Below are positions 1 through 64,000 of a DNA stretch of 64,000 nt, in pieces (positions within the stretch are counted from its first letter, which is position 1; each line of letters opens with the position of its first letter). The stretch is taken from the NCBI GenBank assembly GCA_963855995.1, contig OY979727.1, positions 6,343,001 to 6,407,000 on the forward strand. Reading direction: 5' to 3'. The notes below the pieces were generated by a model. The model had not been told where the DNA came from. It searched no databases and worked only from the letters and a program-made list of their open reading frames with translations. Source of the stretch: Muricea muricata (lineage: Eukaryota > Cnidaria > Anthozoa > Malacalcyonacea > Plexauridae). The translations under genes were made by a program, and so were the position numbers.

Positions 1-1591
1 AAAATTTTCCACCGTTATTCCAATTTTTCCAGCCCAGATAGAGCGCTTACTTTTGCAAAAAAAACCTAGACTTTATAGCTATATGCAAATAATTTTGGAG
101 GAAAAGCTAGAATTTTCGAAAAAGGCAAATGTTTGAACGACAACGAACGCGCACAATTACTCAAAATAAAATATTTTGTAATACAACAGAATTAAAGCAC
201 GAAAACTATACAGTCATCTCAAATTAATGCCGAGCAATATACTCTAAATCTTCATGTAACTAGTAACAGTTAAATGAAACGCGTGCACAAAGCCGATCGC
301 GTGCGAGGTCAATTTTTATTCCCAGACGCCAACTGTGCACATTTCGATCAGCCTTAAGTTCTCGCGTTTTTTTAGCGAACCAGTCCAATTTTTATGAAGC
401 CTAATTACATCTAGAAATCAAGGTTGGAAGGTGGAAAGATAGGTACTGCAAGTAACTTTTTGGAGGAAAAGCTAATTGTGTTGAATATGTGATACTAACC
501 ACTACACAACAGGTAGGCTCGAATTCTAATGCAGTCATGAACGCATGCAACTTCTGTTGTCTAGCACACAAAATCATTGCAACAAAACTCCATCAGGGAA
601 AGACGTAAACAAAATATAACAGCATACTTCAATTTTACCCACTTTTTGTAGTGTCCTGATCAAAAACCACGCTCCACAATATATTCTTGCCGACCAAGTA
701 CCCACAAAGGCAAAAACAATAATGACGCCAATGATCGCGGCTCTGCATCACGAATTATGCCATTTCTGTTCAATCAAACATTTCTGGAATAGTCTTGAGT
801 GTCCAGGATTTAATTCAGTAAATGCAATTGCCGAAACGACTTGTCTTCATTCAACAATTTTGTGTCAAATTCCAATTACATTTACAGCGATGTGAATGCA
901 AAAACTGACACAGCCCGTCTGATGCCAAATTTTATTTTAATACAACCGATTCTTGTCATAAAATGCTCGTTATCCATAAGCCTGCGTTTTCGTCCTCAAG
1001 TGTAAATCGATCATCTTTAGGAACAAACGAAAATAAGAGGGAAACAAAGCGCTAGAAACTGTCCTGCTAAACCAAAGTGCATGTGGAATACCTTTGTAGC
1101 AAAAACACAAGTAGAATGCAATAGCCCGCGATTATCCTGCACAGCGACAACAAATTTCCCAGCTGTTATCCGCGAAAACATGGCGGCCGCTGGCCAAAAA
1201 ACGTCATTTTACGTTACAATTTTATAATATTGGCCACTGACCAGTAATAAATGCGACCCCCACCAGTTTTTAAAGCCTCAAATTGTATAACTTGACTGAA
1301 GCAAGATTTCCAAGACTATGTTTATCAAAGGAAGCGTATAAAATACCGCTGATTAATACATACATCGCTTAAAGGACATTGGCAACGAAAATTTTTATTT
1401 CTTATATCCATTAAACTTACCTACGGAATACTTAATTTTTAGTTTTTGTGTGTTTGTCGCGTTTAGGTCTTGCAAATAATTGTGAAAATGTTAAACAATC
1501 GTCCGCCATTTTGAAAAAAATGCGCGTTTGCTAATTTATGCTTGCATACATTTGTGACGACATAAGATGGGTTCGGGAAATCAGACAATAT
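1..1591. other. AT-rich non-coding stretch, no gene recognised
   Basis: No convincing coding region or named repeat is visible. From about 1368 to 1560 the sequence resembles, at low identity, the end of the window (63720-63900) and the reverse complement of about 6995-7160. Shared landmarks are a GAAAATTTTTATT block and a CGCCATTTTGAA block, suggesting three decayed copies of one dispersed repeat. Confidence 0.35.
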
Positions 1592-1593
1592 TA

Positions 1594-2075
1594 GAGACCT
1601 TTAGTTTGGCGTTTGCGGCAAACGGCAAACCTGAGACACGTCCTTTGAGATAGAAATAAAACTAGTGACCGTGAAATGTTTTACCTATACGAACTATTAA
1701 TAAGAATAAATACACTGCACATAGATAGATCTTTCGATCACAGACACTTGCTGACTGACGTCAATTATTTTTCTGCTTACATGGCTTCACGTTTGAATTG
1801 TGGCGTTTCATGTTTGAATTCTACAATTGAACTGCTAGACATGCTCATAGCGGCTCACTACAAACGTGAAACGTCAACTCGAACGTCAAGCGATTGAGGC
1901 CCTAAACTGTTTTCCGTCAGTGATACCTTTCGGTGGTCATACAAGTACATCGTAGATCAGTATTTTATTGAATACATCGTTTAGTTTGAGCACTTCACGG
2001 TTCATGATTTCGTTTTTATAATAATGAACACGCTTGAGGTTTGCCGTTTGCCGTAAACGCCAAACTAAAGGTCTC
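1594..2075. mobile_element. MITE with about 37-bp terminal inverted repeats and TA target duplication
   Basis: The two ends are inverted copies: the left reads GAGACCTTTAGTTTGGCG and the right ends with the reverse complement, followed on both sides by TA (1592-1593 and 2076-2077). The 482-bp interior has no coding potential. The TA target duplication suggests a non-autonomous Tc1/mariner-type element. A GTTTGCCGTTTGCCGT motif lies inside each repeat. Confidence 0.75.
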
Positions 2076-2077
2076 TA

Positions 2078-2512
2078 TGGATTATTATTGACTTCACAAC
2101 TTGTAGCATGAATATTTTGTTGAAATTGAAAATAACGGGGAAATCGAATTGGATAATTGTACAACAGCTCTACCTCGTTGTCTTGCGGTCATATTTTAAA
2201 AAATATTTGCAATAAACGCGCGTATTTCATCTGTTAAAACTTTTACCTGACATTAGACTCTTCAAAGAACGATGACTTTGCCGTGGCATAGCTCGGGTTT
2301 TACACAACGCAATGGAAAACAAATACCACCATTTAATTCAGCATTTAAAGCTTTATCATAATGTCTTTTTGGCTTTTTTATACAGTGCAATGCAGCCGAT
2401 GTACGGCCGTTTAGACTATATGAAATGTGATATCTTGTAAAATATTGGTAGTTTCATTGTCTCAATAAACATAGATTGTAAACATTTACATTTCATTAGA
2501 AATATCTCCGCT
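2078..2512. other. Non-coding, nothing recognised
   Basis: This is an AT-rich spacer between the MITE and the tetranucleotide array. No open reading frame, repeat or RNA gene could be recognised. Confidence 0.4.
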
Positions 2513-2902
<390 letters not shown>

Positions 2903-2924
2903 AGTCAGATCGACAGATAGATAG

Positions 2925-5405
2925 AGACTTTATTTAAAGAGGGTGACACTTGTGGCCCTCATGAAATTTACCAAAAATTGGGGAGTATATCTATTGTCTA
3001 TTTACAACATTTATATATATCTATGATTATAAATCAATATTCAGACTTTCAAGTTTACTAAATTAAAAGGTTATATTACATGAGGTATATATGACATTAC
3101 ATTTATATAAAAGAGACCATTACATAGCTATTTTACAATTATATATTACTTAAATTTGAAATCAGGAAAAGAAGTAAATTGTTTAAATTCACTCTGGTGG
3201 TTGCGGAAGCAATTATGTAACAAGTATTTAAAACAGTTGATGGAGCTAGCAGAACGGAAACTTAAAGGTAATTTGTACCAGAGACCTATAGCGGTTATAG
3301 AAAAAGTTCTTCCTGTTTCTGTAGTTCTATTGTATTTCGGAGTTAACAAACTTAAATCAGCACTGCGAGTGTTCCTCTAATGTTGTTGGCTATTTAAATT
3401 TAAAAGTTTGTTTAAGTACTCTGGAGTAGCATTAAAAGTACGCTTGTAGATCATAATACATTTCCTGATATCCGACTCTACGTAAAAAGGTAACCAACCA
3501 AGATTATTAAATAGATTAATCGAGAAATAGCGAGGTTCAGCGTCAAGGATAATTCTGGCGCAGCGTTTTTGAAGTTTGAAAATTTTAGTGATATGGTTCT
3601 TACTACAGTTTGTCCAGGTTATACTGCAATAGAGAAATAGAGGTTTGATCATAGCATTGAAGAAAAGAATACGTTCGTTTCGAGGCAGGTAGGATTTTAT
3701 AGATTTCAATATTCCAATACGTTTCGATAGTTTCATTGCAATTGCATCAACATGAGTGTCAAAGTTTAAAGTGCCACTGCAACGAAAAAATTTTTGATCC
3801 AATTTTAAACACAACAGAACAACATTTCTAGATGAGTAAAAATGGCGTTTTCAGTTTCTCACAATCTCGTTTCGTTTTCGAGATATTTAGGTTTTTAAAG
3901 TATGCAAATTAGATGTCTCTTGACGTCATTTACTCACGAATAATAAATTATATATCTAAAATAATGAATATCTTTGGATGTAATGGCCAGAACCTTTTCT
4001 AACTTTGCACGAGTGTAGTGATTAGGTAAACGCACTCTACTGTTCACACTATGCTGTTGCCATGGAGATCGTTCGGATGCAAATGATTTGTATTTGAAAA
4101 ACAAAAATTTTCAATTTCTCTCCTATTAAACGATATTTACTTCACTGCACATAATACAATGGTTGTATGTACATTTAGATCGCATTTATTGAATTTAAAT
4201 TATTATCCAGTCTAAAGAAAAAATGAAAATTAAGATATTTATTTTACAGTTTAAAAGCTTTTATTCCAAAACCGTTTATGTTGCAACAACTATAGGAATA
4301 GTGGTGTGAAGCTACTAAATTGTTATAGTCATGCAAAGTGTGAAAAATTTTCTGCCCGCTATTTACAGAGATATTCACCATTTGATAAATGTAATTTATT
4401 ATTCGTGAATAGATGACGTCAGAAACACCTAATTTGCATGTTTCAAAAAACCTTAATGTCTCTAAAACGAAACAAGACATCGAGAAACTGAAAACGCCAT
4501 TAAGGCTCGTATGGAAATGTTGTTCTGTTGTGTTTAAATCATCAGATTCATCAATATTAAAGCCCAGTAATTTCACAGTGTGCTCTTGTTCTAACAAATC
4601 ATCGTTTAATTTAATATTGAGAGTTTGATTTTCAGGAGTAAGCTTAGCTTTAAGACGTTTACCAGAAATAAGAATGGTTTTGGTCTTAGTGGTATTGAGT
4701 TGCGGTTTATTGGTAATGGCCCAGTTTTGAACGCTAGAGACTTCCAGAGATAATTTCTCATTAAGTTCATTAATATCATTATAATCAGTGGCAGCGAGTA
4801 AGGTAGTGTCATCAGCGAATAATAATACTTGGGTGTTGATATGTAGAGGCAAATTCGCTTCGAAAACCGGATTGATTGGAGTATATCAGATTATTTATAG
4901 TGAGATAGTAAAACAGACAGTCGTGTACATGTCGTTCAATGATCTTTGAAAGCACAGGCAAAATAGAGATAGGTCGATAGTTGTTAAGATCAGAAATATC
5001 GCCAGCCTTAAATAGCGCAGTGACTTTAGCTATTTTCCATCTTGAGGGAAATTGATTACTGGTCAAAGACATATTGATTAACTTAGATATTGATGGTGCC
5101 AACTCCTTGATGCCTGCTTGAAGCAGTTTCACACTAATGCCATCAGCTCCAGTTGCTTTACTAAATGGTATCTTCAACACGTAGTTTTCAACAAACTCAC
5201 ATGTGATGGGTGGTGAACTGAACGCAGACTTATTAGGTGATAACTTCGGTTTTACGAACTGTTTCAACTTACTTAGATCAAAGTTATTGATAGGAGAGAG
5301 CGAGGATTTGATTTTACTGGCGATTGATGTAAAGTAAATATTGAAAGCTTCGGCTATTTCACGACTATTCCTTAACACTTTATTGCATTCACCTATATAC
5401 CACAA
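2925..5405 (-). mobile_element. Decayed non-LTR retrotransposon (L2/CR1-like), reverse transcriptase part
   Basis: Minus-strand fragments read in order from high to low coordinate. 5405-4812 carries the RT N-terminal part with SRWKIAKVTALFKAGD and NNYRPISILPVLSKIIERH. 4852-4244 carries VLLFADDTTLLAATD with the catalytic FADD motif. 3814-3377 carries the C-terminal thumb (LNFDTHVDAIAMKLSKRIG ... LQKRCARIIL). The element is 5'-truncated, has several frame breaks, and is split by a 725-bp TTAA-type MITE. The tail abuts a GATA/GGCA microsatellite. Confidence 0.85.
3809..4533. mobile_element. MITE inserted in the non-LTR element, TTAA target duplication
   Basis: The terminal inverted repeats start ACACAACAGAACAACAT, with the matching inverted end at 4533. 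TTAA flanks both sides (3805-3808 and 4534-4537). The repeats extend imperfectly for more than 100 bp and include a TGACGTCA-like stretch. No transposase is present. TTAA duplications are typical of piggyBac-type elements, so a non-autonomous piggyBac-like origin is likely. The surrounding reverse transcriptase reading resumes across the insertion. Confidence 0.8.
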
Positions 5406-5519
5406 GCTGCCGCATAGGAAAATCGGAACAGTGTTGCAATAGCATGTATTACAAATGAAATGTTATATCGCGGGAATACTTATATACATATTCTGTACAT
5501 ATTCGATTATGAAAATAGT

Positions 5520-5756
5520 TTAATATACAATGTAGGCGACAAATACTGCATGTAATTTGTACCCCGCGGTTTGCACTTCGCACTCCAGCGCCTTCTTGTG
5601 GCAACGAAAACATTCAACAGCCTCACTGGACAATGAGCAATGACCGCATTTACACCAACTAAGATCTAAAAGGCGCCAAGCATTTGCTCTTTTAAACTCG
5701 TGGTCGACATCCTCGTCAGATGAGGTTAATTGTAACATCATTTTGATCGGTATCAT
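5520..5756 (-). pseudogene. P2X7-like zinc-binding module fragment
   Basis: The minus-strand reading has an acidic lead (SSDEDVDHEF) followed by LSWCKCGHCSLSSEAVECF and a further CHKK. The WCKCGxC...EC pattern recalls the cysteine-rich P2X7-like intracellular module that is widely copied in cnidarian and other invertebrate genomes. Only about 78 residues are open and no splice partner was found, so it may be a lone exon or a relic. The assignment is by pattern only. Confidence 0.4.
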
Positions 5757-5975
5757 TGTCGTCGCTAGCGTCGCTTGCTTTTGTCTTTTTTTTTAACCGT
5801 CAGGTATTTAAATTTGAATTTATTATAAAATTCTTGAATGGCAGTCAACGCAAGGAAGACTGAAAAACTCAAGATACAATTAGGATTAAATATTAACTAT
5901 ATTACAACAATCAAGAGTTAAGATATAAAAATACTGAAATAATTACTTAGAGTATAATAAGTTGAAAAGTACAAG

Positions 5976-6808
5976 TTAAAAAGCATCCCATTTCTTTACA
6001 CAATATGGCAGACAACTATCACTAAAACGTTTGGTATGACATTTGAAGAGTGGAATGGTCCGTGCATGTCTAAGGTTGTGCTGATGGTAAGTTGGATGAG
6101 GCAATAACTCCGACAGTTTACTTGACGTATCACATAAATTCTTTTTATAAAACCGCATGCACAACAATTCTCTCCTTTCGGTAAGTGTGGGCAACTTTAA
6201 CATACTCAGGCTCTCCTGATATGACATATTTGGCAAGATAATTCTCAGCGCACGTTTTTGAATATGCTCAATTTGGTCACTGAGTAAAATCGATAAAGAA
6301 GAGTGCCATACCGGGCACGCGTATTCAAGAATAGGACGAACAAAGCTGCAATAAACCTTCTGAAGATCACGGGATTGTACGCCATTACGTTTAAGTAGCC
6401 TGAGCGCATATAAACGCTTGCTTGCTTTGGAACAAATATGAGTGACGTGCTTCGTCCATTTAAGATCGGTAGATGAACGAGGGCATGCGTTGTTGATGAT
6501 CTTTTGACGCTTCCAAATTGATAAGGATCGATATGAGGCATTACTATGCGTGCAATCCAATTAAAAACAAAGCCTTCGAGAACTTTGCTTATCACAGGTG
6601 TCAAGGATATAGGTCTAAGGTCGGAGTCAATAGACTGTGGTTGGGGAGTCTTCGCAAGTGGCAGGACTTCCGCACTCTTCCAAAGCTTAGGGACATGGCC
6701 TTCTCTAATGGAAGAATTAAAAATGGAACAGACAGGATTGGAAATGATTGATGCGCAATCTTTTAATACCCAATTTGGGATTTTATCAGGTTGACGGCTC
6801 CGGCTCAA
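5976..6808 (-). mobile_element. Non-LTR retrotransposon relic lacking the RT catalytic core
   Basis: Two minus-strand frames meet near 6518-6550. The upstream one (6808-6545) has DKIPNWVLKDCASII, LWKSAEVLPLAKTP and LRPISLTPVISKVLEGFVF from the RT fingers. The downstream one (6500-5976) has the thumb and C-terminal region (WTKHVTHICSKASKRLYALR, PILEYACPVWHSSLS, IEHIQKRALRIIL). The palm segment with the YxDD motif is missing, so this is an internally deleted copy. It resembles the family found at 13530-14566. Confidence 0.8.
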
Positions 6809-9016
6809 ATCGATAGGGTAATATCTCTCCTACTTGGTTCTCATGAATTCTATCCATTACTCTCCTCAAAAACTACAAATCCTTTAATAGTAAACGCTTC
6901 AAACCACAATATACACTCTACTAAAATACATTGTTGTCATTCGGAAACCCATCCTATGTCGTCACATCCGCCAATTTAGCTCACAGATAACTTTTTGAGA
7001 AATTGATTCAAAATGGCGCCCAATTTAGAATTTGAAACGCACATAACTCCTGAATAAAGGATTTTGATAGCGAATTGTTATCATATCCATAAGTTATCGT
7101 AACACTTTTAAAATAGCCAATAAAAATTTTCGTTTCCTAGTATGACATAAAACCGTAGAACATAAATTATTTCAAGCTTTTTCACACTGATGGTTGAACC
7201 AACCTTGTACTCGATTTATTATACATTGCAGTTTTTTATGCGCTGTGATTGGTCAATTGCATACAGATAAATGCGACTATCACGCAATCTGCAGATAATT
7301 CAGTTGTCTGCATGTTGAGGCTACCATGCGGCTTGTTACAGTATGTGGTATAAAGCTAATAAGCGTTTAATTTTGTAAACAGCGTTTTATGATCGATATG
7401 AATCTGTTCCTGCCTTACTATGCTTGTTATATCTGCATATCACAAAAACCTCATCCAATAATTGTTGTCAAAATTGGCGCTTCACTCACACATCACATAT
7501 TGTATTCGCATTTTGTATCAATTGTTTGTAACAAACATCTTAAATTTTCGTAACGAGAATACAATGGTTCAAAACCAAGAGCGTATGTCTAAAAGTATGA
7601 GTATATACCTTCAGAAAATCGCAGCAAATTAAAAAACCCGCTTTTCAATCTGAATTCGAATAGCCCACGATGTATTATGCACCACGTGCAAAAGTGAAAT
7701 TTTGCAACGTGTTTGTCTGCGACGCGTAACTTCGGAATCTGGCTTCTGCTTTATAATCAGAAACTCGCATGATGTGTCTGGTTTTGAAGTTGGAGTGATC
7801 TAAGAGCGTTACGACTGTTGCTGGTAAGCTGTGATTTGTGTACGTGCCAGCCCATATCGTATTGCGTTCATAGAGTACATTGTTCCGTCTTTTTTCCTTG
7901 CGTTGACATAAAACTGCTTTAGTAGATTGTCGAGTTCTTCTTTTTAATTACTTTCAAACTCTGTAAAAAGGCCTTTTGGGGCGCAGCATCCTCAAAATAT
8001 TTTAATCGCTTGTTTTTGGCTTTTTATGCTTGATGAGTCTTCAAACATTGGGCGATATCATGGTATTGCTTGCAAATCTTTCAGACGTTTTCGCCATGAC
8101 GTGATTTTTTGTTATAATGCATTGTCTCCCTCGCATGCATTTCATCAATCTCACGTGATACGCTCTCTACCAATGAAACACGTGAAAAGAACAACTGACG
8201 ATTGGTATATAATTATTGGGGTTCTACTATGAAAGAAATAGCAAATGTTGAGTAGTAAATAATAAATACTGAATAGTGAATATTAGATAGCAAATGGCTT
8301 CACTGGATGTCCCTGAGTGCGTCATCCAGTATTATACAGATCAAACGAAAATATTGTACTGATCAATTTTTTCCCGAGCGAGCGGCACGAAGCGCCGCTC
8401 CGGGCGTAAACCCGGGGCGAGAGTTACTAATTCTGAGATGCGAAAGTCATCCGCCATTATGTGCCGGTTTGGTTTGGACGTTCGACTTTTAGCTGACATC
8501 ATTCAATTCTGAGGTTAGACTGGTGACTAGGAACGTGATTGGCTGAATTGATATATTTTGTTTTTCATAAGTCACGACACGAAATTTAGCGTAATTGTTT
8601 AGCATTTTGCACATTTCTTTCTATCGATCTGGAAAGGAATTTTTAAACAATTTAACTTTACTGTAAATCATAAATCATCTGGGGAAATGGAAAGTTTTAC
8701 GATGAATGTAGTTGCGAAAGAGAATCAAGAAGAATGCCTGAGAATACAGGATTAAGCAAGTGCAGAAGTGCAGGTAGAGCGTAGAGCTGGACTATAGGAA
8801 TGCATCTTGTGACGAAGCTAAGAATTAACTTTTACTATCGCAAAGTAGGAAAAATTGCAACGGCGAGGGGTTTCTGCATGTAATGTATTTCTAGTATCAT
8901 ATCAAAGGGACTGTGCTGGACCTACGGCCGTTATTGAACTCTGCCCTGATAATTAGTTACTTATCATAATGGCTATTGTGCGTCCAACATTCCACTGTTT
9001 CTTCGATTTTTTTCAG
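6809..9016. other. Intergenic or intronic stretch, no gene recognised
   Basis: No coding region is supported. About 6995-7160 (reverse complement) resembles the decayed repeat seen near 1368-1560 and at the window end. Positions 8374-8420 contain a GC-rich island with inverted CGAGCGAGCGGC and CCGGGCG/CCCGGG parts that may fold into a hairpin. The stretch may be intronic if the channel gene has earlier exons. Confidence 0.35.
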
Positions 9017-9312
9017 ATAAGCCGCTTCGCTGAAATTATTCTCGAAAGCGACAAAGATGACTATTACAAGTACTTTCGTGATGAGGAAAACCAGGCTAGA
9101 CCTACTTTACTTCATCTTGCCGCAGCCCAGAACTTTACTCACGTCGCTACACACCTTGTAAAAAAGTACCCGTCTCTTGTCTACCTGGAGACTGAAGTCG
9201 TAGATGATCAGAGGGGGTACCTTCCCGTCGAGTATGCTCTTAACGCTTACAAAGACGCAACAGCAGCAGACGAAACAGCAGCTTTCCTCATCTCAAAAAT
9301 GAAACCAGACTG
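9017..9312 (+). CDS. TRP-type channel exon: ankyrin-repeat region
   Basis: The acceptor is a T-rich tract ending in CAG at 9016 and the donor is GTAAGG from 9313. The exon starts in phase 0 and ends with two spare bases (TG). It encodes about 98 residues, including an ankyrin-like stretch with LLHLAAAQNF, LVKKYPSLVY and RGYLPVEYAL, typical of the N-terminal cytosolic domain of TRPV/TRPA-like channels. An ATG at 8969 is in frame, but it lies inside the polypyrimidine tract region, so I do not take it as the start; an upstream exon is expected. Confidence 0.75.
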
Positions 9313-9370
9313 GTAAGGGTGTTACCAGTCACAATTAACCATTGCTAAATTACCTTAGTATCTTTCCAAA

Positions 9371-9522
9371 CTAGATTCATTTTAGTCTGACACTGCAGAG
9401 AACAACGAAGAATTCGTTGTCTCGAGCGGCATTCGAACTCGAAGGTGGGAGTTCGAATCTCGCTCGAGACAACGAATTTTTCGTACGTTGTTCTCTGCAG
9501 TGTCAGATTAATATGAGTCTAG
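9371..9522. mobile_element. Near-perfect palindromic MITE with tRNA T-arm-like core
   Basis: The two halves are inverted copies from CTAG (9371) to CTAG (9522), with a short central loop (GAAGGTGG). The inner stem contains GAGTTCGAATCTCGCTC, which looks like a tRNA T-arm and RNA polymerase III B box. The outer stem contains CTGACACTGCAGAGAACAACG. It sits in an intron of the channel gene, 59 bp after the exon end. The tRNA link is pattern only. Confidence 0.6.
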
Positions 9523-10082
9523 TTTTTCATATCTCAGAGAATGGCTCTGAAATAGAATTGAAACACTGTTTTTCCAAACTTTTCGAGACATTCATCGTTT
9601 AGTTTATGCATGCAAGTGATGGCTGATTTAATGTTATCTAGTTATACGCATTTACCATAATAAACAATATCTTTGGAGAAACCGGCAGAACTTACTCAAT
9701 CTTACCGGCAGAGCCACTGGTTCACTATTGTCTTCGCAGATACTGTCATGTGTTTTTAAAATAAAGTCACATCAATTAATACCTCATTACTAGTATTATT
9801 ACTCCAGGGTGTAACTCTGTGCCATATCAAAAGTCAAATAACGGAATAGTAAGCAATTAAAAGTTGTCAATAATGTGTTGTTGTTAGAAGTTGTCAACTA
9901 CTCGATGTCATCTTTATAATACATCCTGCATAAAAAAATCTACGAAAAAGACAAATCTATTAGTCAGTTGAAGTGACAAAGAGACTGATGAGAAATTAAC
10001 TATGCTAAAGCCTTGATAAAAGAGTTTTCCTGTGCACGAAAAGCGTTTATGAAATTAAAACACCAATGTCTATGTTGTATAG
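9523..10082. other. Intron sequence, nothing recognised
   Basis: The rest of the first visible intron of the channel gene is AT-rich, with no repeat or coding signal that can be named. Confidence 0.5.
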
Positions 10083-10188
10083 GGTACATGAGCTGTTCCT
10101 GTATGATACTGATTTAAAAGGGGCAAAGTTCAGTTTTGGACAGTTAATCAGTCACAAAAACCCTAGGACAAATAAACCTGATATGGAG
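10083..10188 (+). CDS. TRP-type channel exon: end of ankyrin domain
   Basis: This short exon lies between TATAG (ending at 10082) and GTAAGT (from 10189). Its first base completes the TGG codon left open by the previous exon, giving the residues KPDW then VHELFLYDTD. It then encodes 35 codons and ends in phase 0, matching the phase of the next exon at 45991. The residues KFSFGQLISHKNP resemble the loop after the ankyrin repeats in this family. The intron that follows is 35.8 kb and contains most of the mobile elements of this window. Confidence 0.7.
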
Positions 10189-10400
10189 GTAAGTGGGTCA
10201 TACAGGAAAAAGACAACTCCCCAAATCTGGTTTATAATGCCGATAAAGGTTCAGCAGCTATTAAAACAAACTTATCTACCTTTAAAATGTTTTTATATTC
10301 TTACGAGGTTTCATGTGTCAACCTACCGGTAATGAAAAGGTTGTACGAGCTTGTAGTTGTAGATACTGTAAGTACATTTAAGCTAGAGAAAATTTGATTT

Positions 10401-10600
<200 letters not shown>

Positions 10601-10640
10601 TTTCTTTTTTCAACTCACTCTTTCAAACCACCCTATCACA

Positions 10641-11383
10641 ATGCAAGAAATCAATAAAAGCATCAATACTATGACAACAGTAATATACAATTACTTAGGT
10701 GAGACCTATGGTTTTGTTGTCGCTAACAATAATGCCGAATTTCAGACCAAATATCAATCAAGTACTGCTAAAGATCTTAAAAAGGCTTTAAAGAAATTAA
10801 AGTCTGAAAATGGCAATCTACTAGAAATCAAATTTGTTGCTAAAAAACTGCGTAATCTTCTTAGTAAAGCTGTCACTGAGCAACAACATCCTGATATTAA
10901 CGCGTCAGATAAAGTTGACCACAATGATCTAATGAATAAAAACTTTTGGGGTTATGTTAAAAAGGTTTTCAAGAAAAAGTCTGATTCACTACCAACATTT
11001 GGTCTCGCACAATGCACAGCTTATTTTACAAAAACATTTTCTGCTATTATTCGAAATTATTACATATTTTGGAACTGACTGTAGGCTTTGAAACGAATCT
11101 AAAAATTAACTCAGATCGAAAACTGAAAAAATACTTGCCACTTATTTCTGATCAAGAAAATAACTTTGATAAAGTAAAATTCGTTAATATATCCATAAGT
11201 TCGCTAGGGGTATTTGGTCAATCGGCGAACACATTTATTGATATGCTTAAAGATTTGAAGTTTCATGAACAGCATGTTGGATACGTTAAAAAGAAAATTA
11301 TTTCTACTTGTATTCGAGGATCTTACTACATATTCTGTCAGCGAAACAAAGACTGGACTAGTCCAGAACTTTTAAAGATTTGA
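10641..11383 (+). mobile_element. Non-LTR retrotransposon relic: pre-RT and C-terminal segments
   Basis: Two overlapping frames are present. The first (10641-11078) has ALKKLKSENGNLLEIK and NKNFWGYVKKVFKKK, like the linker before RT in some non-LTR families. The second (11081-11383) has KKKIISTCIRGSYYIFCQR then NKDWTSPELL, like a conserved C-terminal region. The RT core between them is absent, so this is a deleted copy. It matches the style of the fragments at 14780-15600 (NVWNYVKNILNYF). Confidence 0.55.
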
Positions 11384-11589
11384 GTAGTCAAATGTAACAG
11401 AAAAAAAGCACTATTACAATTATTTTTTTTATTAATATATATAACCAAATATTATTCAAGTAGACATAGATAGACTACCTTTTATAAGTGAGGTTTATCA
11501 ATGTAAGTATAGCAAATCAAATAAATAAAGTTTCCATTATTATTATTATTATTGTTATTATTATTATTATTATTATTACAATGACCCAG

Positions 11590-14500
11590 ACGAACTCAAA
11601 TATGTATCACGTTTGCTGCGCGACAAGCTCCGGTCTCTGGTGATTCGAGTACAGGTGGTAAATGACTTTCCGTTTAATAACGTTGAGCCCCGAAATACGA
11701 CATATAAATCCGATCTCTCTTTCCCCAAAAGAACTACCACCAGTAGACATGGGAAACTCTACCTCTACCTCAGTCTGTGCCTCTGGTGAGACCTCTGATG
11801 GAGATTGTAGTCCCGCGCCCATATCCTTGTTTTCGTCCTTTCTAACATTTAAAGATCAGTATTCCGGTTTACAGAGCAACCAGGAATTGAGATCCTCAAC
11901 ATCGAACCAATATGATCCTATTTTTCCCACTAATACTAACACTATACCTGTCAGAATGACATCCCGCCGCAGGAGATTGAATAGTGGCGTTTATCCTTTC
12001 ATACGTACTAATAGTTTCAAAACTTCAGCTAACCAGTTTTCAAGTTGTAGTAGTAACTTAATAAGTATTCAATTAAAACCTCCTACCTAAACCTCCAAAG
12101 ACGAGTAGTCATGAAAATGTCCCAAGAATCATTCTTTCTAATGTGAGGTCATTGGTTCCCAAGGTTGACGAAATTCGACTTTTGTCTTCGCAGATCAACC
12201 CTGATTTAATATATTTAACGGAGACGTGGATGAGGGACTCAATCAGTGATAACCAAATTGCGATACGTGATTATAACGTACCAGTGGCGGATCCAGGGTA
12301 AGTCAAAATAAATTATAGCAGCTCAATTTTAAATTCAAAATAACTTCATAACAATGTCATAGGTTATGAATTTCAAAAGAATAAAATCTAACCAATGAAG
12401 TTGCTTTGAATGTATTTCAAAATGTAAATATATCCTAGAGTGAGCTGTGGTAATTTATTTTGACTTACGCTAGATCCGCCACTGTAACGTACTTGGACGA
12501 GACCGCATCGAGAGCTCACATGGAGATGTTTGTCTTTATATGACAAATAACATTAAATTTAACCGCTTAACTGATTTGAAAGATGACAACTTCGAAGTTT
12601 TATGGGTTCACACAAGACCAAATCGCCTCCCCCGTGGTTTCCACTGTTTGATTGTTGCAACGGTGTATCACCCCCAAGCGCAAACGACAAAGATATGTTA
12701 CAATATCTAACAAGATCAGTTGGCGAAGTTGAAGGGAGGTATCCAGGTTGTGGAATCATTATTGCAGGTGATTTTAATAAATTGGATATTAAGTCCTTCT
12801 GTCGCCTATTTAGATTCAAGCAACTGATTAAGACTCCAACCCGTGGGGCAGCTATCCTGGATCTTGTAATAACTAAATTGCATAAATTCTACCATGCAAG
12901 TTCAATTGAGATCCTCCCACCCTTTGGTTTGTCCGACCATAATACTATCGTTATCCCCCCTCAAGGAAGATCACACAAACAACCTGATCGTGTTATTTAT
13001 AAAAGGGATACAAGACCCTCTCGGAAGAAAGAGCTCGGTAGATACCTAAATAATGTTGACTGGAGTATTCTTGACTCGGCTGACACATGTGAGTTTTTTC
13101 CGGTGTCTTGTCTACAAGAATGAACATTCTCATGCCTGAAAAAATGATCAAATTTCATCATAATGACCCTCCATGGATTACCGGGGAATTCAAGAGTTTA
13201 ATTAAAAAACGACAACAGGCGTTCTCATCTGGCAATACTACGACATCTAAATTTTATCGGAATAAAGTCAATAAAATGAGAAAAAAATGTCGACTCAACT
13301 ATTATGCTTGTAAGGTTAACCACCTTAAGCAAACTAAACCTAAAGAGTGGTGGGCAAAGGTAAAGAGCATATGCGGTGTGACGTCACCCTCGGGACTTGA
13401 TAGCTTGGTTTCGCATTTGCAAATTGAGAACCTTGACCAAATGTCTGCATCTGATTTAGCAAATACAATTAATGACAGCTTTTTGGATCCAATGAAAGAA
13501 TATAATCCCTTAATGATCTCGACTTACAGTTGTTAATGGATTTTTCTGAAGACGTCTTGGTCGCTGCTATGAACATAACTTCATCGGAGTCTGTACGCGC
13601 AAAACTGAAGTCTTTGAACTCGGGCAAGGCTCCAGGTCCTGATCGTATAGCAAACTGGGTGTTAAAAGAGTACGCAGACATTTTAGCTCCACCCATTTCA
13701 GTGTTGTTAAATGTTTCATACTGTAAACAAAAGTTACCTTCAGCCTGGAAACGAGCCAACATCACTCCGATCCCTAAAGAGAAACCGATTACAGACGTTA
13801 AGAAACATCTCAGACCTATATCACTCACCCCAGCGCTATCCAAAATTGCAGAAGACTTCGTTGTTGATCTTTGCATTGCCCCTGCTATTTTGAGTGTTAT
13901 TGACCCACATCAATTGGAGGAATACCTCGGTCTTCTGCCACACTAGCACTTATTAACATGGTTCATGAATGGACCAAGGCTACAGACGGTACAGAAAATA
14001 CTGTTCGTGTGGTTCTATTAGATTATAGGAAGGCATTTGATCTTATCGACCATCGAATCCTTGTAAAAAAGGTGTTCTATCTTGATATCCCTCTTGCAGT
14101 AAAATCGTTAACTTCCTGATGGATAAAGAACAGAGGGTCAAACTGTCTAGGGATTGTGTTTCAGAATGGCGTGGGTTCCATCTGGGGTTCCTGTGTTAGG
14201 CCTATCCTTGAATATAGTACCCAGGTATTCCATTACGCATAATCTAAGTACCTCAGTGATGTTATCGAACGTGTACAACAAAGAGTACTTTCCATTATTT
14301 ATCCTGGTTCTGACTATACGGACAGTTTAACACGCAGCGAACTACAAACCCTTCATGCCAGACGAGAAGATGCTTGCCTTAAATTGTTCAAGAACATTGA
14401 GAGCAGGTCGGATCATAAACTTCACCACCTGCTTCCAACAAGAATGGTCCAGAATCACTGCTTAAGATCACATCGCGAGTTTATAATTCCAAATGTCAGC

Positions 14501-14760
14501 ACAAATAGATTTTTAAACACTTTCATTTTATCATCTGCAAATGAAATGAACAAGTCACAAAAGTAGACTTAGTAGCGGATTTTGATTATATATAATATTG
14601 TTTTATATTGTTCTCATTTTATAACATTGAACACTGTTTTGAACAGTTTCAAGACAACTTTTAACATTATTTTAGAGTTGTTTTAATATCATGTAAATTA
14701 CGTAATTCAGCCTAGTTTTCTATGGCTGCAATGTAATCATTTTTAATAATAAACTATAAA
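11590..14760 (+). mobile_element. Non-LTR retrotransposon relic (L2/CR1-like) with endonuclease and RT
   Basis: Read 5' to 3', there is a serine/threonine-rich leader (11662-12090), then an APE-type endonuclease (about 12110-13000; SNVRSLVPKVDEIRLL, TETWMRDS, IIIAGDFNKLDIKSFC, LDLVITKLH, GLSDHNTIVI). A linker follows (13108-13536), then the reverse transcriptase N-terminal half (13530-14110; GKAPGPDRIANWVLK, LRPISLTPALSKIAEDFV, VVLLDYRKAFDLIDH). After about 14110 the frame jumps to the thumb (VIERVQQRVLSIIYPGSDY), so the YxDD segment is deleted. Multiple frameshifts show it is dead. A hAT-type MITE interrupts the endonuclease. Confidence 0.85.
12282..12484. mobile_element. hAT-type MITE inside the endonuclease region, 8-bp duplication
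   Basis: A 203-bp element begins CAGTGGCGGATCCAG and ends with the inverted CTAGATCCGCCACTG. It is flanked by an 8-bp direct repeat TAACGTAC at 12274-12281 and 12485-12492. The 8-bp duplication and CAGTGG termini are hallmarks of hAT elements. Without it, the endonuclease reading continues in frame, so this insertion came after the host retrotransposon. Confidence 0.9.
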
Positions 14761-14779
14761 CTACTTTAATAATAACATT

Positions 14780-15700
14780 AATCATAATAAATATTTACAG
14801 AAAAACGTTTGGAATTATGTAAAAAATATCCTCAATTATTTTAAGAGTATTTCACCAAAACGCTGGCTGCAGTTTACCCAAACTCATCCTATGATACAAT
14901 GTGACCGTGAACCTCCGACCTACAACCAACTTACCGATAATATACGTAAAATGAAAGCGTCTGGTCCTCCTTGTCTTTTAGATCAAATTTCGATTATCTG
15001 CTTAAAACGCTGCCCTTTCCTCCGATCGTGTCTTACAGGTTTAATTCATGCCGTATGTTCCTCTATTTCTTTTCTCTCCTGAATGGAAGAAGGCATGTAC
15101 AATATTAATTCAATACGACCGTCCTATCCAATTTTCGACAAATTAAACTTGAAAATATGCCCTTAAAAGTATTTACCTCATGTCTTCGTAATGCCATGTA
15201 CTATTTTCTCAATGCGAATAACTATATTGAACATAATATACAAAAAGGCTTCAATCCAAACATGTCCGGATAAAAAATTGCTTTTATGAAAAAATCATTC
15301 CCTTCTTTAAGGTTGTACAATACCACAAAGGCAATTTCGTTCCCATGATTCGTTTTTACGCTCGACTACTAAAACAACAGGATCAGATTAAATACCTGCT
15401 CAAGTCATCAAAGAAACGGCCCCTACCCCATCATCGTCCTGTCACTTTGTAAGGACATCATTAGATCTCTAGGAACGTTATCTCGTGAATACATATTAAC
15501 CAATATTTTCCCTATGCACAAAAAAGGTGAAACTGAATACAAAGAAAATTATCGACAAATTGCTTTTGCCAGTTGTCTCAAAGGTTTCTAGAACGATGTG
15601 TAAACGTCCGTGATTATTTATTCTATGTAATCAACGATGGTCAGCATGTCTTTCTTCAAGGGAAATCATTTGCAACAAACGTGTTCGAAGCTCTAGTATA
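14780..15700 (+). mobile_element. Non-LTR retrotransposon relic, RT fragments
   Basis: Short + strand pieces in shifting frames are present: NVWNYVKNILNYFKS near 14810, a stretch with LTDNIRKMKASGPPCLLDQI at 14930-15000, a PEWKKA-like piece near 15080, and NIFPMHKKGETEYKENYRQI near 15510-15560. They correspond to the start of a reverse transcriptase domain. The sequence is heavily decayed and no complete domain remains. Confidence 0.5.
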
Positions 15701-15728
15701 TTACCGGGTCCATATGGGGTCGGAAGTA

Positions 15729-15788
15729 ATTAGTATTCAAAATGGGTGCAAAAGTACCATTACTTATGCACCCATTTTGAATACTAAT
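15729..15788. repeat. 60-bp perfect-arm palindrome (hairpin)
   Basis: ATTAGTATTCAAAATGGGTG and its reverse complement are arranged as inverted arms of at least 22 bp, with near-complementary bases continuing to a CCAT loop. A TGACGTCATCG motif follows at 15793. It could be a tiny foldback element. Confidence 0.8.
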
Positions 15789-15943
15789 ACTAATGACGTC
15801 ATCGATAAAACAAAAGTCGGACGTCTGCGAAAGCTTAGCGTACTGAAATCTGATTGGTTTTCAGTTATCCTACGAACACTATAAAACGGGAATATTGAGT
15901 TGATGAAAGCATAGTGCTTACAACTTTCATAGAGATATAGTCC

Positions 15944-18342
15944 GGGAGGCAGAGGGAATTTTACTTACTTTCTCGAGGGACTAATTCTATTGTTGATAAT
16001 ATTGTAGTTTAGATGTCCCTTAATATGAATTCGAATGTTGTTTCGGCAGATTTTTCTTGAGTAATGTGTTAAACATGGTTTTCTGCTTGACTTCAAAACA
16101 TTCGAAAAGGCGCCATTTTGTTTCTAATTTTAGTACAAGAAACGAGCCCACGACATTTTCGATCAGCGGGCCACGGGGTAACTTCATGTATGCACATTAA
16201 TACGCAAAATATCCATGCTTTCGCATGGGTGGTCATAGCGTTAATGCTCAAAACATTTGATGTAATTTATAGTTATTCTGATTCGTGAAATATATATAAT
16301 TCATTTCTCTTTTTGTTGCATGTTTTAAAAAATTAAAAATTTTTTGAATGACTCAAACAACTGTGAGGCGCAAATATCCAGGCAAATGAATCATTGTTAC
16401 ACAGTCATGCCTATGCTCATACGTGACCGGTCTAAGGGTGCCCACCAGCTGCTGCAATTAAAATATGGTAGGCTCAATATATTATCATCACCTAAAATGA
16501 TGTATTCTTTTTGATAACCCCCCCCCCCCCTTGTTACAGATTTATTTTGGTTTTATTGGAAGCAAGAAATCAAGTAGCGGTGGAGGTCATCTGCTGTTTG
16601 TTTAATTTTAATGAACGTTCTTCAGTTTCTTTAAGTATTCTTGTTTTAACTTATTTCGGTACAAATTTTAAATGATTTTCCATTACCACCTTTTTTCCCT
16701 TTGCATGAAAATTAGTGAACCGTTTTTGAATCGGCCCTCCCCCTATAATTGAAGAAGATAATAACATGAAGAGTTCCTTCTTTGTCCGCCGTGGTCACAT
16801 CCAAACAACATTATTCAATTAACATTACTTCCCTTATTTTAACCGTGGTGCTGTCGAAAGAAAAATTACCAAACGAACAGGTTCCCTGAGTGGTCTGGTG
16901 CGTAGCAATCGAACTGTAGGTAGTTATATTATGGGCTGTCCATTAAGGGAAATAACACCACCGTAAATCAAGCAGCATGTACATTTTACCAGCATTCATT
17001 GCGGACATTGAGCAAAAACGACTGAAAAAAATGCCAAGGAAAATATCCCAGGATATAAAACTTTAACAACATAGAGAAAATAACCTTCTCTCTTGTGCTT
17101 GTCCTTCAACAGACGTTCAATGTGCTTTGTGAAATGACATAGGCGTACGGGATCTCTGTCAACTGGGGAGGGGGTGGCTATCATTTCTTTCCCGAATTCC
17201 TCCATGGCCAGTGTCTAAGCGTCCAAATTCTCCGAAATTTGGAAATAAATTCCCTGAAAAAGTGGCAGTTTCCAATTTATTATTTTTTTTTTGGGGGGGG
17301 GGGGTTGCAGCCCTTCCAGCCACCCTTGCTCGTACGCCTATATGAAATGATTTCCGACCGCAAAGCATTCTGAAAATGTACATCCGCCAACTTAATTGAA
17401 AAATACTCGGCCTTACCTCGTATTTCAACCTGTCCCGGAGGAAGTCCTTCTACTTGTGTTTGAACTATTACAAGTATTAAAGTTCTTTAAGCATCACCAC
17501 GGCAGAAAAAAGGAAGAATAATCATCTTCAGACATCACCACAGATAAAAGGAAGACGCTGATATAATTTTCTTCTCTATACATCATCAGGCAGGAACTTG
17601 AAAGGTGAACTTTAGACATCGCCACATTAGGAAATGTAAGGAACTTTTCATTTAGGTTACGGTAGCAGAAGGGAGGAACTGATCAGCATATAATTTTCTA
17701 GTTGATACATCACTACGGCAGAAAGGGGGAGGGACTGTTCATAGACTTTCACAGCGGGTGAGGATAAAAAAATTGAGGATAAAAAAATTAAGGATACCAT
17801 ATTTTAATTGCACCAGGCGGTGCCCCCCCCCCCCCCACCTCGCCTTATGACCGGTCACATATGAGCATAGGCATGGCTGCGTGACAATGGTTCGTCTGGC
17901 TATTTGCGCTTCACAGTTGTTTGAGTCATTCAAAAAATTTTTAATTTTTTAAAACAACAAAAAGATAAATGAATTATATGTATTTCATGAATCAGAATAA
18001 CTATAAATAATTATATCAAATGTTCTGAGCATTAACGCTATGACTACCCATGCGAAAGAATGAATATTTTGCGTATTAATGTGCATACATGAAGTTACCC
18101 TGTGGCCCGCTGATCGAAAATGTCGTGGGCTTGTTTCTTGTACTAAAATTAGAAACAAAATGGCGCCTTTTCGAATGTTTTGAAGTCAAGCAGAAAACCA
18201 TGTTTAACACATTACTCAAGAAAAATCTGCCGAAACAACATTCGAATTCGTATTTAGGGACATCTGAACTACTATATTATCAACAATAGAATTAGTCCCT
18301 CGAGAAAGTAAGTGTGCATACATTTTTGACCCTCTGCCTCCC
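15944..18342. mobile_element. Large foldback element with about 530-bp inverted arms
   Basis: The left arm (15944-16469) begins GGGAGGCAGAGGG; the right arm (17796-18342) ends CCCTCTGCCTCCC. The arms match over their length with indels and substitutions; shared blocks include CCTCGAG, TTTCGGCAGATTTTTCTTGA, AAAATGGCGCC and GACCGGTC. The 1.3-kb centre has poly-C/poly-G runs and no supported gene. A broken GRF zinc-finger gene starts 23 bp beyond the right end. In the intact Polinton of this window a GRF gene also sits just inside the terminal repeat, so the arms could be old Polinton-type termini. That link is an inference. Confidence 0.7.
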
Positions 18343-18364
18343 TGACTAATAAGATTGACAGTTT

Positions 18365-18525
18365 ATGGTGAAGTGTTTACACGGAAAGCCGGCTGCTCAT
18401 TCAACAACACAGAAAGGCTCCCTGTGGCTTTGCAGTCAGAGTCCGAGCTGCCATTTCTTTTGCTCCAAAGACCTGGGCTATCTATTTGAGAAAGCTATAG
18501 AGTCATGGAAATCAACGAAACAACC
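18365..18525 (+). pseudogene. Broken GRF zinc-finger gene, Polinton-related
   Basis: The first about 50 codons read VKCLHGKPAAHSTTQKGSLW then LCSQSPSCHFFCSK and FEKAIESWK. This matches the N-terminal finger of the GRF gene at 43870-44475 (ECLHGKPASS...FFYCGQKPSCNFFCPQ...FENAIAMWR) in order and spacing. The Cys-x-His...Cys...Cys zinc ligands are kept. The homology stops after about residue 50, and the fingers two and three of the intact gene are absent. Confidence 0.7.
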
Positions 18526-18848
18526 TCGTGTACGTACGCGATGTGCGTACATTGTGCGCACGGTGACGTCTTGATACAGTGTTATAAATACGGGTTTTTC
18601 AGCGAGAAATGGCATAGTGCATTTACCGTCCCTTGGAAAAATATTAAATATGAACAAAGAAATAATCAATTGTTCCACAATAGCGCAATTAAATTTTCTG
18701 CGCAGAATTTTGATATTTGAAGCAAAATAAAGTTGCGAGGACATTTCTTTACATGCATTAAACACCTTATGAACTTTAAAGCTCTGTTTTGGGACACATT
18801 CTATGGCGTTTCATACCAAAAAACCGGTCTCAGGTGACGCTAGGCCAC

Positions 18849-19060
18849 TGTGGCTATACTTTGTCCTGTACAATTTTATGCGATGAGCACCTGCTCATGA
18901 GCACATGCTCATACGCTCATAGGGCCCGATGTGGCCCGCCATGTTAGTATAGCTATATTTTGTTAGTCTTGTACAAGTTCATGCGATGAGCAGATGAGCA
19001 CCTGCTCATAACTGCTCATGAGCACATCCTCATACGCTCATAGGGGCCCGATGTGGTCCG
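18849..19060. repeat. Imperfect tandem duplication rich in GCTCAT/ATGAGC palindromes
   Basis: Two units of roughly 90-110 bp each carry a TGCGATGAGCA block, several TGCTCATGAGCA palindromes and a CATAGGG(G)CCCGATGTGG end. The palindrome density is unusual for this AT-rich window. No function is evident. Confidence 0.7.
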
Positions 19061-19173
19061 ATGGCTTAGCACATATGAAACATGCCATATTAAAATCTTA
19101 TTGGTTGTCAGTTATCCTAGCAATAGTATAAAATGATAAATTTGAGCCGGTAAGAGCATACCGCTTGCAACGT

Positions 19174-20519
19174 TCAAAAGGGCGAAAAAAGGGGTATGAT
19201 GAATACGAAATCGTACTGATTTTGGAGCAAAATATTAGAGTGTTCAGCTTCTACATTGTTCTCCATTCTCGATCGTTTGACTTTGTAAACCGTTCCATCC
19301 TCTACTAGTAGGAGCTTACGTTTTACTCCCTTGTGTTCCACGGATTTGACATCCAGCACTTTGACTGCATTTCGTTTCTAGTTCGCTGGCAATAGAGGCA
19401 CCTTCTCGTAATCGACTACACCAGCCCAATCTCCTCTTTGTACAATTTTACAAATAGCAAATTTCCTCTTAGTAGAATCTTTTACTCTTACTTTATTTAT
19501 AGTTATGTTACAACAGTTTTTAGCTGTTCTTTCTGCTGCTCTAAATTGTCGCCAGCTTGGTAAAGTATGCCATCGCCCAGCTTAACAACCAGTTTCTGTT
19601 GTCCGTAATGCTCGATATGACCGACGGCGACGACGGTATGGGTTTAACCCAGAGGTAACTCGACCAAATTCTGCGTATGCTTGTAAGACACCATTTCTTC
19701 TCTTGCTAGTACAGGTGGGGAATCCACCGGCATGGTCGAATCTACGCAAGCCATTTTTTACTTTTCTTCTTGTATTTCTCTCGTTATTTGCTTCCGTAGA
19801 CTTTTGATGAAATCTTTTTCCATCTCTGCGGGCAAAGTAAGATTACAATAGACGATAACGTTTCTTTGCGGCGTGCGACCTCATCCAGTATTATTGAAAA
19901 CAGCTAATGGTTTCTCAATGAGTGTGAGGTAGTTGCGCTTAGGATCTCTTATCTTTTCGTTCTGTTCACTCGTTAGGTTTTCTCGTATGAACCTTTCAAT
20001 TTCTTTATTAGAATAGCAAAGGCCATGTGTTCCATTCAGATCTGTGGCCACCAACATGATGTTTTTATCTCCAAACTGGGCCTGGGTCTCTCGCATGGCC
20101 ATGAAATTGTTGGATCCCAAAGGCAAATTCTTAAGATGGATTTTTTTTTGTTGGAGAAAGCGCTGCTATTGTAGTTGTCTAGAAGCTGCAATTTGTTCTG
20201 TTTCTCTGCGATGGCATCTTCGAAAGGCTTTCGACTTTCTGGTATGTCATTCGCTACTTCGCGAGCCACCTTTTCCCACTGCTTACTCTCTTTCGCTTTT
20301 GACTGCACCACCTTTCCTGCTTCCTGACGATTCTGGAATTTTGACATCTAGGATGTCAACTCGAAACAGTTCCATATCGACTTTGCAGTTGAGGTTGGCT
20401 TTAACATGTGCGAGATAAGGCGTGCAACGTTCGTGAGGAACAAATCCCGCTCTCTCCAACAAGAAAGCATTGTCTTCTTTACTTCCTTCGTACCAACTGT
20501 ACACTCTACCTTTAAACAC
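19174..20519 (-). pseudogene. Decayed minus-strand gene of unknown function
   Basis: Reading from 20519 down, the frames change several times but the peptide style is continuous: VYSWYEGSKEDNAFLLERAG, then a KEIERFIRENLTSEQNEKIR stretch near 19970, then KNIMLVATDLNGTHGLCYSN and a RNVIVYCNLTLPAEMEKDF piece near 19840. A KLVVKLGDGILYQAG piece lies near 19590, and the basic C-terminal KRKLLLVEDGTVYKVKRSRM at 19260-19330. I do not recognise the family. The gene may continue upstream at 21273-20990 (FVDNFLFYVYVPDYF), interrupted by a non-LTR insertion. Confidence 0.45.
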
Positions 20520-20589
20520 TAGTCTTGTCGTAAAGTCTGCATTTCCATCTGTACGGTTTTTAAAAAATCGTGTGTCGTATATGTCTTTG

Positions 20590-20998
20590 ATTTTAGTCGT
20601 GCCAGTCTTACTTATGGTTTTACTCCGATTAAATATCCCGATTACGTTCAGAGGTAACTTAGAACAGATGGTTAGGTTACCAAGACACCATCAGTTATAT
20701 GATTATTTTGTTTCAAACAATTTGCTATCTGACTGTCAATTTGGCTTTAGACAGTTTCACTCCACTGCATCAACCCTTTTAGATAGCACAAATGAGTGGT
20801 TTATAAATATGCACCTTGGTAAAATTAATATTGCAGTTTTTCTAGACTTGCAAAAAGCTTTTGGTACGATAAATCACGATATTCTATTAAAGAAACTTGA
20901 AACGTATGGCATGGGATCACCAGTGTTGAATCTTTTAAGAAATCATCAAACAGACAGAACTCAGATGTGCTCAGTAAATGGCGAATCTAAAAACAGGT
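20590..20998 (+). mobile_element. Non-LTR RT fragment inserted in the unknown gene
   Basis: The + strand frame contains YFVSNNLLSDCQFGFRQFHS and INIAVFLDLQKAFGTINHDI, the motif A region of L2/CR1-like reverse transcriptases, with a Gly replacing the usual Asp before TI. It covers only the fingers-palm region and stops at KNR then a stop codon. It splits the decayed minus-strand gene around it. Confidence 0.8.
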
Positions 20999-21576
20999 AA
21001 CATATCTCGAATGTGTTTGTTAACATGGCCGACCTCCGTGTAGGTTTTCTTTGCCGTCACGAAGTAATCCGGGACGTAGACATAGAACAAGAAGTTATCC
21101 ACGAACTTGTCACTGCATGGCGAGAATCCAATACCATCTTGTTGCCCATACTTGTTAAAATTGACAGCGCCAGTTCTGTTAAGCGAATTCTTCTTCGCAC
21201 TTTTCTCTGAGACCACGGTGCTCTTGTTGGGTCTACCAAGAATTGCACGGCGCGAAAAAAGATTAAGCATCATATTGTATAGTAAATTTAGATCTTTACC
21301 AAGAGATCTTCATACCACGAAATGTAAGATAGAATGAGAAAAAGACTACGAAGGGTGCTTTATGTAACGTATTTTTGCAAACTAAGCTGTTTTTGTTGTG
21401 ACGTCACAACGAGGATGGCAATCTTGCCCAGACTTGCCAAGGTCTCCGTAGGGAAGTCGCTTATCCAACAATCGGGCCATCTGGCCGCAAATTGCCTTAT
21501 AGGGCCAAAACGGGCCAGATGAAATATTATCACACGTAAACGATGAGTCAGTATCATTGGGAACTTGCTAAGATAA

Positions 21577-22092
21577 CATGGATCGCACGCGTAGAAACTG
21601 CCCTGTGTTTGGTTGTGGTAGTACAAATCTTGCTAAACTTGCTAATCATCTCTATCAAGTAACGGAATGTATACGGAAGAACGCAAAAATTGGCTAAAGT
21701 GGAGTAAGATAGGTATATGTGTGCCTCAACAGAATAACAAAGGAATTCATTATGGAGGAGAGTGTCGAAACGCTATTAAAGCAGCAAGAAGAGATAGAAC
21801 GAAAATTTAATGTTTGCTTACAAGCTGCCGGATTAAAACAGGAGCAGGGCCGAACACATACTAAGGCTGGAGAAGGTAAAAAAAGGTTAATATATTAACT
21901 GATATGCTGGATTATGAGAAAGTCCCTCTATTACCACCAAAGAAGAAGAGAGGTGTCCTAAAAGTGCTGAATGTCAAATCCGTGGAACACAAGGGAGTAA
22001 AACGTAAGCTCCTACTAGCAGAGGATAAAACGGTTTACAAAGTCAAACGATCGAGAATGGAGAAGAGTGTAGAAGCTGGACAATGTGTTTAA
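21577..22092 (+). pseudogene. Decayed gene with C2H2-like finger, coiled stretch and basic tail
   Basis: A possible start at 21577 gives DRTRRNCPVFGCGSTNLAKL then ANHLYQV, a single zinc-finger-like motif. After frame breaks a Glu/Gln-rich helix follows (EESVETLLKQQEEIERKF) near 21760, then YEKVPLLPPKKKRG and KRKLLLAEDKTVYKVKRSRM ending at 22092. The tail is shared with the minus-strand pseudogene at 19174-19359. The function is unknown; the basic tail and finger suggest nucleic-acid binding. Confidence 0.4.
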
Positions 22093-22328
22093 ATACCTTC
22101 TATTTGTATTGTCTTGTTATATTCTATAAGAAATAAATTTTTCCGAACGTTGATCTGTGTGTTAATTTATGCAAAGCAAGAAACACTCTAATAGTTTGCT
22201 CCAAAATCAGTACGACTTCCTAATAAATTAACGCGAGTCTGAATAAATTAAGAAATGATGACGTCATGGGCGGTGCTAAGTGTACGGCTCGCACCGCCCG
22301 TCCCAGAAGCCCCACTCTCCTACTACTA

Positions 22329-22915
22329 CAGTGCGTATCAAAAAAAAAAGGTAATCGCACTTTGCAGTGCTCTAGCGCGTTCATTATACAATCTACAGAA
22401 ATCATTCTTTCGCTGGCGGAAAGACCAGGCTTTTAGCTTTCGATTGTCATCATTTTTGTGAAATTTGAAGAAAGATTGGGCAAATACGAATCAAATGAAA
22501 ATAGCCGGTCGAAATCGCATATTTTCACCTCTGAGCATTATTAGGGCAGCGAATAAGAAAAGAAAATTTCATTAATAATTTATCTGTCACGAGAAACAAA
22601 TAACATGACTAATAAAATGCCAGAAGTTTACTACCTAAGCTAAAATTGGTCAATTAATTTTGTAATTTAATTCCCTAATGGGATTAAATTTCAACAGATT
22701 TTCAATAAACTCCCAACGGTGAAAAAATGTGATTTCGACCTGCAATTTTTATCGCATTTGTATTCGCTTGATTTTTCTTCAAATTTTATAAAAACGATGG
22801 CAATTAAAAGCTAAAAACCTGGTCTTTCCAACTACGTAAGAATTATTTCTGTATGTTAAATATTGAACGCCCTAAAGCACATCAAAGTTCGATTACTTTT
22901 TTTTTATACACCCTG
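22329..22915. mobile_element. Mariner-type MITE, TA duplication
   Basis: The termini are CAGTGCGTATCAAAAAAAAA at left and the inverted TTTTTTTATACACCCTG at right, flanked by TA (22327-22328 and 22916-22917). The arms are inverted copies for about 200 bp, including GGTCGAAATCGCAT and AAAGACCAGG...AGCTTT. The 587-bp element is non-coding and belongs to the same terminal family as the MITE at 49378-49822. Confidence 0.8.
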
Positions 22916-22917
22916 TA

Positions 22918-23010
22918 GTACTATTTGTTTGAAAAAATTGATAATAGAAGATTGCTACAGAAACTAGTTGAATCTGGTATTGATGGCAAACTAATAAAAT
23001 TGTAGAAAAC
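22918..23010 (+). mobile_element. Small non-LTR RT fragment
   Basis: A + strand reading LFEKIDNRRLLQKLVESGID then GKLIKL resembles the segment after motif A in non-LTR reverse transcriptases. It is short and ends at a stop codon. Confidence 0.35.
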
Positions 23011-23029
23011 ATGGATGACGCGTAGCCAG

Positions 23030-25112
23030 GATTAAACACATTCAAATTGATAAAACGTTCTCGGACTTTAAAATATTTATTTTTATTACGAGCTTTCGGC
23101 TTTCGGCGACGAGTAAATTATAATAGTCTAAATGACGTTAAAATGTGAGGTGAGTTTAAAACCTGATACAAGTGTATATTTACATGTGGTGCTAAGTTAA
23201 TAAGTGCAAGTATATATATATATATATATATAATCCAGAAATCAGAACCAGGTAGGTTGCAATGTTGGTATGATAACTTAGAGCGCTCAATACCATAACT
23301 GGCAGAGCGAGTAAATAATAATAGGAAGGCAAATTTTGCTGTCGCTACTCTGAGTTTCACGCGCTTAGGCGATCATCAGGCAACTGACAGATTATTTAAT
23401 TATTCACAAATTTTATAGCTCAATTATATTCATAGGTGGTGTTTTGTTACATGACGACATTTGCTAAATAGTTCGGAGCGTTTATTCAAAATGTTTTTGT
23501 TTCGTCCTTTTAAAATTAACAGTTTTTCTTCAATGCATAGGCCACATCTTCTCTGGCCGGGTTTGCATGCCGGGATTTTCTTTATGATTCCCCACTTGAT
23601 CTTGTGTGGTCGGTTGCTTCTCTTCAGTTGCCAAATGTGTTTGGAAAGTTCGGTCTCGTTTTGGTACTTGATGTTGTTGATGGATTTTGTGTGGTTCCGG
23701 AATCTTATCTTGAATTCGTTGGCTGTGACCCCGATGTATGTTTTCGTTTCGTTATTGTCGGTTGTTGTTATTTCAGCCTTGTATACCACATTGGCTTGAA
23801 GGCAGTTGCCTTGCATTGGGCACTGATTGTGGTTTCTGCAATTGCAAAGGCGTGAGTCGTTTGTGCGCTTAGTTGAATTTTGCTTGTCGTGTTTCTTTAG
23901 TATAGTCTTGTTGTGTCGGTTGATGAAGCATTTCATGTTCTCGCTGCAGCTATAGCTTACGCGTACTGTGTGCCTGTTGAATATTTTATGTAGTTTGTTG
24001 TTGTGCGGGAAGTGCTTGTCGATTAGTTTTAAGAATTCGCGTGCTATGTTGGTTTCTACGTTTTTGCTAAAAGGGGGGTTATACCATATTACGTTTCGTT
24101 GTCGTTTGATGCGTGTGCTTGTGCTAGTCTTCGGTTGTTCGTATTTTAGTTGTGCGTTAAAGTTGCTTCGCGTCAAGGCGTCATTGTATGTAGGGGCTGC
24201 TTCGTCGAAGGTTTCTTTATCGCAGCACAGGGTATTGATTCGTCGGTTGATGGAGTGGGGTAGCTCCCGTATGATTGGGGGCGGATGGTTGGAAAACTGG
24301 TTGATGTAGAGTGGGTCATCGTTCGGTTTTCTGTAGGGTTTGTAGGAACCGTTGTTCAGGTCAAAGGTCAGGTCCAGGAAGTTCGTACGAAGTTGGTTAG
24401 TCAGTGCAGTTATTTTCAGTCCGAGATTGTCAAACACAGCGGCGAGTTCTTTTCTTTCCCTATCGCATAGTCTGCCAGATCTGCTGTTAATCACTGCCAG
24501 GCCGTCATCGCGGTACAATCCAACGTCTTTTCCAAAGCGATCTTGTAAGGTGTTGAGTATAAACAGCCCGATCAGTTCACAAACTTCGGCTCCGTCGTAA
24601 CTTCCCATGGTTACATCGAAAGTGTTGTCGGAATTTCGTTTGGACCATGCACGGTTTTGGTGGAATAGGAGTGATTTACGGGTGTGTTTGATTATTGTCA
24701 CATCGCGGTCAGTGATGTTAGTGAATTGCTTCGCCCATGATATAGCTCGGTCTAAGAGTTGCTCGGAAATAGATGGGTAGAAATCTACGATGTCGAAGGA
24801 AATGAACGATTTCCTTTGTTTGTTGTCGATAGATTGGAACCAGGAGATGGCGTCGGTGGAGTTACGCCACTGGTTTACTTTGGTGTGCGCTCTGATTTTA
24901 TTGTTTATATTGTCCAGTATAGATTTACTGACTTTGCCTAGCTGGCTTTTAGCGGGGTTGATAAGGCGGCACTTAGGGTGGTTTTCGAAGTCTTGCTTAT
25001 GGTCCTTCAGAGATATAAATGCCGATGCCTCGTTCATTGGGTCTAAACGGTTAGATATCTTTAAGTCGCTGGCGATAGATTTCATTTCATCGTTGATCTC
25101 GTTCAATAACAC
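23030..25112 (-). mobile_element. Penelope-like element, left copy of a head-to-head pair
   Basis: The minus-strand open frame (25112-23430, about 560 residues) encodes a Penelope-type reverse transcriptase with SFISFDIVDFYPSISEQLL and the YRDDGL catalytic motif. A C-terminal GIY-YIG endonuclease follows (KTYIGVTANEFKIRFRNHTK) next to a Cys-rich region (CNCRNHNQCPMQGNC). The copy is 5'-truncated at NEINDEMKSI relative to the right copy. Downstream sequence (23429-23030) is the element's 3'/pseudo-LTR part, with a hammerhead ribozyme at 23341-23384. The frame is intact. Confidence 0.92.
23341..23384 (-). ncRNA. Hammerhead ribozyme (Penelope-associated)
   Basis: This is the mirror copy of the motif at 27137-27180. 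On the minus strand, GTTGC is followed by CTGATGA, a small stem-loop, GAAA, a 3-bp stem III closed by CAG, the cleavage site UA, and GCGAC pairing back to GTTGC. All core nucleotides are present. Stem II is short (three base pairs) with a U-U mismatch next to the core. Confidence 0.75.
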
Positions 25113-25158
25113 CTACAGCTTAAAATCCAAATAACACCTACAGCTTAAAATCCAAACG
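25105..25158. repeat. 25-bp tandem duplication at the centre of the Penelope inverted pair
   Basis: The block AACACCTACAGCTTAAAATC occurs twice back to back (about 25107 and 25131) exactly between the truncated left copy and the longer right copy. This is the junction of the head-to-head structure. Confidence 0.8.
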
Positions 25159-25171
25159 TTGCGCTCCTCCT

Positions 25172-27091
25172 GTGAAAGAGTTGAAACCTTTTGAAGACGA
25201 CCTAGCCAATATGATCGAAAGCGTGAAATTCCGAAATGTCTACGACGGTTTTATTCAAGAGCTTGAAAAAGATAAGAGAAAGATCAACGCTTCTAAGAAC
25301 GTTTTTGTGTTCGCAGACAAAACAAGAAACATTTACATAATGGACGCCCCCGCTTACAATAAACTATTGACAGAGAACGTAACAAAGACTTATAAGCACG
25401 CTCATGACGGCACCAAAAACGAGATCAACGATGAAATGAAATCTATCGCCAGCGACTTAAAGATATCTAACCGTTTAGACCCAATGAACGAGGCATCGGC
25501 ATTTATATCTCTGAAGGACCATAAGCAAGACTTCGAAAACCACCCTAAGTGCCGCCTTATCAACCCCGCTAAAAGCCAGCTAGGCAAAGTCAGTAAATCT
25601 ATACTGGACAATATAAACAATAAAATCAGAGCGCACACCAAAGTAAACCAGTGGCGTAACTCCACCGACGCCATCTCCTGGTTCCAATCTATCGACAACA
25701 AACAAAGGAAATCGTTCATTTCCTTCGACATCGTAGATTTCTACCCATCTATTTCCGAGCAACTCTTAGACCGAGCTATATCATGGGCGAAGCAATTCAC
25801 TAACATCACTGACCGCGATGTGACAATAATCAAACACACCCGTAAATCACTCCTATTCCACCAAAACCGTGCATGGTCCAAACGAAATTCCGACAACACT
25901 TTCGATGTAACCATGGGAAGTTACGACGGAGCCGAAGTTTGTGAACTGATCGGGCTGTTTATACTCAACACCTTACAAGATCGCTTTGGAAAAGACGTTG
26001 GATTGTACCGCGATGACGGCCTGGCAGTGATTAACAGCAGATCTGGCAGACTATGCGATAGGGAAAGAAAAGAACTCGCCGCTGTGTTTGACAATCTCGG
26101 ACTGAAAATAACTGCACTGACTAACCAACTTCGTACGAACTTCCTGGACCTGACCTTTGACCTGAACAACGGTTCCTACAAACCCTACAGAAAACCGAAC
26201 GATGACCCACTCTACATCAACCAGTTTTCCAACCATCCGCCCCCAATCATACGGGAGCTACCCCACTCCATCAACCGACGAATCAATACCCTGTGCTGCG
26301 ATAAAGAAACCTTCGACGAAGCAGCCCCTACATACAATGACGCCTTGACGCGAAGCAACTTTAACGCACAACTAAAATACGAACAACCGAAGACTAGCAC
26401 AAGCACACGCATCAAACGACAACGAAACGTAATATGGTATAACCCCCCTTTTAGCAAAAACGTAGAAACCAACATAGCACGCGAATTCTTAAAACTAATC
26501 GACAAGCACTTCCCGCACAACAACAAACTACATAAAATATTCAACAGGCACACAGTACGCGTAAGCTATAGCTGCAGCGAGAACATGAAATGCTTCATCA
26601 ACCGACACAACAAGACTATACTAAAGAAACACGACAAGCAAAATTCAACTAAGCGCACAAACGACTCACGCCTTTGCAATTGCAGAAACCACAATCAGTG
26701 CCCAATGCAAGGCAACTGCCTTCAAGCCAATGTGGTATACAAGGCTGAAATAACAACAACCGACAATAACGAAACGAAAACATACATCGGGGTCACAGCC
26801 AACGAATTCAAGATAAGATTCCGGAACCACACAAAATCCATCAACAACATCAAGTACCAAAACGAGACCGAACTTTCCAAACACATTTGGCAACTGAAGA
26901 GAAGCAACCGACCACACAAGATCAAGTGGGGAATCATAAAGAAAATCCCGGCATGCAAACCCGGCCAGAGAAGATGTGGCCTATGCATTGAAGAAAAACT
27001 GTTAATTTTAAAAGGACGAAACAAAAACATTTTGAATAAACGCTCCGAACTATTTAGCAAATGTCGTCATGTAACAAAACACCACCTATGA
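25172..27091 (+). CDS. Penelope-like RT with GIY-YIG endonuclease, right copy
   Basis: This 639-residue frame has a longer N-terminal part than the left copy (ELKPFEDDLANMIESVKF and on), then the same reverse transcriptase. RT motif A lies near residue 190 (SFDIVDFYPSISEQ) and the catalytic YRDDG near residue 290. A Cys-rich segment (CNCRNHNQCPMQGNC) precedes the GIY-YIG nuclease (TYIGVTANEFKIRFRNHTKS) near residue 545. From NEINDEMKSI onward the protein is identical to the left copy. The frame is open to the expected C-terminus, so the gene could be functional; an upstream start before 25172 is possible. Family knowledge: such enzymes perform target-primed reverse transcription. Confidence 0.92.
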   Translation: MKELKPFEDDLANMIESVKFRNVYDGFIQELEKDKRKINASKNVFVFADKTRNIYIMDAPAYNKLLTENVTKTYKHAHDGTKNEINDEMKSIASDLKISNRLDPMNEASAFISLKDHKQDFENHPKCRLINPAKSQLGKVSKSILDNINNKIRAHTKVNQWRNSTDAISWFQSIDNKQRKSFISFDIVDFYPSISEQLLDRAISWAKQFTNITDRDVTIIKHTRKSLLFHQNRAWSKRNSDNTFDVTMGSYDGAEVCELIGLFILNTLQDRFGKDVGLYRDDGLAVINSRSGRLCDRERKELAAVFDNLGLKITALTNQLRTNFLDLTFDLNNGSYKPYRKPNDDPLYINQFSNHPPPIIRELPHSINRRINTLCCDKETFDEAAPTYNDALTRSNFNAQLKYEQPKTSTSTRIKRQRNVIWYNPPFSKNVETNIAREFLKLIDKHFPHNNKLHKIFNRHTVRVSYSCSENMKCFINRHNKTILKKHDKQNSTKRTNDSRLCNCRNHNQCPMQGNCLQANVVYKAEITTTDNNETKTYIGVTANEFKIRFRNHTKSINNIKYQNETELSKHIWQLKRSNRPHKIKWGIIKKIPACKPGQRRCGLCIEEKLLILKGRNKNILNKRSELFSKCRHVTKHHL

Positions 27092-27136
27092 ATATAATTG
27101 AGCTATAAAATTTGTGAATAATTAAATAATCTGTCA

Positions 27137-27180
27137 GTTGCCTGATGATCGCCTAAGCGCGTGAAACTCAGAGTAGCGAC
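27137..27180 (+). ncRNA. Hammerhead ribozyme (Penelope-associated)
   Basis: Stem I is GTTGC (27137-27141) pairing with GCGAC (27176-27180). The core is CTGATGA (27142-27148), stem II is C-G, G-C, C-G at 27150-27152/27159-27161 with a six-base loop, then GAAA (27163-27166). Stem III is A-U, C-G, U-A with loop CAG, and the predicted cleavage is after A27175 in a GUA triplet. Penelope-like elements are known to carry short-stem-III hammerheads. The U-U mismatch at the base of stem II is the only weak point. Confidence 0.78.
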
Positions 27181-27200
27181 AGCAAAATTTGCCTTCCTAT

Positions 27201-27344
<144 letters not shown>

Positions 27345-27462
27345 AGGTTATCATATGAGAGGCGAGGTGATATCAGTTTTATCGCTCGAGAGACGATATC
27401 ATATTTTGTCAAGAGTGAGCGCAGCGAACGAGGGACAAAATATGATATCGTAACGAGAGCGA

Positions 27463-27580
27463 TATCACATACTTGTGCGATTATCACATACGATTATCAC
27501 ATACGAGAGCGATTATCACATAATTGTGCGATTATCACATACGAGAGCGATTATCACATACTTGTGCCTTTATCTAGAGC
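27463..27580. repeat. Short tandem array of a MITE terminus
   Basis: Units such as GAGAGCGATTATCACATA and TTGTGCGATTATCACATAC repeat about five times. The last unit is the left terminus (TATCACATACTTGTGCC) of the element that ends at 27909. An inverted pair ATATCATATTTTGTC / GACAAAATATGATAT lies just upstream (27388-27449). Confidence 0.75.
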
Positions 27581-27909
27581 AAAAACCAGACTATATTTTC
27601 AAATTATTTACACTTCAAGTACATTTCAAAATGAATTCAAAATGATTGTTTAAAATACGCCAAACAGGTAGAAATTACAAAAACAAACCAAAAATAACTT
27701 ATCTTTTAATAGCTGCGAATTTCTTTGTGTTATTTTCCTTGTATTATTTAATATTTTTATTCTTATCTCCCATCGATCCTTCAGTCGGGCGCCATCTTTG
27801 CTTTGAGCGGGACAAAAAACGATATCGCGGGACAAAAACCGATATCACGGGACATATCGTTTTTATGTCACCGTGTTATCGCCCGGATAAAGGCACAAGT
27901 ATGTGATAA
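27555..27909. mobile_element. Probable MITE with about 23-bp inverted termini
   Basis: The left terminus is TATCACATACTTGTGCC with TTTATC following; the right terminus is the inverted GATAAAGGCACAAGTATG then TGATA. The interior has repeated GGGACAAAAAACGATATC-type blocks and no coding signal. The target duplication is not clear because both sides are ATC/ATA-rich. Confidence 0.5.
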
Positions 27910-28390
27910 ATATATATAGCAGATTGTACTATAATGCCCCTTCACTTCGGTGTTGTTGAGCACTCTTGTAGAGCGGAGTAGGTGTCTATACCTATAATGC
28001 AAAGCCCACTTCGCTTGAGGTCGTTTGAGCACTCTGGCCCTATGACGCTCTACGCATGTCCACATGTGTTGGTTGTGTTGCCTTGTACCGCGTGCGCTTG
28101 GTGAGAGCAAGTTCACGTGTATAAGTGTAATGCAGCTACATGTGTAGATGTGTACCAAGCTGCTGCAGATTGTACTATATGTATATATATATATGTATAC
28201 ACACATAACAGCTGTGCCTTAGTGATATATTAAGTGTCTTTCTTTATAAGCATCGTGTATTGTCTGGGAAGTGCCATGGAGTTATTGTCAGCGTTATAAT
28301 TTATAGCGGTATGCCAAGACTCCAAAGTCGTGCGTGTACGATAGCTTCCGCTGTCGATTACTTTAGAGTTCGTGAAGTCAATAATATGGT
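27910..28390. other. Non-coding stretch with an imperfect direct repeat
   Basis: Two copies of a GTTGTTGAGCACTCT / CGTTTGAGCACTCT-type block preceded by TATAATGC lie at about 27930-27970 and 28000-28040, and a TATATA run lies at 28176-28194. No gene is seen. Confidence 0.4.
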
Positions 28391-28391
28391 C

Positions 28392-29160
28392 TTAAATCCA
28401 CGCATGTTTTGCCTCACTAGATCCTTTCTTGTAATGTTCCACGTTTCTTAGGTGTTCTGACTTTCTGGTCTTGAGGGATCTACCTGTTTCGCCTATGTAA
28501 CTCGATGAACATTCTTTACATACTAAAACTACATTTGTTTTTTCGTCCATGGTGGGTCTATCTTTTAAGAAAGGAAACTCGCGCTGTAGGGTTTTCATAA
28601 GTTTTCTGAAGACCTATATGTTGTTTTGAAAGTGTCCTTTGCAGTGGCTCAGTGAGGCCTTTGATATACGGTAAAACCGCGTAGCCATTATGTTGTGACG
28701 TGCGTTTAATGGTTCAAAAAATGTTCTGACAAGTTCTTCTGAAGTCGGCGTGATCTTCTTTCTCTTCTGTTTAACAATTAAACTTGATATTAATTTCCGA
28801 GGGTAGCCATTCAACTCGAGTATATCACTAACATGTTTTAAATGTCGCTTCTTGTTCTTTTCATCGGTGAGTAGGGTTAAAGATCTGTTGATGAGAGTCG
28901 TTGCAGTGCTAGTTTTTTGTTTATAGTCATGATGAGAATCATGTATGAGTAGGTTTGCTGTAAATGTCGATGGAAATTGAACAGTTGTTTCTAGAAATCA
29001 GAGTGTCAAGAAAGGCGATTTGTCCGCCTTGTTCATGTTCAATAGTGAAATTAATGTTAGCATCTATAGAATTGAGTGTGTCATGAAAGCTTAAAACTGC
29101 GGATTTCTTAATAATGGCAAAACTATCATCTACAAATCGTTTCCAAACTTTAGGGGGTAT
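28392..29160 (-). mobile_element. Penelope-like element relic (third copy, other family)
   Basis: Read on the minus strand from 29160: WKRFVDDSFAIIKKS (RT catalytic FVDD), FLDTLISRN, a NGYPRKLISSLIVKQ stretch near 28810, and finally the GIY-YIG part VLVCKECSSSYIGETGRSLK with SEHLRNVEHYKKGS. Frames are broken at several places and the N-terminal half of the RT is missing. The family differs from both other Penelope elements in the window. Confidence 0.8.
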
Positions 29161-29560
29161 TAATTACTGCACTATGAATAGCTTGTTTCTCAATAACTTC
29201 CAATAACTTAACCAAGCTTCGCTAGCGAGTAGCTGTGTATGAGGCAACTTTTGATAAAATCCCAGGAGGACGTTCAGTCTGTTCAAAGTAATTTCAACAA
29301 CTTGTGTCAAAAACCCGTAACGTGACGTGACGTAGCCGTGTGCGGTCACGCACAATAGTGCTCCGCAGATTTATTGATCATTAGCGCATTTAACCTACTT
29401 TTCGACCAAAGATCAAGTACAGTGTAAAAAGTCTATGTTGCTGAAATCTTAATCAATCCAGAACGTATATCTTCGCCGGGTCAAGTGTGTTGCGTTAGGA
29501 GCGCTACTCATGATTGTAGACTAAGGAAATTTAATTACCCATCCCATCATTATTATGGAT
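29161..29560. other. Non-coding stretch, nothing recognised
   Basis: No open frame or repeat can be supported here. The stretch separates the Penelope relic and the non-LTR endonuclease relic. Confidence 0.4.
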
Positions 29561-30680
29561 TAAAGTTTCAAATTAGACGTTATCTTGCGTATTCTACTGG
29601 CTGGCGATGTGGCAACGAATCCTAGACCTGTATGTTCTAAAAACTTGACTAATAGTAGCGCGTCTTTAAAGTGTTTATCCATAAGTGCCCGAAGTCGCAA
29701 ATCAATAATATGGTTAATATATATTCAGATTAACCCTAAAAGTTTTCAAGTATACTGATCAATTCCAATGTGTGTGTGTAAAATACGGCGTAATCACGAG
29801 GTAGAAATTGTTTCAGCCGAGGTAACTACAGCTTCAAATGCCACTTTGGTGCTTTGCTCATGTTATTGTTCACCAAACGCCTGGCAATCGTGGTTAAAGG
29901 ACTTTTAAAACTTGTTGGAGACATTTGTAATGATTACAGAAATGTTATCCTAGCAGGTGGTGATTTCGATATGCCAAACATCTCATGGGATCTTATTATG
30001 GGATATTAGAGGAAACAACAGGTGCAAACGAGATCGCTTTCATTGAATTATTGAATTATTTAATTGTCTCAGCTAAACAGCAAAGCAACAAGAGAACACA
30101 GTGTTTTGGACCTCATCTTAACCACAGTAGCAAACCTGGTTAATTTTTATGACACTCTAACTCCCAAAGAATCGGAAATTTTTACTGATAACATCACCCT
30201 TCTGCTCGACATATTACTCTCGCCTAAATCTCTATCAAAGATAAGCAGAAGGGTGTATGATTATCGCCGTGGATTTTAAGGCACTTCGTTCATCTTTGCT
30301 ACACCTGAACTTATAAAGTTTGATGTCATATAATGACGAAATCAACCATGATTCCAGGTAGTCTGGAAAGAAGCATTTCTTACCACAGTCGCTGTCCACA
30401 TACTCACCAAATGCATACGAGATCGTAACAACCTCCCATGGATAAACATATTACCCCTGATGAAAAAGAAAAAAAATCGGTGCGGCAAACATTGAAAATA
30501 TGTGAATGAAGGCCGTGCTAATTGCCTCAATTCTTTCTTTCTGCAACAGCCCCAGGACAAACCCAAACCAGTTTTGGTCACTTTTCAAACTGTTCCTAAA
30601 GGAATAGGAATAAAAACGTGGGGTGGAAGACTGGATCGAGAGGACGCCGGAAAAGAAACCACGGTCATAGCTAAAAGAGG
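29560..30680 (+). mobile_element. Non-LTR retrotransposon relic, endonuclease part
   Basis: The + strand pieces include an ILAGGDFDMPNISWD stretch at about 29945-29990, the APE-endonuclease signature (usually GGDFN), followed after frame breaks by REHSVLDLILTTVANLVNF at 30090-30150. Downstream (30230-30680) fragments could be the linker before RT, but no domain is certain there. Confidence 0.6.
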
Positions 30681-30688
30681 TGGTTAAT

Positions 30689-31015
30689 GACCCAAGCTGT
30701 TGAATAAAAAATAACACTTAAAAAATGTAAAGTTTATGTGGGAGAAGGGGTTCTGGGGTAAGAAGACTCCAATTGTACAATGCGTGGCTTCATCCCTACT
30801 CATGTCACATCCTATGCTGCACTGACTCTGAACTGAAAATGCTCTGTAACAGAGCCTTGCCAGGGGTGGCCAATCCCTGACGAAACCTGACCAAGATAAC
30901 AACACTTGGACAGTCCTTAGGCCCCAACCTGTCCAGGGAGCATAAAAACTCCAATGAACAGTCCTTAACCTGACCAAGGGGCGCTAGGCCCCTATGGACA
31001 GTCCTCAGATAGATA
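30689..31015. repeat. Direct repeat A, upstream copy
   Basis: This about 325-bp block begins CCCAAGCTGTTGAATAAAAA and recurs nearly unchanged at 44685-45013, immediately after the Polinton. Internal landmarks are CCTAGGCCCC-like and TGGACAGTCC repeats. The copy shows the unoccupied form of the Polinton insertion site: TAATGACCCAAGCTGTTG. Confidence 0.9.
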
Positions 31016-31705
31016 TTGTATATATGTGACGTATTGAGTCTATGGGGCTGAAGTTGACATTTTAGAGACTTCATCTCGAACCACGTAATTTATTAACGAA
31101 ACCAACAAAATAACTTTCTTTTGTTTTTACACGATTCTATATAGTATGTATTATCTAATTATGATGTTAGTCAGTGAATACTAGAAAATTAATCAATGAG
31201 TTAACTACATTCGACCGTTCCCTTGCACGTGCCTTCGTATATTTATCCACTCTTAGAACAGTGTTTTCGTTGACGGTATCGATATTACATTTCCGTATAT
31301 TTTTCTTTTCTTTTCTTTTTTTTTTGGCTCAAGTTATTTTTTGTAATAACGTTATATGAAGTATATCTACAGTAATGATACTATCGAAAGCTTTCTATTT
31401 TAAGTGACATATGAGGCTTTTGAACGCATTGAAGGTAAACGTAAAAATCGCAAGGCATTGGAAAAACAGTGGTGGGTGGGTGGGAAAATTTTCTTAAACA
31501 AGTTTACTGCACGAGTGCTAACTTGTGAATGGTGGTCCTATGATGTGATCCGCATAATATGCGCAAATACACTGTGCTGGAATAAGCCTTATTATTGGTT
31601 AATTCCCGTCCACACTACAGGAGGTTTTACATGCCTATGCAATCACACGAGCATTTCACGTGAAAGGCATGCAGCTAGACCGAAGTTTTGGCTTCCAGCT
31701 ATTAC
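31016..31705. other. Extra segment between repeat blocks A and B, no gene
   Basis: In the downstream copy, blocks A and B are directly adjacent (…GATATTGTCTATAACTCG at 45010). In the upstream copy about 690 bp separate them. The segment has no coding signal and no clear terminal repeats; it is either an insertion or sequence deleted downstream. Confidence 0.5.
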
Positions 31706-32095
31706 TATAACTCGATAAGACAAGGCGGGATTATCTCATTGACGTACACAGCAAAAAACGCACAACCTGTTCTGGCCTGATGAAAACAGCATTGAACAAT
31801 GTCGTGCTGCCCACATTGTTCAAGGTTGTTAGCAATACTGAACAAGTTGATAAGCCTGAACTAGCCTGCATTCAGGTGTAACAATGTTGAACAATATTGT
31901 TGACAACCTTGAACAATGTGGGCAGCAAAACATGGTTCAATGCTGTTTTCATCAGGCCAGAACAGGTTGTGCGTTTTTTGCTGTGTAGTCGGAAGGAACT
32001 ATCTTTTTGCACCTTTAACATAAAAGCTTACCTTCAACACGTTGCCTCATTAACTTAAATTTATATGAGCTATAAATTTGCTTTAATGACCCAAG
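31706..32095. repeat. Direct repeat B, upstream copy (interrupted by a MITE)
   Basis: The block TATAACTCGATAAGA … GTCGGAAGGAACTATC … TATAAATTTGCT matches 45014-45158 downstream. It ends in the Polinton's left target duplication CCCAAG (32090-32095). The copy is interrupted by a 239-bp MITE at 31747-31985. Confidence 0.85.
31747..31985. mobile_element. Mariner-type MITE with 50-bp inverted repeats, TA duplication
   Basis: The ends are CACAGCAAAAAACGCACAAC and its inverted copy, extended by CTGTTCTGGCCTGATGAAAA, with TA on both sides (31745-31746, 31986-31987). The homologous repeat copy downstream lacks it and reads GACGTAGTCGG at 45051-45061, a precise empty site. The inner half has repeated TTGAACAATGT blocks. 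Confidence 0.92.
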
Positions 32096-32226
32096 AGTAG
32101 AATAGTCACAGCTATAGAACCGCTGAATCAGCATTTTTCACGGAGCTCTTACCCCTGTGAATTAGTTCCCAGGTCATCCGTGTGAGACAGGTGCGCGCGC
32201 ATGTTGACCGGAAATACGTGTAAAAC
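32096..32226 (+). repeat. Polinton left terminal inverted repeat (131 bp)
   Basis: It starts AGTAGAATAGTCACAGCTA and ends ACGTGTAAAAC. It matches the inverted right repeat at 130 of 131 positions by eye; the difference is a C/T in the T-run before ACGGAGCTC. It contains a GTGCGCGCGCATG segment. Confidence 0.95.
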
Positions 32227-32527
32227 CTGTTTTGACTGGTTTGGGCTATTGTTTGAGGGGGGAAACGTCGTATTGTTTGACTTTGGACGACAAAAATCAT
32301 GTTTAAGGCAAACTTGTGGTACATTTATTGAAACTTTGCATTTAGTGTTGTAAAGCGATTATGTTCGAGTCATGTTGATTGTTGTAAATGTTATTTCCCT
32401 GTGAACAGTGAAAGCCTTTTCTTAATTCTTTCTCTTTGTTATCAGTGAAACTAGGATGGACTACGATTAATATTAGATTGTATAATAAACAACTGAGACA
32501 TGTGTAAGATTTATTAAATTTTATTTT

Positions 32528-33114
32528 TCAATTTTGGTCATCTTGATCTCTGGCGAGCATTAGTACTCTATAGAAAAAAAAAAATAAAGAAAAGAGAGAG
32601 CGAGTTAATATATGATGTATGGAAGTTTTAAAACATTGCAGAATTTTCGCATTCTAACCTTAAAAAATCGAACCAGAAGTTCATGTCTTTTAAACGATCG
32701 TCTAGCTCTTGATCTTCAGTGCTGTCAATGAAAAAACCAAAACTGGGTCATTTTTAGGACTTAAAAATTGAGAAGATGTTTATAATCTAAGGATTAAATG
32801 ATAGCAACATGATAAGATTTTACGTACTTGCACGAAGGGCACGCGAATTTCTCTGTGCCCAAAATGAACTGCTCCAAGTTTTCGATTGTTAGCTGGACAT
32901 GGCAGTTTTTACACGTGCTATAGACTGCAAAGGAATGAAAAAGAAAAAAAGTAATTGTCATGTATGGTTAGCTATCTAGTAGAAATTTGAGTGTGTACTT
33001 ACCAATTCCTTCCATTGCAGGAAGCTTCAGTAGTTCTTGACGCTCGGTGTGTTTGAATCGTAATGGTTTTAGCCCAATATTTATGTAGAGAAGGATAGCA
33101 TTGGGTGCTAGCAA
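32528..33114 (-). CDS. Spliced zinc-ribbon gene of unknown function (Polinton left end)
   Basis: Four minus-strand segments join in frame with consensus introns: 33114-33003 (5' limit uncertain), 32924-32828, 32721-32659 and 32567-32528, ending in a TGA. Donors are GTAAGT, GTACGT and GTTAGA; acceptors are T-rich and end in GCAG, ACAG and TATAG. An AATAAA lies about 9 bases after the stop. The product includes PLRFKHTERQELLKLPAMEG, then STCKNCH and, 20 residues later, CPSC, a zinc-ribbon pattern, and an acidic stretch TEDQELDDRLKDMNFWF. I do not recognise the family. The first exon or start is unresolved: the frame is open back to a TAG at 33117-33115, which may itself be an acceptor. Confidence 0.6.
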
Positions 33115-33193
33115 CTAGTGTGTTGTTATGTTTTTGATGATATGTGGGTGATACAGTGTGCATTGTTTACGGTTTATCAATTAGGTTCTCTGT

Positions 33194-34202
33194 GGTACCG
33201 CTAATTACAGAACAACCATTTAAGTTACCTACATTAAATCATTTTTTCGTGGTGCTCCGGTGTGTCTCAAAGTTTCCTGTTGACTTTACGGCGTCGGTTT
33301 GCCAATTATACTGCTTTGTGGTACCGCTATTTACTGAACGACCATTCAAATGCGTGTTTCAAAGTTTCCTGTTGACTTTGCGGGACGGTTTGCCAATTTA
33401 CCTCTGTGATACCGCTAATTACATAACATTGGAAGTCCCACGCGTTTTTTTCAACATGGGAATTAATACTTTGACATTGGACTGGGCATAAAACAGTCAT
33501 GTAAAGGTTTTTTAATTTAGTTTTTAAAAAAGCTAAAAAGAAAAAGGAAAAAACATTTTACGTTGTCTCTATCAGCGAAATATACTTTCGTAAGTTAGTC
33601 CGTGCGATGCTCTAGGATTTTAATCAATTACATGACATTGGAAGTCCCACGCGTTTTTTTCAACATGGGAATTAATACTTTGACATTGGACTGGGCATAA
33701 AACAGTCATGTAGAGGTTTTTTTAATTTAGTTTTTAAAAAAGCTAAAAAGAAAAAGGAAAAAACATTTTACGTTGTCTCTATCAGCGAAATATACTTTCG
33801 TAAGTTAGTCCGTGCGATACTCTAGGATTTTAATCAATTATTCGTGCTGGCGCTAAGCACCAATACATTGTTATCGGTTGTTTCCATTGTGTATTGATCG
33901 GCTTGGGGGCTTGGCTCTATTTCATATCCACTATATTTAGATTGAATTTTTTCAATGCTCTTTGCGGTACCGCTATTTACTGAACAACCATTCAAGTTGC
34001 CTATGCCTTTTCAGTCAGTTTGTCGATTGAATCTTTGTGATAGCTTTGGTCATCATCTAGTTGTGTGAAAGTTTTGCCTGAACATTTTAAAACAGTTTTA
34101 CATCATTTTTTCGTGATACTTCTACTAAACAGCGTGTGCAAAATTTAATTAGACTTTGTAACTTGTAAGCGGTTTGTAAAGCAATTCCTGATGGTACCGC
34201 TA
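33194..34202. repeat. Spaced GGTACCGCTA repeats in the Polinton non-coding region
   Basis: The core GGTACCGCTA occurs at 33194, 33320, 33966 and 34193, and as GATACCGCTA at 33408. Several copies are followed by AATTACAGAACAACCATT or a variant. Linked CTGTTGACTTT and GGTTTGCCAATT blocks show a degenerate higher-order unit of about 90-126 bp. This is the only large region of the element without obvious genes on the plus strand, so a replication or control role is possible but unproven. Confidence 0.75.
33426..33842. repeat. 209-bp tandem duplication inside the Polinton
   Basis: The segment beginning ACATTGGAAGTCCCACGCG at 33426 repeats from 33635 with very few differences (for example GTAAAG/GTAGAG and GATGC/GATAC). 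It is a recent event and falls within the region of GGTACCGCTA repeats. Confidence 0.95.
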
Positions 34203-34434
34203 AGCCGTGTTTGTCGCTTTGTGTTGTTTGAAAGATCATGCCCGGCTTCAAGGACAATACTAGTCTACATTAAATTCTGTGCAGTATTTTTGAGTAATTA
34301 TTGAGGGCTCTTTGTGATCCTGCAAAGTAGAAAAGTACCGAAATTTGTATAGTACTGAAAAGCCGTCATTTAATTAGAGGAAGAAAGTTTACGATTATTT
34401 TCGTTTGACTGAATAACACTGAGAAGGCGGTGTG

Positions 34435-34442
34435 TATATAAA
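34435..34442 (+). promoter_or_regulatory. TATA box of the left GRF gene
   Basis: TATATAAA lies 63 bases before the chosen ATG at 34505, a normal distance for a TATA promoter with a short leader. Confidence 0.6.
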
Positions 34443-34504
34443 CTCAGGATTTGGACTTAGAGCACAGTTGGGTTGTTGCATGTAGGCAACTAGGCACAAT
34501 CAAA

Positions 34505-34966
34505 ATGGTGTCAATTGAGAACTATAAATGTTTTTGTAAGGATGGAGCTCTAGAGCGATTCGAGTCCAAAAAGGGGAGAGGCTTCGTAAAGTGTAGCAAA
34601 GAATTATGCACTCTCTTTGTTCCAGAGGAGAAATATTTGGGTTTGATGGACGCGTATGAGAGGAAGGTCCTTGGAAAATACAAGCCATTCAATTTTCCAA
34701 TGTGCGATTGTGGTGAATCAGCGAGCCTGTGGTTGTCGTACTCTTCAAAGAATCCAAATCGGCCCTATTTCAGATGTCAGGACACTGACCCTGAAGAGAA
34801 GTGCAGCTTTTTCCTGTGGGCTGATAGCGTGTCGAAAATGAAGAAGAGAAAAAGAAAAGCGTGTAGGGAGAAGGAGGGAAAGTCATCAAAAAGAAGTAAA
34901 GGAAATCGGGATCATGGTCCAAGACGTAAAATTGAGTCTTCGAGTGACGAAGATGAACAGAAATAA
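34505..34966 (+). CDS. GRF-type zinc-finger protein (two fingers)
   Basis: The 153-residue protein starts at the ATG at 34505; an upstream in-frame extension has only a TTG and the TATA box supports this start. The second finger is clear: C67-x-C69, then YFRCQ (C91) and CSFFLWAD (C100), the GRF pattern known from topoisomerase III, NEIL3 and related DNA-binding proteins. The first (C9, C11, C30, C35) is a weaker version. The tail is Lys/Arg-rich and ends in an acidic SSDEDE stretch. A nucleic-acid-binding role is inferred. A second GRF gene lies at the opposite end of the element. AATAAA signals follow near 35060. Confidence 0.85.
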   Translation: MVSIENYKCFCKDGALERFESKKGRGFVKCSKELCTLFVPEEKYLGLMDAYERKVLGKYKPFNFPMCDCGESASLWLSYSSKNPNRPYFRCQDTDPEEKCSFFLWADSVSKMKKRKRKACREKEGKSSKRSKGNRDHGPRRKIESSSDEDEQK

Positions 34967-35172
34967 TGTACAATTATATACTTCATCCTTAAAAATATGA
35001 ACAACAGAGAACAGTAAACTTTTTAATTAAGTTAATTATGTTAGTTGATTATGTTGTTTTAATAAAAATATTTGCTAATTCATTCTAATGTTTGCTTGAT
35101 TTTTTATCCAACCCGCAAAAAAAAAAAAAAAAAAACAACAAAAACCAACCTAACCCTAACTCCGTAATATTA

Positions 35173-35931
35173 TTACACTTCAGATGCGTTATAAAGTTCA
35201 ATAGAAGACTGGGATGACGATACTGTTGAATGTTGCGTATTTACAGTTGTTGTTGAAGAACCTATTTGACTCATTTCGATCACTCCTGTGTCTTGCACGT
35301 TCGTTCTTTGTTGGCATCTATGTGTACAAACCCCAAAAATTATAAAACTTAGTAGAAGTATAGGAATAATCGTTGCAATTAAGACAATTTTTGTTTGGTT
35401 ATTATCGGCGAATGACGAGCTTGAATTTGATGGTATCAATACTGTATTTGGGACAGTTTGTGCAGAATCAAAAGCGTTTTTCTTGTTACAACTCCTACAT
35501 TCTTGCTCACGAACAGTATAGCCAAGGTCCATGGCTTTGCTACAACTTGTAGTATGCAAACTGTATTCAACCGATGATGGGTGTATGTATTGTATCTCAC
35601 GGCAGTTGCTTCTGATTTGTATCCTTGACAAAACTAGTTGGCCACACTTTACCGGGTTATCACGGATGTCAACTACAACTACTCCTGGATATAGTTCAAG
35701 GACTTCTTTTTCGGAAATAAAAGGAACATTGTTTCTTCTTAAATCCAACACTGTAATCTTTAATTTTTTATATTTCGCACCAGGCACAGGTATTTGATTA
35801 AATCCTTGATCTGAACAGTCCAGAATCGATGCAAGTTTGCTATATTTGCAAACGGACGTATCCCGGCACATACAGTCGCTAGCAAAAGCGAGAATGAAAA
35901 ACAAACCAAGAAAATACACCAATGTAGTCAT
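35173..35931 (-). CDS. Secreted/membrane leucine-rich-repeat protein
   Basis: I place the start at the ATG at 35931-35929, because a classic signal peptide follows (TTLVYFLGLFFILAFAS), rather than the longer frame to 36075; a TATA box lies 54 bases upstream. The 252-residue product has a Cys-rich LRR N-cap (CMCRDTSVCKY), one or two LRR units (ILDCSDQGF, ITVLDLRRNNVPF, VVVVDIRDNP) and a C-cap-like cysteine set. An Asn/Ser stalk with N-glycosylation sites follows, then one transmembrane helix (residues 181-202) and a Ser/Thr-rich cytosolic tail. It is an apparent type I membrane glycoprotein. LRR membrane proteins are not part of the Polinton core, so it looks like a captured host-type gene; a role at the cell surface or in entry is conjecture. 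Confidence 0.8.
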   Translation of the reverse strand: MTTLVYFLGLFFILAFASDCMCRDTSVCKYSKLASILDCSDQGFNQIPVPGAKYKKLKITVLDLRRNNVPFISEKEVLELYPGVVVVDIRDNPVKCGQLVLSRIQIRSNCREIQYIHPSSVEYSLHTTSCSKAMDLGYTVREQECRSCNKKNAFDSAQTVPNTVLIPSNSSSSFADNNQTKIVLIATIIPILLLSFIIFGVCTHRCQQRTNVQDTGVIEMSQIGSSTTTVNTQHSTVSSSQSSIELYNASEV

Positions 35932-35984
35932 TTTAAGAATAGGACGAAAGGAGCCTGCAACTCTATGACAAGGTGAAATTTCAG

Positions 35985-35991
35985 TTATATA
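35985..35991 (-). promoter_or_regulatory. TATA box of the LRR protein gene
   Basis: On the minus strand TATATAA lies 54 bases before the ATG that begins the signal peptide. It supports that ATG over the upstream in-frame one, because the longer reading would start before the TATA box. Confidence 0.55.
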
Positions 35992-36189
35992 CGGAAATAG
36001 CTGTAGATAAAAATTATATGACATTTTACACTTCAACATGATTGTGTCATTGATGCATGCGATAAAAGACCACACATGTTCAGATAATGGTTTTGATGAC
36101 AGCCATTTTATTGGTCATTTTAAAAGATGTATATATCATTGCACACATATATACGGTTTTTTTCATTTGAGACTGTGGTGGACTTAAGT

Positions 36190-36831
36190 ATGGACGTCCG
36201 ATTTAAAACACCAGCAAATTTTTACATTAGCGGGCAAAGTCAATGTGGCAAATCATACTTAGTGCGGTGTATGCTTCGCAATCTTAATGAATTGTTTGAT
36301 CCTGTCCCGTCAAGGATAATTTATTGTTATGGTGAATATCAACATGCATTTGATGATATGGTTCAAACAATACCTAATATCTATTTTACTGAAGGATTTC
36401 CGGATAATTTGTATGGCATTTTGGAAGGTTACCAAAATTCGTTAGTTATAATCGACGATCTCATGTCAGAGTGTTCAAAAGACCAACGTATTTCAGATTT
36501 GTTTACTCGCGGTTCACATCATCAGGGAATATCTGTCATGTATCTCACTCAAAACTTATTCCCTCCTGGTAAACAATCGAGGACTATAAGCTTAAACTCA
36601 CACTATATGATTGTTTTTAAAAATCCTAGGGACTCCCTAGGCGTTTCGACCTTGGCGCGTCAAATGTATCCACACAATTGCAACTTCCTGCTAGAATCGT
36701 ATCAAGATGCCACCAAAAAGCCTCACGGCTACTTATTAATGGACTTGCACCAATGCACGCCCGAAAATATGAGATTGCGAACAAATATCTTACCGCACGA
36801 GCAACAGATCGTGTATGTCAAGCGTACATAA
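36190..36831 (+). CDS. A32-like genome-packaging ATPase (FtsK/HerA superfamily)
   Basis: Taking the ATG at 36190, the protein is 213 residues. Walker A is GQSQCGKS (15-22) and Walker B is LVIIDDLM (85-92); a later GISVMYLTQNLF resembles the conserved polar Gln motif of this superfamily. The length and arrangement match the packaging ATPases of Polintons, which pump genomes into capsids. It is transcribed divergently from the LRR gene and followed after 39 bp by the next gene in the same direction. The frame is intact with all motifs present. Confidence 0.93.
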   Translation: MDVRFKTPANFYISGQSQCGKSYLVRCMLRNLNELFDPVPSRIIYCYGEYQHAFDDMVQTIPNIYFTEGFPDNLYGILEGYQNSLVIIDDLMSECSKDQRISDLFTRGSHHQGISVMYLTQNLFPPGKQSRTISLNSHYMIVFKNPRDSLGVSTLARQMYPHNCNFLLESYQDATKKPHGYLLMDLHQCTPENMRLRTNILPHEQQIVYVKRT

Positions 36832-36870
36832 ATCAACATCTAGGCTAGGTTAAATCATTTAGGGTCAAAC

Positions 36871-37200
36871 ATGTCTAAGCGAATGAAGGACAATTTGGCT
36901 TACCTACAAATACTCGCTAAATGTAAACCTAAAATTAGGAAAGTCATTATAGATCATGGCCCTGCAGACGTTTTAATGTGCGTTTGCGAATGTTGTTATA
37001 ACTTGTTAAAAGGTACAGTTCCACTAACCCCAACTCAAAAGCGACGTTTGTCACGATACAAGGAACATCTCCGAGCGTTGGCAGACAAGAAAGTTTCGCG
37101 CGTAAAAAAACGACGAATCTTAAATCAGAAAGGCGGAAACCTGTTGGCTGCGTTATTACCACCAGTACTGTCAGTATTAGGAAGTTTATTCATAAAATGA
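36871..37200 (+). CDS. Small basic Polinton protein with hydrophobic C-terminus
   Basis: This 109-residue protein has a helical N-terminal part (SKRMKDNLAYLQILAKCKPK), a Cys cluster (CVCECCYNLL), a basic linker (VKKRRILNQ), then KGGNLLAALLPPVLSVLGSL as a hydrophobic end. The hydrophobic tail after a Gly-Gly suggests a membrane-active or virion-processed peptide such as adenoviral pVI/pX; that is a guess by analogy. Its stop overlaps the next start by four bases (ATGA), which argues for linked expression. Confidence 0.65.
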   Translation: MSKRMKDNLAYLQILAKCKPKIRKVIIDHGPADVLMCVCECCYNLLKGTVPLTPTQKRRLSRYKEHLRALADKKVSRVKKRRILNQKGGNLLAALLPPVLSVLGSLFIK

Positions 37201-37922
37201 AGCATGCCAAAAGAATGATTTTGGTTCCAGAAGACGTGTATGCTAGATTTGAACAAAAACAAAAAATTGAAAGCTCGCCCCTGGTTAAGAATATGATGAA
37301 TTCTGATCGAGAGATGTCAGATGTTCTTCAACGGACGGATATACCAGACAGTGAAAAACAAAAACTATATAACGCTAATTTGGAACGTTACATGAGTCTT
37401 CAACAACAAAAGGACAGTCAGATCCCAAAAGTTCGCTTGGCAACGAGTGAAAAAAGCGAGGACGAGAACAATTCCACTCAAGAAACGATACCTTTACCAG
37501 ACTTTGCTATCGTGGACAGTATGCCAAAAACAAAGCGACAAAAAGCTACGTCAATTTTAAATCGGTTGAAGACACGACCTGACATTATTTCCTGGGACGA
37601 ATCTGGACGCGTCACTCTCGAAGGTGTAAAAGTCCCAGGTTCTAATATATCTGACCTGTTGAGTGACGCCGTGAAAGGACGTAAAAACTTTAATCCTGCT
37701 GGCTCGAAAAGGTTTTTTAATGTCTTATCAAAAATTAATATGCCCAAAGATCTTGTCCGAAATGAAGAGAGATGGAAACAATCCGAAATAGACAATTCTC
37801 ATGGTGAAGAAGTAGAAGACGAAAGCTCTCAATCCGCTACCCCGTCGAAATATTTCCGTAGTCTTGTACAAAGACACGAAGCAAAAAAAAAACCAACACA
37901 AACTTCCTGGCTAAAATATTAA
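37197..37922 (+). CDS. Conserved Polinton protein of unknown function
   Basis: The 241-residue protein starts in the ATGA overlap. It has VPEDVYARFEQKQKIESSPL near the N-terminus, followed by a Glu/Gln-rich helical stretch to about residue 70 (DSEKQKLYNANLERYMSLQQ). A central region follows with LNRLKTRPDIISWDESGRVT and LEGVKVPGSNISDLLSDAVK, and a basic C-terminus (LVQRHEAKKKPTQ). The central part recalls short segments often seen in Polinton-derived proteins of marine invertebrates, but I cannot name a function. Coiled-coil and disordered character would fit a scaffold or structural role. Confidence 0.65.
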   Translation: MKHAKRMILVPEDVYARFEQKQKIESSPLVKNMMNSDREMSDVLQRTDIPDSEKQKLYNANLERYMSLQQQKDSQIPKVRLATSEKSEDENNSTQETIPLPDFAIVDSMPKTKRQKATSILNRLKTRPDIISWDESGRVTLEGVKVPGSNISDLLSDAVKGRKNFNPAGSKRFFNVLSKINMPKDLVRNEERWKQSEIDNSHGEEVEDESSQSATPSKYFRSLVQRHEAKKKPTQTSWLKY

Positions 37923-37939
37923 TCTTAATGTTTCATGTT

Positions 37940-37949
37940 AATAAATAAA
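37940..37949 (+). terminator. Polyadenylation signals of the rightward genes
   Basis: Two overlapping AATAAA hexamers lie 18 bases after the stop of the 37197-37922 gene, facing the leftward unit. The convergent spacing is only 120 bp. Confidence 0.7.
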
Positions 37950-38020
37950 CATTTTAAAAAATCTTTTTCTTGTGATTTTATTTATGTGTTAATGCAAGAC
38001 AAGACATTGGTTTAAAAACA

Positions 38021-38026
38021 TTTATT
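38021..38026 (-). terminator. Polyadenylation signal of the leftward capsid unit
   Basis: TTTATT on the plus strand is AATAAA for the leftward transcript and lies 16 bases beyond the protease stop codon. Confidence 0.7.
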
Positions 38027-38041
38027 GATTAAAGTACTACA

Positions 38042-38581
38042 TTATTTCCAAAACATCTTTTTACTAGACTGATTAAAATTATCGTTTGCCTGCTTTGGCA
38101 CTACTTTGAAATGATTCTTAACGAACTGAGATACTTTTACATCATTTGACATTGTATCCTTACTAAAAAACTGTACGATTTTATTCATGCTATGTCCCCT
38201 TGCTCTATGGCTAAGATAAAATATACAGTACTGCCCACACACATCGGACCAAGAACTTTGCAGTTTACGTTTATTAAAGTCCCACTCGCTCGAATGTTTA
38301 TCTAGAAAGTGTTCAAATGAACTACTATAGTAAGATGGTGGCTGTCCAAAGCTGTCAAAAAACTGTCCGCTAACTGCGTTTTGTTGACCGTTCTGTTCTT
38401 CTGTAAAAAAAAACGCTAACCAGTGACTACCTATCTCACTGCTAGGATCTGTGTTTGCAATCAATCCACACGGAAACTTGTCAATTCTTTCAGGTAACTT
38501 ATCACGGGGAAACACACCACAAAACCTCTTTCTTGTTACAGAGTCTTGTTCCAAAGCATGGACTATCTGAATAGTGTTCAT
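38042..38581 (-). CDS. Adenain-like cysteine protease (Polinton PRO)
   Basis: The 179-residue protein shows the adenovirus-type/Ulp1 catalytic set in order: His53 in SHWLAFFF, Asp76 in GQFFDSFGQPP, a Gln at 107 (KLQSSW) as oxyanion residue, and the nucleophile Cys114 in SDVCGQYCIFYL. These enzymes process virion precursor proteins. Its ATG is directly adjacent to the stop of the major capsid gene, with no gap. All catalytic residues are present and the length is normal for the family. Confidence 0.93.
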   Translation of the reverse strand: MNTIQIVHALEQDSVTRKRFCGVFPRDKLPERIDKFPCGLIANTDPSSEIGSHWLAFFFTEEQNGQQNAVSGQFFDSFGQPPSYYSSSFEHFLDKHSSEWDFNKRKLQSSWSDVCGQYCIFYLSHRARGHSMNKIVQFFSKDTMSNDVKVSQFVKNHFKVVPKQANDNFNQSSKKMFWK

Positions 38582-39904
38582 TTAGCCAGAGTAGTCATAA
38601 ATGACGTTCCTTTCTGCATCAATTTGAATCAGATTTTCAAATTCTCCATAACACACGATACTCACGGCTGCTGCCGGTGCAGTTGAGAACTTGATGTCAA
38701 CTGTCAAATTTCCTCTTTGAACTGTACTGAAATGGGGTGACGACCCACACATATCGGCGGTCAGGTCAAAGGCAAAAATTGCATTTCCATTTGAAAACTC
38801 ATCTCGCGATATATCGTTTCCCATGTTGTAATACATCTTCCCCGTGCCGGAAAAAAGCGTAGAAAACGCCTCAATAAACCTTTTGTTTGCACCAAAGGAG
38901 AGTTGAATCGGTTTAAACGGTACTGCTTCTCCATTCACGGATAATGCAACAGATGACATGTTAAAGTGTTGAAAATTGTACGGATTTTTCTTGTACGCCC
39001 CGTTAAACGCCTCGCTCTCGACTAATCCGAAGACGAATGTTTTCGGTACAAGTCCACTAAAGACGTTATCTTTCACCAAGGATGGATTCCCGGCTGGAAT
39101 AATGAAACTCTTGCACTCGACGCGACGTATGGGGTAGATTGCTGGTCCTTTTTTCAATGCAATTTCGTGAGCCATGGTGATGCTAGGGTTTACTTTAACT
39201 TTACGTATTTTAAGATAGGCCTCGGTTAGTTTGACTCTGTGATCAGCGTCATCCACAGATGACATCAAACAAAACTCATGTCCATTTCGATTCAACACAA
39301 CTTTTAGATCGACAAAGCTGAGTAGCAGTCGTTCAGTAAAAAATACGTCGCAAAATATCGGACCAGCCAGCTCTATCACTCCACTTGTTTTGCTAAACTG
39401 GTATCTCGCTTTAAGACCTTTGTTGCCGTCTACAGCAGTAGGATCTGCCACTTCCATTTTCCCTGCAGTATCTTTGTAAAACAAGGCTGCAGTGAGCTGA
39501 GACTTTTTAGCGGAAGGACCATAATTGAGGAGGGTTTCGAGATACGATCGGTAGCTATAGGTGCCCATAGCCTGTGTTACTTGCTTCTCTTTCAAATAGA
39601 CATCGACTTGTTTAAACAGACTATGAAGGAAATTGTTCACGACCCCAACCTTCTCACCCGCGTCGAGGTCTGCGCCATCAGCTTTCGTCACTTTTGCTCT
39701 CACCACGAGAATTGTTTTTGATAAGTCAATATAATCTTCCGTTCCTGGCGACAAAAAAGTAATGGGGCCACTTTCTGTTACACTGGAAACAGGTTGGTGG
39801 TCTATCCAATGTCCCTTTTCCAAACTTACTTGTGTTGGAGGCATGGAAAATAAATCAAGCTCACTTTTTGTGCACTCTTGCGACTTTGAATGTACGAAAT
39901 TCAT
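38582..39904 (-). CDS. Major capsid protein, double jelly-roll (Polinton PY)
   Basis: The 440-residue frame is intact. Typical Polinton/adintovirus hexon landmarks are seen: ESGPITFLSPGTEDYIDLSK near residue 45, a VNNFLHSLFKQVDVYLKEKQ segment near residue 89, YRSYLETLLNYGPSAKKSQL, and a C-terminal half with FVFGLVESEAFNGAYKKNPY. The order fits two jelly-roll domains that build pseudo-hexameric capsomers. It sits between the pX-like gene (2-bp gap) and the protease (0-bp gap). The N-terminal and C-terminal ends are those expected, so there is no truncation. The assignment rests on these motifs and on the flanking virion genes. Confidence 0.9.
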   Translation of the reverse strand: MNFVHSKSQECTKSELDLFSMPPTQVSLEKGHWIDHQPVSSVTESGPITFLSPGTEDYIDLSKTILVVRAKVTKADGADLDAGEKVGVVNNFLHSLFKQVDVYLKEKQVTQAMGTYSYRSYLETLLNYGPSAKKSQLTAALFYKDTAGKMEVADPTAVDGNKGLKARYQFSKTSGVIELAGPIFCDVFFTERLLLSFVDLKVVLNRNGHEFCLMSSVDDADHRVKLTEAYLKIRKVKVNPSITMAHEIALKKGPAIYPIRRVECKSFIIPAGNPSLVKDNVFSGLVPKTFVFGLVESEAFNGAYKKNPYNFQHFNMSSVALSVNGEAVPFKPIQLSFGANKRFIEAFSTLFSGTGKMYYNMGNDISRDEFSNGNAIFAFDLTADMCGSSPHFSTVQRGNLTVDIKFSTAPAAAVSIVCYGEFENLIQIDAERNVIYDYSG

Positions 39905-39906
39905 AT

Positions 39907-40389
39907 TTAACCAAATATATCTTCGGCACGAGTTGTTCTCCGCTTCTTGGACTGACTGCTTCTGGCAGTAGACGTTGATGCCTTTCTCTTTTTAGCAGTT
40001 GTTCTCCGTTTCGTTGTCCGACTGGTAGATCTTTTTTTAGTCCGTTTTCCACTTCCTGTTTGAGCAAAAGTCTTAAGACGATTAATGGCTTTATCTCTTG
40101 CATCGCTTACGGCCTCTTTTCCACGAGTTTTTATTGCCTGTTTCAAATCTTTACCGGAAGAAACATCCATAAGCACATTTGCCCCAGCGTTCAGTGCACT
40201 TTTACCAAGGGCTTTCGCACCACTTTTAACCATTGGCATAACAGCTCTTGCAAGGCTCCTAAAAAGTCCTCCTAAACCGAATCCAACTTGACCATAACCA
40301 CGCATCCAGGGAGTTCCCGTAAAGACGGGCATTCCGTGTCCTTGTTGCTGGCCCATGTAGTAACGTACGTACTGATCTGTTTTAGTCAT
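39907..40389 (-). CDS. pX/pVI-like basic minor virion protein
   Basis: The 160-residue protein has a Tyr/Gly-rich start (RYYMGQQQGHGM), a GFGLGGLFRSLARAVMPMVK amphipathic stretch near residues 36-55, an Ala-rich helix and a strongly basic Lys/Arg/Ser/Thr tail. A Gly-Gly followed by an amphipathic helix and a basic tail is the layout of adenovirus pVI/pX-type core and lytic proteins and of their adintovirus counterparts. The GLGG could be a processing site for the neighbouring protease (inference). It is packed with 2-3 bp gaps between the two capsid genes. Confidence 0.75.
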   Translation of the reverse strand: MTKTDQYVRYYMGQQQGHGMPVFTGTPWMRGYGQVGFGLGGLFRSLARAVMPMVKSGAKALGKSALNAGANVLMDVSSGKDLKQAIKTRGKEAVSDARDKAINRLKTFAQTGSGKRTKKRSTSRTTKRRTTAKKRKASTSTARSSQSKKRRTTRAEDIFG

Positions 40390-40392
40390 TGT

Positions 40393-41148
40393 TTATGCAA
40401 AATACGATGAACTCTGCTGCTTAAAATGTAGTGTCACTAACACCTTCCCACGTTCAAATGGTACAGGTTTACCTGTATCATCTCTTAATATAATCTCAAT
40501 GTCCTCAAAAGATTTCGTTTGAACGGTCACATACTGTATGTTGGTAAACGTTTTCGCGACAACTTCGCCCATTTTTCCTTGCACGGGAACGCTTTTAATC
40601 AGTTTGGCATTTGTATCCCCAACAACCTGAGGCTGTACAATATCACAATAAAAATATATCATCGCTGTGCCGTTCAAGTCAGCGACATATGGACTCGTAG
40701 TTGTTTTTGTAATTTTTATTTCCTCTCCACCAAATCCCAAAATAATAGACAATCGCCCCATTAAAACCAATTGGTGACTATTCTTTACATGAACAGTTAC
40801 TTTTTCAGTTCGAGCATTATACGTTAGTCTAATGTTGTCATTTCCTGTGTTTCTTTTTAATGCCGCATTGACCGATTTCACAAGATCAGCCATCGTGCCA
40901 AAATAGCCATAGTCAACTATTGCCGTTTGAAAAATCAAACCGTCTTCACTGTAGTAAATGTGATTCTCATGGTTTTGTAAAGTATACCACGTAATTGGAT
41001 AAGAGATAGAGTATAAACCCACTTCCCAATCACCATTCAAATCAATGGCTTGTGGCAACTTTACACGATAACTAGTCGTCTTGTTATCGGGAAAGATATT
41101 TAAGGACGAGTTGCTTGGAAGCGTAAGATAAAAATGTGACCCACTCAT
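40393..41148 (-). CDS. Minor capsid (penton-like) protein (Polinton PX)
   Basis: The 251-residue protein begins SGSHFYLTLPSNSSLNIFPD and continues TTSYRVKLPQAIDLNGDWEV with GLYSISYPITW. This beta-rich N-terminal pattern (LPSNSS...N..Y...LP..I.L.G.WEVGL) is typical of Polinton minor capsid proteins that occupy the vertices. The rest is predicted beta-strand rich (YFYCDIVQPQVVGD) without helices. It is first in the tightly packed virion cluster, 38 bp after the integrase gene stop. Confidence 0.85.
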   Translation of the reverse strand: MSGSHFYLTLPSNSSLNIFPDNKTTSYRVKLPQAIDLNGDWEVGLYSISYPITWYTLQNHENHIYYSEDGLIFQTAIVDYGYFGTMADLVKSVNAALKRNTGNDNIRLTYNARTEKVTVHVKNSHQLVLMGRLSIILGFGGEEIKITKTTTSPYVADLNGTAMIYFYCDIVQPQVVGDTNAKLIKSVPVQGKMGEVVAKTFTNIQYVTVQTKSFEDIEIILRDDTGKPVPFERGKVLVTLHFKQQSSSYFA

Positions 41149-41186
41149 TGTGAATTACAGACAAGAATAACATGACAACTACACAC

Positions 41187-42284
41187 TCAAGAGTTTAAAA
41201 CATTTATTTCAGAAGCATTTACCCATGAATTAAACTTGTTAGGATAACCTAACCATTTTACAAGATATTGTACTTTACTTCCCCTCCCGCGTTTTTTAAG
41301 AATTTTTTCCACCTCGTAGACATCATCGTCTTTGACAACCTTTTGCAGCTCTTTATCGTAAAACGTTCCTTTAAGTTCCTCCCCGTCATAGTCTTTTAGT
41401 TTGTAGACGGGAGGGTCTCTTGGTAATCTTTTACTTACAACAAATATCTCGGTAGAAAAGTTTGGCAAATAAGATTTCTCAAATTTACGTTTAAGTTTAC
41501 TTATTCGTACCTTGTCTCCAACCTTAAACTTATACTTTACAGGTTGTACGTTATCAAAAAAGCTATCGTATAGCGTATGAAAGACATCGTCCTCATTTTC
41601 TGTGTTGACAAGTGCGGGTTTCATCTTTATACTCCTATGTCGACTATGATTGTAAGAATAGACCAAGTCGGGTAACATTTCTAGATATCTCATCGTTTTC
41701 TTTGCCGTAAAATAATGCCACATCTTTGACTTAAATGTACGAATGACCCTTTCCACAATAGAGGCCTTTGTCTCGTTGAACGTATTGAAAAGTTGAATAT
41801 CTTCATTCTTCAACAATGCTTGAAATGATTTGTTGAAAAATTCTGTTCCCTGGTCTGTCATGATCTTTTGGGGTTTTCTGCCCGAAGCTAGAATTACTTT
41901 AAAAGCTTCAACTATGGCAGGACCTGTTTTTGACTTGATTGGAACTATCCACGCATACTTAGAGAATACATCTATACAGACGAGCAAATATCTATATTCA
42001 TCGTTATACTGTTTCAAAGACTGCATGTCTGCTAAATCCATTTGCCACTCTTCGTCTATACCTCCCACAATTACACGATTCCTCCTAAAGTTTCGACGAG
42101 CTGGTTTATGTAAAGTATAAGTATCTTGACTCAATAACCAGTCTGAAATTTGTTTCCGACTTAATTTAAACTTTTCCTCCTGCTTTACATCACGGTATAA
42201 ACTTTCAATTCCTCCGAAACTTCCTGGACGTTTTGGATCATAATAAACACTTTTTAAGTACTCCTCAACTGTTGACTGGTCCAT
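41187..42284 (-). CDS. Retroviral-type DDE integrase with chromodomain (Polinton INT)
   Basis: The 365-residue protein has the rve core with D83 (WQMDLADMQ), D144 (IMTDQGTEFF) and E178 (KASIVERVIRTFK); I count 33 residues between the second Asp and Glu. The KASIVER motif is characteristic of Polinton integrases. A helical N-terminal part (to about residue 60) replaces an obvious HHCC finger. An SH3-like segment (KFKVGDKVRISKLKRKFEKS) and a C-terminal chromodomain (YEVEKILKKRGRG...YLVKWLGYP...SWVNASEI) follow. The enzyme joins the element ends to the target and produces the 6-bp duplication. All catalytic residues are intact. An AATAAA signal lies near its stop at 41199-41204. Confidence 0.94.
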   Translation of the reverse strand: MDQSTVEEYLKSVYYDPKRPGSFGGIESLYRDVKQEEKFKLSRKQISDWLLSQDTYTLHKPARRNFRRNRVIVGGIDEEWQMDLADMQSLKQYNDEYRYLLVCIDVFSKYAWIVPIKSKTGPAIVEAFKVILASGRKPQKIMTDQGTEFFNKSFQALLKNEDIQLFNTFNETKASIVERVIRTFKSKMWHYFTAKKTMRYLEMLPDLVYSYNHSRHRSIKMKPALVNTENEDDVFHTLYDSFFDNVQPVKYKFKVGDKVRISKLKRKFEKSYLPNFSTEIFVVSKRLPRDPPVYKLKDYDGEELKGTFYDKELQKVVKDDDVYEVEKILKKRGRGSKVQYLVKWLGYPNKFNSWVNASEINVLNS

Positions 42285-42334
42285 GCCTTCTTTTTTAATG
42301 AAACATACGAAAAAGTGTACCAGTGTTATAAAAA

Positions 42335-42580
42335 TTAGTTTTCTGTCTCGGTAGATTGATCATCCGGTTCAGTCACTGCCGAAGATATATTTTCTGGTAG
42401 GTCTAACTGCTTGTCAATAGGGCCGTAGTTTTTAATTGTTTTACTGTTGTACCCCATTTGCAAGTGACCTTCCAAATTTAAATCGTTACGGCCAAAACTT
42501 ACACCCAATTTAAACATTTTCTGTCTGCTATGATTTTTGTCTCTTTTGGTTTTATCACTCTTGCTAAGACAAGTTCCCAT
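42335..42580 (-). CDS. Small putatively N-myristoylated protein
   Basis: Starting at the ATG at 42580, the 81-residue protein begins GTCLSKSDKTKRDKNHS after the Met, a good N-myristoylation signal (Gly2, Ser6) with a Cys for palmitoylation and a basic stretch. This layout is typical of inner-membrane-leaflet proteins. An in-frame ATG at 42646 would add a hydrophobic leader (LLFFFILLGLL), giving an alternative reading as a signal-anchored protein. The C-terminus is acidic. No homologue is recognised. Confidence 0.5.
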   Translation of the reverse strand: MGTCLSKSDKTKRDKNHSRQKMFKLGVSFGRNDLNLEGHLQMGYNSKTIKNYGPIDKQLDLPENISSAVTEPDDQSTETEN

Positions 42581-42662
42581 GTTACCTCTTGCAAGCAGAC
42601 CGAGTAAAATGAAGAAAAACAACAAAACAGTACGTTTTAAAATCATTTATTTCTTTGGTAGA

Positions 42663-43142
42663 TTACACTGTGTAGTTATATTTTAATTTACACACGCATA
42701 GAACATAGTCAATTAGATTGTTGATAAATGTTGTTCTCTCGAGTTCAGAATACCTCTGAAACCAAGCGAAACATGTCATATCGAATAGTGCCTCGAAGTA
42801 ATCTCTATGGATCGCTGACGGTTCAGGATACTTCAAAATCTTGCAAGCTTCAACGACACCTTTCCACATAACATCATGGTCTAGCAGATCAAGAGCTCGC
42901 TCAGCATAGTATATCCAGCGTTCTTCATCATCGAGGGCCTCAATGCGCTTTCGAAACCGTGTCCACGGTCTACCGTAATCCTCATCTTGTTTGACCTGTG
43001 CAGCTTCTTCTTCCAATTGATGTATCTTACGATAGACCATCTCCGTGAACACAAAATCTATCAGTTTCTCAACAGTCAAGGCATCAAAGTCAATTTCACA
43101 CTCATACATTTGTTTAAACAGGTGTGCCATAATTCTCTTCAC
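42663..43142 (-). CDS. Polinton accessory protein of unknown function
   Basis: The 159-residue, mostly helical, acidic protein (ATG at 43142 or, four codons in, at 43130) has KLIDFVFTEMVYRKIHQLEE and EERWIYYAERALDLLDHDVM stretches. No domain is recognised. It stops 17 bp before the next leftward gene and its polyadenylation signal (AATAAA on the minus strand, about 42650) lies in that gap. Its direction and spacing suggest one of a series of leftward early or accessory genes. Confidence 0.6.
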   Translation of the reverse strand: MKRIMAHLFKQMYECEIDFDALTVEKLIDFVFTEMVYRKIHQLEEEAAQVKQDEDYGRPWTRFRKRIEALDDEERWIYYAERALDLLDHDVMWKGVVEACKILKYPEPSAIHRDYFEALFDMTCFAWFQRYSELERTTFINNLIDYVLCVCKLKYNYTV

Positions 43143-43349
43143 GTTCTTTAGACCAACTGTTCACAAGCACACTTACCAAATAGACTAACGTGATCATGAT
43201 GATCTCGTCTCTTTTAAGTCATGTAAACCAGACAAACCAGTTTTTCAAATGTATGAATATGAACAAACATGTTTATTGATATACGTCATAATAAATTAAC
43301 AACAAAGATATACATTGCAATGAAAAGCTTTATTCAAGAAAATATAATG

Positions 43350-43781
43350 TTACAATTGTTCAAGAGTCTCTTTTTTAAGCAACCATCTCTCGTTTGCAAA
43401 GAACACTGATCGCCAATCATAACAAGTGTACTTCAGTAACTCTAGTCCATTCACCCTTGGTTTGATATCGTTTAAACTGTTCATAAAGTTCTCCATAACT
43501 CTTGCTTCAGATATTTTTGATAACGCATCATCAAAGTACATTGACAATCTTTCATCACTTTCCATCATAAGACAAGGATGCTGTCTTTGTGATGGATGAT
43601 CAATGATGCAGCCGTTGCAATTTTCGACAACCAGTTGGTTAATGACTGAGGCAATTTCTTCCGCATAGCACTTTATCAGTCTCTCTTCAATTAATTTCTG
43701 ACGGTGGCTTAAAAACCTTTCTTCATTACCAATGTCAGTAGGTAGAGTCAAGTTGGATCGACGAGCAGACATTTTAAACAC
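43350..43781 (-). CDS. Polinton accessory protein with Cys/His cluster
   Basis: The 143-residue protein has a helical N-terminal part (LSHRQKLIEERLIKCYAEEI), then CNGCIIDHPSQRQHPCL, a compact Cys-x2-Cys...His...His-x-Cys cluster that could bind zinc. The C-terminus ends FFANERWLLKKETLEQL. I have an impression of similar clusters in other Polinton-linked ORFs but cannot name a function. AATAAA on the minus strand lies near 43330. Confidence 0.6.
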   Translation of the reverse strand: MFKMSARRSNLTLPTDIGNEERFLSHRQKLIEERLIKCYAEEIASVINQLVVENCNGCIIDHPSQRQHPCLMMESDERLSMYFDDALSKISEARVMENFMNSLNDIKPRVNGLELLKYTCYDWRSVFFANERWLLKKETLEQL

Positions 43782-43869
43782 GACTTTTCACTTGAACAGC
43801 TAAAGTAATAATGGCGCAGTTTGTACCAAATGTTTCTTAATAGTCTAGACATAATTAGCATAACCTGTT

Positions 43870-44475
43870 TTACAAGTTCTCTTTCTTTGTTTTAAGGGAC
43901 AAGTACTCCTTGCAAGCTTCGATGCGATTCTCATGACGGCTTGTGAAATTTTCGCCAGTCTCCTTAACCGTATACCCGTGCGAAGGAGGGTTGCTAAAAC
44001 ACACAGTGGAAAATGGTTCGAACGGGTCTTCGTCTTCTTTTTTATCTCTCCACTCAAAATAGCTGCACGATTCGTCTTTACCTTTCGAACAGGTATAAAA
44101 CAAACGACCATAATTAGTGCCCTCTTTCTTGACCTTTCTCGTTGAACATTGCTCACCATGATAACATAGGGGCCTAATAACATCACCCCATTGCCAAAAC
44201 GAGCACGGCTTTTCTTTATCCGAGCAAACGAAAAATGGCCGGCCAAAACTAGGTTTAAAAATATCTTTCACGACTAACATTTTAGTTAGCTTCTTGTGAC
44301 CGTGGCATCTTGGCTGTAACGAGTTCGAATTTCTCCACATTGCAATAGCATTTTCAAAATAACTGCAATCATTCTGGGGGCAAAAGAAATTACAGCTAGG
44401 CTTTTGCCCACAATAAAAAAATAAACCATTTTCGGTTTTGGAAGAGGACGCCGGCTTTCCATGTAGACACTCCAT
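43870..44475 (-). CDS. GRF zinc-finger protein with three fingers
   Basis: The 201-residue protein has three successive GRF-like fingers with Cys-x-His...Cys...Cys ligands: C3/H5/C22/C28 (or C32), C57/H59/C84/C91 (FFVCSDKEKPCSFWQWGD) and C104/H106/C129/C137 (LFYTCSKGKDESCSYFEWRD). The ATG at 44475 lies 34 bases after a TATA box at 44509-44515, just inside the right terminal repeat. A broken copy of its first finger occurs at 18365-18525. The binding of single-stranded or structured DNA known for GRF fingers would suit a replication or repair role (inference). Confidence 0.85.
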   Translation of the reverse strand: MECLHGKPASSSKTENGLFFYCGQKPSCNFFCPQNDCSYFENAIAMWRNSNSLQPRCHGHKKLTKMLVVKDIFKPSFGRPFFVCSDKEKPCSFWQWGDVIRPLCYHGEQCSTRKVKKEGTNYGRLFYTCSKGKDESCSYFEWRDKKEDEDPFEPFSTVCFSNPPSHGYTVKETGENFTSRHENRIEACKEYLSLKTKKENL

Positions 44476-44508
44476 AATTCTGATTATCTCGTTCGCCGAC
44501 GGCCGCTT

Positions 44509-44515
44509 TTTTATA
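44509..44515 (-). promoter_or_regulatory. TATA box of the right GRF gene
   Basis: TATAAAA on the minus strand lies 34 bases before the ATG and 38 bases inside the right terminal repeat, so transcription starts next to the element end. Confidence 0.6.
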
Positions 44516-44553
44516 GTATTGCCTTAAAAACCAGTTAGACAAGTTTTTTTCTA

Positions 44554-44684
44554 GTTTTACACGTATTTCCGGTCAACATGCGCGCGCACCTGTCTCACAC
44601 GGATGACCTGGGAACTAATTCACAGGGGTAAGAGCTCCGTAAAAAATGCTGATTCAGCGGTTCTATAGCTGTGACTATTCTACT
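44554..44684 (-). repeat. Polinton right terminal inverted repeat (131 bp)
   Basis: It is the inverted copy of the left repeat, ending GTGACTATTCTACT at 44684 and followed by the second CCCAAG. One substitution separates it from the left repeat. Confidence 0.95.
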
Positions 44685-45158
44685 CCCAAGCTGTTGAATA
44701 AAAAATAACACTTAAAAAATGTAAAGTTTATGTGGGAGAAAGGGTTCTGGGGTAAGAAGACTCCAATTGTACAATGCGTGGCTTCATCCCTACTCATGTC
44801 ACATCCTATGCTGCACTGATTCTGAACTGAAAATGCTCTGTAACAGAGCCTTGCCAGGGGTGGCCAATCCCTGACGAAACCTGACCAAGATAACAACACT
44901 TGGACAGTCCTTAGGCCCCAACCTGTCCAGGGAGCATAAAAACTCCAATGAACAGTCCTTAACCTGACCAAGGGGCGCTAGGCCCCTATGGATAGTCCTC
45001 AGATAGATATTGTCTATAACTCGATAAGATAAGACGGGATTATCTCATTGACGTAGTCGGAAGGAACTATCTTTTCGCACCTTTAGCATAAAAGCTTACC
45101 TTCAACACGTTGCCTCATTAACTTAAATTTATATAAGCTATAAATTTGCTATAATAAA
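44685..45158. repeat. Direct repeats A and B, downstream copy
   Basis: Block A (44685-45013) and block B (45014-45158) are adjacent here, in the order also seen at 30689-31015 and 31706-32095. The target site of the Polinton is at the junction between the first B and the second A of this tandem array. The TA empty site of the upstream MITE is at 45054-45055. Confidence 0.85.
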
Positions 45159-45990
45159 TGGGTTTTCGTGATGATTGCTGTTCTTTCAAGATTCTTAAAA
45201 GATAACGAATCAACAACCAGACATTCATATTGTTCGTTAACCTCGCCTGATCACAGAATAGAAATAAGCAGAAGGGCTACTTGAGTCGGAATGTCACATT
45301 ACGCTTGTCACATTACGCATGTTCATTTTGCAGGTTCTGGGCAGTCAATTACCTCTGGGCAGACAATTTACCTACGCATAGTATAAATGTCTGGTTGTTG
45401 GTTTGTTCTTGTAATCTTGAAGAACAGCCATCCTCTTGAAAACCTATTTCTCTCGACTATCCCCTTTAACCATTGCCGAGAAACTACGCTTGTCAAGAAT
45501 AGTTACATGGTTTCATGTTACTTTCTTTATACGAAGTTGTTACTTATCCGGTCACGGAAACAATCAAGCTTTGGCTATATGTCGCGCTAATGAATTTAAT
45601 TGGTTAATGGAGTGGGTAGACACATTAGTAGCTTTAATTACATTTTTTAACATTATTTATCCAGCGAGCGTCGGTGGCGCAGTTGGTAAAGGTTCTGCTC
45701 TACGTGGTCAGCCGATCCGAACGTTGTAACCCAATAATATTACTGGTTAAAACACAATTCTAGTACTTACTGCATATAAAATGAACCTTTCTTGTTCTAA
45801 AAATTATTTCTAGTTAATACATTTCTCGTTCTTTTAAACATTAAAAAAATTAAATTAACAATAAAAAATTTGTACAAATAGATGTTAATAGTCAATCAAA
45901 TTCATTCACGAACAAAAAGCCAAAGCTTCATCGTTTGTGCGACTGGGCAAATAGCAACCTCCTTCAAAATATTTTTTTTCAAATTGTTAG
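45159..45990. other. Intron sequence with a SINE-like fragment, no gene
   Basis: Apart from the tRNA-like segment at 45667-45730 nothing is recognised. Two GTCACATTACGC motifs repeat at 45291-45320. This is the last part of the 35.8-kb intron. Confidence 0.4.
45667..45730 (+). repeat. tRNA-derived SINE-like fragment
   Basis: GCGTCGGTGGCGCAGTTGG has an A-box-like TGGCGCAGTTGG (45675-45686), as in tRNA-derived SINE heads. A GATCCGAACG near 45713 is a weak B-box. It is not a tRNA gene, since no cloverleaf can be completed. Confidence 0.5.
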
Positions 45991-46260
45991 AAAACTGTAG
46001 TCGCTGTACTTGATTCCCTTATCAACCCACACTGGCCGTACCTGCCTGTAGGAAATAAGAATTCCAACGACGAAGACAACGACCGCATTGAGCGTGCGTG
46101 GGAAAGTGTCCCAGATGATCCATTAAACTATCACTTCCTGTATCATGTGTTGGACAGTGATAACGAAGGCAGGTCGCCCAAAGTTAATGGTGTTAAAAAC
46201 AAAGAATTTGATGTGAAAGCCAAGTCGTGTCTTCGCCACTTAACGGAAAGTAGCAATAAG
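45991..46260 (+). CDS. TRP-type channel exon: linker between ankyrin repeats and membrane domain
   Basis: The exon covers exactly 90 codons, in phase 0 at both ends, between a T-rich tract ending in TTAG (45990) and the donor GTATGA (46261). It encodes TVVAVLDSLINPHWPYLP, a DDPLNYHFLYHVLDSD block and a KSCLRHLTESSNK end. These are landmarks I associate with the pre-S1 linker of invertebrate TRP channels. It joins in frame to 10188 upstream and 46493 downstream. Confidence 0.75.
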
Positions 46261-46492
46261 GTATGAAATTTATGAAAAATATTTTTGCCTTGATTAAAAT
46301 ATAAACATAGTGGTCTGGAAGTTCAAATTGTCTCAGCAAAGACACTGTTTTGCGTTAAAATTATCCTGCGTGCGCATTTTACTCTGGTTAAGAGTGAAGA
46401 GGCGTAAGTTGACATAGAGAGCAAATGAAAGCCATTTTATCATGTGGTATACATAACTCATAGATAGGAACATATTTTAAACTGCTTTATAG

Positions 46493-46566
46493 GAGGCGAT
46501 CCAACATCCTGTGGTCAGGATGTTTGTAATGAGAAAGTGGAGTAAATTTGGCCGTTTGTTCTTTTT
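46493..46566 (+). CDS. TRP-type channel exon: pre-S1 segment
   Basis: This is a 74-bp exon between TTATAG (46492) and GTAAGT (46567). It encodes 24 codons (EAIQHPVVRMFVMRKWSKFG and four more residues) and leaves two bases, TT. The first base of the next exon completes them as a Phe codon. The HPVVR...KWSKFGR pattern is the usual membrane-proximal segment just before S1. It is too short to be called as an open reading frame on its own and was recognised through phase and splice sites. Confidence 0.7.
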
Positions 46567-48051
46567 GTAAGTTGTTCATCTTAAGACCATTTAAATATAC
46601 GTTTTCATTCTGTCTTTTATAAACTGTATGTTCAGTAATTAAGAATGATGAAACACCGGGTAACCCAAAACAAGTAAGTACTCCTTTTTGATTTGATCTG
46701 ACAGAAAAACTAGGACAGTTATCAAAACTAAATAAATTATTAAGTCTTATCCGGGAAGGTCTAACTTAAATAGTGATGTGTTATAATAAGATTTTGAGAC
46801 AACTTTGTTTGAGATGTTGATATTTTCACAAGAGCATGCGTTTCCAAAAATGCTAAAAATTTGTAGAAAAAGACTTATTGCAACACTTTTTTTGACATTC
46901 GCTTTTAGTTGTTTATAAACTCATATCGATGTTTTCTTAATCACAGAATCTTTTCTAGCAGGATTGTGTTACCACAGAAATGATCATTAGGTTGTCAAGG
47001 CTACGTTTGGGATGCGTTTAAACAAAAGTTTCGCGGTATTGACATCCTTCTTGTGTGTTTTGTATGTTTTGAATTTGTGCTTGATGGGGGAAATTAAAAG
47101 AAATGTCATCAACACATTTTTAGTATTCTCAAAAATGTTTGCTTGTTTAATATTTTAATATCTCAGCCAATATTAAATCAAAATCTTAGTGTTGTAATAC
47201 AGGTTGTATAAAAAAGTAGACACATCTGAAATCGCTCTTTATTTCGTAATGCGCTTCGATGTACGAAGTTTTTATTAAAATAGAGTGTTTTGGTACTTAT
47301 AATTTAGAATGACAAAGTGAGAAATTTGAAATGTATCTATCAATAATGTATCTTTTACGACAAGTTAAATATGGCTTCCGCGTGAAACTTTAATGCTTAA
47401 AAGTAATTTTGACTTAGTGGGGGGAAAAGTTGTCGGGGGCTGTATTGCTGTTCAAAATTTCCGAAAATTTGCTAGAGTCCGAGCCGTTCAAAACCTCGTG
47501 CGAACTCCCCTATTGCTAGCAAAATAGGTTTTCTGCATGCTTAAGTTGTGCATTTACAATCTAACTCCCAATGGACATTTAATTAAAATTAGAACTTTTT
47601 GGAAAAAGGGGTGTTATTAAGAAAAATATAAGTTCACATACGGCGTTTAGACGGGTTTAAACTCAGTCAAAGTTCTTGAAATTTCGAACAGCAATGAAAC
47701 ACATTTCATACTTTAAGCCGATTCGCGAGGTTGAGAGCCGTCTTTCAAACAAACATACAGAACATTACACAGCGCTTTGAAGATATGAATTTGATCTTCT
47801 CGTGGTGAGAACAATGTTTTACTCATTCGCTGCGCTCAGTCGTAAAACATTTGTTTTCGCTACCTCAAAATTTAATTTATATCTTCCCACCGCTATATAA
47901 TATCCTCTATATACCAACTGGGTTTTCTGTTATATGGAATCAAAGAGGAGTACTTGTTTTGGCCATCCAGGTGGAAAAAGTTTCGCGCTGTTAACTCAGT
48001 TATTCTAATTATTAGTGACAAAAACTAGTATAATGTTTTTTTGCATTCCAG
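46567..48051. other. Intron of the channel gene, nothing recognised
   Basis: This 1.5-kb AT-rich intron has no repeat or coding signal that could be named. Confidence 0.5.
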
Positions 48052-48234
48052 TCTTCAAGCTTTCTTTTACACGGTATTCCTCGCTATTTTATCTTATGCA
48101 TTGATCTATGGAGCAACACGAGAGGACCCTAATACGTACAACGGTTCAGCCGACAATTTCAGATTATTTTGTGAGGTTTTGAGCATCGTGTTCTTGATGA
48201 TATATGTTGTGGAAGAAATATTCCAAATACTTCG
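48052..48234 (+). CDS. TRP-type channel exon: transmembrane segments S1 and start of S2
   Basis: The exon is bounded by TTCCAG (48051) and GTAAGT (48235) and is open throughout. It encodes a hydrophobic S1 helix (FFYTVFLAILSYALIYG), a short extracellular stretch with TREDPNTYNGSADNF, and a second helix with IVFLMIYVVEEIF. It ends with two bases (CG) that the first base of the exon at 49151 completes as Arg. The neighbouring introns are 1.5 kb and 0.9 kb and hold no recognisable insertion. Confidence 0.8.
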
Positions 48235-49150
48235 GTAAGTTTAACTCAGTAAACCTTGTGTACTATATCTACTTGTGCTTTATTTCCGTTATTCCGCATG
48301 TCTTAATGTGCGAGATGATAGTGTACTTTCAAAAAAAACTCATCTTTTTTTAGGTTGCATTTGCGCGCGTGTCACTCGAACTTGTGCAGGTTTTCCGTAA
48401 GGCTATTTTTTTACCAATAATCCTGGCTTTGTTTCAAAGACATGTTTAGTTTGTTTTGTTCAGCAAATTGCTATTCTTTAAAATGATTTTTGCAGATTTT
48501 TCCACTGTTGTTATAGATTTTTGTACTTCTATTTAGGATTCATTATAATGAAATCAACCAATCGCAAACATTTGGTGACATTTCCTTGTATACTAATGTA
48601 CATTTCAATTATTAATGGCTAATTCGTAAGACTATTTGCGAATTATTTCAACCATAATCTGTCATGTTCATCATCCTTTGTATAATGTTGCATCCTAATT
48701 AGTGTTACAATGCGACGTATTTAAAGTAACTTATTATAATACAATCGAACTCTCGTTTCATAATAATATGATAAAATGCTCCTTCTCGAGCATTAAATAG
48801 TACATAAAGTGTCCTTAACAACTTATAAGGGTCTCCTAGAGGTTTGGGAGGAACAAGGGAACACTGTGAATTTTGGAATGGGAACACGGGAACAAAGCCA
48901 AAAAGTAATCAGGAACACGGAAATAAAGAAACATTGTTAAATTTTACGAAAGTGCATGCATGGGAACAAAGCGAAGATTTTGAAAAGAACATGGGAACTC
49001 GTCGCACCCCCCCCCCCACCCCCCCCTTGGGAGACCGTCACTTTTGCATAGATATATCTTGTGTTGTGTTATGATACATAAATACTGTGCATGAATACTC
49101 TTCGCTCGGCATGCGGTTTTCTTAAATTCTAATATTGCAATATGTTGTAG
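48235..49150. other. Intron of the channel gene, with a G/C-run tract
   Basis: The intron includes GAACA-rich direct repeats (GGGAACA units at about 48850-48990) followed by poly-C runs at 49007-49026. No gene is present. Confidence 0.5.
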
Positions 49151-49324
49151 AGAATTCAAGGCTTATTTCCAAGATCCGTACAATTATTTTGATTGGTTGG
49201 GACTCATTCTAACGTTGCTGGTTATCCCTCTTCGATTTGCCGAAGTGCGCGCGCAATGGAGTGTCGCAAGTTTGGGGTATTTGTTCAATTTTCTGAGAAT
49301 TTTCAAGTTCTCCTGTATTAGCAG
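49151..49324 (+). CDS. TRP-type channel exon: S3-S4 region
   Basis: The acceptor is TTGTAG (49150) and the donor is GTATTA (49325). The exon encodes AYFQDPYNYFDWLGLILTLL, then VIPLRF and a segment ending in NFLRIFKFSCI. The DPYNYFDWLG motif is a classic S3 signature of TRP channels. The phase-2 end (AG) is completed by the G at 60231 across a 10.9-kb intron. Confidence 0.8.
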
Positions 49325-49377
49325 GTATTATTATATTGTATATAAACATTGAATGGCGAGAGGTAGTTTGGGAAGTA

Positions 49378-49822
49378 CAGGGTGTATCAAAAAACGTTTA
49401 CAGTTGGGAAAATCAGCTAATGCAAAAAGTGCTTATATGAAAAAGCGTTGTCTAAGATTGTAAAGTCTCAAACATTTTGGTGCAAGCACTATCAACCTGT
49501 GGGCATTGAAAATGCTCACAAAAAATCAGTCATGCGTAATAAATTGTGCAAAAATGGCGGACAGTATAATTTTTAAAGGCCTATTGCTCAAATTCGTGCT
49601 AACCAAATTTTCTAAAACGTTGCTGATCTGCTCAACATACTCCACTGTCTCCACAGTCTTGTAGTTCTAGCAAAAAATGGCTTTTCAGTAATCCTTTTTG
49701 GCATTTTAAAAGCTGATAATAAGCACCTAAAAATAAGAATTTAGTTTTGCAAAAAAAAAAACTTTTTTAGATGTTCCCAATGGTGCTAAACTACTCAGCA
49801 TAAACTTTTTTGATGCACCCTG
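49378..49822. mobile_element. Mariner-type MITE, TA duplication
   Basis: The termini are CAGGGTGTATCAAAAAACG and the inverted TTTTTTGATGCACCCTG, flanked by TA (49376-49377 and 49823-49824). The element is 445 bp long, with no coding content and the same terminal family as 22329-22915. It lies 53 bp after the exon end at 49324. Confidence 0.8.
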
Positions 49823-49824
49823 TA

Positions 49825-51892
49825 GTTTGTCACTTTTTAAAGTAATGGAAATTTGGAATATACAATTTATTTGATTATTTCCATAAGGCTTTAGTTTTGT
49901 TGGGCTGGCTGGCAATGAAACTCCTATATTTTGGGGTTGCGGTTGTTGTGCTTATGTATGCTCCACTGAGCTTTACAATATCTGGAGGAAGCTGTTGCCG
50001 CTACGGTTCCGGATTGAGCATGAACACGCGCAATTCGCGCGTTCATGTTTCCCACGCGAAATGTGCTCGTTGCAATCCAAAAATTGTAACGAGTTTAGCA
50101 GTGGCATTTTAAATAATTTTATATGTGGTAAATTCAAAATATTGCGAACAAATAGGAGTGGTCGAACTTATAAGAACGGTCAATCTTTGGCCATAGTATG
50201 CCAAGAGGCACGTCGGTGAGTTCTTTTCAAAATGCTATAACATAAATCGCGTGCAATCAGGAGAGAAATATTCGTTTAAAAAGGCAACATGCAAATCACT
50301 CAATTTGTTTAGGTGAATAAAAGTAAAATGTAGCACCTCAATTTTTACTTTAGAAGTGAAAATACTGACTGAAAATTTTACTCCAGTAAAAGTATTTCCT
50401 GAGCATTTGTTTGGGCATAGTAAACCGGTGCCAACAGCCCTGAGCCATAGCCTGGCAAAGCCAAGCAAATCCTCACCGCTTACTTTGCTTCAAGTACAAC
50501 TTTCAACTTTTTTACTTCACCAAAGTAAAACAAATGTAACAAAGTAAAAAAAAATGTTAAACAAAATTCATAATTCGTTGCAACTAAAAGTACCTATAGG
50601 GGAGAGATGCATTGAATTCAAACGCTATACCCAAACAATTGTGACTGTAAGCCTGATATGTGGATTAACTGACGAGGCGTAAATGAAAATGATTGATGGT
50701 GGACCTGATACATTTGATTTTCTTCAGTATTTTGAGCAAAACAGCAGAGGAAGATGACATTTATGGCAGGCATGCACTTGAAGTTCGACAAACATATTTC
50801 CTTCAGACATGCAACCTCGTACGTAACCGTTCTTCTCTACGCTCTTTGCCTGACAGAGGGACCCTGGCGAATGCTGGTGAAGGGGCTCCTAGACTTGGCA
50901 CTAGTCGGACTCTTGGGATAATGGGTTGTACTTGTTAATGTATGTAAATTTAGTCTTTTACAGTTGATAAAATGTGTAGCAAGAGTTACCTTTACCCAAA
51001 TAGGTAGGAATTCTCCCCTCTGTAATAATGAAACAATTCTCGTCTTAAAAAGCAGCAGAAATAATTACAACCAAGACATGGAATGATTTTTTAAAGCAAC
51101 ATCGCTTTATATCGTATCCTTAACTTATGTGTTTATATGTTACAACATTAAAGGTATTCATTGCTCTCGTAGGAAATTTTATCTCATGTACCTCTAGAGC
51201 AGCTCACCTTTGATTTTTGTTTTCCTTCTTCTTTGAAGTAGTGTATTTTGAAGAAACAAAAATTTGTCTTTTGATTTCTGTAGGATTGTCATCATCGTTG
51301 ACTTACGATCGTGGAGGCCGGATTTGTTGACATGCATACAATTCCTTTTCTAAGATCGCGACGTTTTTCAACAACATTCGATCCTTTGCACCGTTGCATT
51401 AACACAACGTCAAGGGCTTTTACCGATTAACAAATCTTCGTTTTGTTGCATTGCTTGAGGTCTTCACCTTAACGTAGGTGTTGTATTCTGTTCACAGCTT
51501 ATGTATTTCGTTTCTAGTTGCGATGTTTCATGCTCTTTGTCGTCTCAGATGTTTTGCAGTGCAATTTTATCTGGCGCAGCGTTAGTTGTGTTTTGTGCCA
51601 GTACTACGTCAATATTATTCCTCATGTCGCAACGTCTTGTTCTTTTTGTCATGATTTTTTTTTGCAAATCGCCGACGATGTAACGCTTCTGGCGCAAAAT
51701 TAAAAACGCCAGAATTTCAAAACCAGTTGTTTTACTTCTAATAGCTCGGTGTGTTCATTCGAAATACTTATCTGCGTTCTTCTCTGCTTCTGTCGAGAGA
51801 GTGTTGTTTAAAGCTAGGCGAACTCCGTTGGTTTATATCACTTGTCCCGCAAGAAATCCGTCGTTGTTTCTTCGAGTTGGACATCATGTTAT
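49825..51892. other. Intron sequence, no gene recognised
   Basis: Only short open frames without recognisable domains are present. A palindromic CGCGCAATTCGCGCG lies at 50026-50042. Nothing else stands out. Confidence 0.4.
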
Positions 51893-51899
51893 TGCACTC

Positions 51900-52275
51900 T
51901 TAAAAAAGGTGTGTTAATTTAACACACCTTTTTGTCCAAATTTTAACACACCTTAAGGTTTGTTTTAAAGCACGCCTTAAGTTGTGTTAAACACACCTTT
52001 AGATGTGTTACAAAACGCACCTTAAGGTGTGTTTTCTGCCTGTCCAAATTTTAACACACCTTAAGGTGGTGGGTTTTGTATAAAGGTGTGTTTTCTAGCA
52101 CACCTTGGTGGGTTTTCTAACGCACCTTGGTGTGTTTTCTAGCACACCATGGTGGGTTTTTAAACACATCTTGGTGGGTTTTGTTACACACCTAGAAAGT
52201 GCTTTATCACACCTTCACAGAAGGTGTGTAATATAACACACCAATAGACATGCTTTTTTACACACCTTTTGAAAA
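51900..52275. repeat. Left subterminal array of GGTGTG/CACACC motifs
   Basis: About twenty copies of TAACACACCTT or AAGGTGTGTTTTCTAGC-type units lie in both orientations, separated by T-rich spacers. The right counterpart is at 58318-58680. Confidence 0.85.
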
Positions 52276-54603
52276 GCACATGATTCAGTTTTACCTGAAG
52301 CAAACACACTATATATAGTTATATAAGTACAGATACATGAACTTGTTGAGAATGTATTATCCTTTAACTGATAAATTCATAAATGACACTTTTAATTTCC
52401 ATTGTATCAGACTAATAACACAAGTTACAGAATATACACAGCACATGCAGTTAGGGAATATATAATAATCACTCAGTCATCAACCTCACTGCAGTTCAAA
52501 ACAATTTCATAAAAAATAAACAGCACCACAATCATACTGTGAGGGTAGTACTTGGCAAAGACATATAATACTGAGATCATATCTATCAGAGTACTGACAA
52601 GGCCAGTTTTCATACAGTTAGATGCATCTGAGTTTAAGTTTATTTTTTAACAAAAAAGTAATTGGTTAAAACAGCCAAGGAATAAATGGTCCACAAAGTA
52701 AATTTTTTTGTTGTTGTTGCTCTAAATAGTTGTTTTTGGCTGTTTTAATCAACAAATTTATGAATAATTCAACCAATTAGTTTTCTGGTTCTGTCACAGA
52801 CATGTATATCAACCATTCAATGGTCTTGGGTACAGTTAGTATGTTTATTACATATATCAATAGGTAATCACTACATAACTACTAATTAGTGCAGAGGTTA
52901 AAATTTTCATTGTCACACATTTTCAAATAACATGTTCGAATGCTGTTAAACTGCTTACTGGAGTTACTGGTCTGGAATCCCATATTTTCCAAGGCTGAAT
53001 CATCAATCAAAATATCTTGCATCTAATTGTTGAAGCCTTGCAGCACTTGATTCAACTCTTTTAAACCAAGCCTTGCATCATTTGCTTTGACTTCGCATGC
53101 AAGTTTACCCAAAGCTGTTTCCAGGCAGTTATATGCATGCAATCCAAATTTTGTAGGTCTATAATAAGATAAGTCATAAATTAAGATAAGTATTATATCT
53201 TACATAACAAGGTATAACTTAGGCATTCAATGAGGTTATCATAAATCACCCTTCTATGCAAAATATTCTATTATTTGATTTGACAAAAAAAAAACAATGC
53301 ATTAAAGAAGTATCAGCACTTTTCCTAGTACATTTATCAGAAATGAATAATAAAATAGCAAAGTTTATAATTGTGCATTCAATTCAACAGATTTACTAGT
53401 AACACTTTCTCATTGATGAATGGAATTGTTTGATGTCTAGCAAATTGACATTATAAAATCAAGTACTGTATAATGTAAGACACAATGTAAGACACTAAGT
53501 GTGGAAAAAACATTATGGAATAAAGGTTTTGTTCAACACAAGATGCTCTGCCTCTGAAAGAGCAGCGAGGCTAATTCATGGTAAATTAGGGCAATTTGAT
53601 ATGTAATTTTAGACATTTGCACCTTCTCCCCTAAAACTGATTTAATTTCCTTTGCCAAAATTTCAATGTCACACAATATTTTATCATTATCTTGAATTAA
53701 ACACTATTTCTTTCCTCCCTGTTACACAGCAAGTTTCATTAGAGGGGCAGGAAGTCTTTATTCGAACGACACAAATCTAAGCAGTATGGTGTCAAACATG
53801 TTCAGTGTTAAGGATTCTTCAGTACCGGTAATAGGATGTTGACAGTAGGCCAATTAGTATCTTTGACTTTTGTAACGAACTGTTACAATTTACATTGTTC
53901 TAAATTTTGATGCGTGCGTTTCACGTGATTGGAAAATTACATTGTTTACACGGTTAATGTGTTATCGACGAGGAACGTATAATATAGAATTAACGATCGA
54001 ATTTAAGAAAGAAAAACCGATATATTTTTTGAATACTCACAAGTTATGTAATGTGTTTGTGTTATGGTTTATGTATTAAATGTTAAAATATAGTTTGGCT
54101 TCGTGTCTACTTATCGATTCGAGATATTTTCGTTATTTCGTACAATTTATTATGCGGAGTGCATAACAACTTTACACATCACAGTGCTTGCGAGCATTTA
54201 TGCTTGTAATAATAGGTGATATAAGGTTAAGGACCGATGTAATTCTAATATTTTGTTGAGAAGCATTCCAATAGTTGGCCACATTAAAGCCAAGTCATCA
54301 TTGCAACCAAAATATTTTACTGCCTTTCAAAACTATAAAGCCTGAGTAGACTTTTACATGACTATTAATGTAGTTTCAACAGGATAGCCAAAAACTTTTT
54401 TACTGGAGCATATTAATGCAGCATAACAAATCTTACAATGAAACAGTTTGAGCACTAATGAAATTGTTTGAACTATGAAAGTTTTAAGTACCTATATTTT
54501 TGTAAGTAAATAAATGTTAAAAACTCAACAATGTAGAAAGTGGTTTAAGGCCATTAAATTTCCCTGCCTAGATGATCAGTCAGCCATCGAGTCTGGCTTC
54601 AAG
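52276..54603. other. Non-coding interior of the CACTA-like element
   Basis: This AT-rich sequence has no frame longer than about 60 codons and no recognised domain. It may hold decayed transposase sequence, but I see no evidence of it. Confidence 0.4.
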
Positions 54604-54728
54604 CATAGGCGGCCCAATTCAGCGTGTAGTTTCATATAGAGATCAGTAGCGTATTGTTTACATATATATATGTTTACATACGCTACTGACCTCTATATGA
54701 AACTACACACTGAATTGGGCCGCCTATG
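54604..54728. mobile_element. Palindromic hAT-type MITE, 8-bp duplication
   Basis: This 125-bp near-perfect palindrome begins CATAGGCGGCCCAATTCAG and ends with the inverted copy, with an 8-bp direct repeat GCTTCAAG at 54596-54603 and 54729-54736. The stem is more than 55 bp with a TATATATA centre. The eight-base duplication indicates a hAT origin. Confidence 0.9.
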
Positions 54729-54987
54729 GCTTCAAGCCTTTATGACCACATCATAACATGACCCCATCAGGTAATCAAGGCAAGAGACACTATTAAAACC
54801 TTGCCAGTCCAAAAAACCCAGGTAAACAGAATTGAGCTAAATGCTATGCATCAAGGAAAATAAAGCAAGTGAATTTAAATCTATTTATTTCCGAATACAA
54901 TCGCACGAAATTCAAATTTTAAATGCAACACGATTCTATTAAAATTATAAACGATGGAAGGAAGTAGATATTACACGTTAAATATAT

Positions 54988-56074
54988 AATAAACATATAA
55001 CTTTTAGTAAAGCCATCAAAGCAATATCAGTAAGATTTTAAAATAGTTTTGTTCGTAACGTTTCGTCTTTAACCTAAGACATCTTTAGACTAATAGTATA
55101 AAATTACATGAGACTATGAATATATTTAAGCTAGTTATTTACATGGTGTAATGTTACAAAGTGTTAGGATAATAAAGGATAGGAAGGTAAGAATAGTACA
55201 TAACAGGACGATACAACAAGGGGACAAAAAAAGACGGACACAAAAAGCAATTATAGAAGGTTAAGCGGAATTGAGCTGCCCTGCACGTTAAGAGAGGGTT
55301 TGAGCTTGGATATAAGAAGGCTTTCGTGAATCATTAATTCACAAGTGTCGGAGCAAGAGGAGAGAATTTCGAAGTCGTCAAAGTTGGCAGAGTGACCGGT
55401 AGAGTTTAAGTGAGAGAAAATGCTAGACATGACTGGGCTGGATGATGGTTTTCCTGTTATAGGAGAGATTCCCAAATGTTCTGATATTCTGGTGTGTAAA
55501 TGGCGCGTGGTTTGACCCACATACGACGCGGAACAGCATCGACTCTTAAATAAATATACAACACCAAATCTCATAAGCTTGGGAACTTTATCCTTAAAAG
55601 GAAAGAAGGAAGAGATACGTGTAGAGGAGCGAAAAACAAATCGAATGTTAAGATGTGGATAAGCAGCATTGCAAAGTCGGGTGATTTGATTGCGAATTTG
55701 AAGAGAGTGTGAGCCAGTGAAGGAAAGACAGAAATAGACAATTTTCTTAGGAACTGTGTAAAGAGTGGGCTTAGGGTCGAACATATTATCAAGGAAGCGA
55801 CGGACAAGATGATCGAACATGTGGGAAGGAAAACCATTCAAGTTAAACAGCTTCCGAACTACTTCAAGTTGAGCGTGAAAGTTTTCATAGGTGGAACAAA
55901 GGTTAAAAATTCGGTGCAGTAAGCAAGAGACTAAAGAGCGCTTGTAGGCAAGGGGAATAAAGCTGTGGAAATTCGTGAAAAGACCAGTGAAAGTGGGTTT
56001 ACGATAAACAGAGGTGGAAAATTTACCGCTTGAGCAAAATATTTCAACATTGAGAAAAGGAAGCTTACCGTCTT
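54988..56074 (-). mobile_element. 5'-truncated inverted copy of the nested Penelope element
   Basis: On the minus strand this arm contains the RT C-terminal end, the frame 55841-55251 (LQIRNQITRLCNAAYPHLNI, then RCCSASYVGQTTRHLHTRIS of the GIY-YIG domain) and the 3' tail to about 54988. The arm is the mirror of 57102-58192, with a few differences. The full-length copy starts right of the junction at about 56075. Confidence 0.85.
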
Positions 56075-56089
56075 TTTCCAGTATACACT

Positions 56090-58192
56090 TCCTCTGGCTT
56101 TTTCCCGGACTCGATAAAAGCTAAGTTAAAGGACATTCCATACTCTGGCTTTCGAAGCTACCATCGACCTAATGCCTTGTACACGCAGGAAGAATTGAAC
56201 ATTCTCAAAGACCTAAGGAACGACAGCAGCATTGTCATCATGAAACCCGATAAAGGAAACGGTGTAGTCATCCTAGATAAGCACGACTACGATAAGAAGA
56301 TGGATGAAATACTGTCGGATAAATCAAAATTTGAACTCCTGAATGATGATGCAATTAAAATAACTCTTAAACGTGAGAATCAGGTTAAGGCGTTGTTAAA
56401 GAAACTAAAGACTGACCATTGCATTAACGATAGAACGTACAACGAACTGTATCCCACAGGTACACGTATAGGTATACTATACGGACTTCCCAAAATTCAC
56501 AAATCTTCTATTCCTCTAAGACCTATTTTATCCTCTATTAATCACTATTCGTATAAGATAGCTAAATTTTTTATTCCCTTCCTCACTCCAATCTCTACTA
56601 GCTCTCTCGTTATTAAGGACCCTTTCTCTTTTGTTCAAGAACTCTTGAACCGTGACATCAATTCAAATAGTGTGGTTATGGCCAGCTTTGATGTTACCTC
56701 TTTGTTTACCAACATTCCTGTTGGTGAAACAATTGAGATCATCTCTAATCAAATCTTTGCCAATCGTGCGGTTTTCGAAGACCTTGATCGCTCACAGTTC
56801 GTCAAACTTCTATCTCTTGCTGTAAGAAACTGCCACTTTACTTTCAACAATCGTGTTTATCAACAAATCGATGGCGTGGCTATGGGCAGTCCTCTTGGCC
56901 CTCTCTTTGCTAATATCTTCATGTCCTTATTTGAAAAAACGTGGCTTCACAACTGTCCTTCTCTCTTCAAACCTCTCCTGTATCGACGTTACGTTGATGA
57001 CTGTTTTCTTCTTTTCAAAGCCTTAAACCATGTACCTCTTTTTCTTGACTATCTTAACCGCCAACATCCTAGCATCTCTTTCACATCCGAACTGGAAAAA
57101 GACGGTAAGCTTCCTTTTCTCGATGTTGAAATATTTCGCTCAAGCGGTAAATTTTCCACCTCTGTTTATCGTAAACCCACTTTCACTGGTCTTTTCACGA
57201 ATTTCCACAGCTTTTTATTCCCCTTGCCTACTAGCGCTCTTTAGTCTCTTGCTTACTTTACTGCACCGAATTTTTAACCTTTGTTCCACCTATGAAAACT
57301 TTCACGCTCAACTTGAAGTAGTTCGGAAGCTGTTTAACTTGAATGGTTTCCCTTCCCACATGTTCGATCATCTTGTCCGTCGCTTCCTTGATAATATGTT
57401 CGACCCTAAGCCCACTCTTTACACAGTTCCTAAGAAAATTGTCTATTTCTGTCTTTCCTTCACTGGCTCACACTCTCTTCAAATTCGCAATCAAATCACC
57501 CGACTTTGCAATGCTGCTTATCCACATCTTAACATTGGTTTTTTTTTTTCGCTCCTCTACACGTATCTCTTCCTTCTTTCCTTTTAAGGATAAAGTTCCC
57601 AAGCTTATGAGATTTGGTGTTGTATATTTATTTAAGCGTCGATGCTGTTCCGCGTCGTATGTGGGTCAAACCACGCGCCATTTACACACCAGAATATCAG
57701 AACATTTGGGAATCTCTCCTATAACAGGAAAACCATCATCCAGCCCAGTCATGTCTAGCATTTTCTCTCACTTAAACTCTACCGGTCACTCTGCCAACTT
57801 TGACGACTTCGAAATTCTCTCCTCTTGCTCCGACACTTGTGAATTAATGATTCACGAAAGCCTTCTTATATCCAAGCTCAAACCCTCTCTTAACGTGCTG
57901 GGCAGCTCAATTGCGCTTAACCTTCTATAATTCCTTTTTGTGTCTGTCTTTTTTTGTCCCCTTGTTGTATCGTCCTGTTATGTACTATTCTTACCTTCCT
58001 ATCCTTTATTATCCTTAACACTTTGTAACATTACACCATGTAAATAACTAGCTTAAATATATTCATAGTCTCATATGATTTTATACTATTAGTCTGAAAA
58101 TGTCTTAGGTTAAAGACGAAACGTTACGAATAAAACTATTTTGAAATCTTATACTGTCATTGCTTTGATGGCTTTACTAAAAGTTATATGTT
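56090..58192 (+). mobile_element. Penelope-like element nested in the CACTA-like element
   Basis: The RT frame (56177-57244) has DSSIVIMKPDKGNGVVILDK, GILYGLPKIHKSSIPLRPIL, VVMASFDVTSLFTNIPVGET, VAMGSPLGPLFANIF and the catalytic RRYVDDCFLLF. The GIY-YIG nuclease (57590-57930) has CSASYVGQTTRHLHTRISEH. A frame change near 57230 and a T-run at 57539-57550 separate RT from nuclease, so the copy is inactive. The mirror arm at 54988-56074 lacks the T-run slip. At 58080-58130 CTGAAAATGTCTT...AAGACGAAAC resembles a degenerate hammerhead core. Confidence 0.88.
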
Positions 58193-58317
58193 GGGCTCTC
58201 ATTTTTAAATTATATATCATTTATATTTACCATATGAAATTCTTCATACTACTATCGTACTTCATGTTACATTCTTCATACGTACTTCATGTTACCTTCA
58301 TACGTAACATACCAAAA

Positions 58318-58680
58318 ACAAGGTGTGCCTTCTAAAACACCTAGCTGTGTTTCTCAAACTCGTGCATGGTGTGTTCCAAAACACACCATGGTGTGTTTTC
58401 ATCAAAAAGGTGTGTTTCCTAACACAGCTTGTATTTTTCAAAGGTGTGTAATAAAAGGTGTGTAAAAATAGGGTGTGTTTTTTTACACATCTTGGTGCGT
58501 TTTCTTACACATATTGATGTGTTTACCAGCACACTTTGGTGTGTTTTCCAACACACCATGGTGTGTTTAATAAGTTAAAAGGTGTGTTAAAGTTACACAC
58601 CTTTGTGTGCTATTGTGCACACCTTGGTGTGTACTAAAACACACCTTGGTGTGTTATCAAACACACCTGTTTTTAGAGTG
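58318..58680. repeat. Right subterminal array of GGTGTG/CACACC motifs
   Basis: The motif family is the same as at 51900-52275, with AACACACCATGGTGTGTTT palindromes. It ends with the inverted terminus ACCTGTTTTTAGAGTG. Confidence 0.85.
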
Positions 58681-60230
58681 TGCGTTTTCTCCTTTTGATT
58701 TGCTTTGGGGATTGCAGTTTCGATGGGGCATTTATCAACAAGCATCTGTGTCGTTCTTCCATGTTGACTTTCTTCAAATCGTGTTTTTGTGAGCATTGTC
58801 GTCAAGCGCAGTTGAGAAAAAAGTGAATCCACATCCCTTGTTTTTTGTAGATCCATCTCTAAATCAAATTATTTGACTACTCATTTTTTAGAGCACATTG
58901 CTGCAAATGTAATACACTAGCTAAATTTTTGGCAAAACGTCATCACCCTCCTCCCCCCTCCGCGTTAAACTTATAAGTGCAAATCACGCGTGTCCGTGCT
59001 CAATCCAGAACCGTAATTCAAAGATAAATATACAAAAGTAAGATCTACAAGAAACTGTAATTTTCAAATACCTTTTTCATCCGATATTCGTTTACGATGC
59101 GATATTCCCAAACGCCTCGAAAATGTTCAGTTATTACACACATTATTAGAGACTTCAGGTAAAAGGAAAACAACTTGGACTTTTTACTAGGAATTTTTTT
59201 TTAAACTGCAGTTGTTTTCGTATTTTTAGGTATTTCTTTGATTGTGGTTTCAGTTTGATATGCGGTCCGATCTTTGGCGTTAAGTGTTTCGACTCAAAAG
59301 TCAGGAAAACTAACTTGGCTCCACCCATTATCAGAACCTTTGTAGTGCGTTAGCGTTCCAGTTGTATTACAGTTCAATGATAATAAATAGCTTAAAATGA
59401 ATTAATTTTTATTAAGGATAGATTTTAATTTGGAAATGAGGAGGCTTTCATGCATTTCAAGATCAAACTTGAGTTGTCTGACGTTATAGTATAGTAAAGT
59501 CAGGAAGATAATGTGAGCTTTCGGTCTTGCAAATGTCGGCTGTTTTGACTCAACATCATCTTTGTAAACTTAACAGTCTATTTAGTCACAAATCCCACTC
59601 TAAATTGACCTGGCATGTTGATATACAGGTAATATCTAATGACTCAATTCTTACTTTGAATAAATAACTTACTGGTACATGACATTGAATAAATCGTAAT
59701 TTCATACAAATCATCCTCTCAAAATTTGCTGGAGAAATATTCAATCGGGTGGGTGAAAACTGTTGCGGACTCAAAAATGAGCCTGGCTAGCGGTTACTAG
59801 TTGCGGCCGTTGCCATGAATGCAGAGTCAATCTTCGTCAAACGTCCACCAAAACTGTTTGACTGAGAAAAAATAAGTCTGCTTTCTCTAGATATACATAA
59901 AGCTAACTCATGTCCCCAAAACCCAGCGCTTAAATAAACACTATTTCAATTGTCTATTTAAATAATCAAATACCTAGGTTTTTGTTCATTTGTACATACC
60001 ATCAGGTTATTGTACATACCTAGGTTATTGTTCATTTAGTAAACCGCTGACCACCATTGGTACAGAGCAAGATACGAACTATTGCCAAACCTTCTTATAG
60101 TCGCTTACTGACTACTTCTGCTAACTTTTTTTAAATTGAAAACCATCACAGCTCTTTACAGCATTGTGGAATCGCGTTCTTCCATTGAGAGGTTTCTAAC
60201 GTTCGGATTCCGATTTTTTTCTGTGTTTAG
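58681..60230. other. Intron sequence, nothing recognised
   Basis: This is the remaining 1.5 kb of the 10.9-kb intron. There is a direct repeat around TTCATTTGTACATACC / GTACATACCTAGGTTATTG at 59985-60035. No gene or element is identified. Confidence 0.4.
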
Positions 60231-60377
60231 GACATCTGGATTGTACACGAAAACATTGGCTAAAATAATTTATCGTGACATTAGCCGTTTTCTGGTTGTG
60301 TTTGTTATCATTTTTCTTGGTTTCTGTGGTTCCATGTTCATGGCAATAATGGCTACTTCAATGCAAGATACACACAG
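60231..60377 (+). CDS. TRP-type channel exon: S4-S5 linker and S5
   Basis: The acceptor is GTGTTTAG (60230) and the donor is GTACAC (60378). The residues SGLYTKTLAKIIYRDISRF form the S4-S5 linker, and a strongly hydrophobic helix (LVVFVIIFLGFCGSMFMAI) follows as S5. The exon ends in phase 2 and is completed in frame by the exon at 60978. Confidence 0.75.
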
Positions 60378-60977
60378 GTACACAATGGGAAAGATGACGG
60401 TGGTTGATCTCATTTTTCAAACATAAAATGTCGATCAAGTAGTAATAGTCCCGTGATGCCTGCATTACCTTTTGTTTCATCCATTACATATTGTACACCG
60501 TAACTAGTAATAATCACGGATCCAAACTGCGTTCGATACCAAATCTATTTTTAAGCAACCCGAATCACTGATTCCTAGTTATTCATCATTGTCAGTGTAT
60601 TGTTTAATGCCTTGCCTCGTTAATCAATGTTGGAATGGATTTAATAAACATGTGCCTGCTCAACGCAATATTCGACTAAAGCAAGCGAAGAATTTATACA
60701 AATTCGTCAATCATTAAATAGAAAGAACTCTGAAAGTGCGAAACAGGTGAAATATTTGCTTTTGTTAAGGCATTCCGGAAAAGATAAAATGAACATCGAA
60801 TCTCAATTCTTCTTCACATCGAACCACACGCGAGACGTACAAGCATAACCACACGAATTCCAGCGACGACGCGATTAGTGGCGTTCTCCTTCGTTGAACG
60901 CAATAACTTTTGTTAATTAACATGCAAGGCGTGTTTACCGTTTTCTCATATCTTGTACATTTTCTTGTATTCTTTAG
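60378..60977. other. Intron between the last two visible exons
   Basis: No repeat or coding sequence is recognised in this 0.6-kb intron. Confidence 0.5.
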
Positions 60978-61058
60978 CAATTATGGAACGTTGATGTTGG
61001 CGGCTATAAGAGTTCTCACTGAACAACAACCAATTGAAGAAAACTACAAAATGTTCAA
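60978..61058 (+). CDS. TRP-type channel exon: post-S5, turret side of the pore
   Basis: This is an 81-bp exon between TCTTTAG (60977) and a GTACTG donor (61059). It encodes NYGTLMLAAIRVLTEQQPIE then ENYKMFK in the phase required by the preceding exon. The next exon should carry the pore helix and S6. It was not found between 61059 and 64000, where a truncated Gypsy element occupies most of the intron. Confidence 0.6.
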
Positions 61059-61481
61059 GTACTGTATGAACAATCATTCTGTTTATGTTATTCGTTCCAT
61101 AAAAAGCGAAACAAATTACCATAAAAATGTATGTCGCACAGTGTATGACATGCAAGTGAATTGTTTGGCTTATAGATATTTTGTGAAATTTTATTCACAA
61201 ATATGATGTATTTCAGTCGTCTGGTTATTTAGTATTCAAGTTGAGCTAAAGCTGACCATCGACGCTTAACATGATATATAACTGTACTGATGTAATATAT
61301 GCAAGAGCGCAGACAATAATAATATAGCGTAATATGAGTAGGACAGCGTGCGGTTTGCTGATAGATATAGATAGAATAACAGGGTGCAAGGACACGTAGA
61401 AAAACACTGAAATAAGACACTCAGTATTGTATAAGAGCGAGTTAAATAAATCTCTAGAAAATATATCTGCGTTATACTACA

Positions 61482-61497
61482 TTTGGTGCCGTGTCCA
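61482..61497 (+). other. Primer-binding site of the Gypsy element
   Basis: TGGTGCCGTGTCCAGG begins with the TGG complement of a tRNA CCA end and sits just before the gag start. The tRNA species was not identified. Confidence 0.55.
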
Positions 61498-61499
61498 GG

Positions 61500-62225
61500 A
61501 TGGCAACAGCGACAAAATTGCTATCTGTTTCTGAAGCGTTTTCAGATGGAGATTTCGGACTTTGGTTGCGAAAGTTCGAATTATGTTCAACAGCGAACGG
61601 CTGGAAAGAGGACGAGATGTTAAAGCGTTTACGGTGTTTGAACGCCTTGGAGAAGACAAGAAGGAAAGTTTCAAGACTCTCGTAGAATCAGTCAAAGAGG
61701 CATTCGGCGGCGACGCAACGAGCAAACATATCGCCATGATGGAATTTCGTCGACGTGCGCGAAAGCCCGCGGAAGATATTCAAGTTTTTGCATATGCCTT
61801 GGACACATTGCTCCGTTGAGCAATGCCGTTGGTTGGAAACGACGAGAGAAATACCCTTCTAAAGCTACAGTTTATTGAGGGGTCTCCTGCGACGCTAAAA
61901 CGAGAACTATTACAAAGACCGATCTTGACATACGAGGAAACTGTGAAAATTGCCCAACAGCTTGACTTGAACACAGTTGAATTGACACCCGAGCTGTCAT
62001 CGCCAAATACCGATCCTAACGTGAACCAGATGTCGGTTCGAAGGCAACCAGACACGAGCTATGAGCCCGCGATCGTCGGTCAATTAAATGCGTTGAGGCC
62101 CTTACCGAAAAGGTCAACCAGCTCTCAGCATCAGTAAGTAACATCAGCCAAGTCGCAACGATAAGGGCAGAGAACCCGCGCCGTGGGAGACGCAGCCCGT
62201 GTTATAACTGCGGTGGAGTAGGTCA
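61500..62225 (+). pseudogene. Gypsy gag with CCHC zinc knuckle (frameshifted)
   Basis: The ATG at 61500 reads ATATKLLSVSEAFSDGDFGL before the frame shifts near 61565 to WLRKFELCSTANGW/FERLGEDKKESFKTLVESVK-type segments. A stop at 61819 divides capsid-like parts. The zinc knuckle CYNCGGVGHVSSEC (Cys-x2-Cys-x4-His-x4-Cys) is encoded at about 62197-62240. Confidence 0.75.
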
Positions 62226-62233
62226 CGTTTCAA

Positions 62234-62563
62234 GTGAATGTCGTAAAACTAAAAGACGAAATGACCGTGGGCAACGCCAAAATGAGAACTATTGCTTCGT
62301 CAATGTCGTTACCAAGGTCCACGTCAACCGAAACAGGGAAACGACCGAGGGCTGACCCGCTATTAGGCCAGGGGTCAGCCCACAACGCCAACGCTATCCC
62401 AATCAATAGCGTCTCACCTACTGCAGTTTTCATCAAAGCTACGTCAGGTGAACTTCAGCAACGTTGTCTCGTCGATACAGGGGCAACGGTGTCGCTGGTA
62501 AATAGGGATTTTGTTGTTGGACCGATCCGAGAATGTACGTTGAGAGCTCGCGGGGTAGGCTGA
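62234..62563 (+). pseudogene. Gypsy aspartic protease region
   Basis: QQRCLVDTGATVSLVNRDFV has the Asp-Thr-Gly active-site triad of retropepsins, at about 62460-62515. The frame ends at a TGA at 62561-62563 and resumes near 62585. Confidence 0.8.
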
Positions 62564-62584
62564 GAAAGTCTCCACATTCTCGGC

Positions 62585-63719
62585 ATGACTGACATTTCCG
62601 TGCGGATGAACAATTTCCATGTGGTTCACACATTCGTAATCGTAGAAATGCAGAATCAGTGCATTTTGGGCGCAGATTTCCTGAAGGCCAACGGAATGGT
62701 TGTAGATATCGGACACGAGCGATTGTCTTGGGCGTCAGGGAAAACGCCATTACTACAAGTAGCGGCTGCACCAACCATTAACCAATTATCAGTTCTGTTA
62801 GAGAAGTACTCACAGGTATTTGAAAATGGACCGGATGATCCCCTGGGTAGAACTTGCGCAGTTGAACATTCCATTGACACTGGAGACAGCCGACCAATTA
62901 AACAACGACTTATCGGATTCCTGTCCATTTACACCACGTGGTCGACCAGCAAGTAGAAGAGATGCTTGCTCGAGGCCTTATTAGGCCGAGCAACAGCCCG
63001 TGGTCGTCTCCGATTGTTTTAGCTCCTAAAAAGGACGGTGACCACAGTTTTTGTGTCGATTTTCGACGCTTAAACGCAGTCACGAGAAAGGATGCTTATC
63101 CGATGCTAAGAGTCGAGGAAATTTTTGATAAGCTCGGTGGAGCGCGTTACTTCAGCACGCTAGATTTGGCTTCAGGCTACTGGCAGGTACTGGTGAACGA
63201 AGAAGATATCGGGAAAACTGCGTTCACCGTCGGTTCCAACCATTACGAGTTTACCGTCATGCCCTTTGGGCTAACCAATGCGCCAGTGACTTTCCAACGA
63301 ATGATGACAAAACTTTTGCATGGAATCAAAGGTTGTCTTGTATTTATCGATGATATCATCATCTTTGCCGACACCTGGGACGAACACCAGCGGATCTTAG
63401 AGGAAGTTCTTTGTCGAATTCAAGATGCGGACTTGAAGATCAGGAGATCAAAATGCCAGTTTGGGAAAGAGTCGGTAGAGTTTTTGGGACATATGGTTTC
63501 AGCGAAGGGAATCCACCCAAACCCTGTGAAAGTGCAAGCCGTTCAGAATTTTCCAACCCCATCTTCCTTGTCTGATGTACGAGCGTTTGTTGGAATGGCT
63601 TCATATTACCGTAGGTATGTGCGTAACTTCGCCGACATAGCAGCCCCACTATACGATCTGACGAAAGGCGGTCGAGAATTTTGTTGGACACCATCCGCAG
63701 AGAAAGCCTTTAGAGGACA
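62585..63719 (+). pseudogene. Gypsy reverse transcriptase, truncated in RNase H
   Basis: Frame 62585-62956 gives the end of protease (CILGADFLKANGMVVDIG) and the RT lead. After a shift at about 62930, frame 62938-63729 has RPSNSPWSSPIVLAPKKDGD, YFSTLDLASGYWQVLV, FTVMPFGLTNAPVTFQRMM and the catalytic VFIDDIIIFA. It then has the FLGHMVSAKGIHPNP and FVGMASYYRRYVRNFADIA connection segments. All RT motifs are intact, but the frame is cut right at the RNase H domain. Confidence 0.9.
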
Positions 63720-64000
63720 ATGGCACTAAAAATTTTTATTGGCCAGACTTATCAGGTTCACCTATGGAATACTCAATTTTGTATTTTTACCTTTCTACGG
63801 CATATAGTTGTGAAGAAATATCGAAGTTACATTCGCGAAATTTTAACTGCCGGGCGCCATCTTGAACAAATTCCGCGTATGCTAATTTATGCATGTCACG
63901 TAGATGGCTGGGCAAGCGCAAATCCAACAATAAAAGCTGCAATGCGATAAGCTTGAAAGATCAAAGAAAGGCTCAACTAAGACATACAAATGCATCCCAA
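63720..64000. repeat. Decayed dispersed repeat (third copy), running off the window
   Basis: AAAAATTTTTATTGG, a TATGGAATACTCAATTTTG block and a GCGCCATCTTGAACAAATTC block resemble, with many differences, 1370-1560 and the inverse of about 6995-7160. It interrupts the Gypsy element and continues past the window end. Confidence 0.45.

Follow-up and report, generated by a model that had tools for sequence, protein, structure and literature searches.

The Maverick/Polinton element at positions 32096–44684 of a 64,000-nt stretch of the Muricea muricata genome (hereafter, the window) is, we conclude with high confidence, one copy of an ordinary multi-copy family that lost its DNA polymerase gene (PolB) through one deletion. 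Most likely, it is a Polinton of the ordinary type that this deletion made non-autonomous. The initial annotation had described an open element without PolB, and this description was borne out: The terminal inverted repeats (TIRs) differ at one of 131 positions (position 44, C/T), the target site duplication (TSD) is perfect, 14 open ORFs lie between the ends, and a six-frame scan for a polymerase came back empty.

The 12.6-kb element has the boundaries expected of a Maverick/Polinton, with TIRs, AG...CT ends (here AGTAGA...TCTACT), and a 6-bp TSD. A paralogous empty site inside the window (30691–31024) is 98.8% identical to the right flank (44685–45018), and there TTAATGACCCAAGCTGTTG is uninterrupted by any element. 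The genes are open and follow the Maverick order, as listed below with the flanking features.

32090–32095, no strand: left copy of the TSD, CCCAAG
32096–32226, plus strand: left TIR, 131 bp, starting AGTAGAATAG
32227–34450, no strand: left subterminal region, mostly non-coding
32628–33015, minus strand: possible gene of three exons encoding a 67-aa protein that has two CxxC pairs (weak; found by eye)
34505–34966, plus strand: GRF zinc-finger protein 1, 153 aa from the first ATG (Pfam Zn_ribbon_GRF, 5.1e-08)
35108/35109, no strand: deletion junction with a 1-bp overlap (comparison with the C4 sibling)
35173–36039, minus strand: LRR-like single-pass membrane protein, 288 aa (ORF; domain read by eye)
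36127–36831, plus strand: putative packaging ATPase of FtsK/HerA type (weak; gene order as in vertebrate Mavericks in the available sections of PMC8097293)
36871–37200, plus strand: 109-aa ORF at the place of Maverick pm (gene order)
37197–37922, plus strand: 241-aa ORF at the place of Maverick pz (gene order)
38042–38581, minus strand: putative adenain/Ulp1-like cysteine protease (weak; PDB S273R, E 0.02; gene order)
38582–39904, minus strand: putative major capsid protein of 440 aa, F54H12.2-like family (relatives and gene order)
39907–40389, minus strand: basic 160-aa protein (ORF) at the place of Maverick pw (gene order)
40393–41148, minus strand: 251-aa protein (ORF) at the place of the minor capsid (penton) protein (gene order)
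41187–42284, minus strand: retrovirus-like integrase (Pfam rve, 8.2e-13) with a chromodomain (3.8e-11)
42335–42646, minus strand: ORF with an internal ATG at 42580 giving an MGTCLSK start, which we take to be N-myristoylation-like
42663–43130, minus strand: 155-aa protein (ORF)
43350–43772, minus strand: 140-aa protein (ORF)
43870–44475, minus strand: GRF zinc-finger protein 2, with two GRF domains (Pfam, 2.8e-19, two stretches)
44554–44684, minus strand: right TIR, 131 bp
44685–44690, no strand: right copy of the TSD, CCCAAG

Matches above the Pfam cut-offs were obtained for the integrase, its chromodomain, and the GRF fingers. The retrovirus-like integrase typical of Maverick/Polintons is therefore present, and its catalytic residues D83, D144, and E178 are invariant across 19 aligned sequences. 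By sequence alone, support for the ATPase, protease, and capsid assignments is weak, and their main basis is the gene order. The ATPase protein weakly matched Pfam AAA_16 (E 0.0041) and an FtsK entry in PDB (E 0.0059), and its position fits; it also matched Pfam RNA_helicase below the cut-off (0.0072), which we read as probably its P-loop. The capsid protein had 2391 relatives in a protein database search, and four of 25 family members showed a weak DJR-like_dom match (best 0.011); comparison of the capsid with PDB sequences, by sequence and by profile, gave no meaningful match, nor did the putative minor capsid protein have a PDB match by sequence. A Pfam scan of the LRR-like protein returned nothing above cut-off; the protein is kept in the siblings C4 (95%) and C1:1.05M (98%–99%, interrupted there). 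The left subterminal region holds direct repeats (two units ∼210 bp apart and shorter ones). Both introns of the possible 67-aa gene have GT/AG borders, and the surrounding region (32601–33060) is 97.8% identical in C4.

When the sequence between the TIRs was scanned with Pfam in all six frames (split into three stretches, stops being read as X), no polymerase, helicase, or primase was detected. The library itself was capable of finding the gene: In a positive control, it detected DNA_pol_B_2 in both of the siblings tested (3.5e-46 and 2.2e-45). A tblastn search of the whole window with a sibling polymerase as query gave no match at E 1e-3. We considered an intact PolB concealed by introns and rejected it, as exon matches were absent in every frame. 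The window copy is accordingly without the protein-primed family-B polymerase that characterizes Maverick/Polintons.

The missing gene was found in siblings in the same genome. A search of the 453-Mb M. muricata genome with the terminal repeat revealed many copies with the same ends; 40 matches were scored and listed among 273 candidates, and these 40 included 16 facing repeat pairs, counting that of the window copy (12 of the 16 were covered by the sibling reading). The ATPase had at least 151 matches in the genome. At 90% identity or more there were 25 ATPase copies (one partial), of which nine were read in addition to the window copy. The longer, PolB-bearing siblings that the initial annotation suggested looking for were found: All nine ATPase-bearing copies fetched carry a family-B polymerase between the left end and the ATPase, with an open frame in three. 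The matching Pfam model is a general viral/organellar PolB model, and the protein-primed type is taken from the Maverick context. The polymerase-bearing form is about 15–17 kb long, with the polymerase adjoining the ATPase. Two siblings that are 98.5%–100% identical to the window copy over 36.1–44.7 kb both keep PolB at the usual place, and at least one sibling, C1:16.9M, combines an open polymerase frame with ends 99%–100% identical to the window's.

A comparison with C4, the closest sibling at the left end, located the loss. The window sequence matches C4 up to 35108 and resumes 4991 bp further on, and this single missing stretch contains PolB. The suggested place for the gene (32227–34430) was thus slightly off. 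Among 22 matches to the junction across the genome, 19 covered only the left side, two only the right side, and one, the window itself, spanned it. Together with PolB in nine of nine siblings and the single 4991-bp block, this unique junction supported the proposal that PolB was lost in one event from a recently mobile element. The comparison shows the loss of one block containing the whole polymerase gene at a junction with a 1-bp overlap, probably by end-joining. Both TIRs remain, as do the genes for capsid, protease, ATPase, and integrase. As the window copy makes no polymerase of its own, any mobility it still has would depend on polymerase supplied in trans, and C1:16.9M could provide such help.

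The competing proposal, that the element represents a true polymerase-free lineage replicated by the host polymerase, draws its only support from the fact that the window copy has no PolB, helicase, or primase. We consider it barely credible, because the two near-identical siblings keep PolB in the usual place and the left breakpoint falls within sequence that runs on in C4; on this comparison we rejected host replication for the window copy. The second option of the initial annotation, a lineage without polymerase or a satellite of a new kind, was not supported: The outcome it had named as refuting was obtained for the siblings read, which carry PolB upstream of the ATPase. An assembly error, in which the block was dropped while near-identical copies were being assembled, is also very improbable. 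The family is large, its copies are similar, and a run of A adjoins the junction, all of which could favor such an error; however, the host flanks are coherent, the copy has its own TSD, the junction has a 1-bp overlap and not a long repeat, and both of its sides differ from C4 by ∼1%–5%.

A variant of the deletion explanation, compatible with it, places the loss in a replicating genome, after which the 12.6-kb form would have been replicated, packaged, and integrated as a satellite with a sibling's polymerase. The perfect TSD and near-identical repeats of the window copy are consistent with this, as is the fetched sibling with an open polymerase and nearly the same ends. Further PolB-less, repeat-bounded derivatives with perfect 6-bp duplications exist elsewhere in the genome, two of them with one common structure; this suggests that elements have moved in trans within the genome. 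On the other hand, the window's junction occurs at a single site, and a deletion after insertion accounts for everything with one step fewer; we therefore regard the satellite variant as possible but rather unlikely. Among the elements with the same ends was a 17.7-kb element encoding a papillomavirus-E1-like helicase and no recognized Polinton gene. More speculatively still, there may be a pool of derivatives that keep the terminal repeats but have no polymerase and that full siblings replicate and integrate in trans; the window copy, which has its own capsid and integrase genes, would be one member, and the E1-like-helicase element would stand at the far end.

Under the preferred explanation of a deleted copy of an ordinary family, the open capsid and integrase genes, with their few amino-acid changes, would reflect recent activity of the family and probably not selection by a polymerase-free life cycle. 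Between the window copy and C1:16.9M, seven genes differed by 19 synonymous and seven non-synonymous substitutions (pN/pS 0.10), and between the window copy and C4, six genes differed by 31 and 17, respectively (pN/pS 0.15). Selection was uneven: Against C4, GRF protein 2 had five non-synonymous and two synonymous changes, and the pw-place protein had three and two. The polymerases of C1:16.9M and C2:28.97M differed by five non-synonymous and two synonymous changes.

We compared the element with known systems, as these are described in the available sections of the cited papers. In vertebrate Maverick/Polintons (Barreat and Katzourakis 2021, PMC8097293), the modules pPolB-ATPase-PM-PZ and INT-mCP-PW-MCP-PRO face the center, and the elements have terminal repeats, 6-bp target duplications, and AGT-type ends. 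The window element shares this two-module order, with pPolB alone missing; it differs in its 12.6-kb deleted form and in adding two GRF proteins, the LRR membrane protein, and small ORFs. According to the same source, degradation affects 96% of the vertebrate loci, which makes defective copies the usual case. Adintoviruses, as defined in the part of PMC11071296 available, have a PolB with an OTU-like domain and a hexon recognizable by BLASTP; the window element resembles them in its chromodomain integrase and its capsid and protease genes but, without PolB, falls outside the definition. Polinton-like viruses use a different replication gene instead of pPolB (PMC11071308, in part), whereas in the window element the six-frame scan found neither a helicase or primase nor a polymerase of another type. 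In the portions available of Bellas et al. (2023, PMC10120064), the main Maverick-Polinton cluster takes in all metazoan capsid genes except the cnidarian ones, and many elements are without a detectable polymerase gene. Unlike for those cnidarian Maverick-like viruses, a deletion accounts for the lack in the window copy, and siblings with PolB occur in the same genome.

Searches of wider collections added little. No relatives were confirmed in IMG/VR by capsid protein or integrase, and none were found in phage records by capsid (E 1e-2) or integrase (E 1) or in plasmid records by integrase (E 1e-8). Against PHROGs (eight ORFs), the integrase matched transposase families, and the others gave weak matches to unknowns. 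Capsid and integrase relatives apparently lie on the same contigs, as matched by equal size (e.g., 17,403 and 30,449 bases), including a Dendronephthya scaffold of 2,634,848 bases; this linkage has no bearing on PolB. In the literature on polymerase-less elements, cnidarian Mavericks, and F54H12.2 (covering few subscription papers), we found no description of this family.

The locus can be explained without a polymerase-free self-packaging transposon, which closes that larger claim, and claims of this kind are testable through siblings in the same genome. The element, with its clear boundaries, exemplifies a Maverick family that looks recently active in what is probably an octocoral, a family in which polymerase-bearing, deleted, and cargo-bearing copies have common ends.

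The insertion at window 32096-44684 is complete, with 131-bp terminal repeats that differ at one position and a perfect 6-bp target duplication, both as stated in the initial annotation. The host flank at 44685-45018 occurs a second time at 30691-31024 (98.8% identity), and this second copy is the same site without the insertion. Repeats, target duplication and uninterrupted second site cannot have come together by chance. The host sequence around the insertion is present in two copies (30683-32095 and 44685-45155), as if a tandem duplication had predated the insertion; ∼680 bp and a 243-bp palindrome (31745-31987) occur in the left copy only. Elsewhere in the window, an inverted repeat (23312-27209; 1,792-bp arms, 100% complementary, 314 bp apart) carries twice a reverse-transcriptase-like ORF (560 and 639 aa), presumably Penelope-like.

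The ends, target duplication, integrase and gene order are those of a Maverick/Polinton. The left module runs inward from a repeat-rich, mostly non-coding stretch through a GRF zinc-finger gene and an LRR-like membrane-protein gene (opposite strand) to the ATPase, followed by two ORFs at the Maverick pm and pz places. The right module, on the opposite strand, runs inward through a second GRF gene, three small ORFs, an integrase with chromodomain, the minor capsid and pw positions, the capsid and the protease. Sequence evidence is strong only for the integrase and the GRF domains; for the ATPase, protease and capsid it is weak, and these assignments lean on gene order. Two minus-strand features stood out:

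32628-33015, minus strand: possible three-exon gene with GT/AG introns, whose 67-aa product would contain two CxxC pairs
42335-42646, minus strand: ORF with an internal start at 42580 and N-terminus MGTCLSK

MGTCLSK resembles a myristoylation signal and, with the LRR membrane protein, suggests membrane-linked functions. The three-exon gene, if real, would be unusual: according to PMC8097293, intact vertebrate Mavericks have genes without introns. The two-module order described in that paper is that of our element, apart from its missing polymerase and extra genes. The capsid had 2391 relatives among 8000 protein database candidates scored, and the top 120 include three named organisms (Dendronephthya, Xenia and Paramuricea), all of them octocorals, which suggests an octocoral host. 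Bellas et al. (PMC10120064) set cnidarian capsids apart.

A six-frame profile search between the repeats (three stretches, stops as X) recovered no polymerase, helicase or primase; the ATPase protein gave a below-cut-off match to an RNA-helicase model (0.0072). The same library detected sibling polymerases at 3.5e-46 and 2.2e-45, bearing out the reported lack of PolB, and a sibling polymerase used as query had no match in the window.

This lack had been attributed either to loss in one event or to a polymerase-free lineage, possibly a satellite of full Polintons. We searched the genome (453 Mb, 74 contigs, the window on C12) for siblings. Of 273 candidates for the terminal repeat, 40 were scored and are listed as matches; 32 of these make up 16 facing pairs that measure 7.2 to 21.9 kb end to end, the window's own included. 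The ATPase had at least 151 matches, among them a distant group (∼42% identity) embedded in open reading frames that reach 1,900 aa (e.g., C1:31675597-31676211 and C10:9099491-9100105). Twenty stretches were fetched, then two more; with the window, these cover ten of 25 ATPase copies with ≥90% identity (one of the 25 partial) and 12 of the 16 repeat pairs. A family-B polymerase lay between left end and ATPase at all nine ATPase-bearing loci fetched; three of the frames are open (C1:16.9M, 1310 aa; C4, 1308 aa; C7, 1313 aa) and the other six interrupted. In four other elements bounded by the repeats, neither an ATPase nor a polymerase match was found.

The two repeats of the C4 copy (17,381 bp; target duplication GGTGTC) mismatch at 27 of 131 positions when compared without gaps, so siblings are not uniformly as young-looking as the window element. 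Identity between C4 and the window is 95.4 to 98.6% up to 35108 and 97.7% in the 1.5 kb past the junction, where a single block of 4,991 bp of C4, containing the polymerase, is missing from the window. The junction sides share a 1-base overlap, and an adjoining run of A is also found, somewhat shorter, in C4. Among all 22 genome matches to a 300-bp junction query, each scored, the window alone spans the junction; 19 end at the left edge (within one base) or earlier and two cover the right side only. The C4 comparison and junction matches thus establish, as far as the assembly shows, a single loss private to the window copy, and the reading as a polymerase-free lineage gives way to this plainer one. 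Most likely, a normal Maverick would have inserted and lost its polymerase block afterwards or just before. Its ends, target duplication, integrase and gene order are those of a Polinton, and the polymerase present in siblings is missing; the element is therefore a defective Polinton copy, not self-sufficient. Bellas et al. (PMC10120064) describe many endogenous elements without detectable polymerase, and Barreat and Katzourakis (PMC8097293) give 96% of vertebrate Maverick loci as degraded.

Other elements share or resemble the ends:

C10:10665173-10672587 (L028): short element without PolB, 7.4 kb
C10:9746121-9754351 (L029): short element without PolB, 8.2 kb
C3:39862304-39869484 (L030): related ends (94%), 7.2 kb, duplication GCTGGT
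G000:C25:190044-207708 (L013, L014; ends also L001, L002): 17,665-bp element, duplication TACAGT

L028 and L029 have the window element's ends, keep its right-hand gene block (42244-44684) and share one structure over most of their interior (97.5-98% identity in the main aligned blocks, 91% in one), each with its own 6-bp duplication (GATAAG and AGGCAG). They seem to be a non-autonomous form that has multiplied, and their shared structure suggests that PolB-less derivatives other than the window copy move. The L030 interior resembles parts of L028, with no window-element genes seen at the DNA level. The C25 element carries the window's 131-bp repeats (100% at either end), and ∼1.2-2.5 kb at each end resembles the Polinton left end; none of the window element's genes was recognized in it. 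Its 961-aa protein matches a papillomavirus-E1-like/SF3 helicase (8.1e-06, just below the Pfam cut-off) and has 72 relatives, those named being from Paramuricea, Dendronephthya and Clytia; a 544-aa protein gave weak matches only.

The family looks recently active. Against C1:16.9M, seven genes differ by 19 synonymous and seven non-synonymous changes (pN/pS 0.10); against C4, six genes differ by 31 and 17 (pN/pS 0.15). Genes vary singly, the synonymous excess being missing in GRF2 and PW versus C4 and in PolB of C1:16.9M versus C2:28.97M. In 1-kb bins, the left part of the window copy is nearest C4 and the part from ∼39 kb nearest C1:16.9M and C2:28.97M (up to 100%), so the copy looks mosaic among the siblings fetched. 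The C1:16.9M polymerase frame is open and the ends of that sibling match the window's at 99-100% identity, so it could, judging from these sequences, help the window copy in trans.
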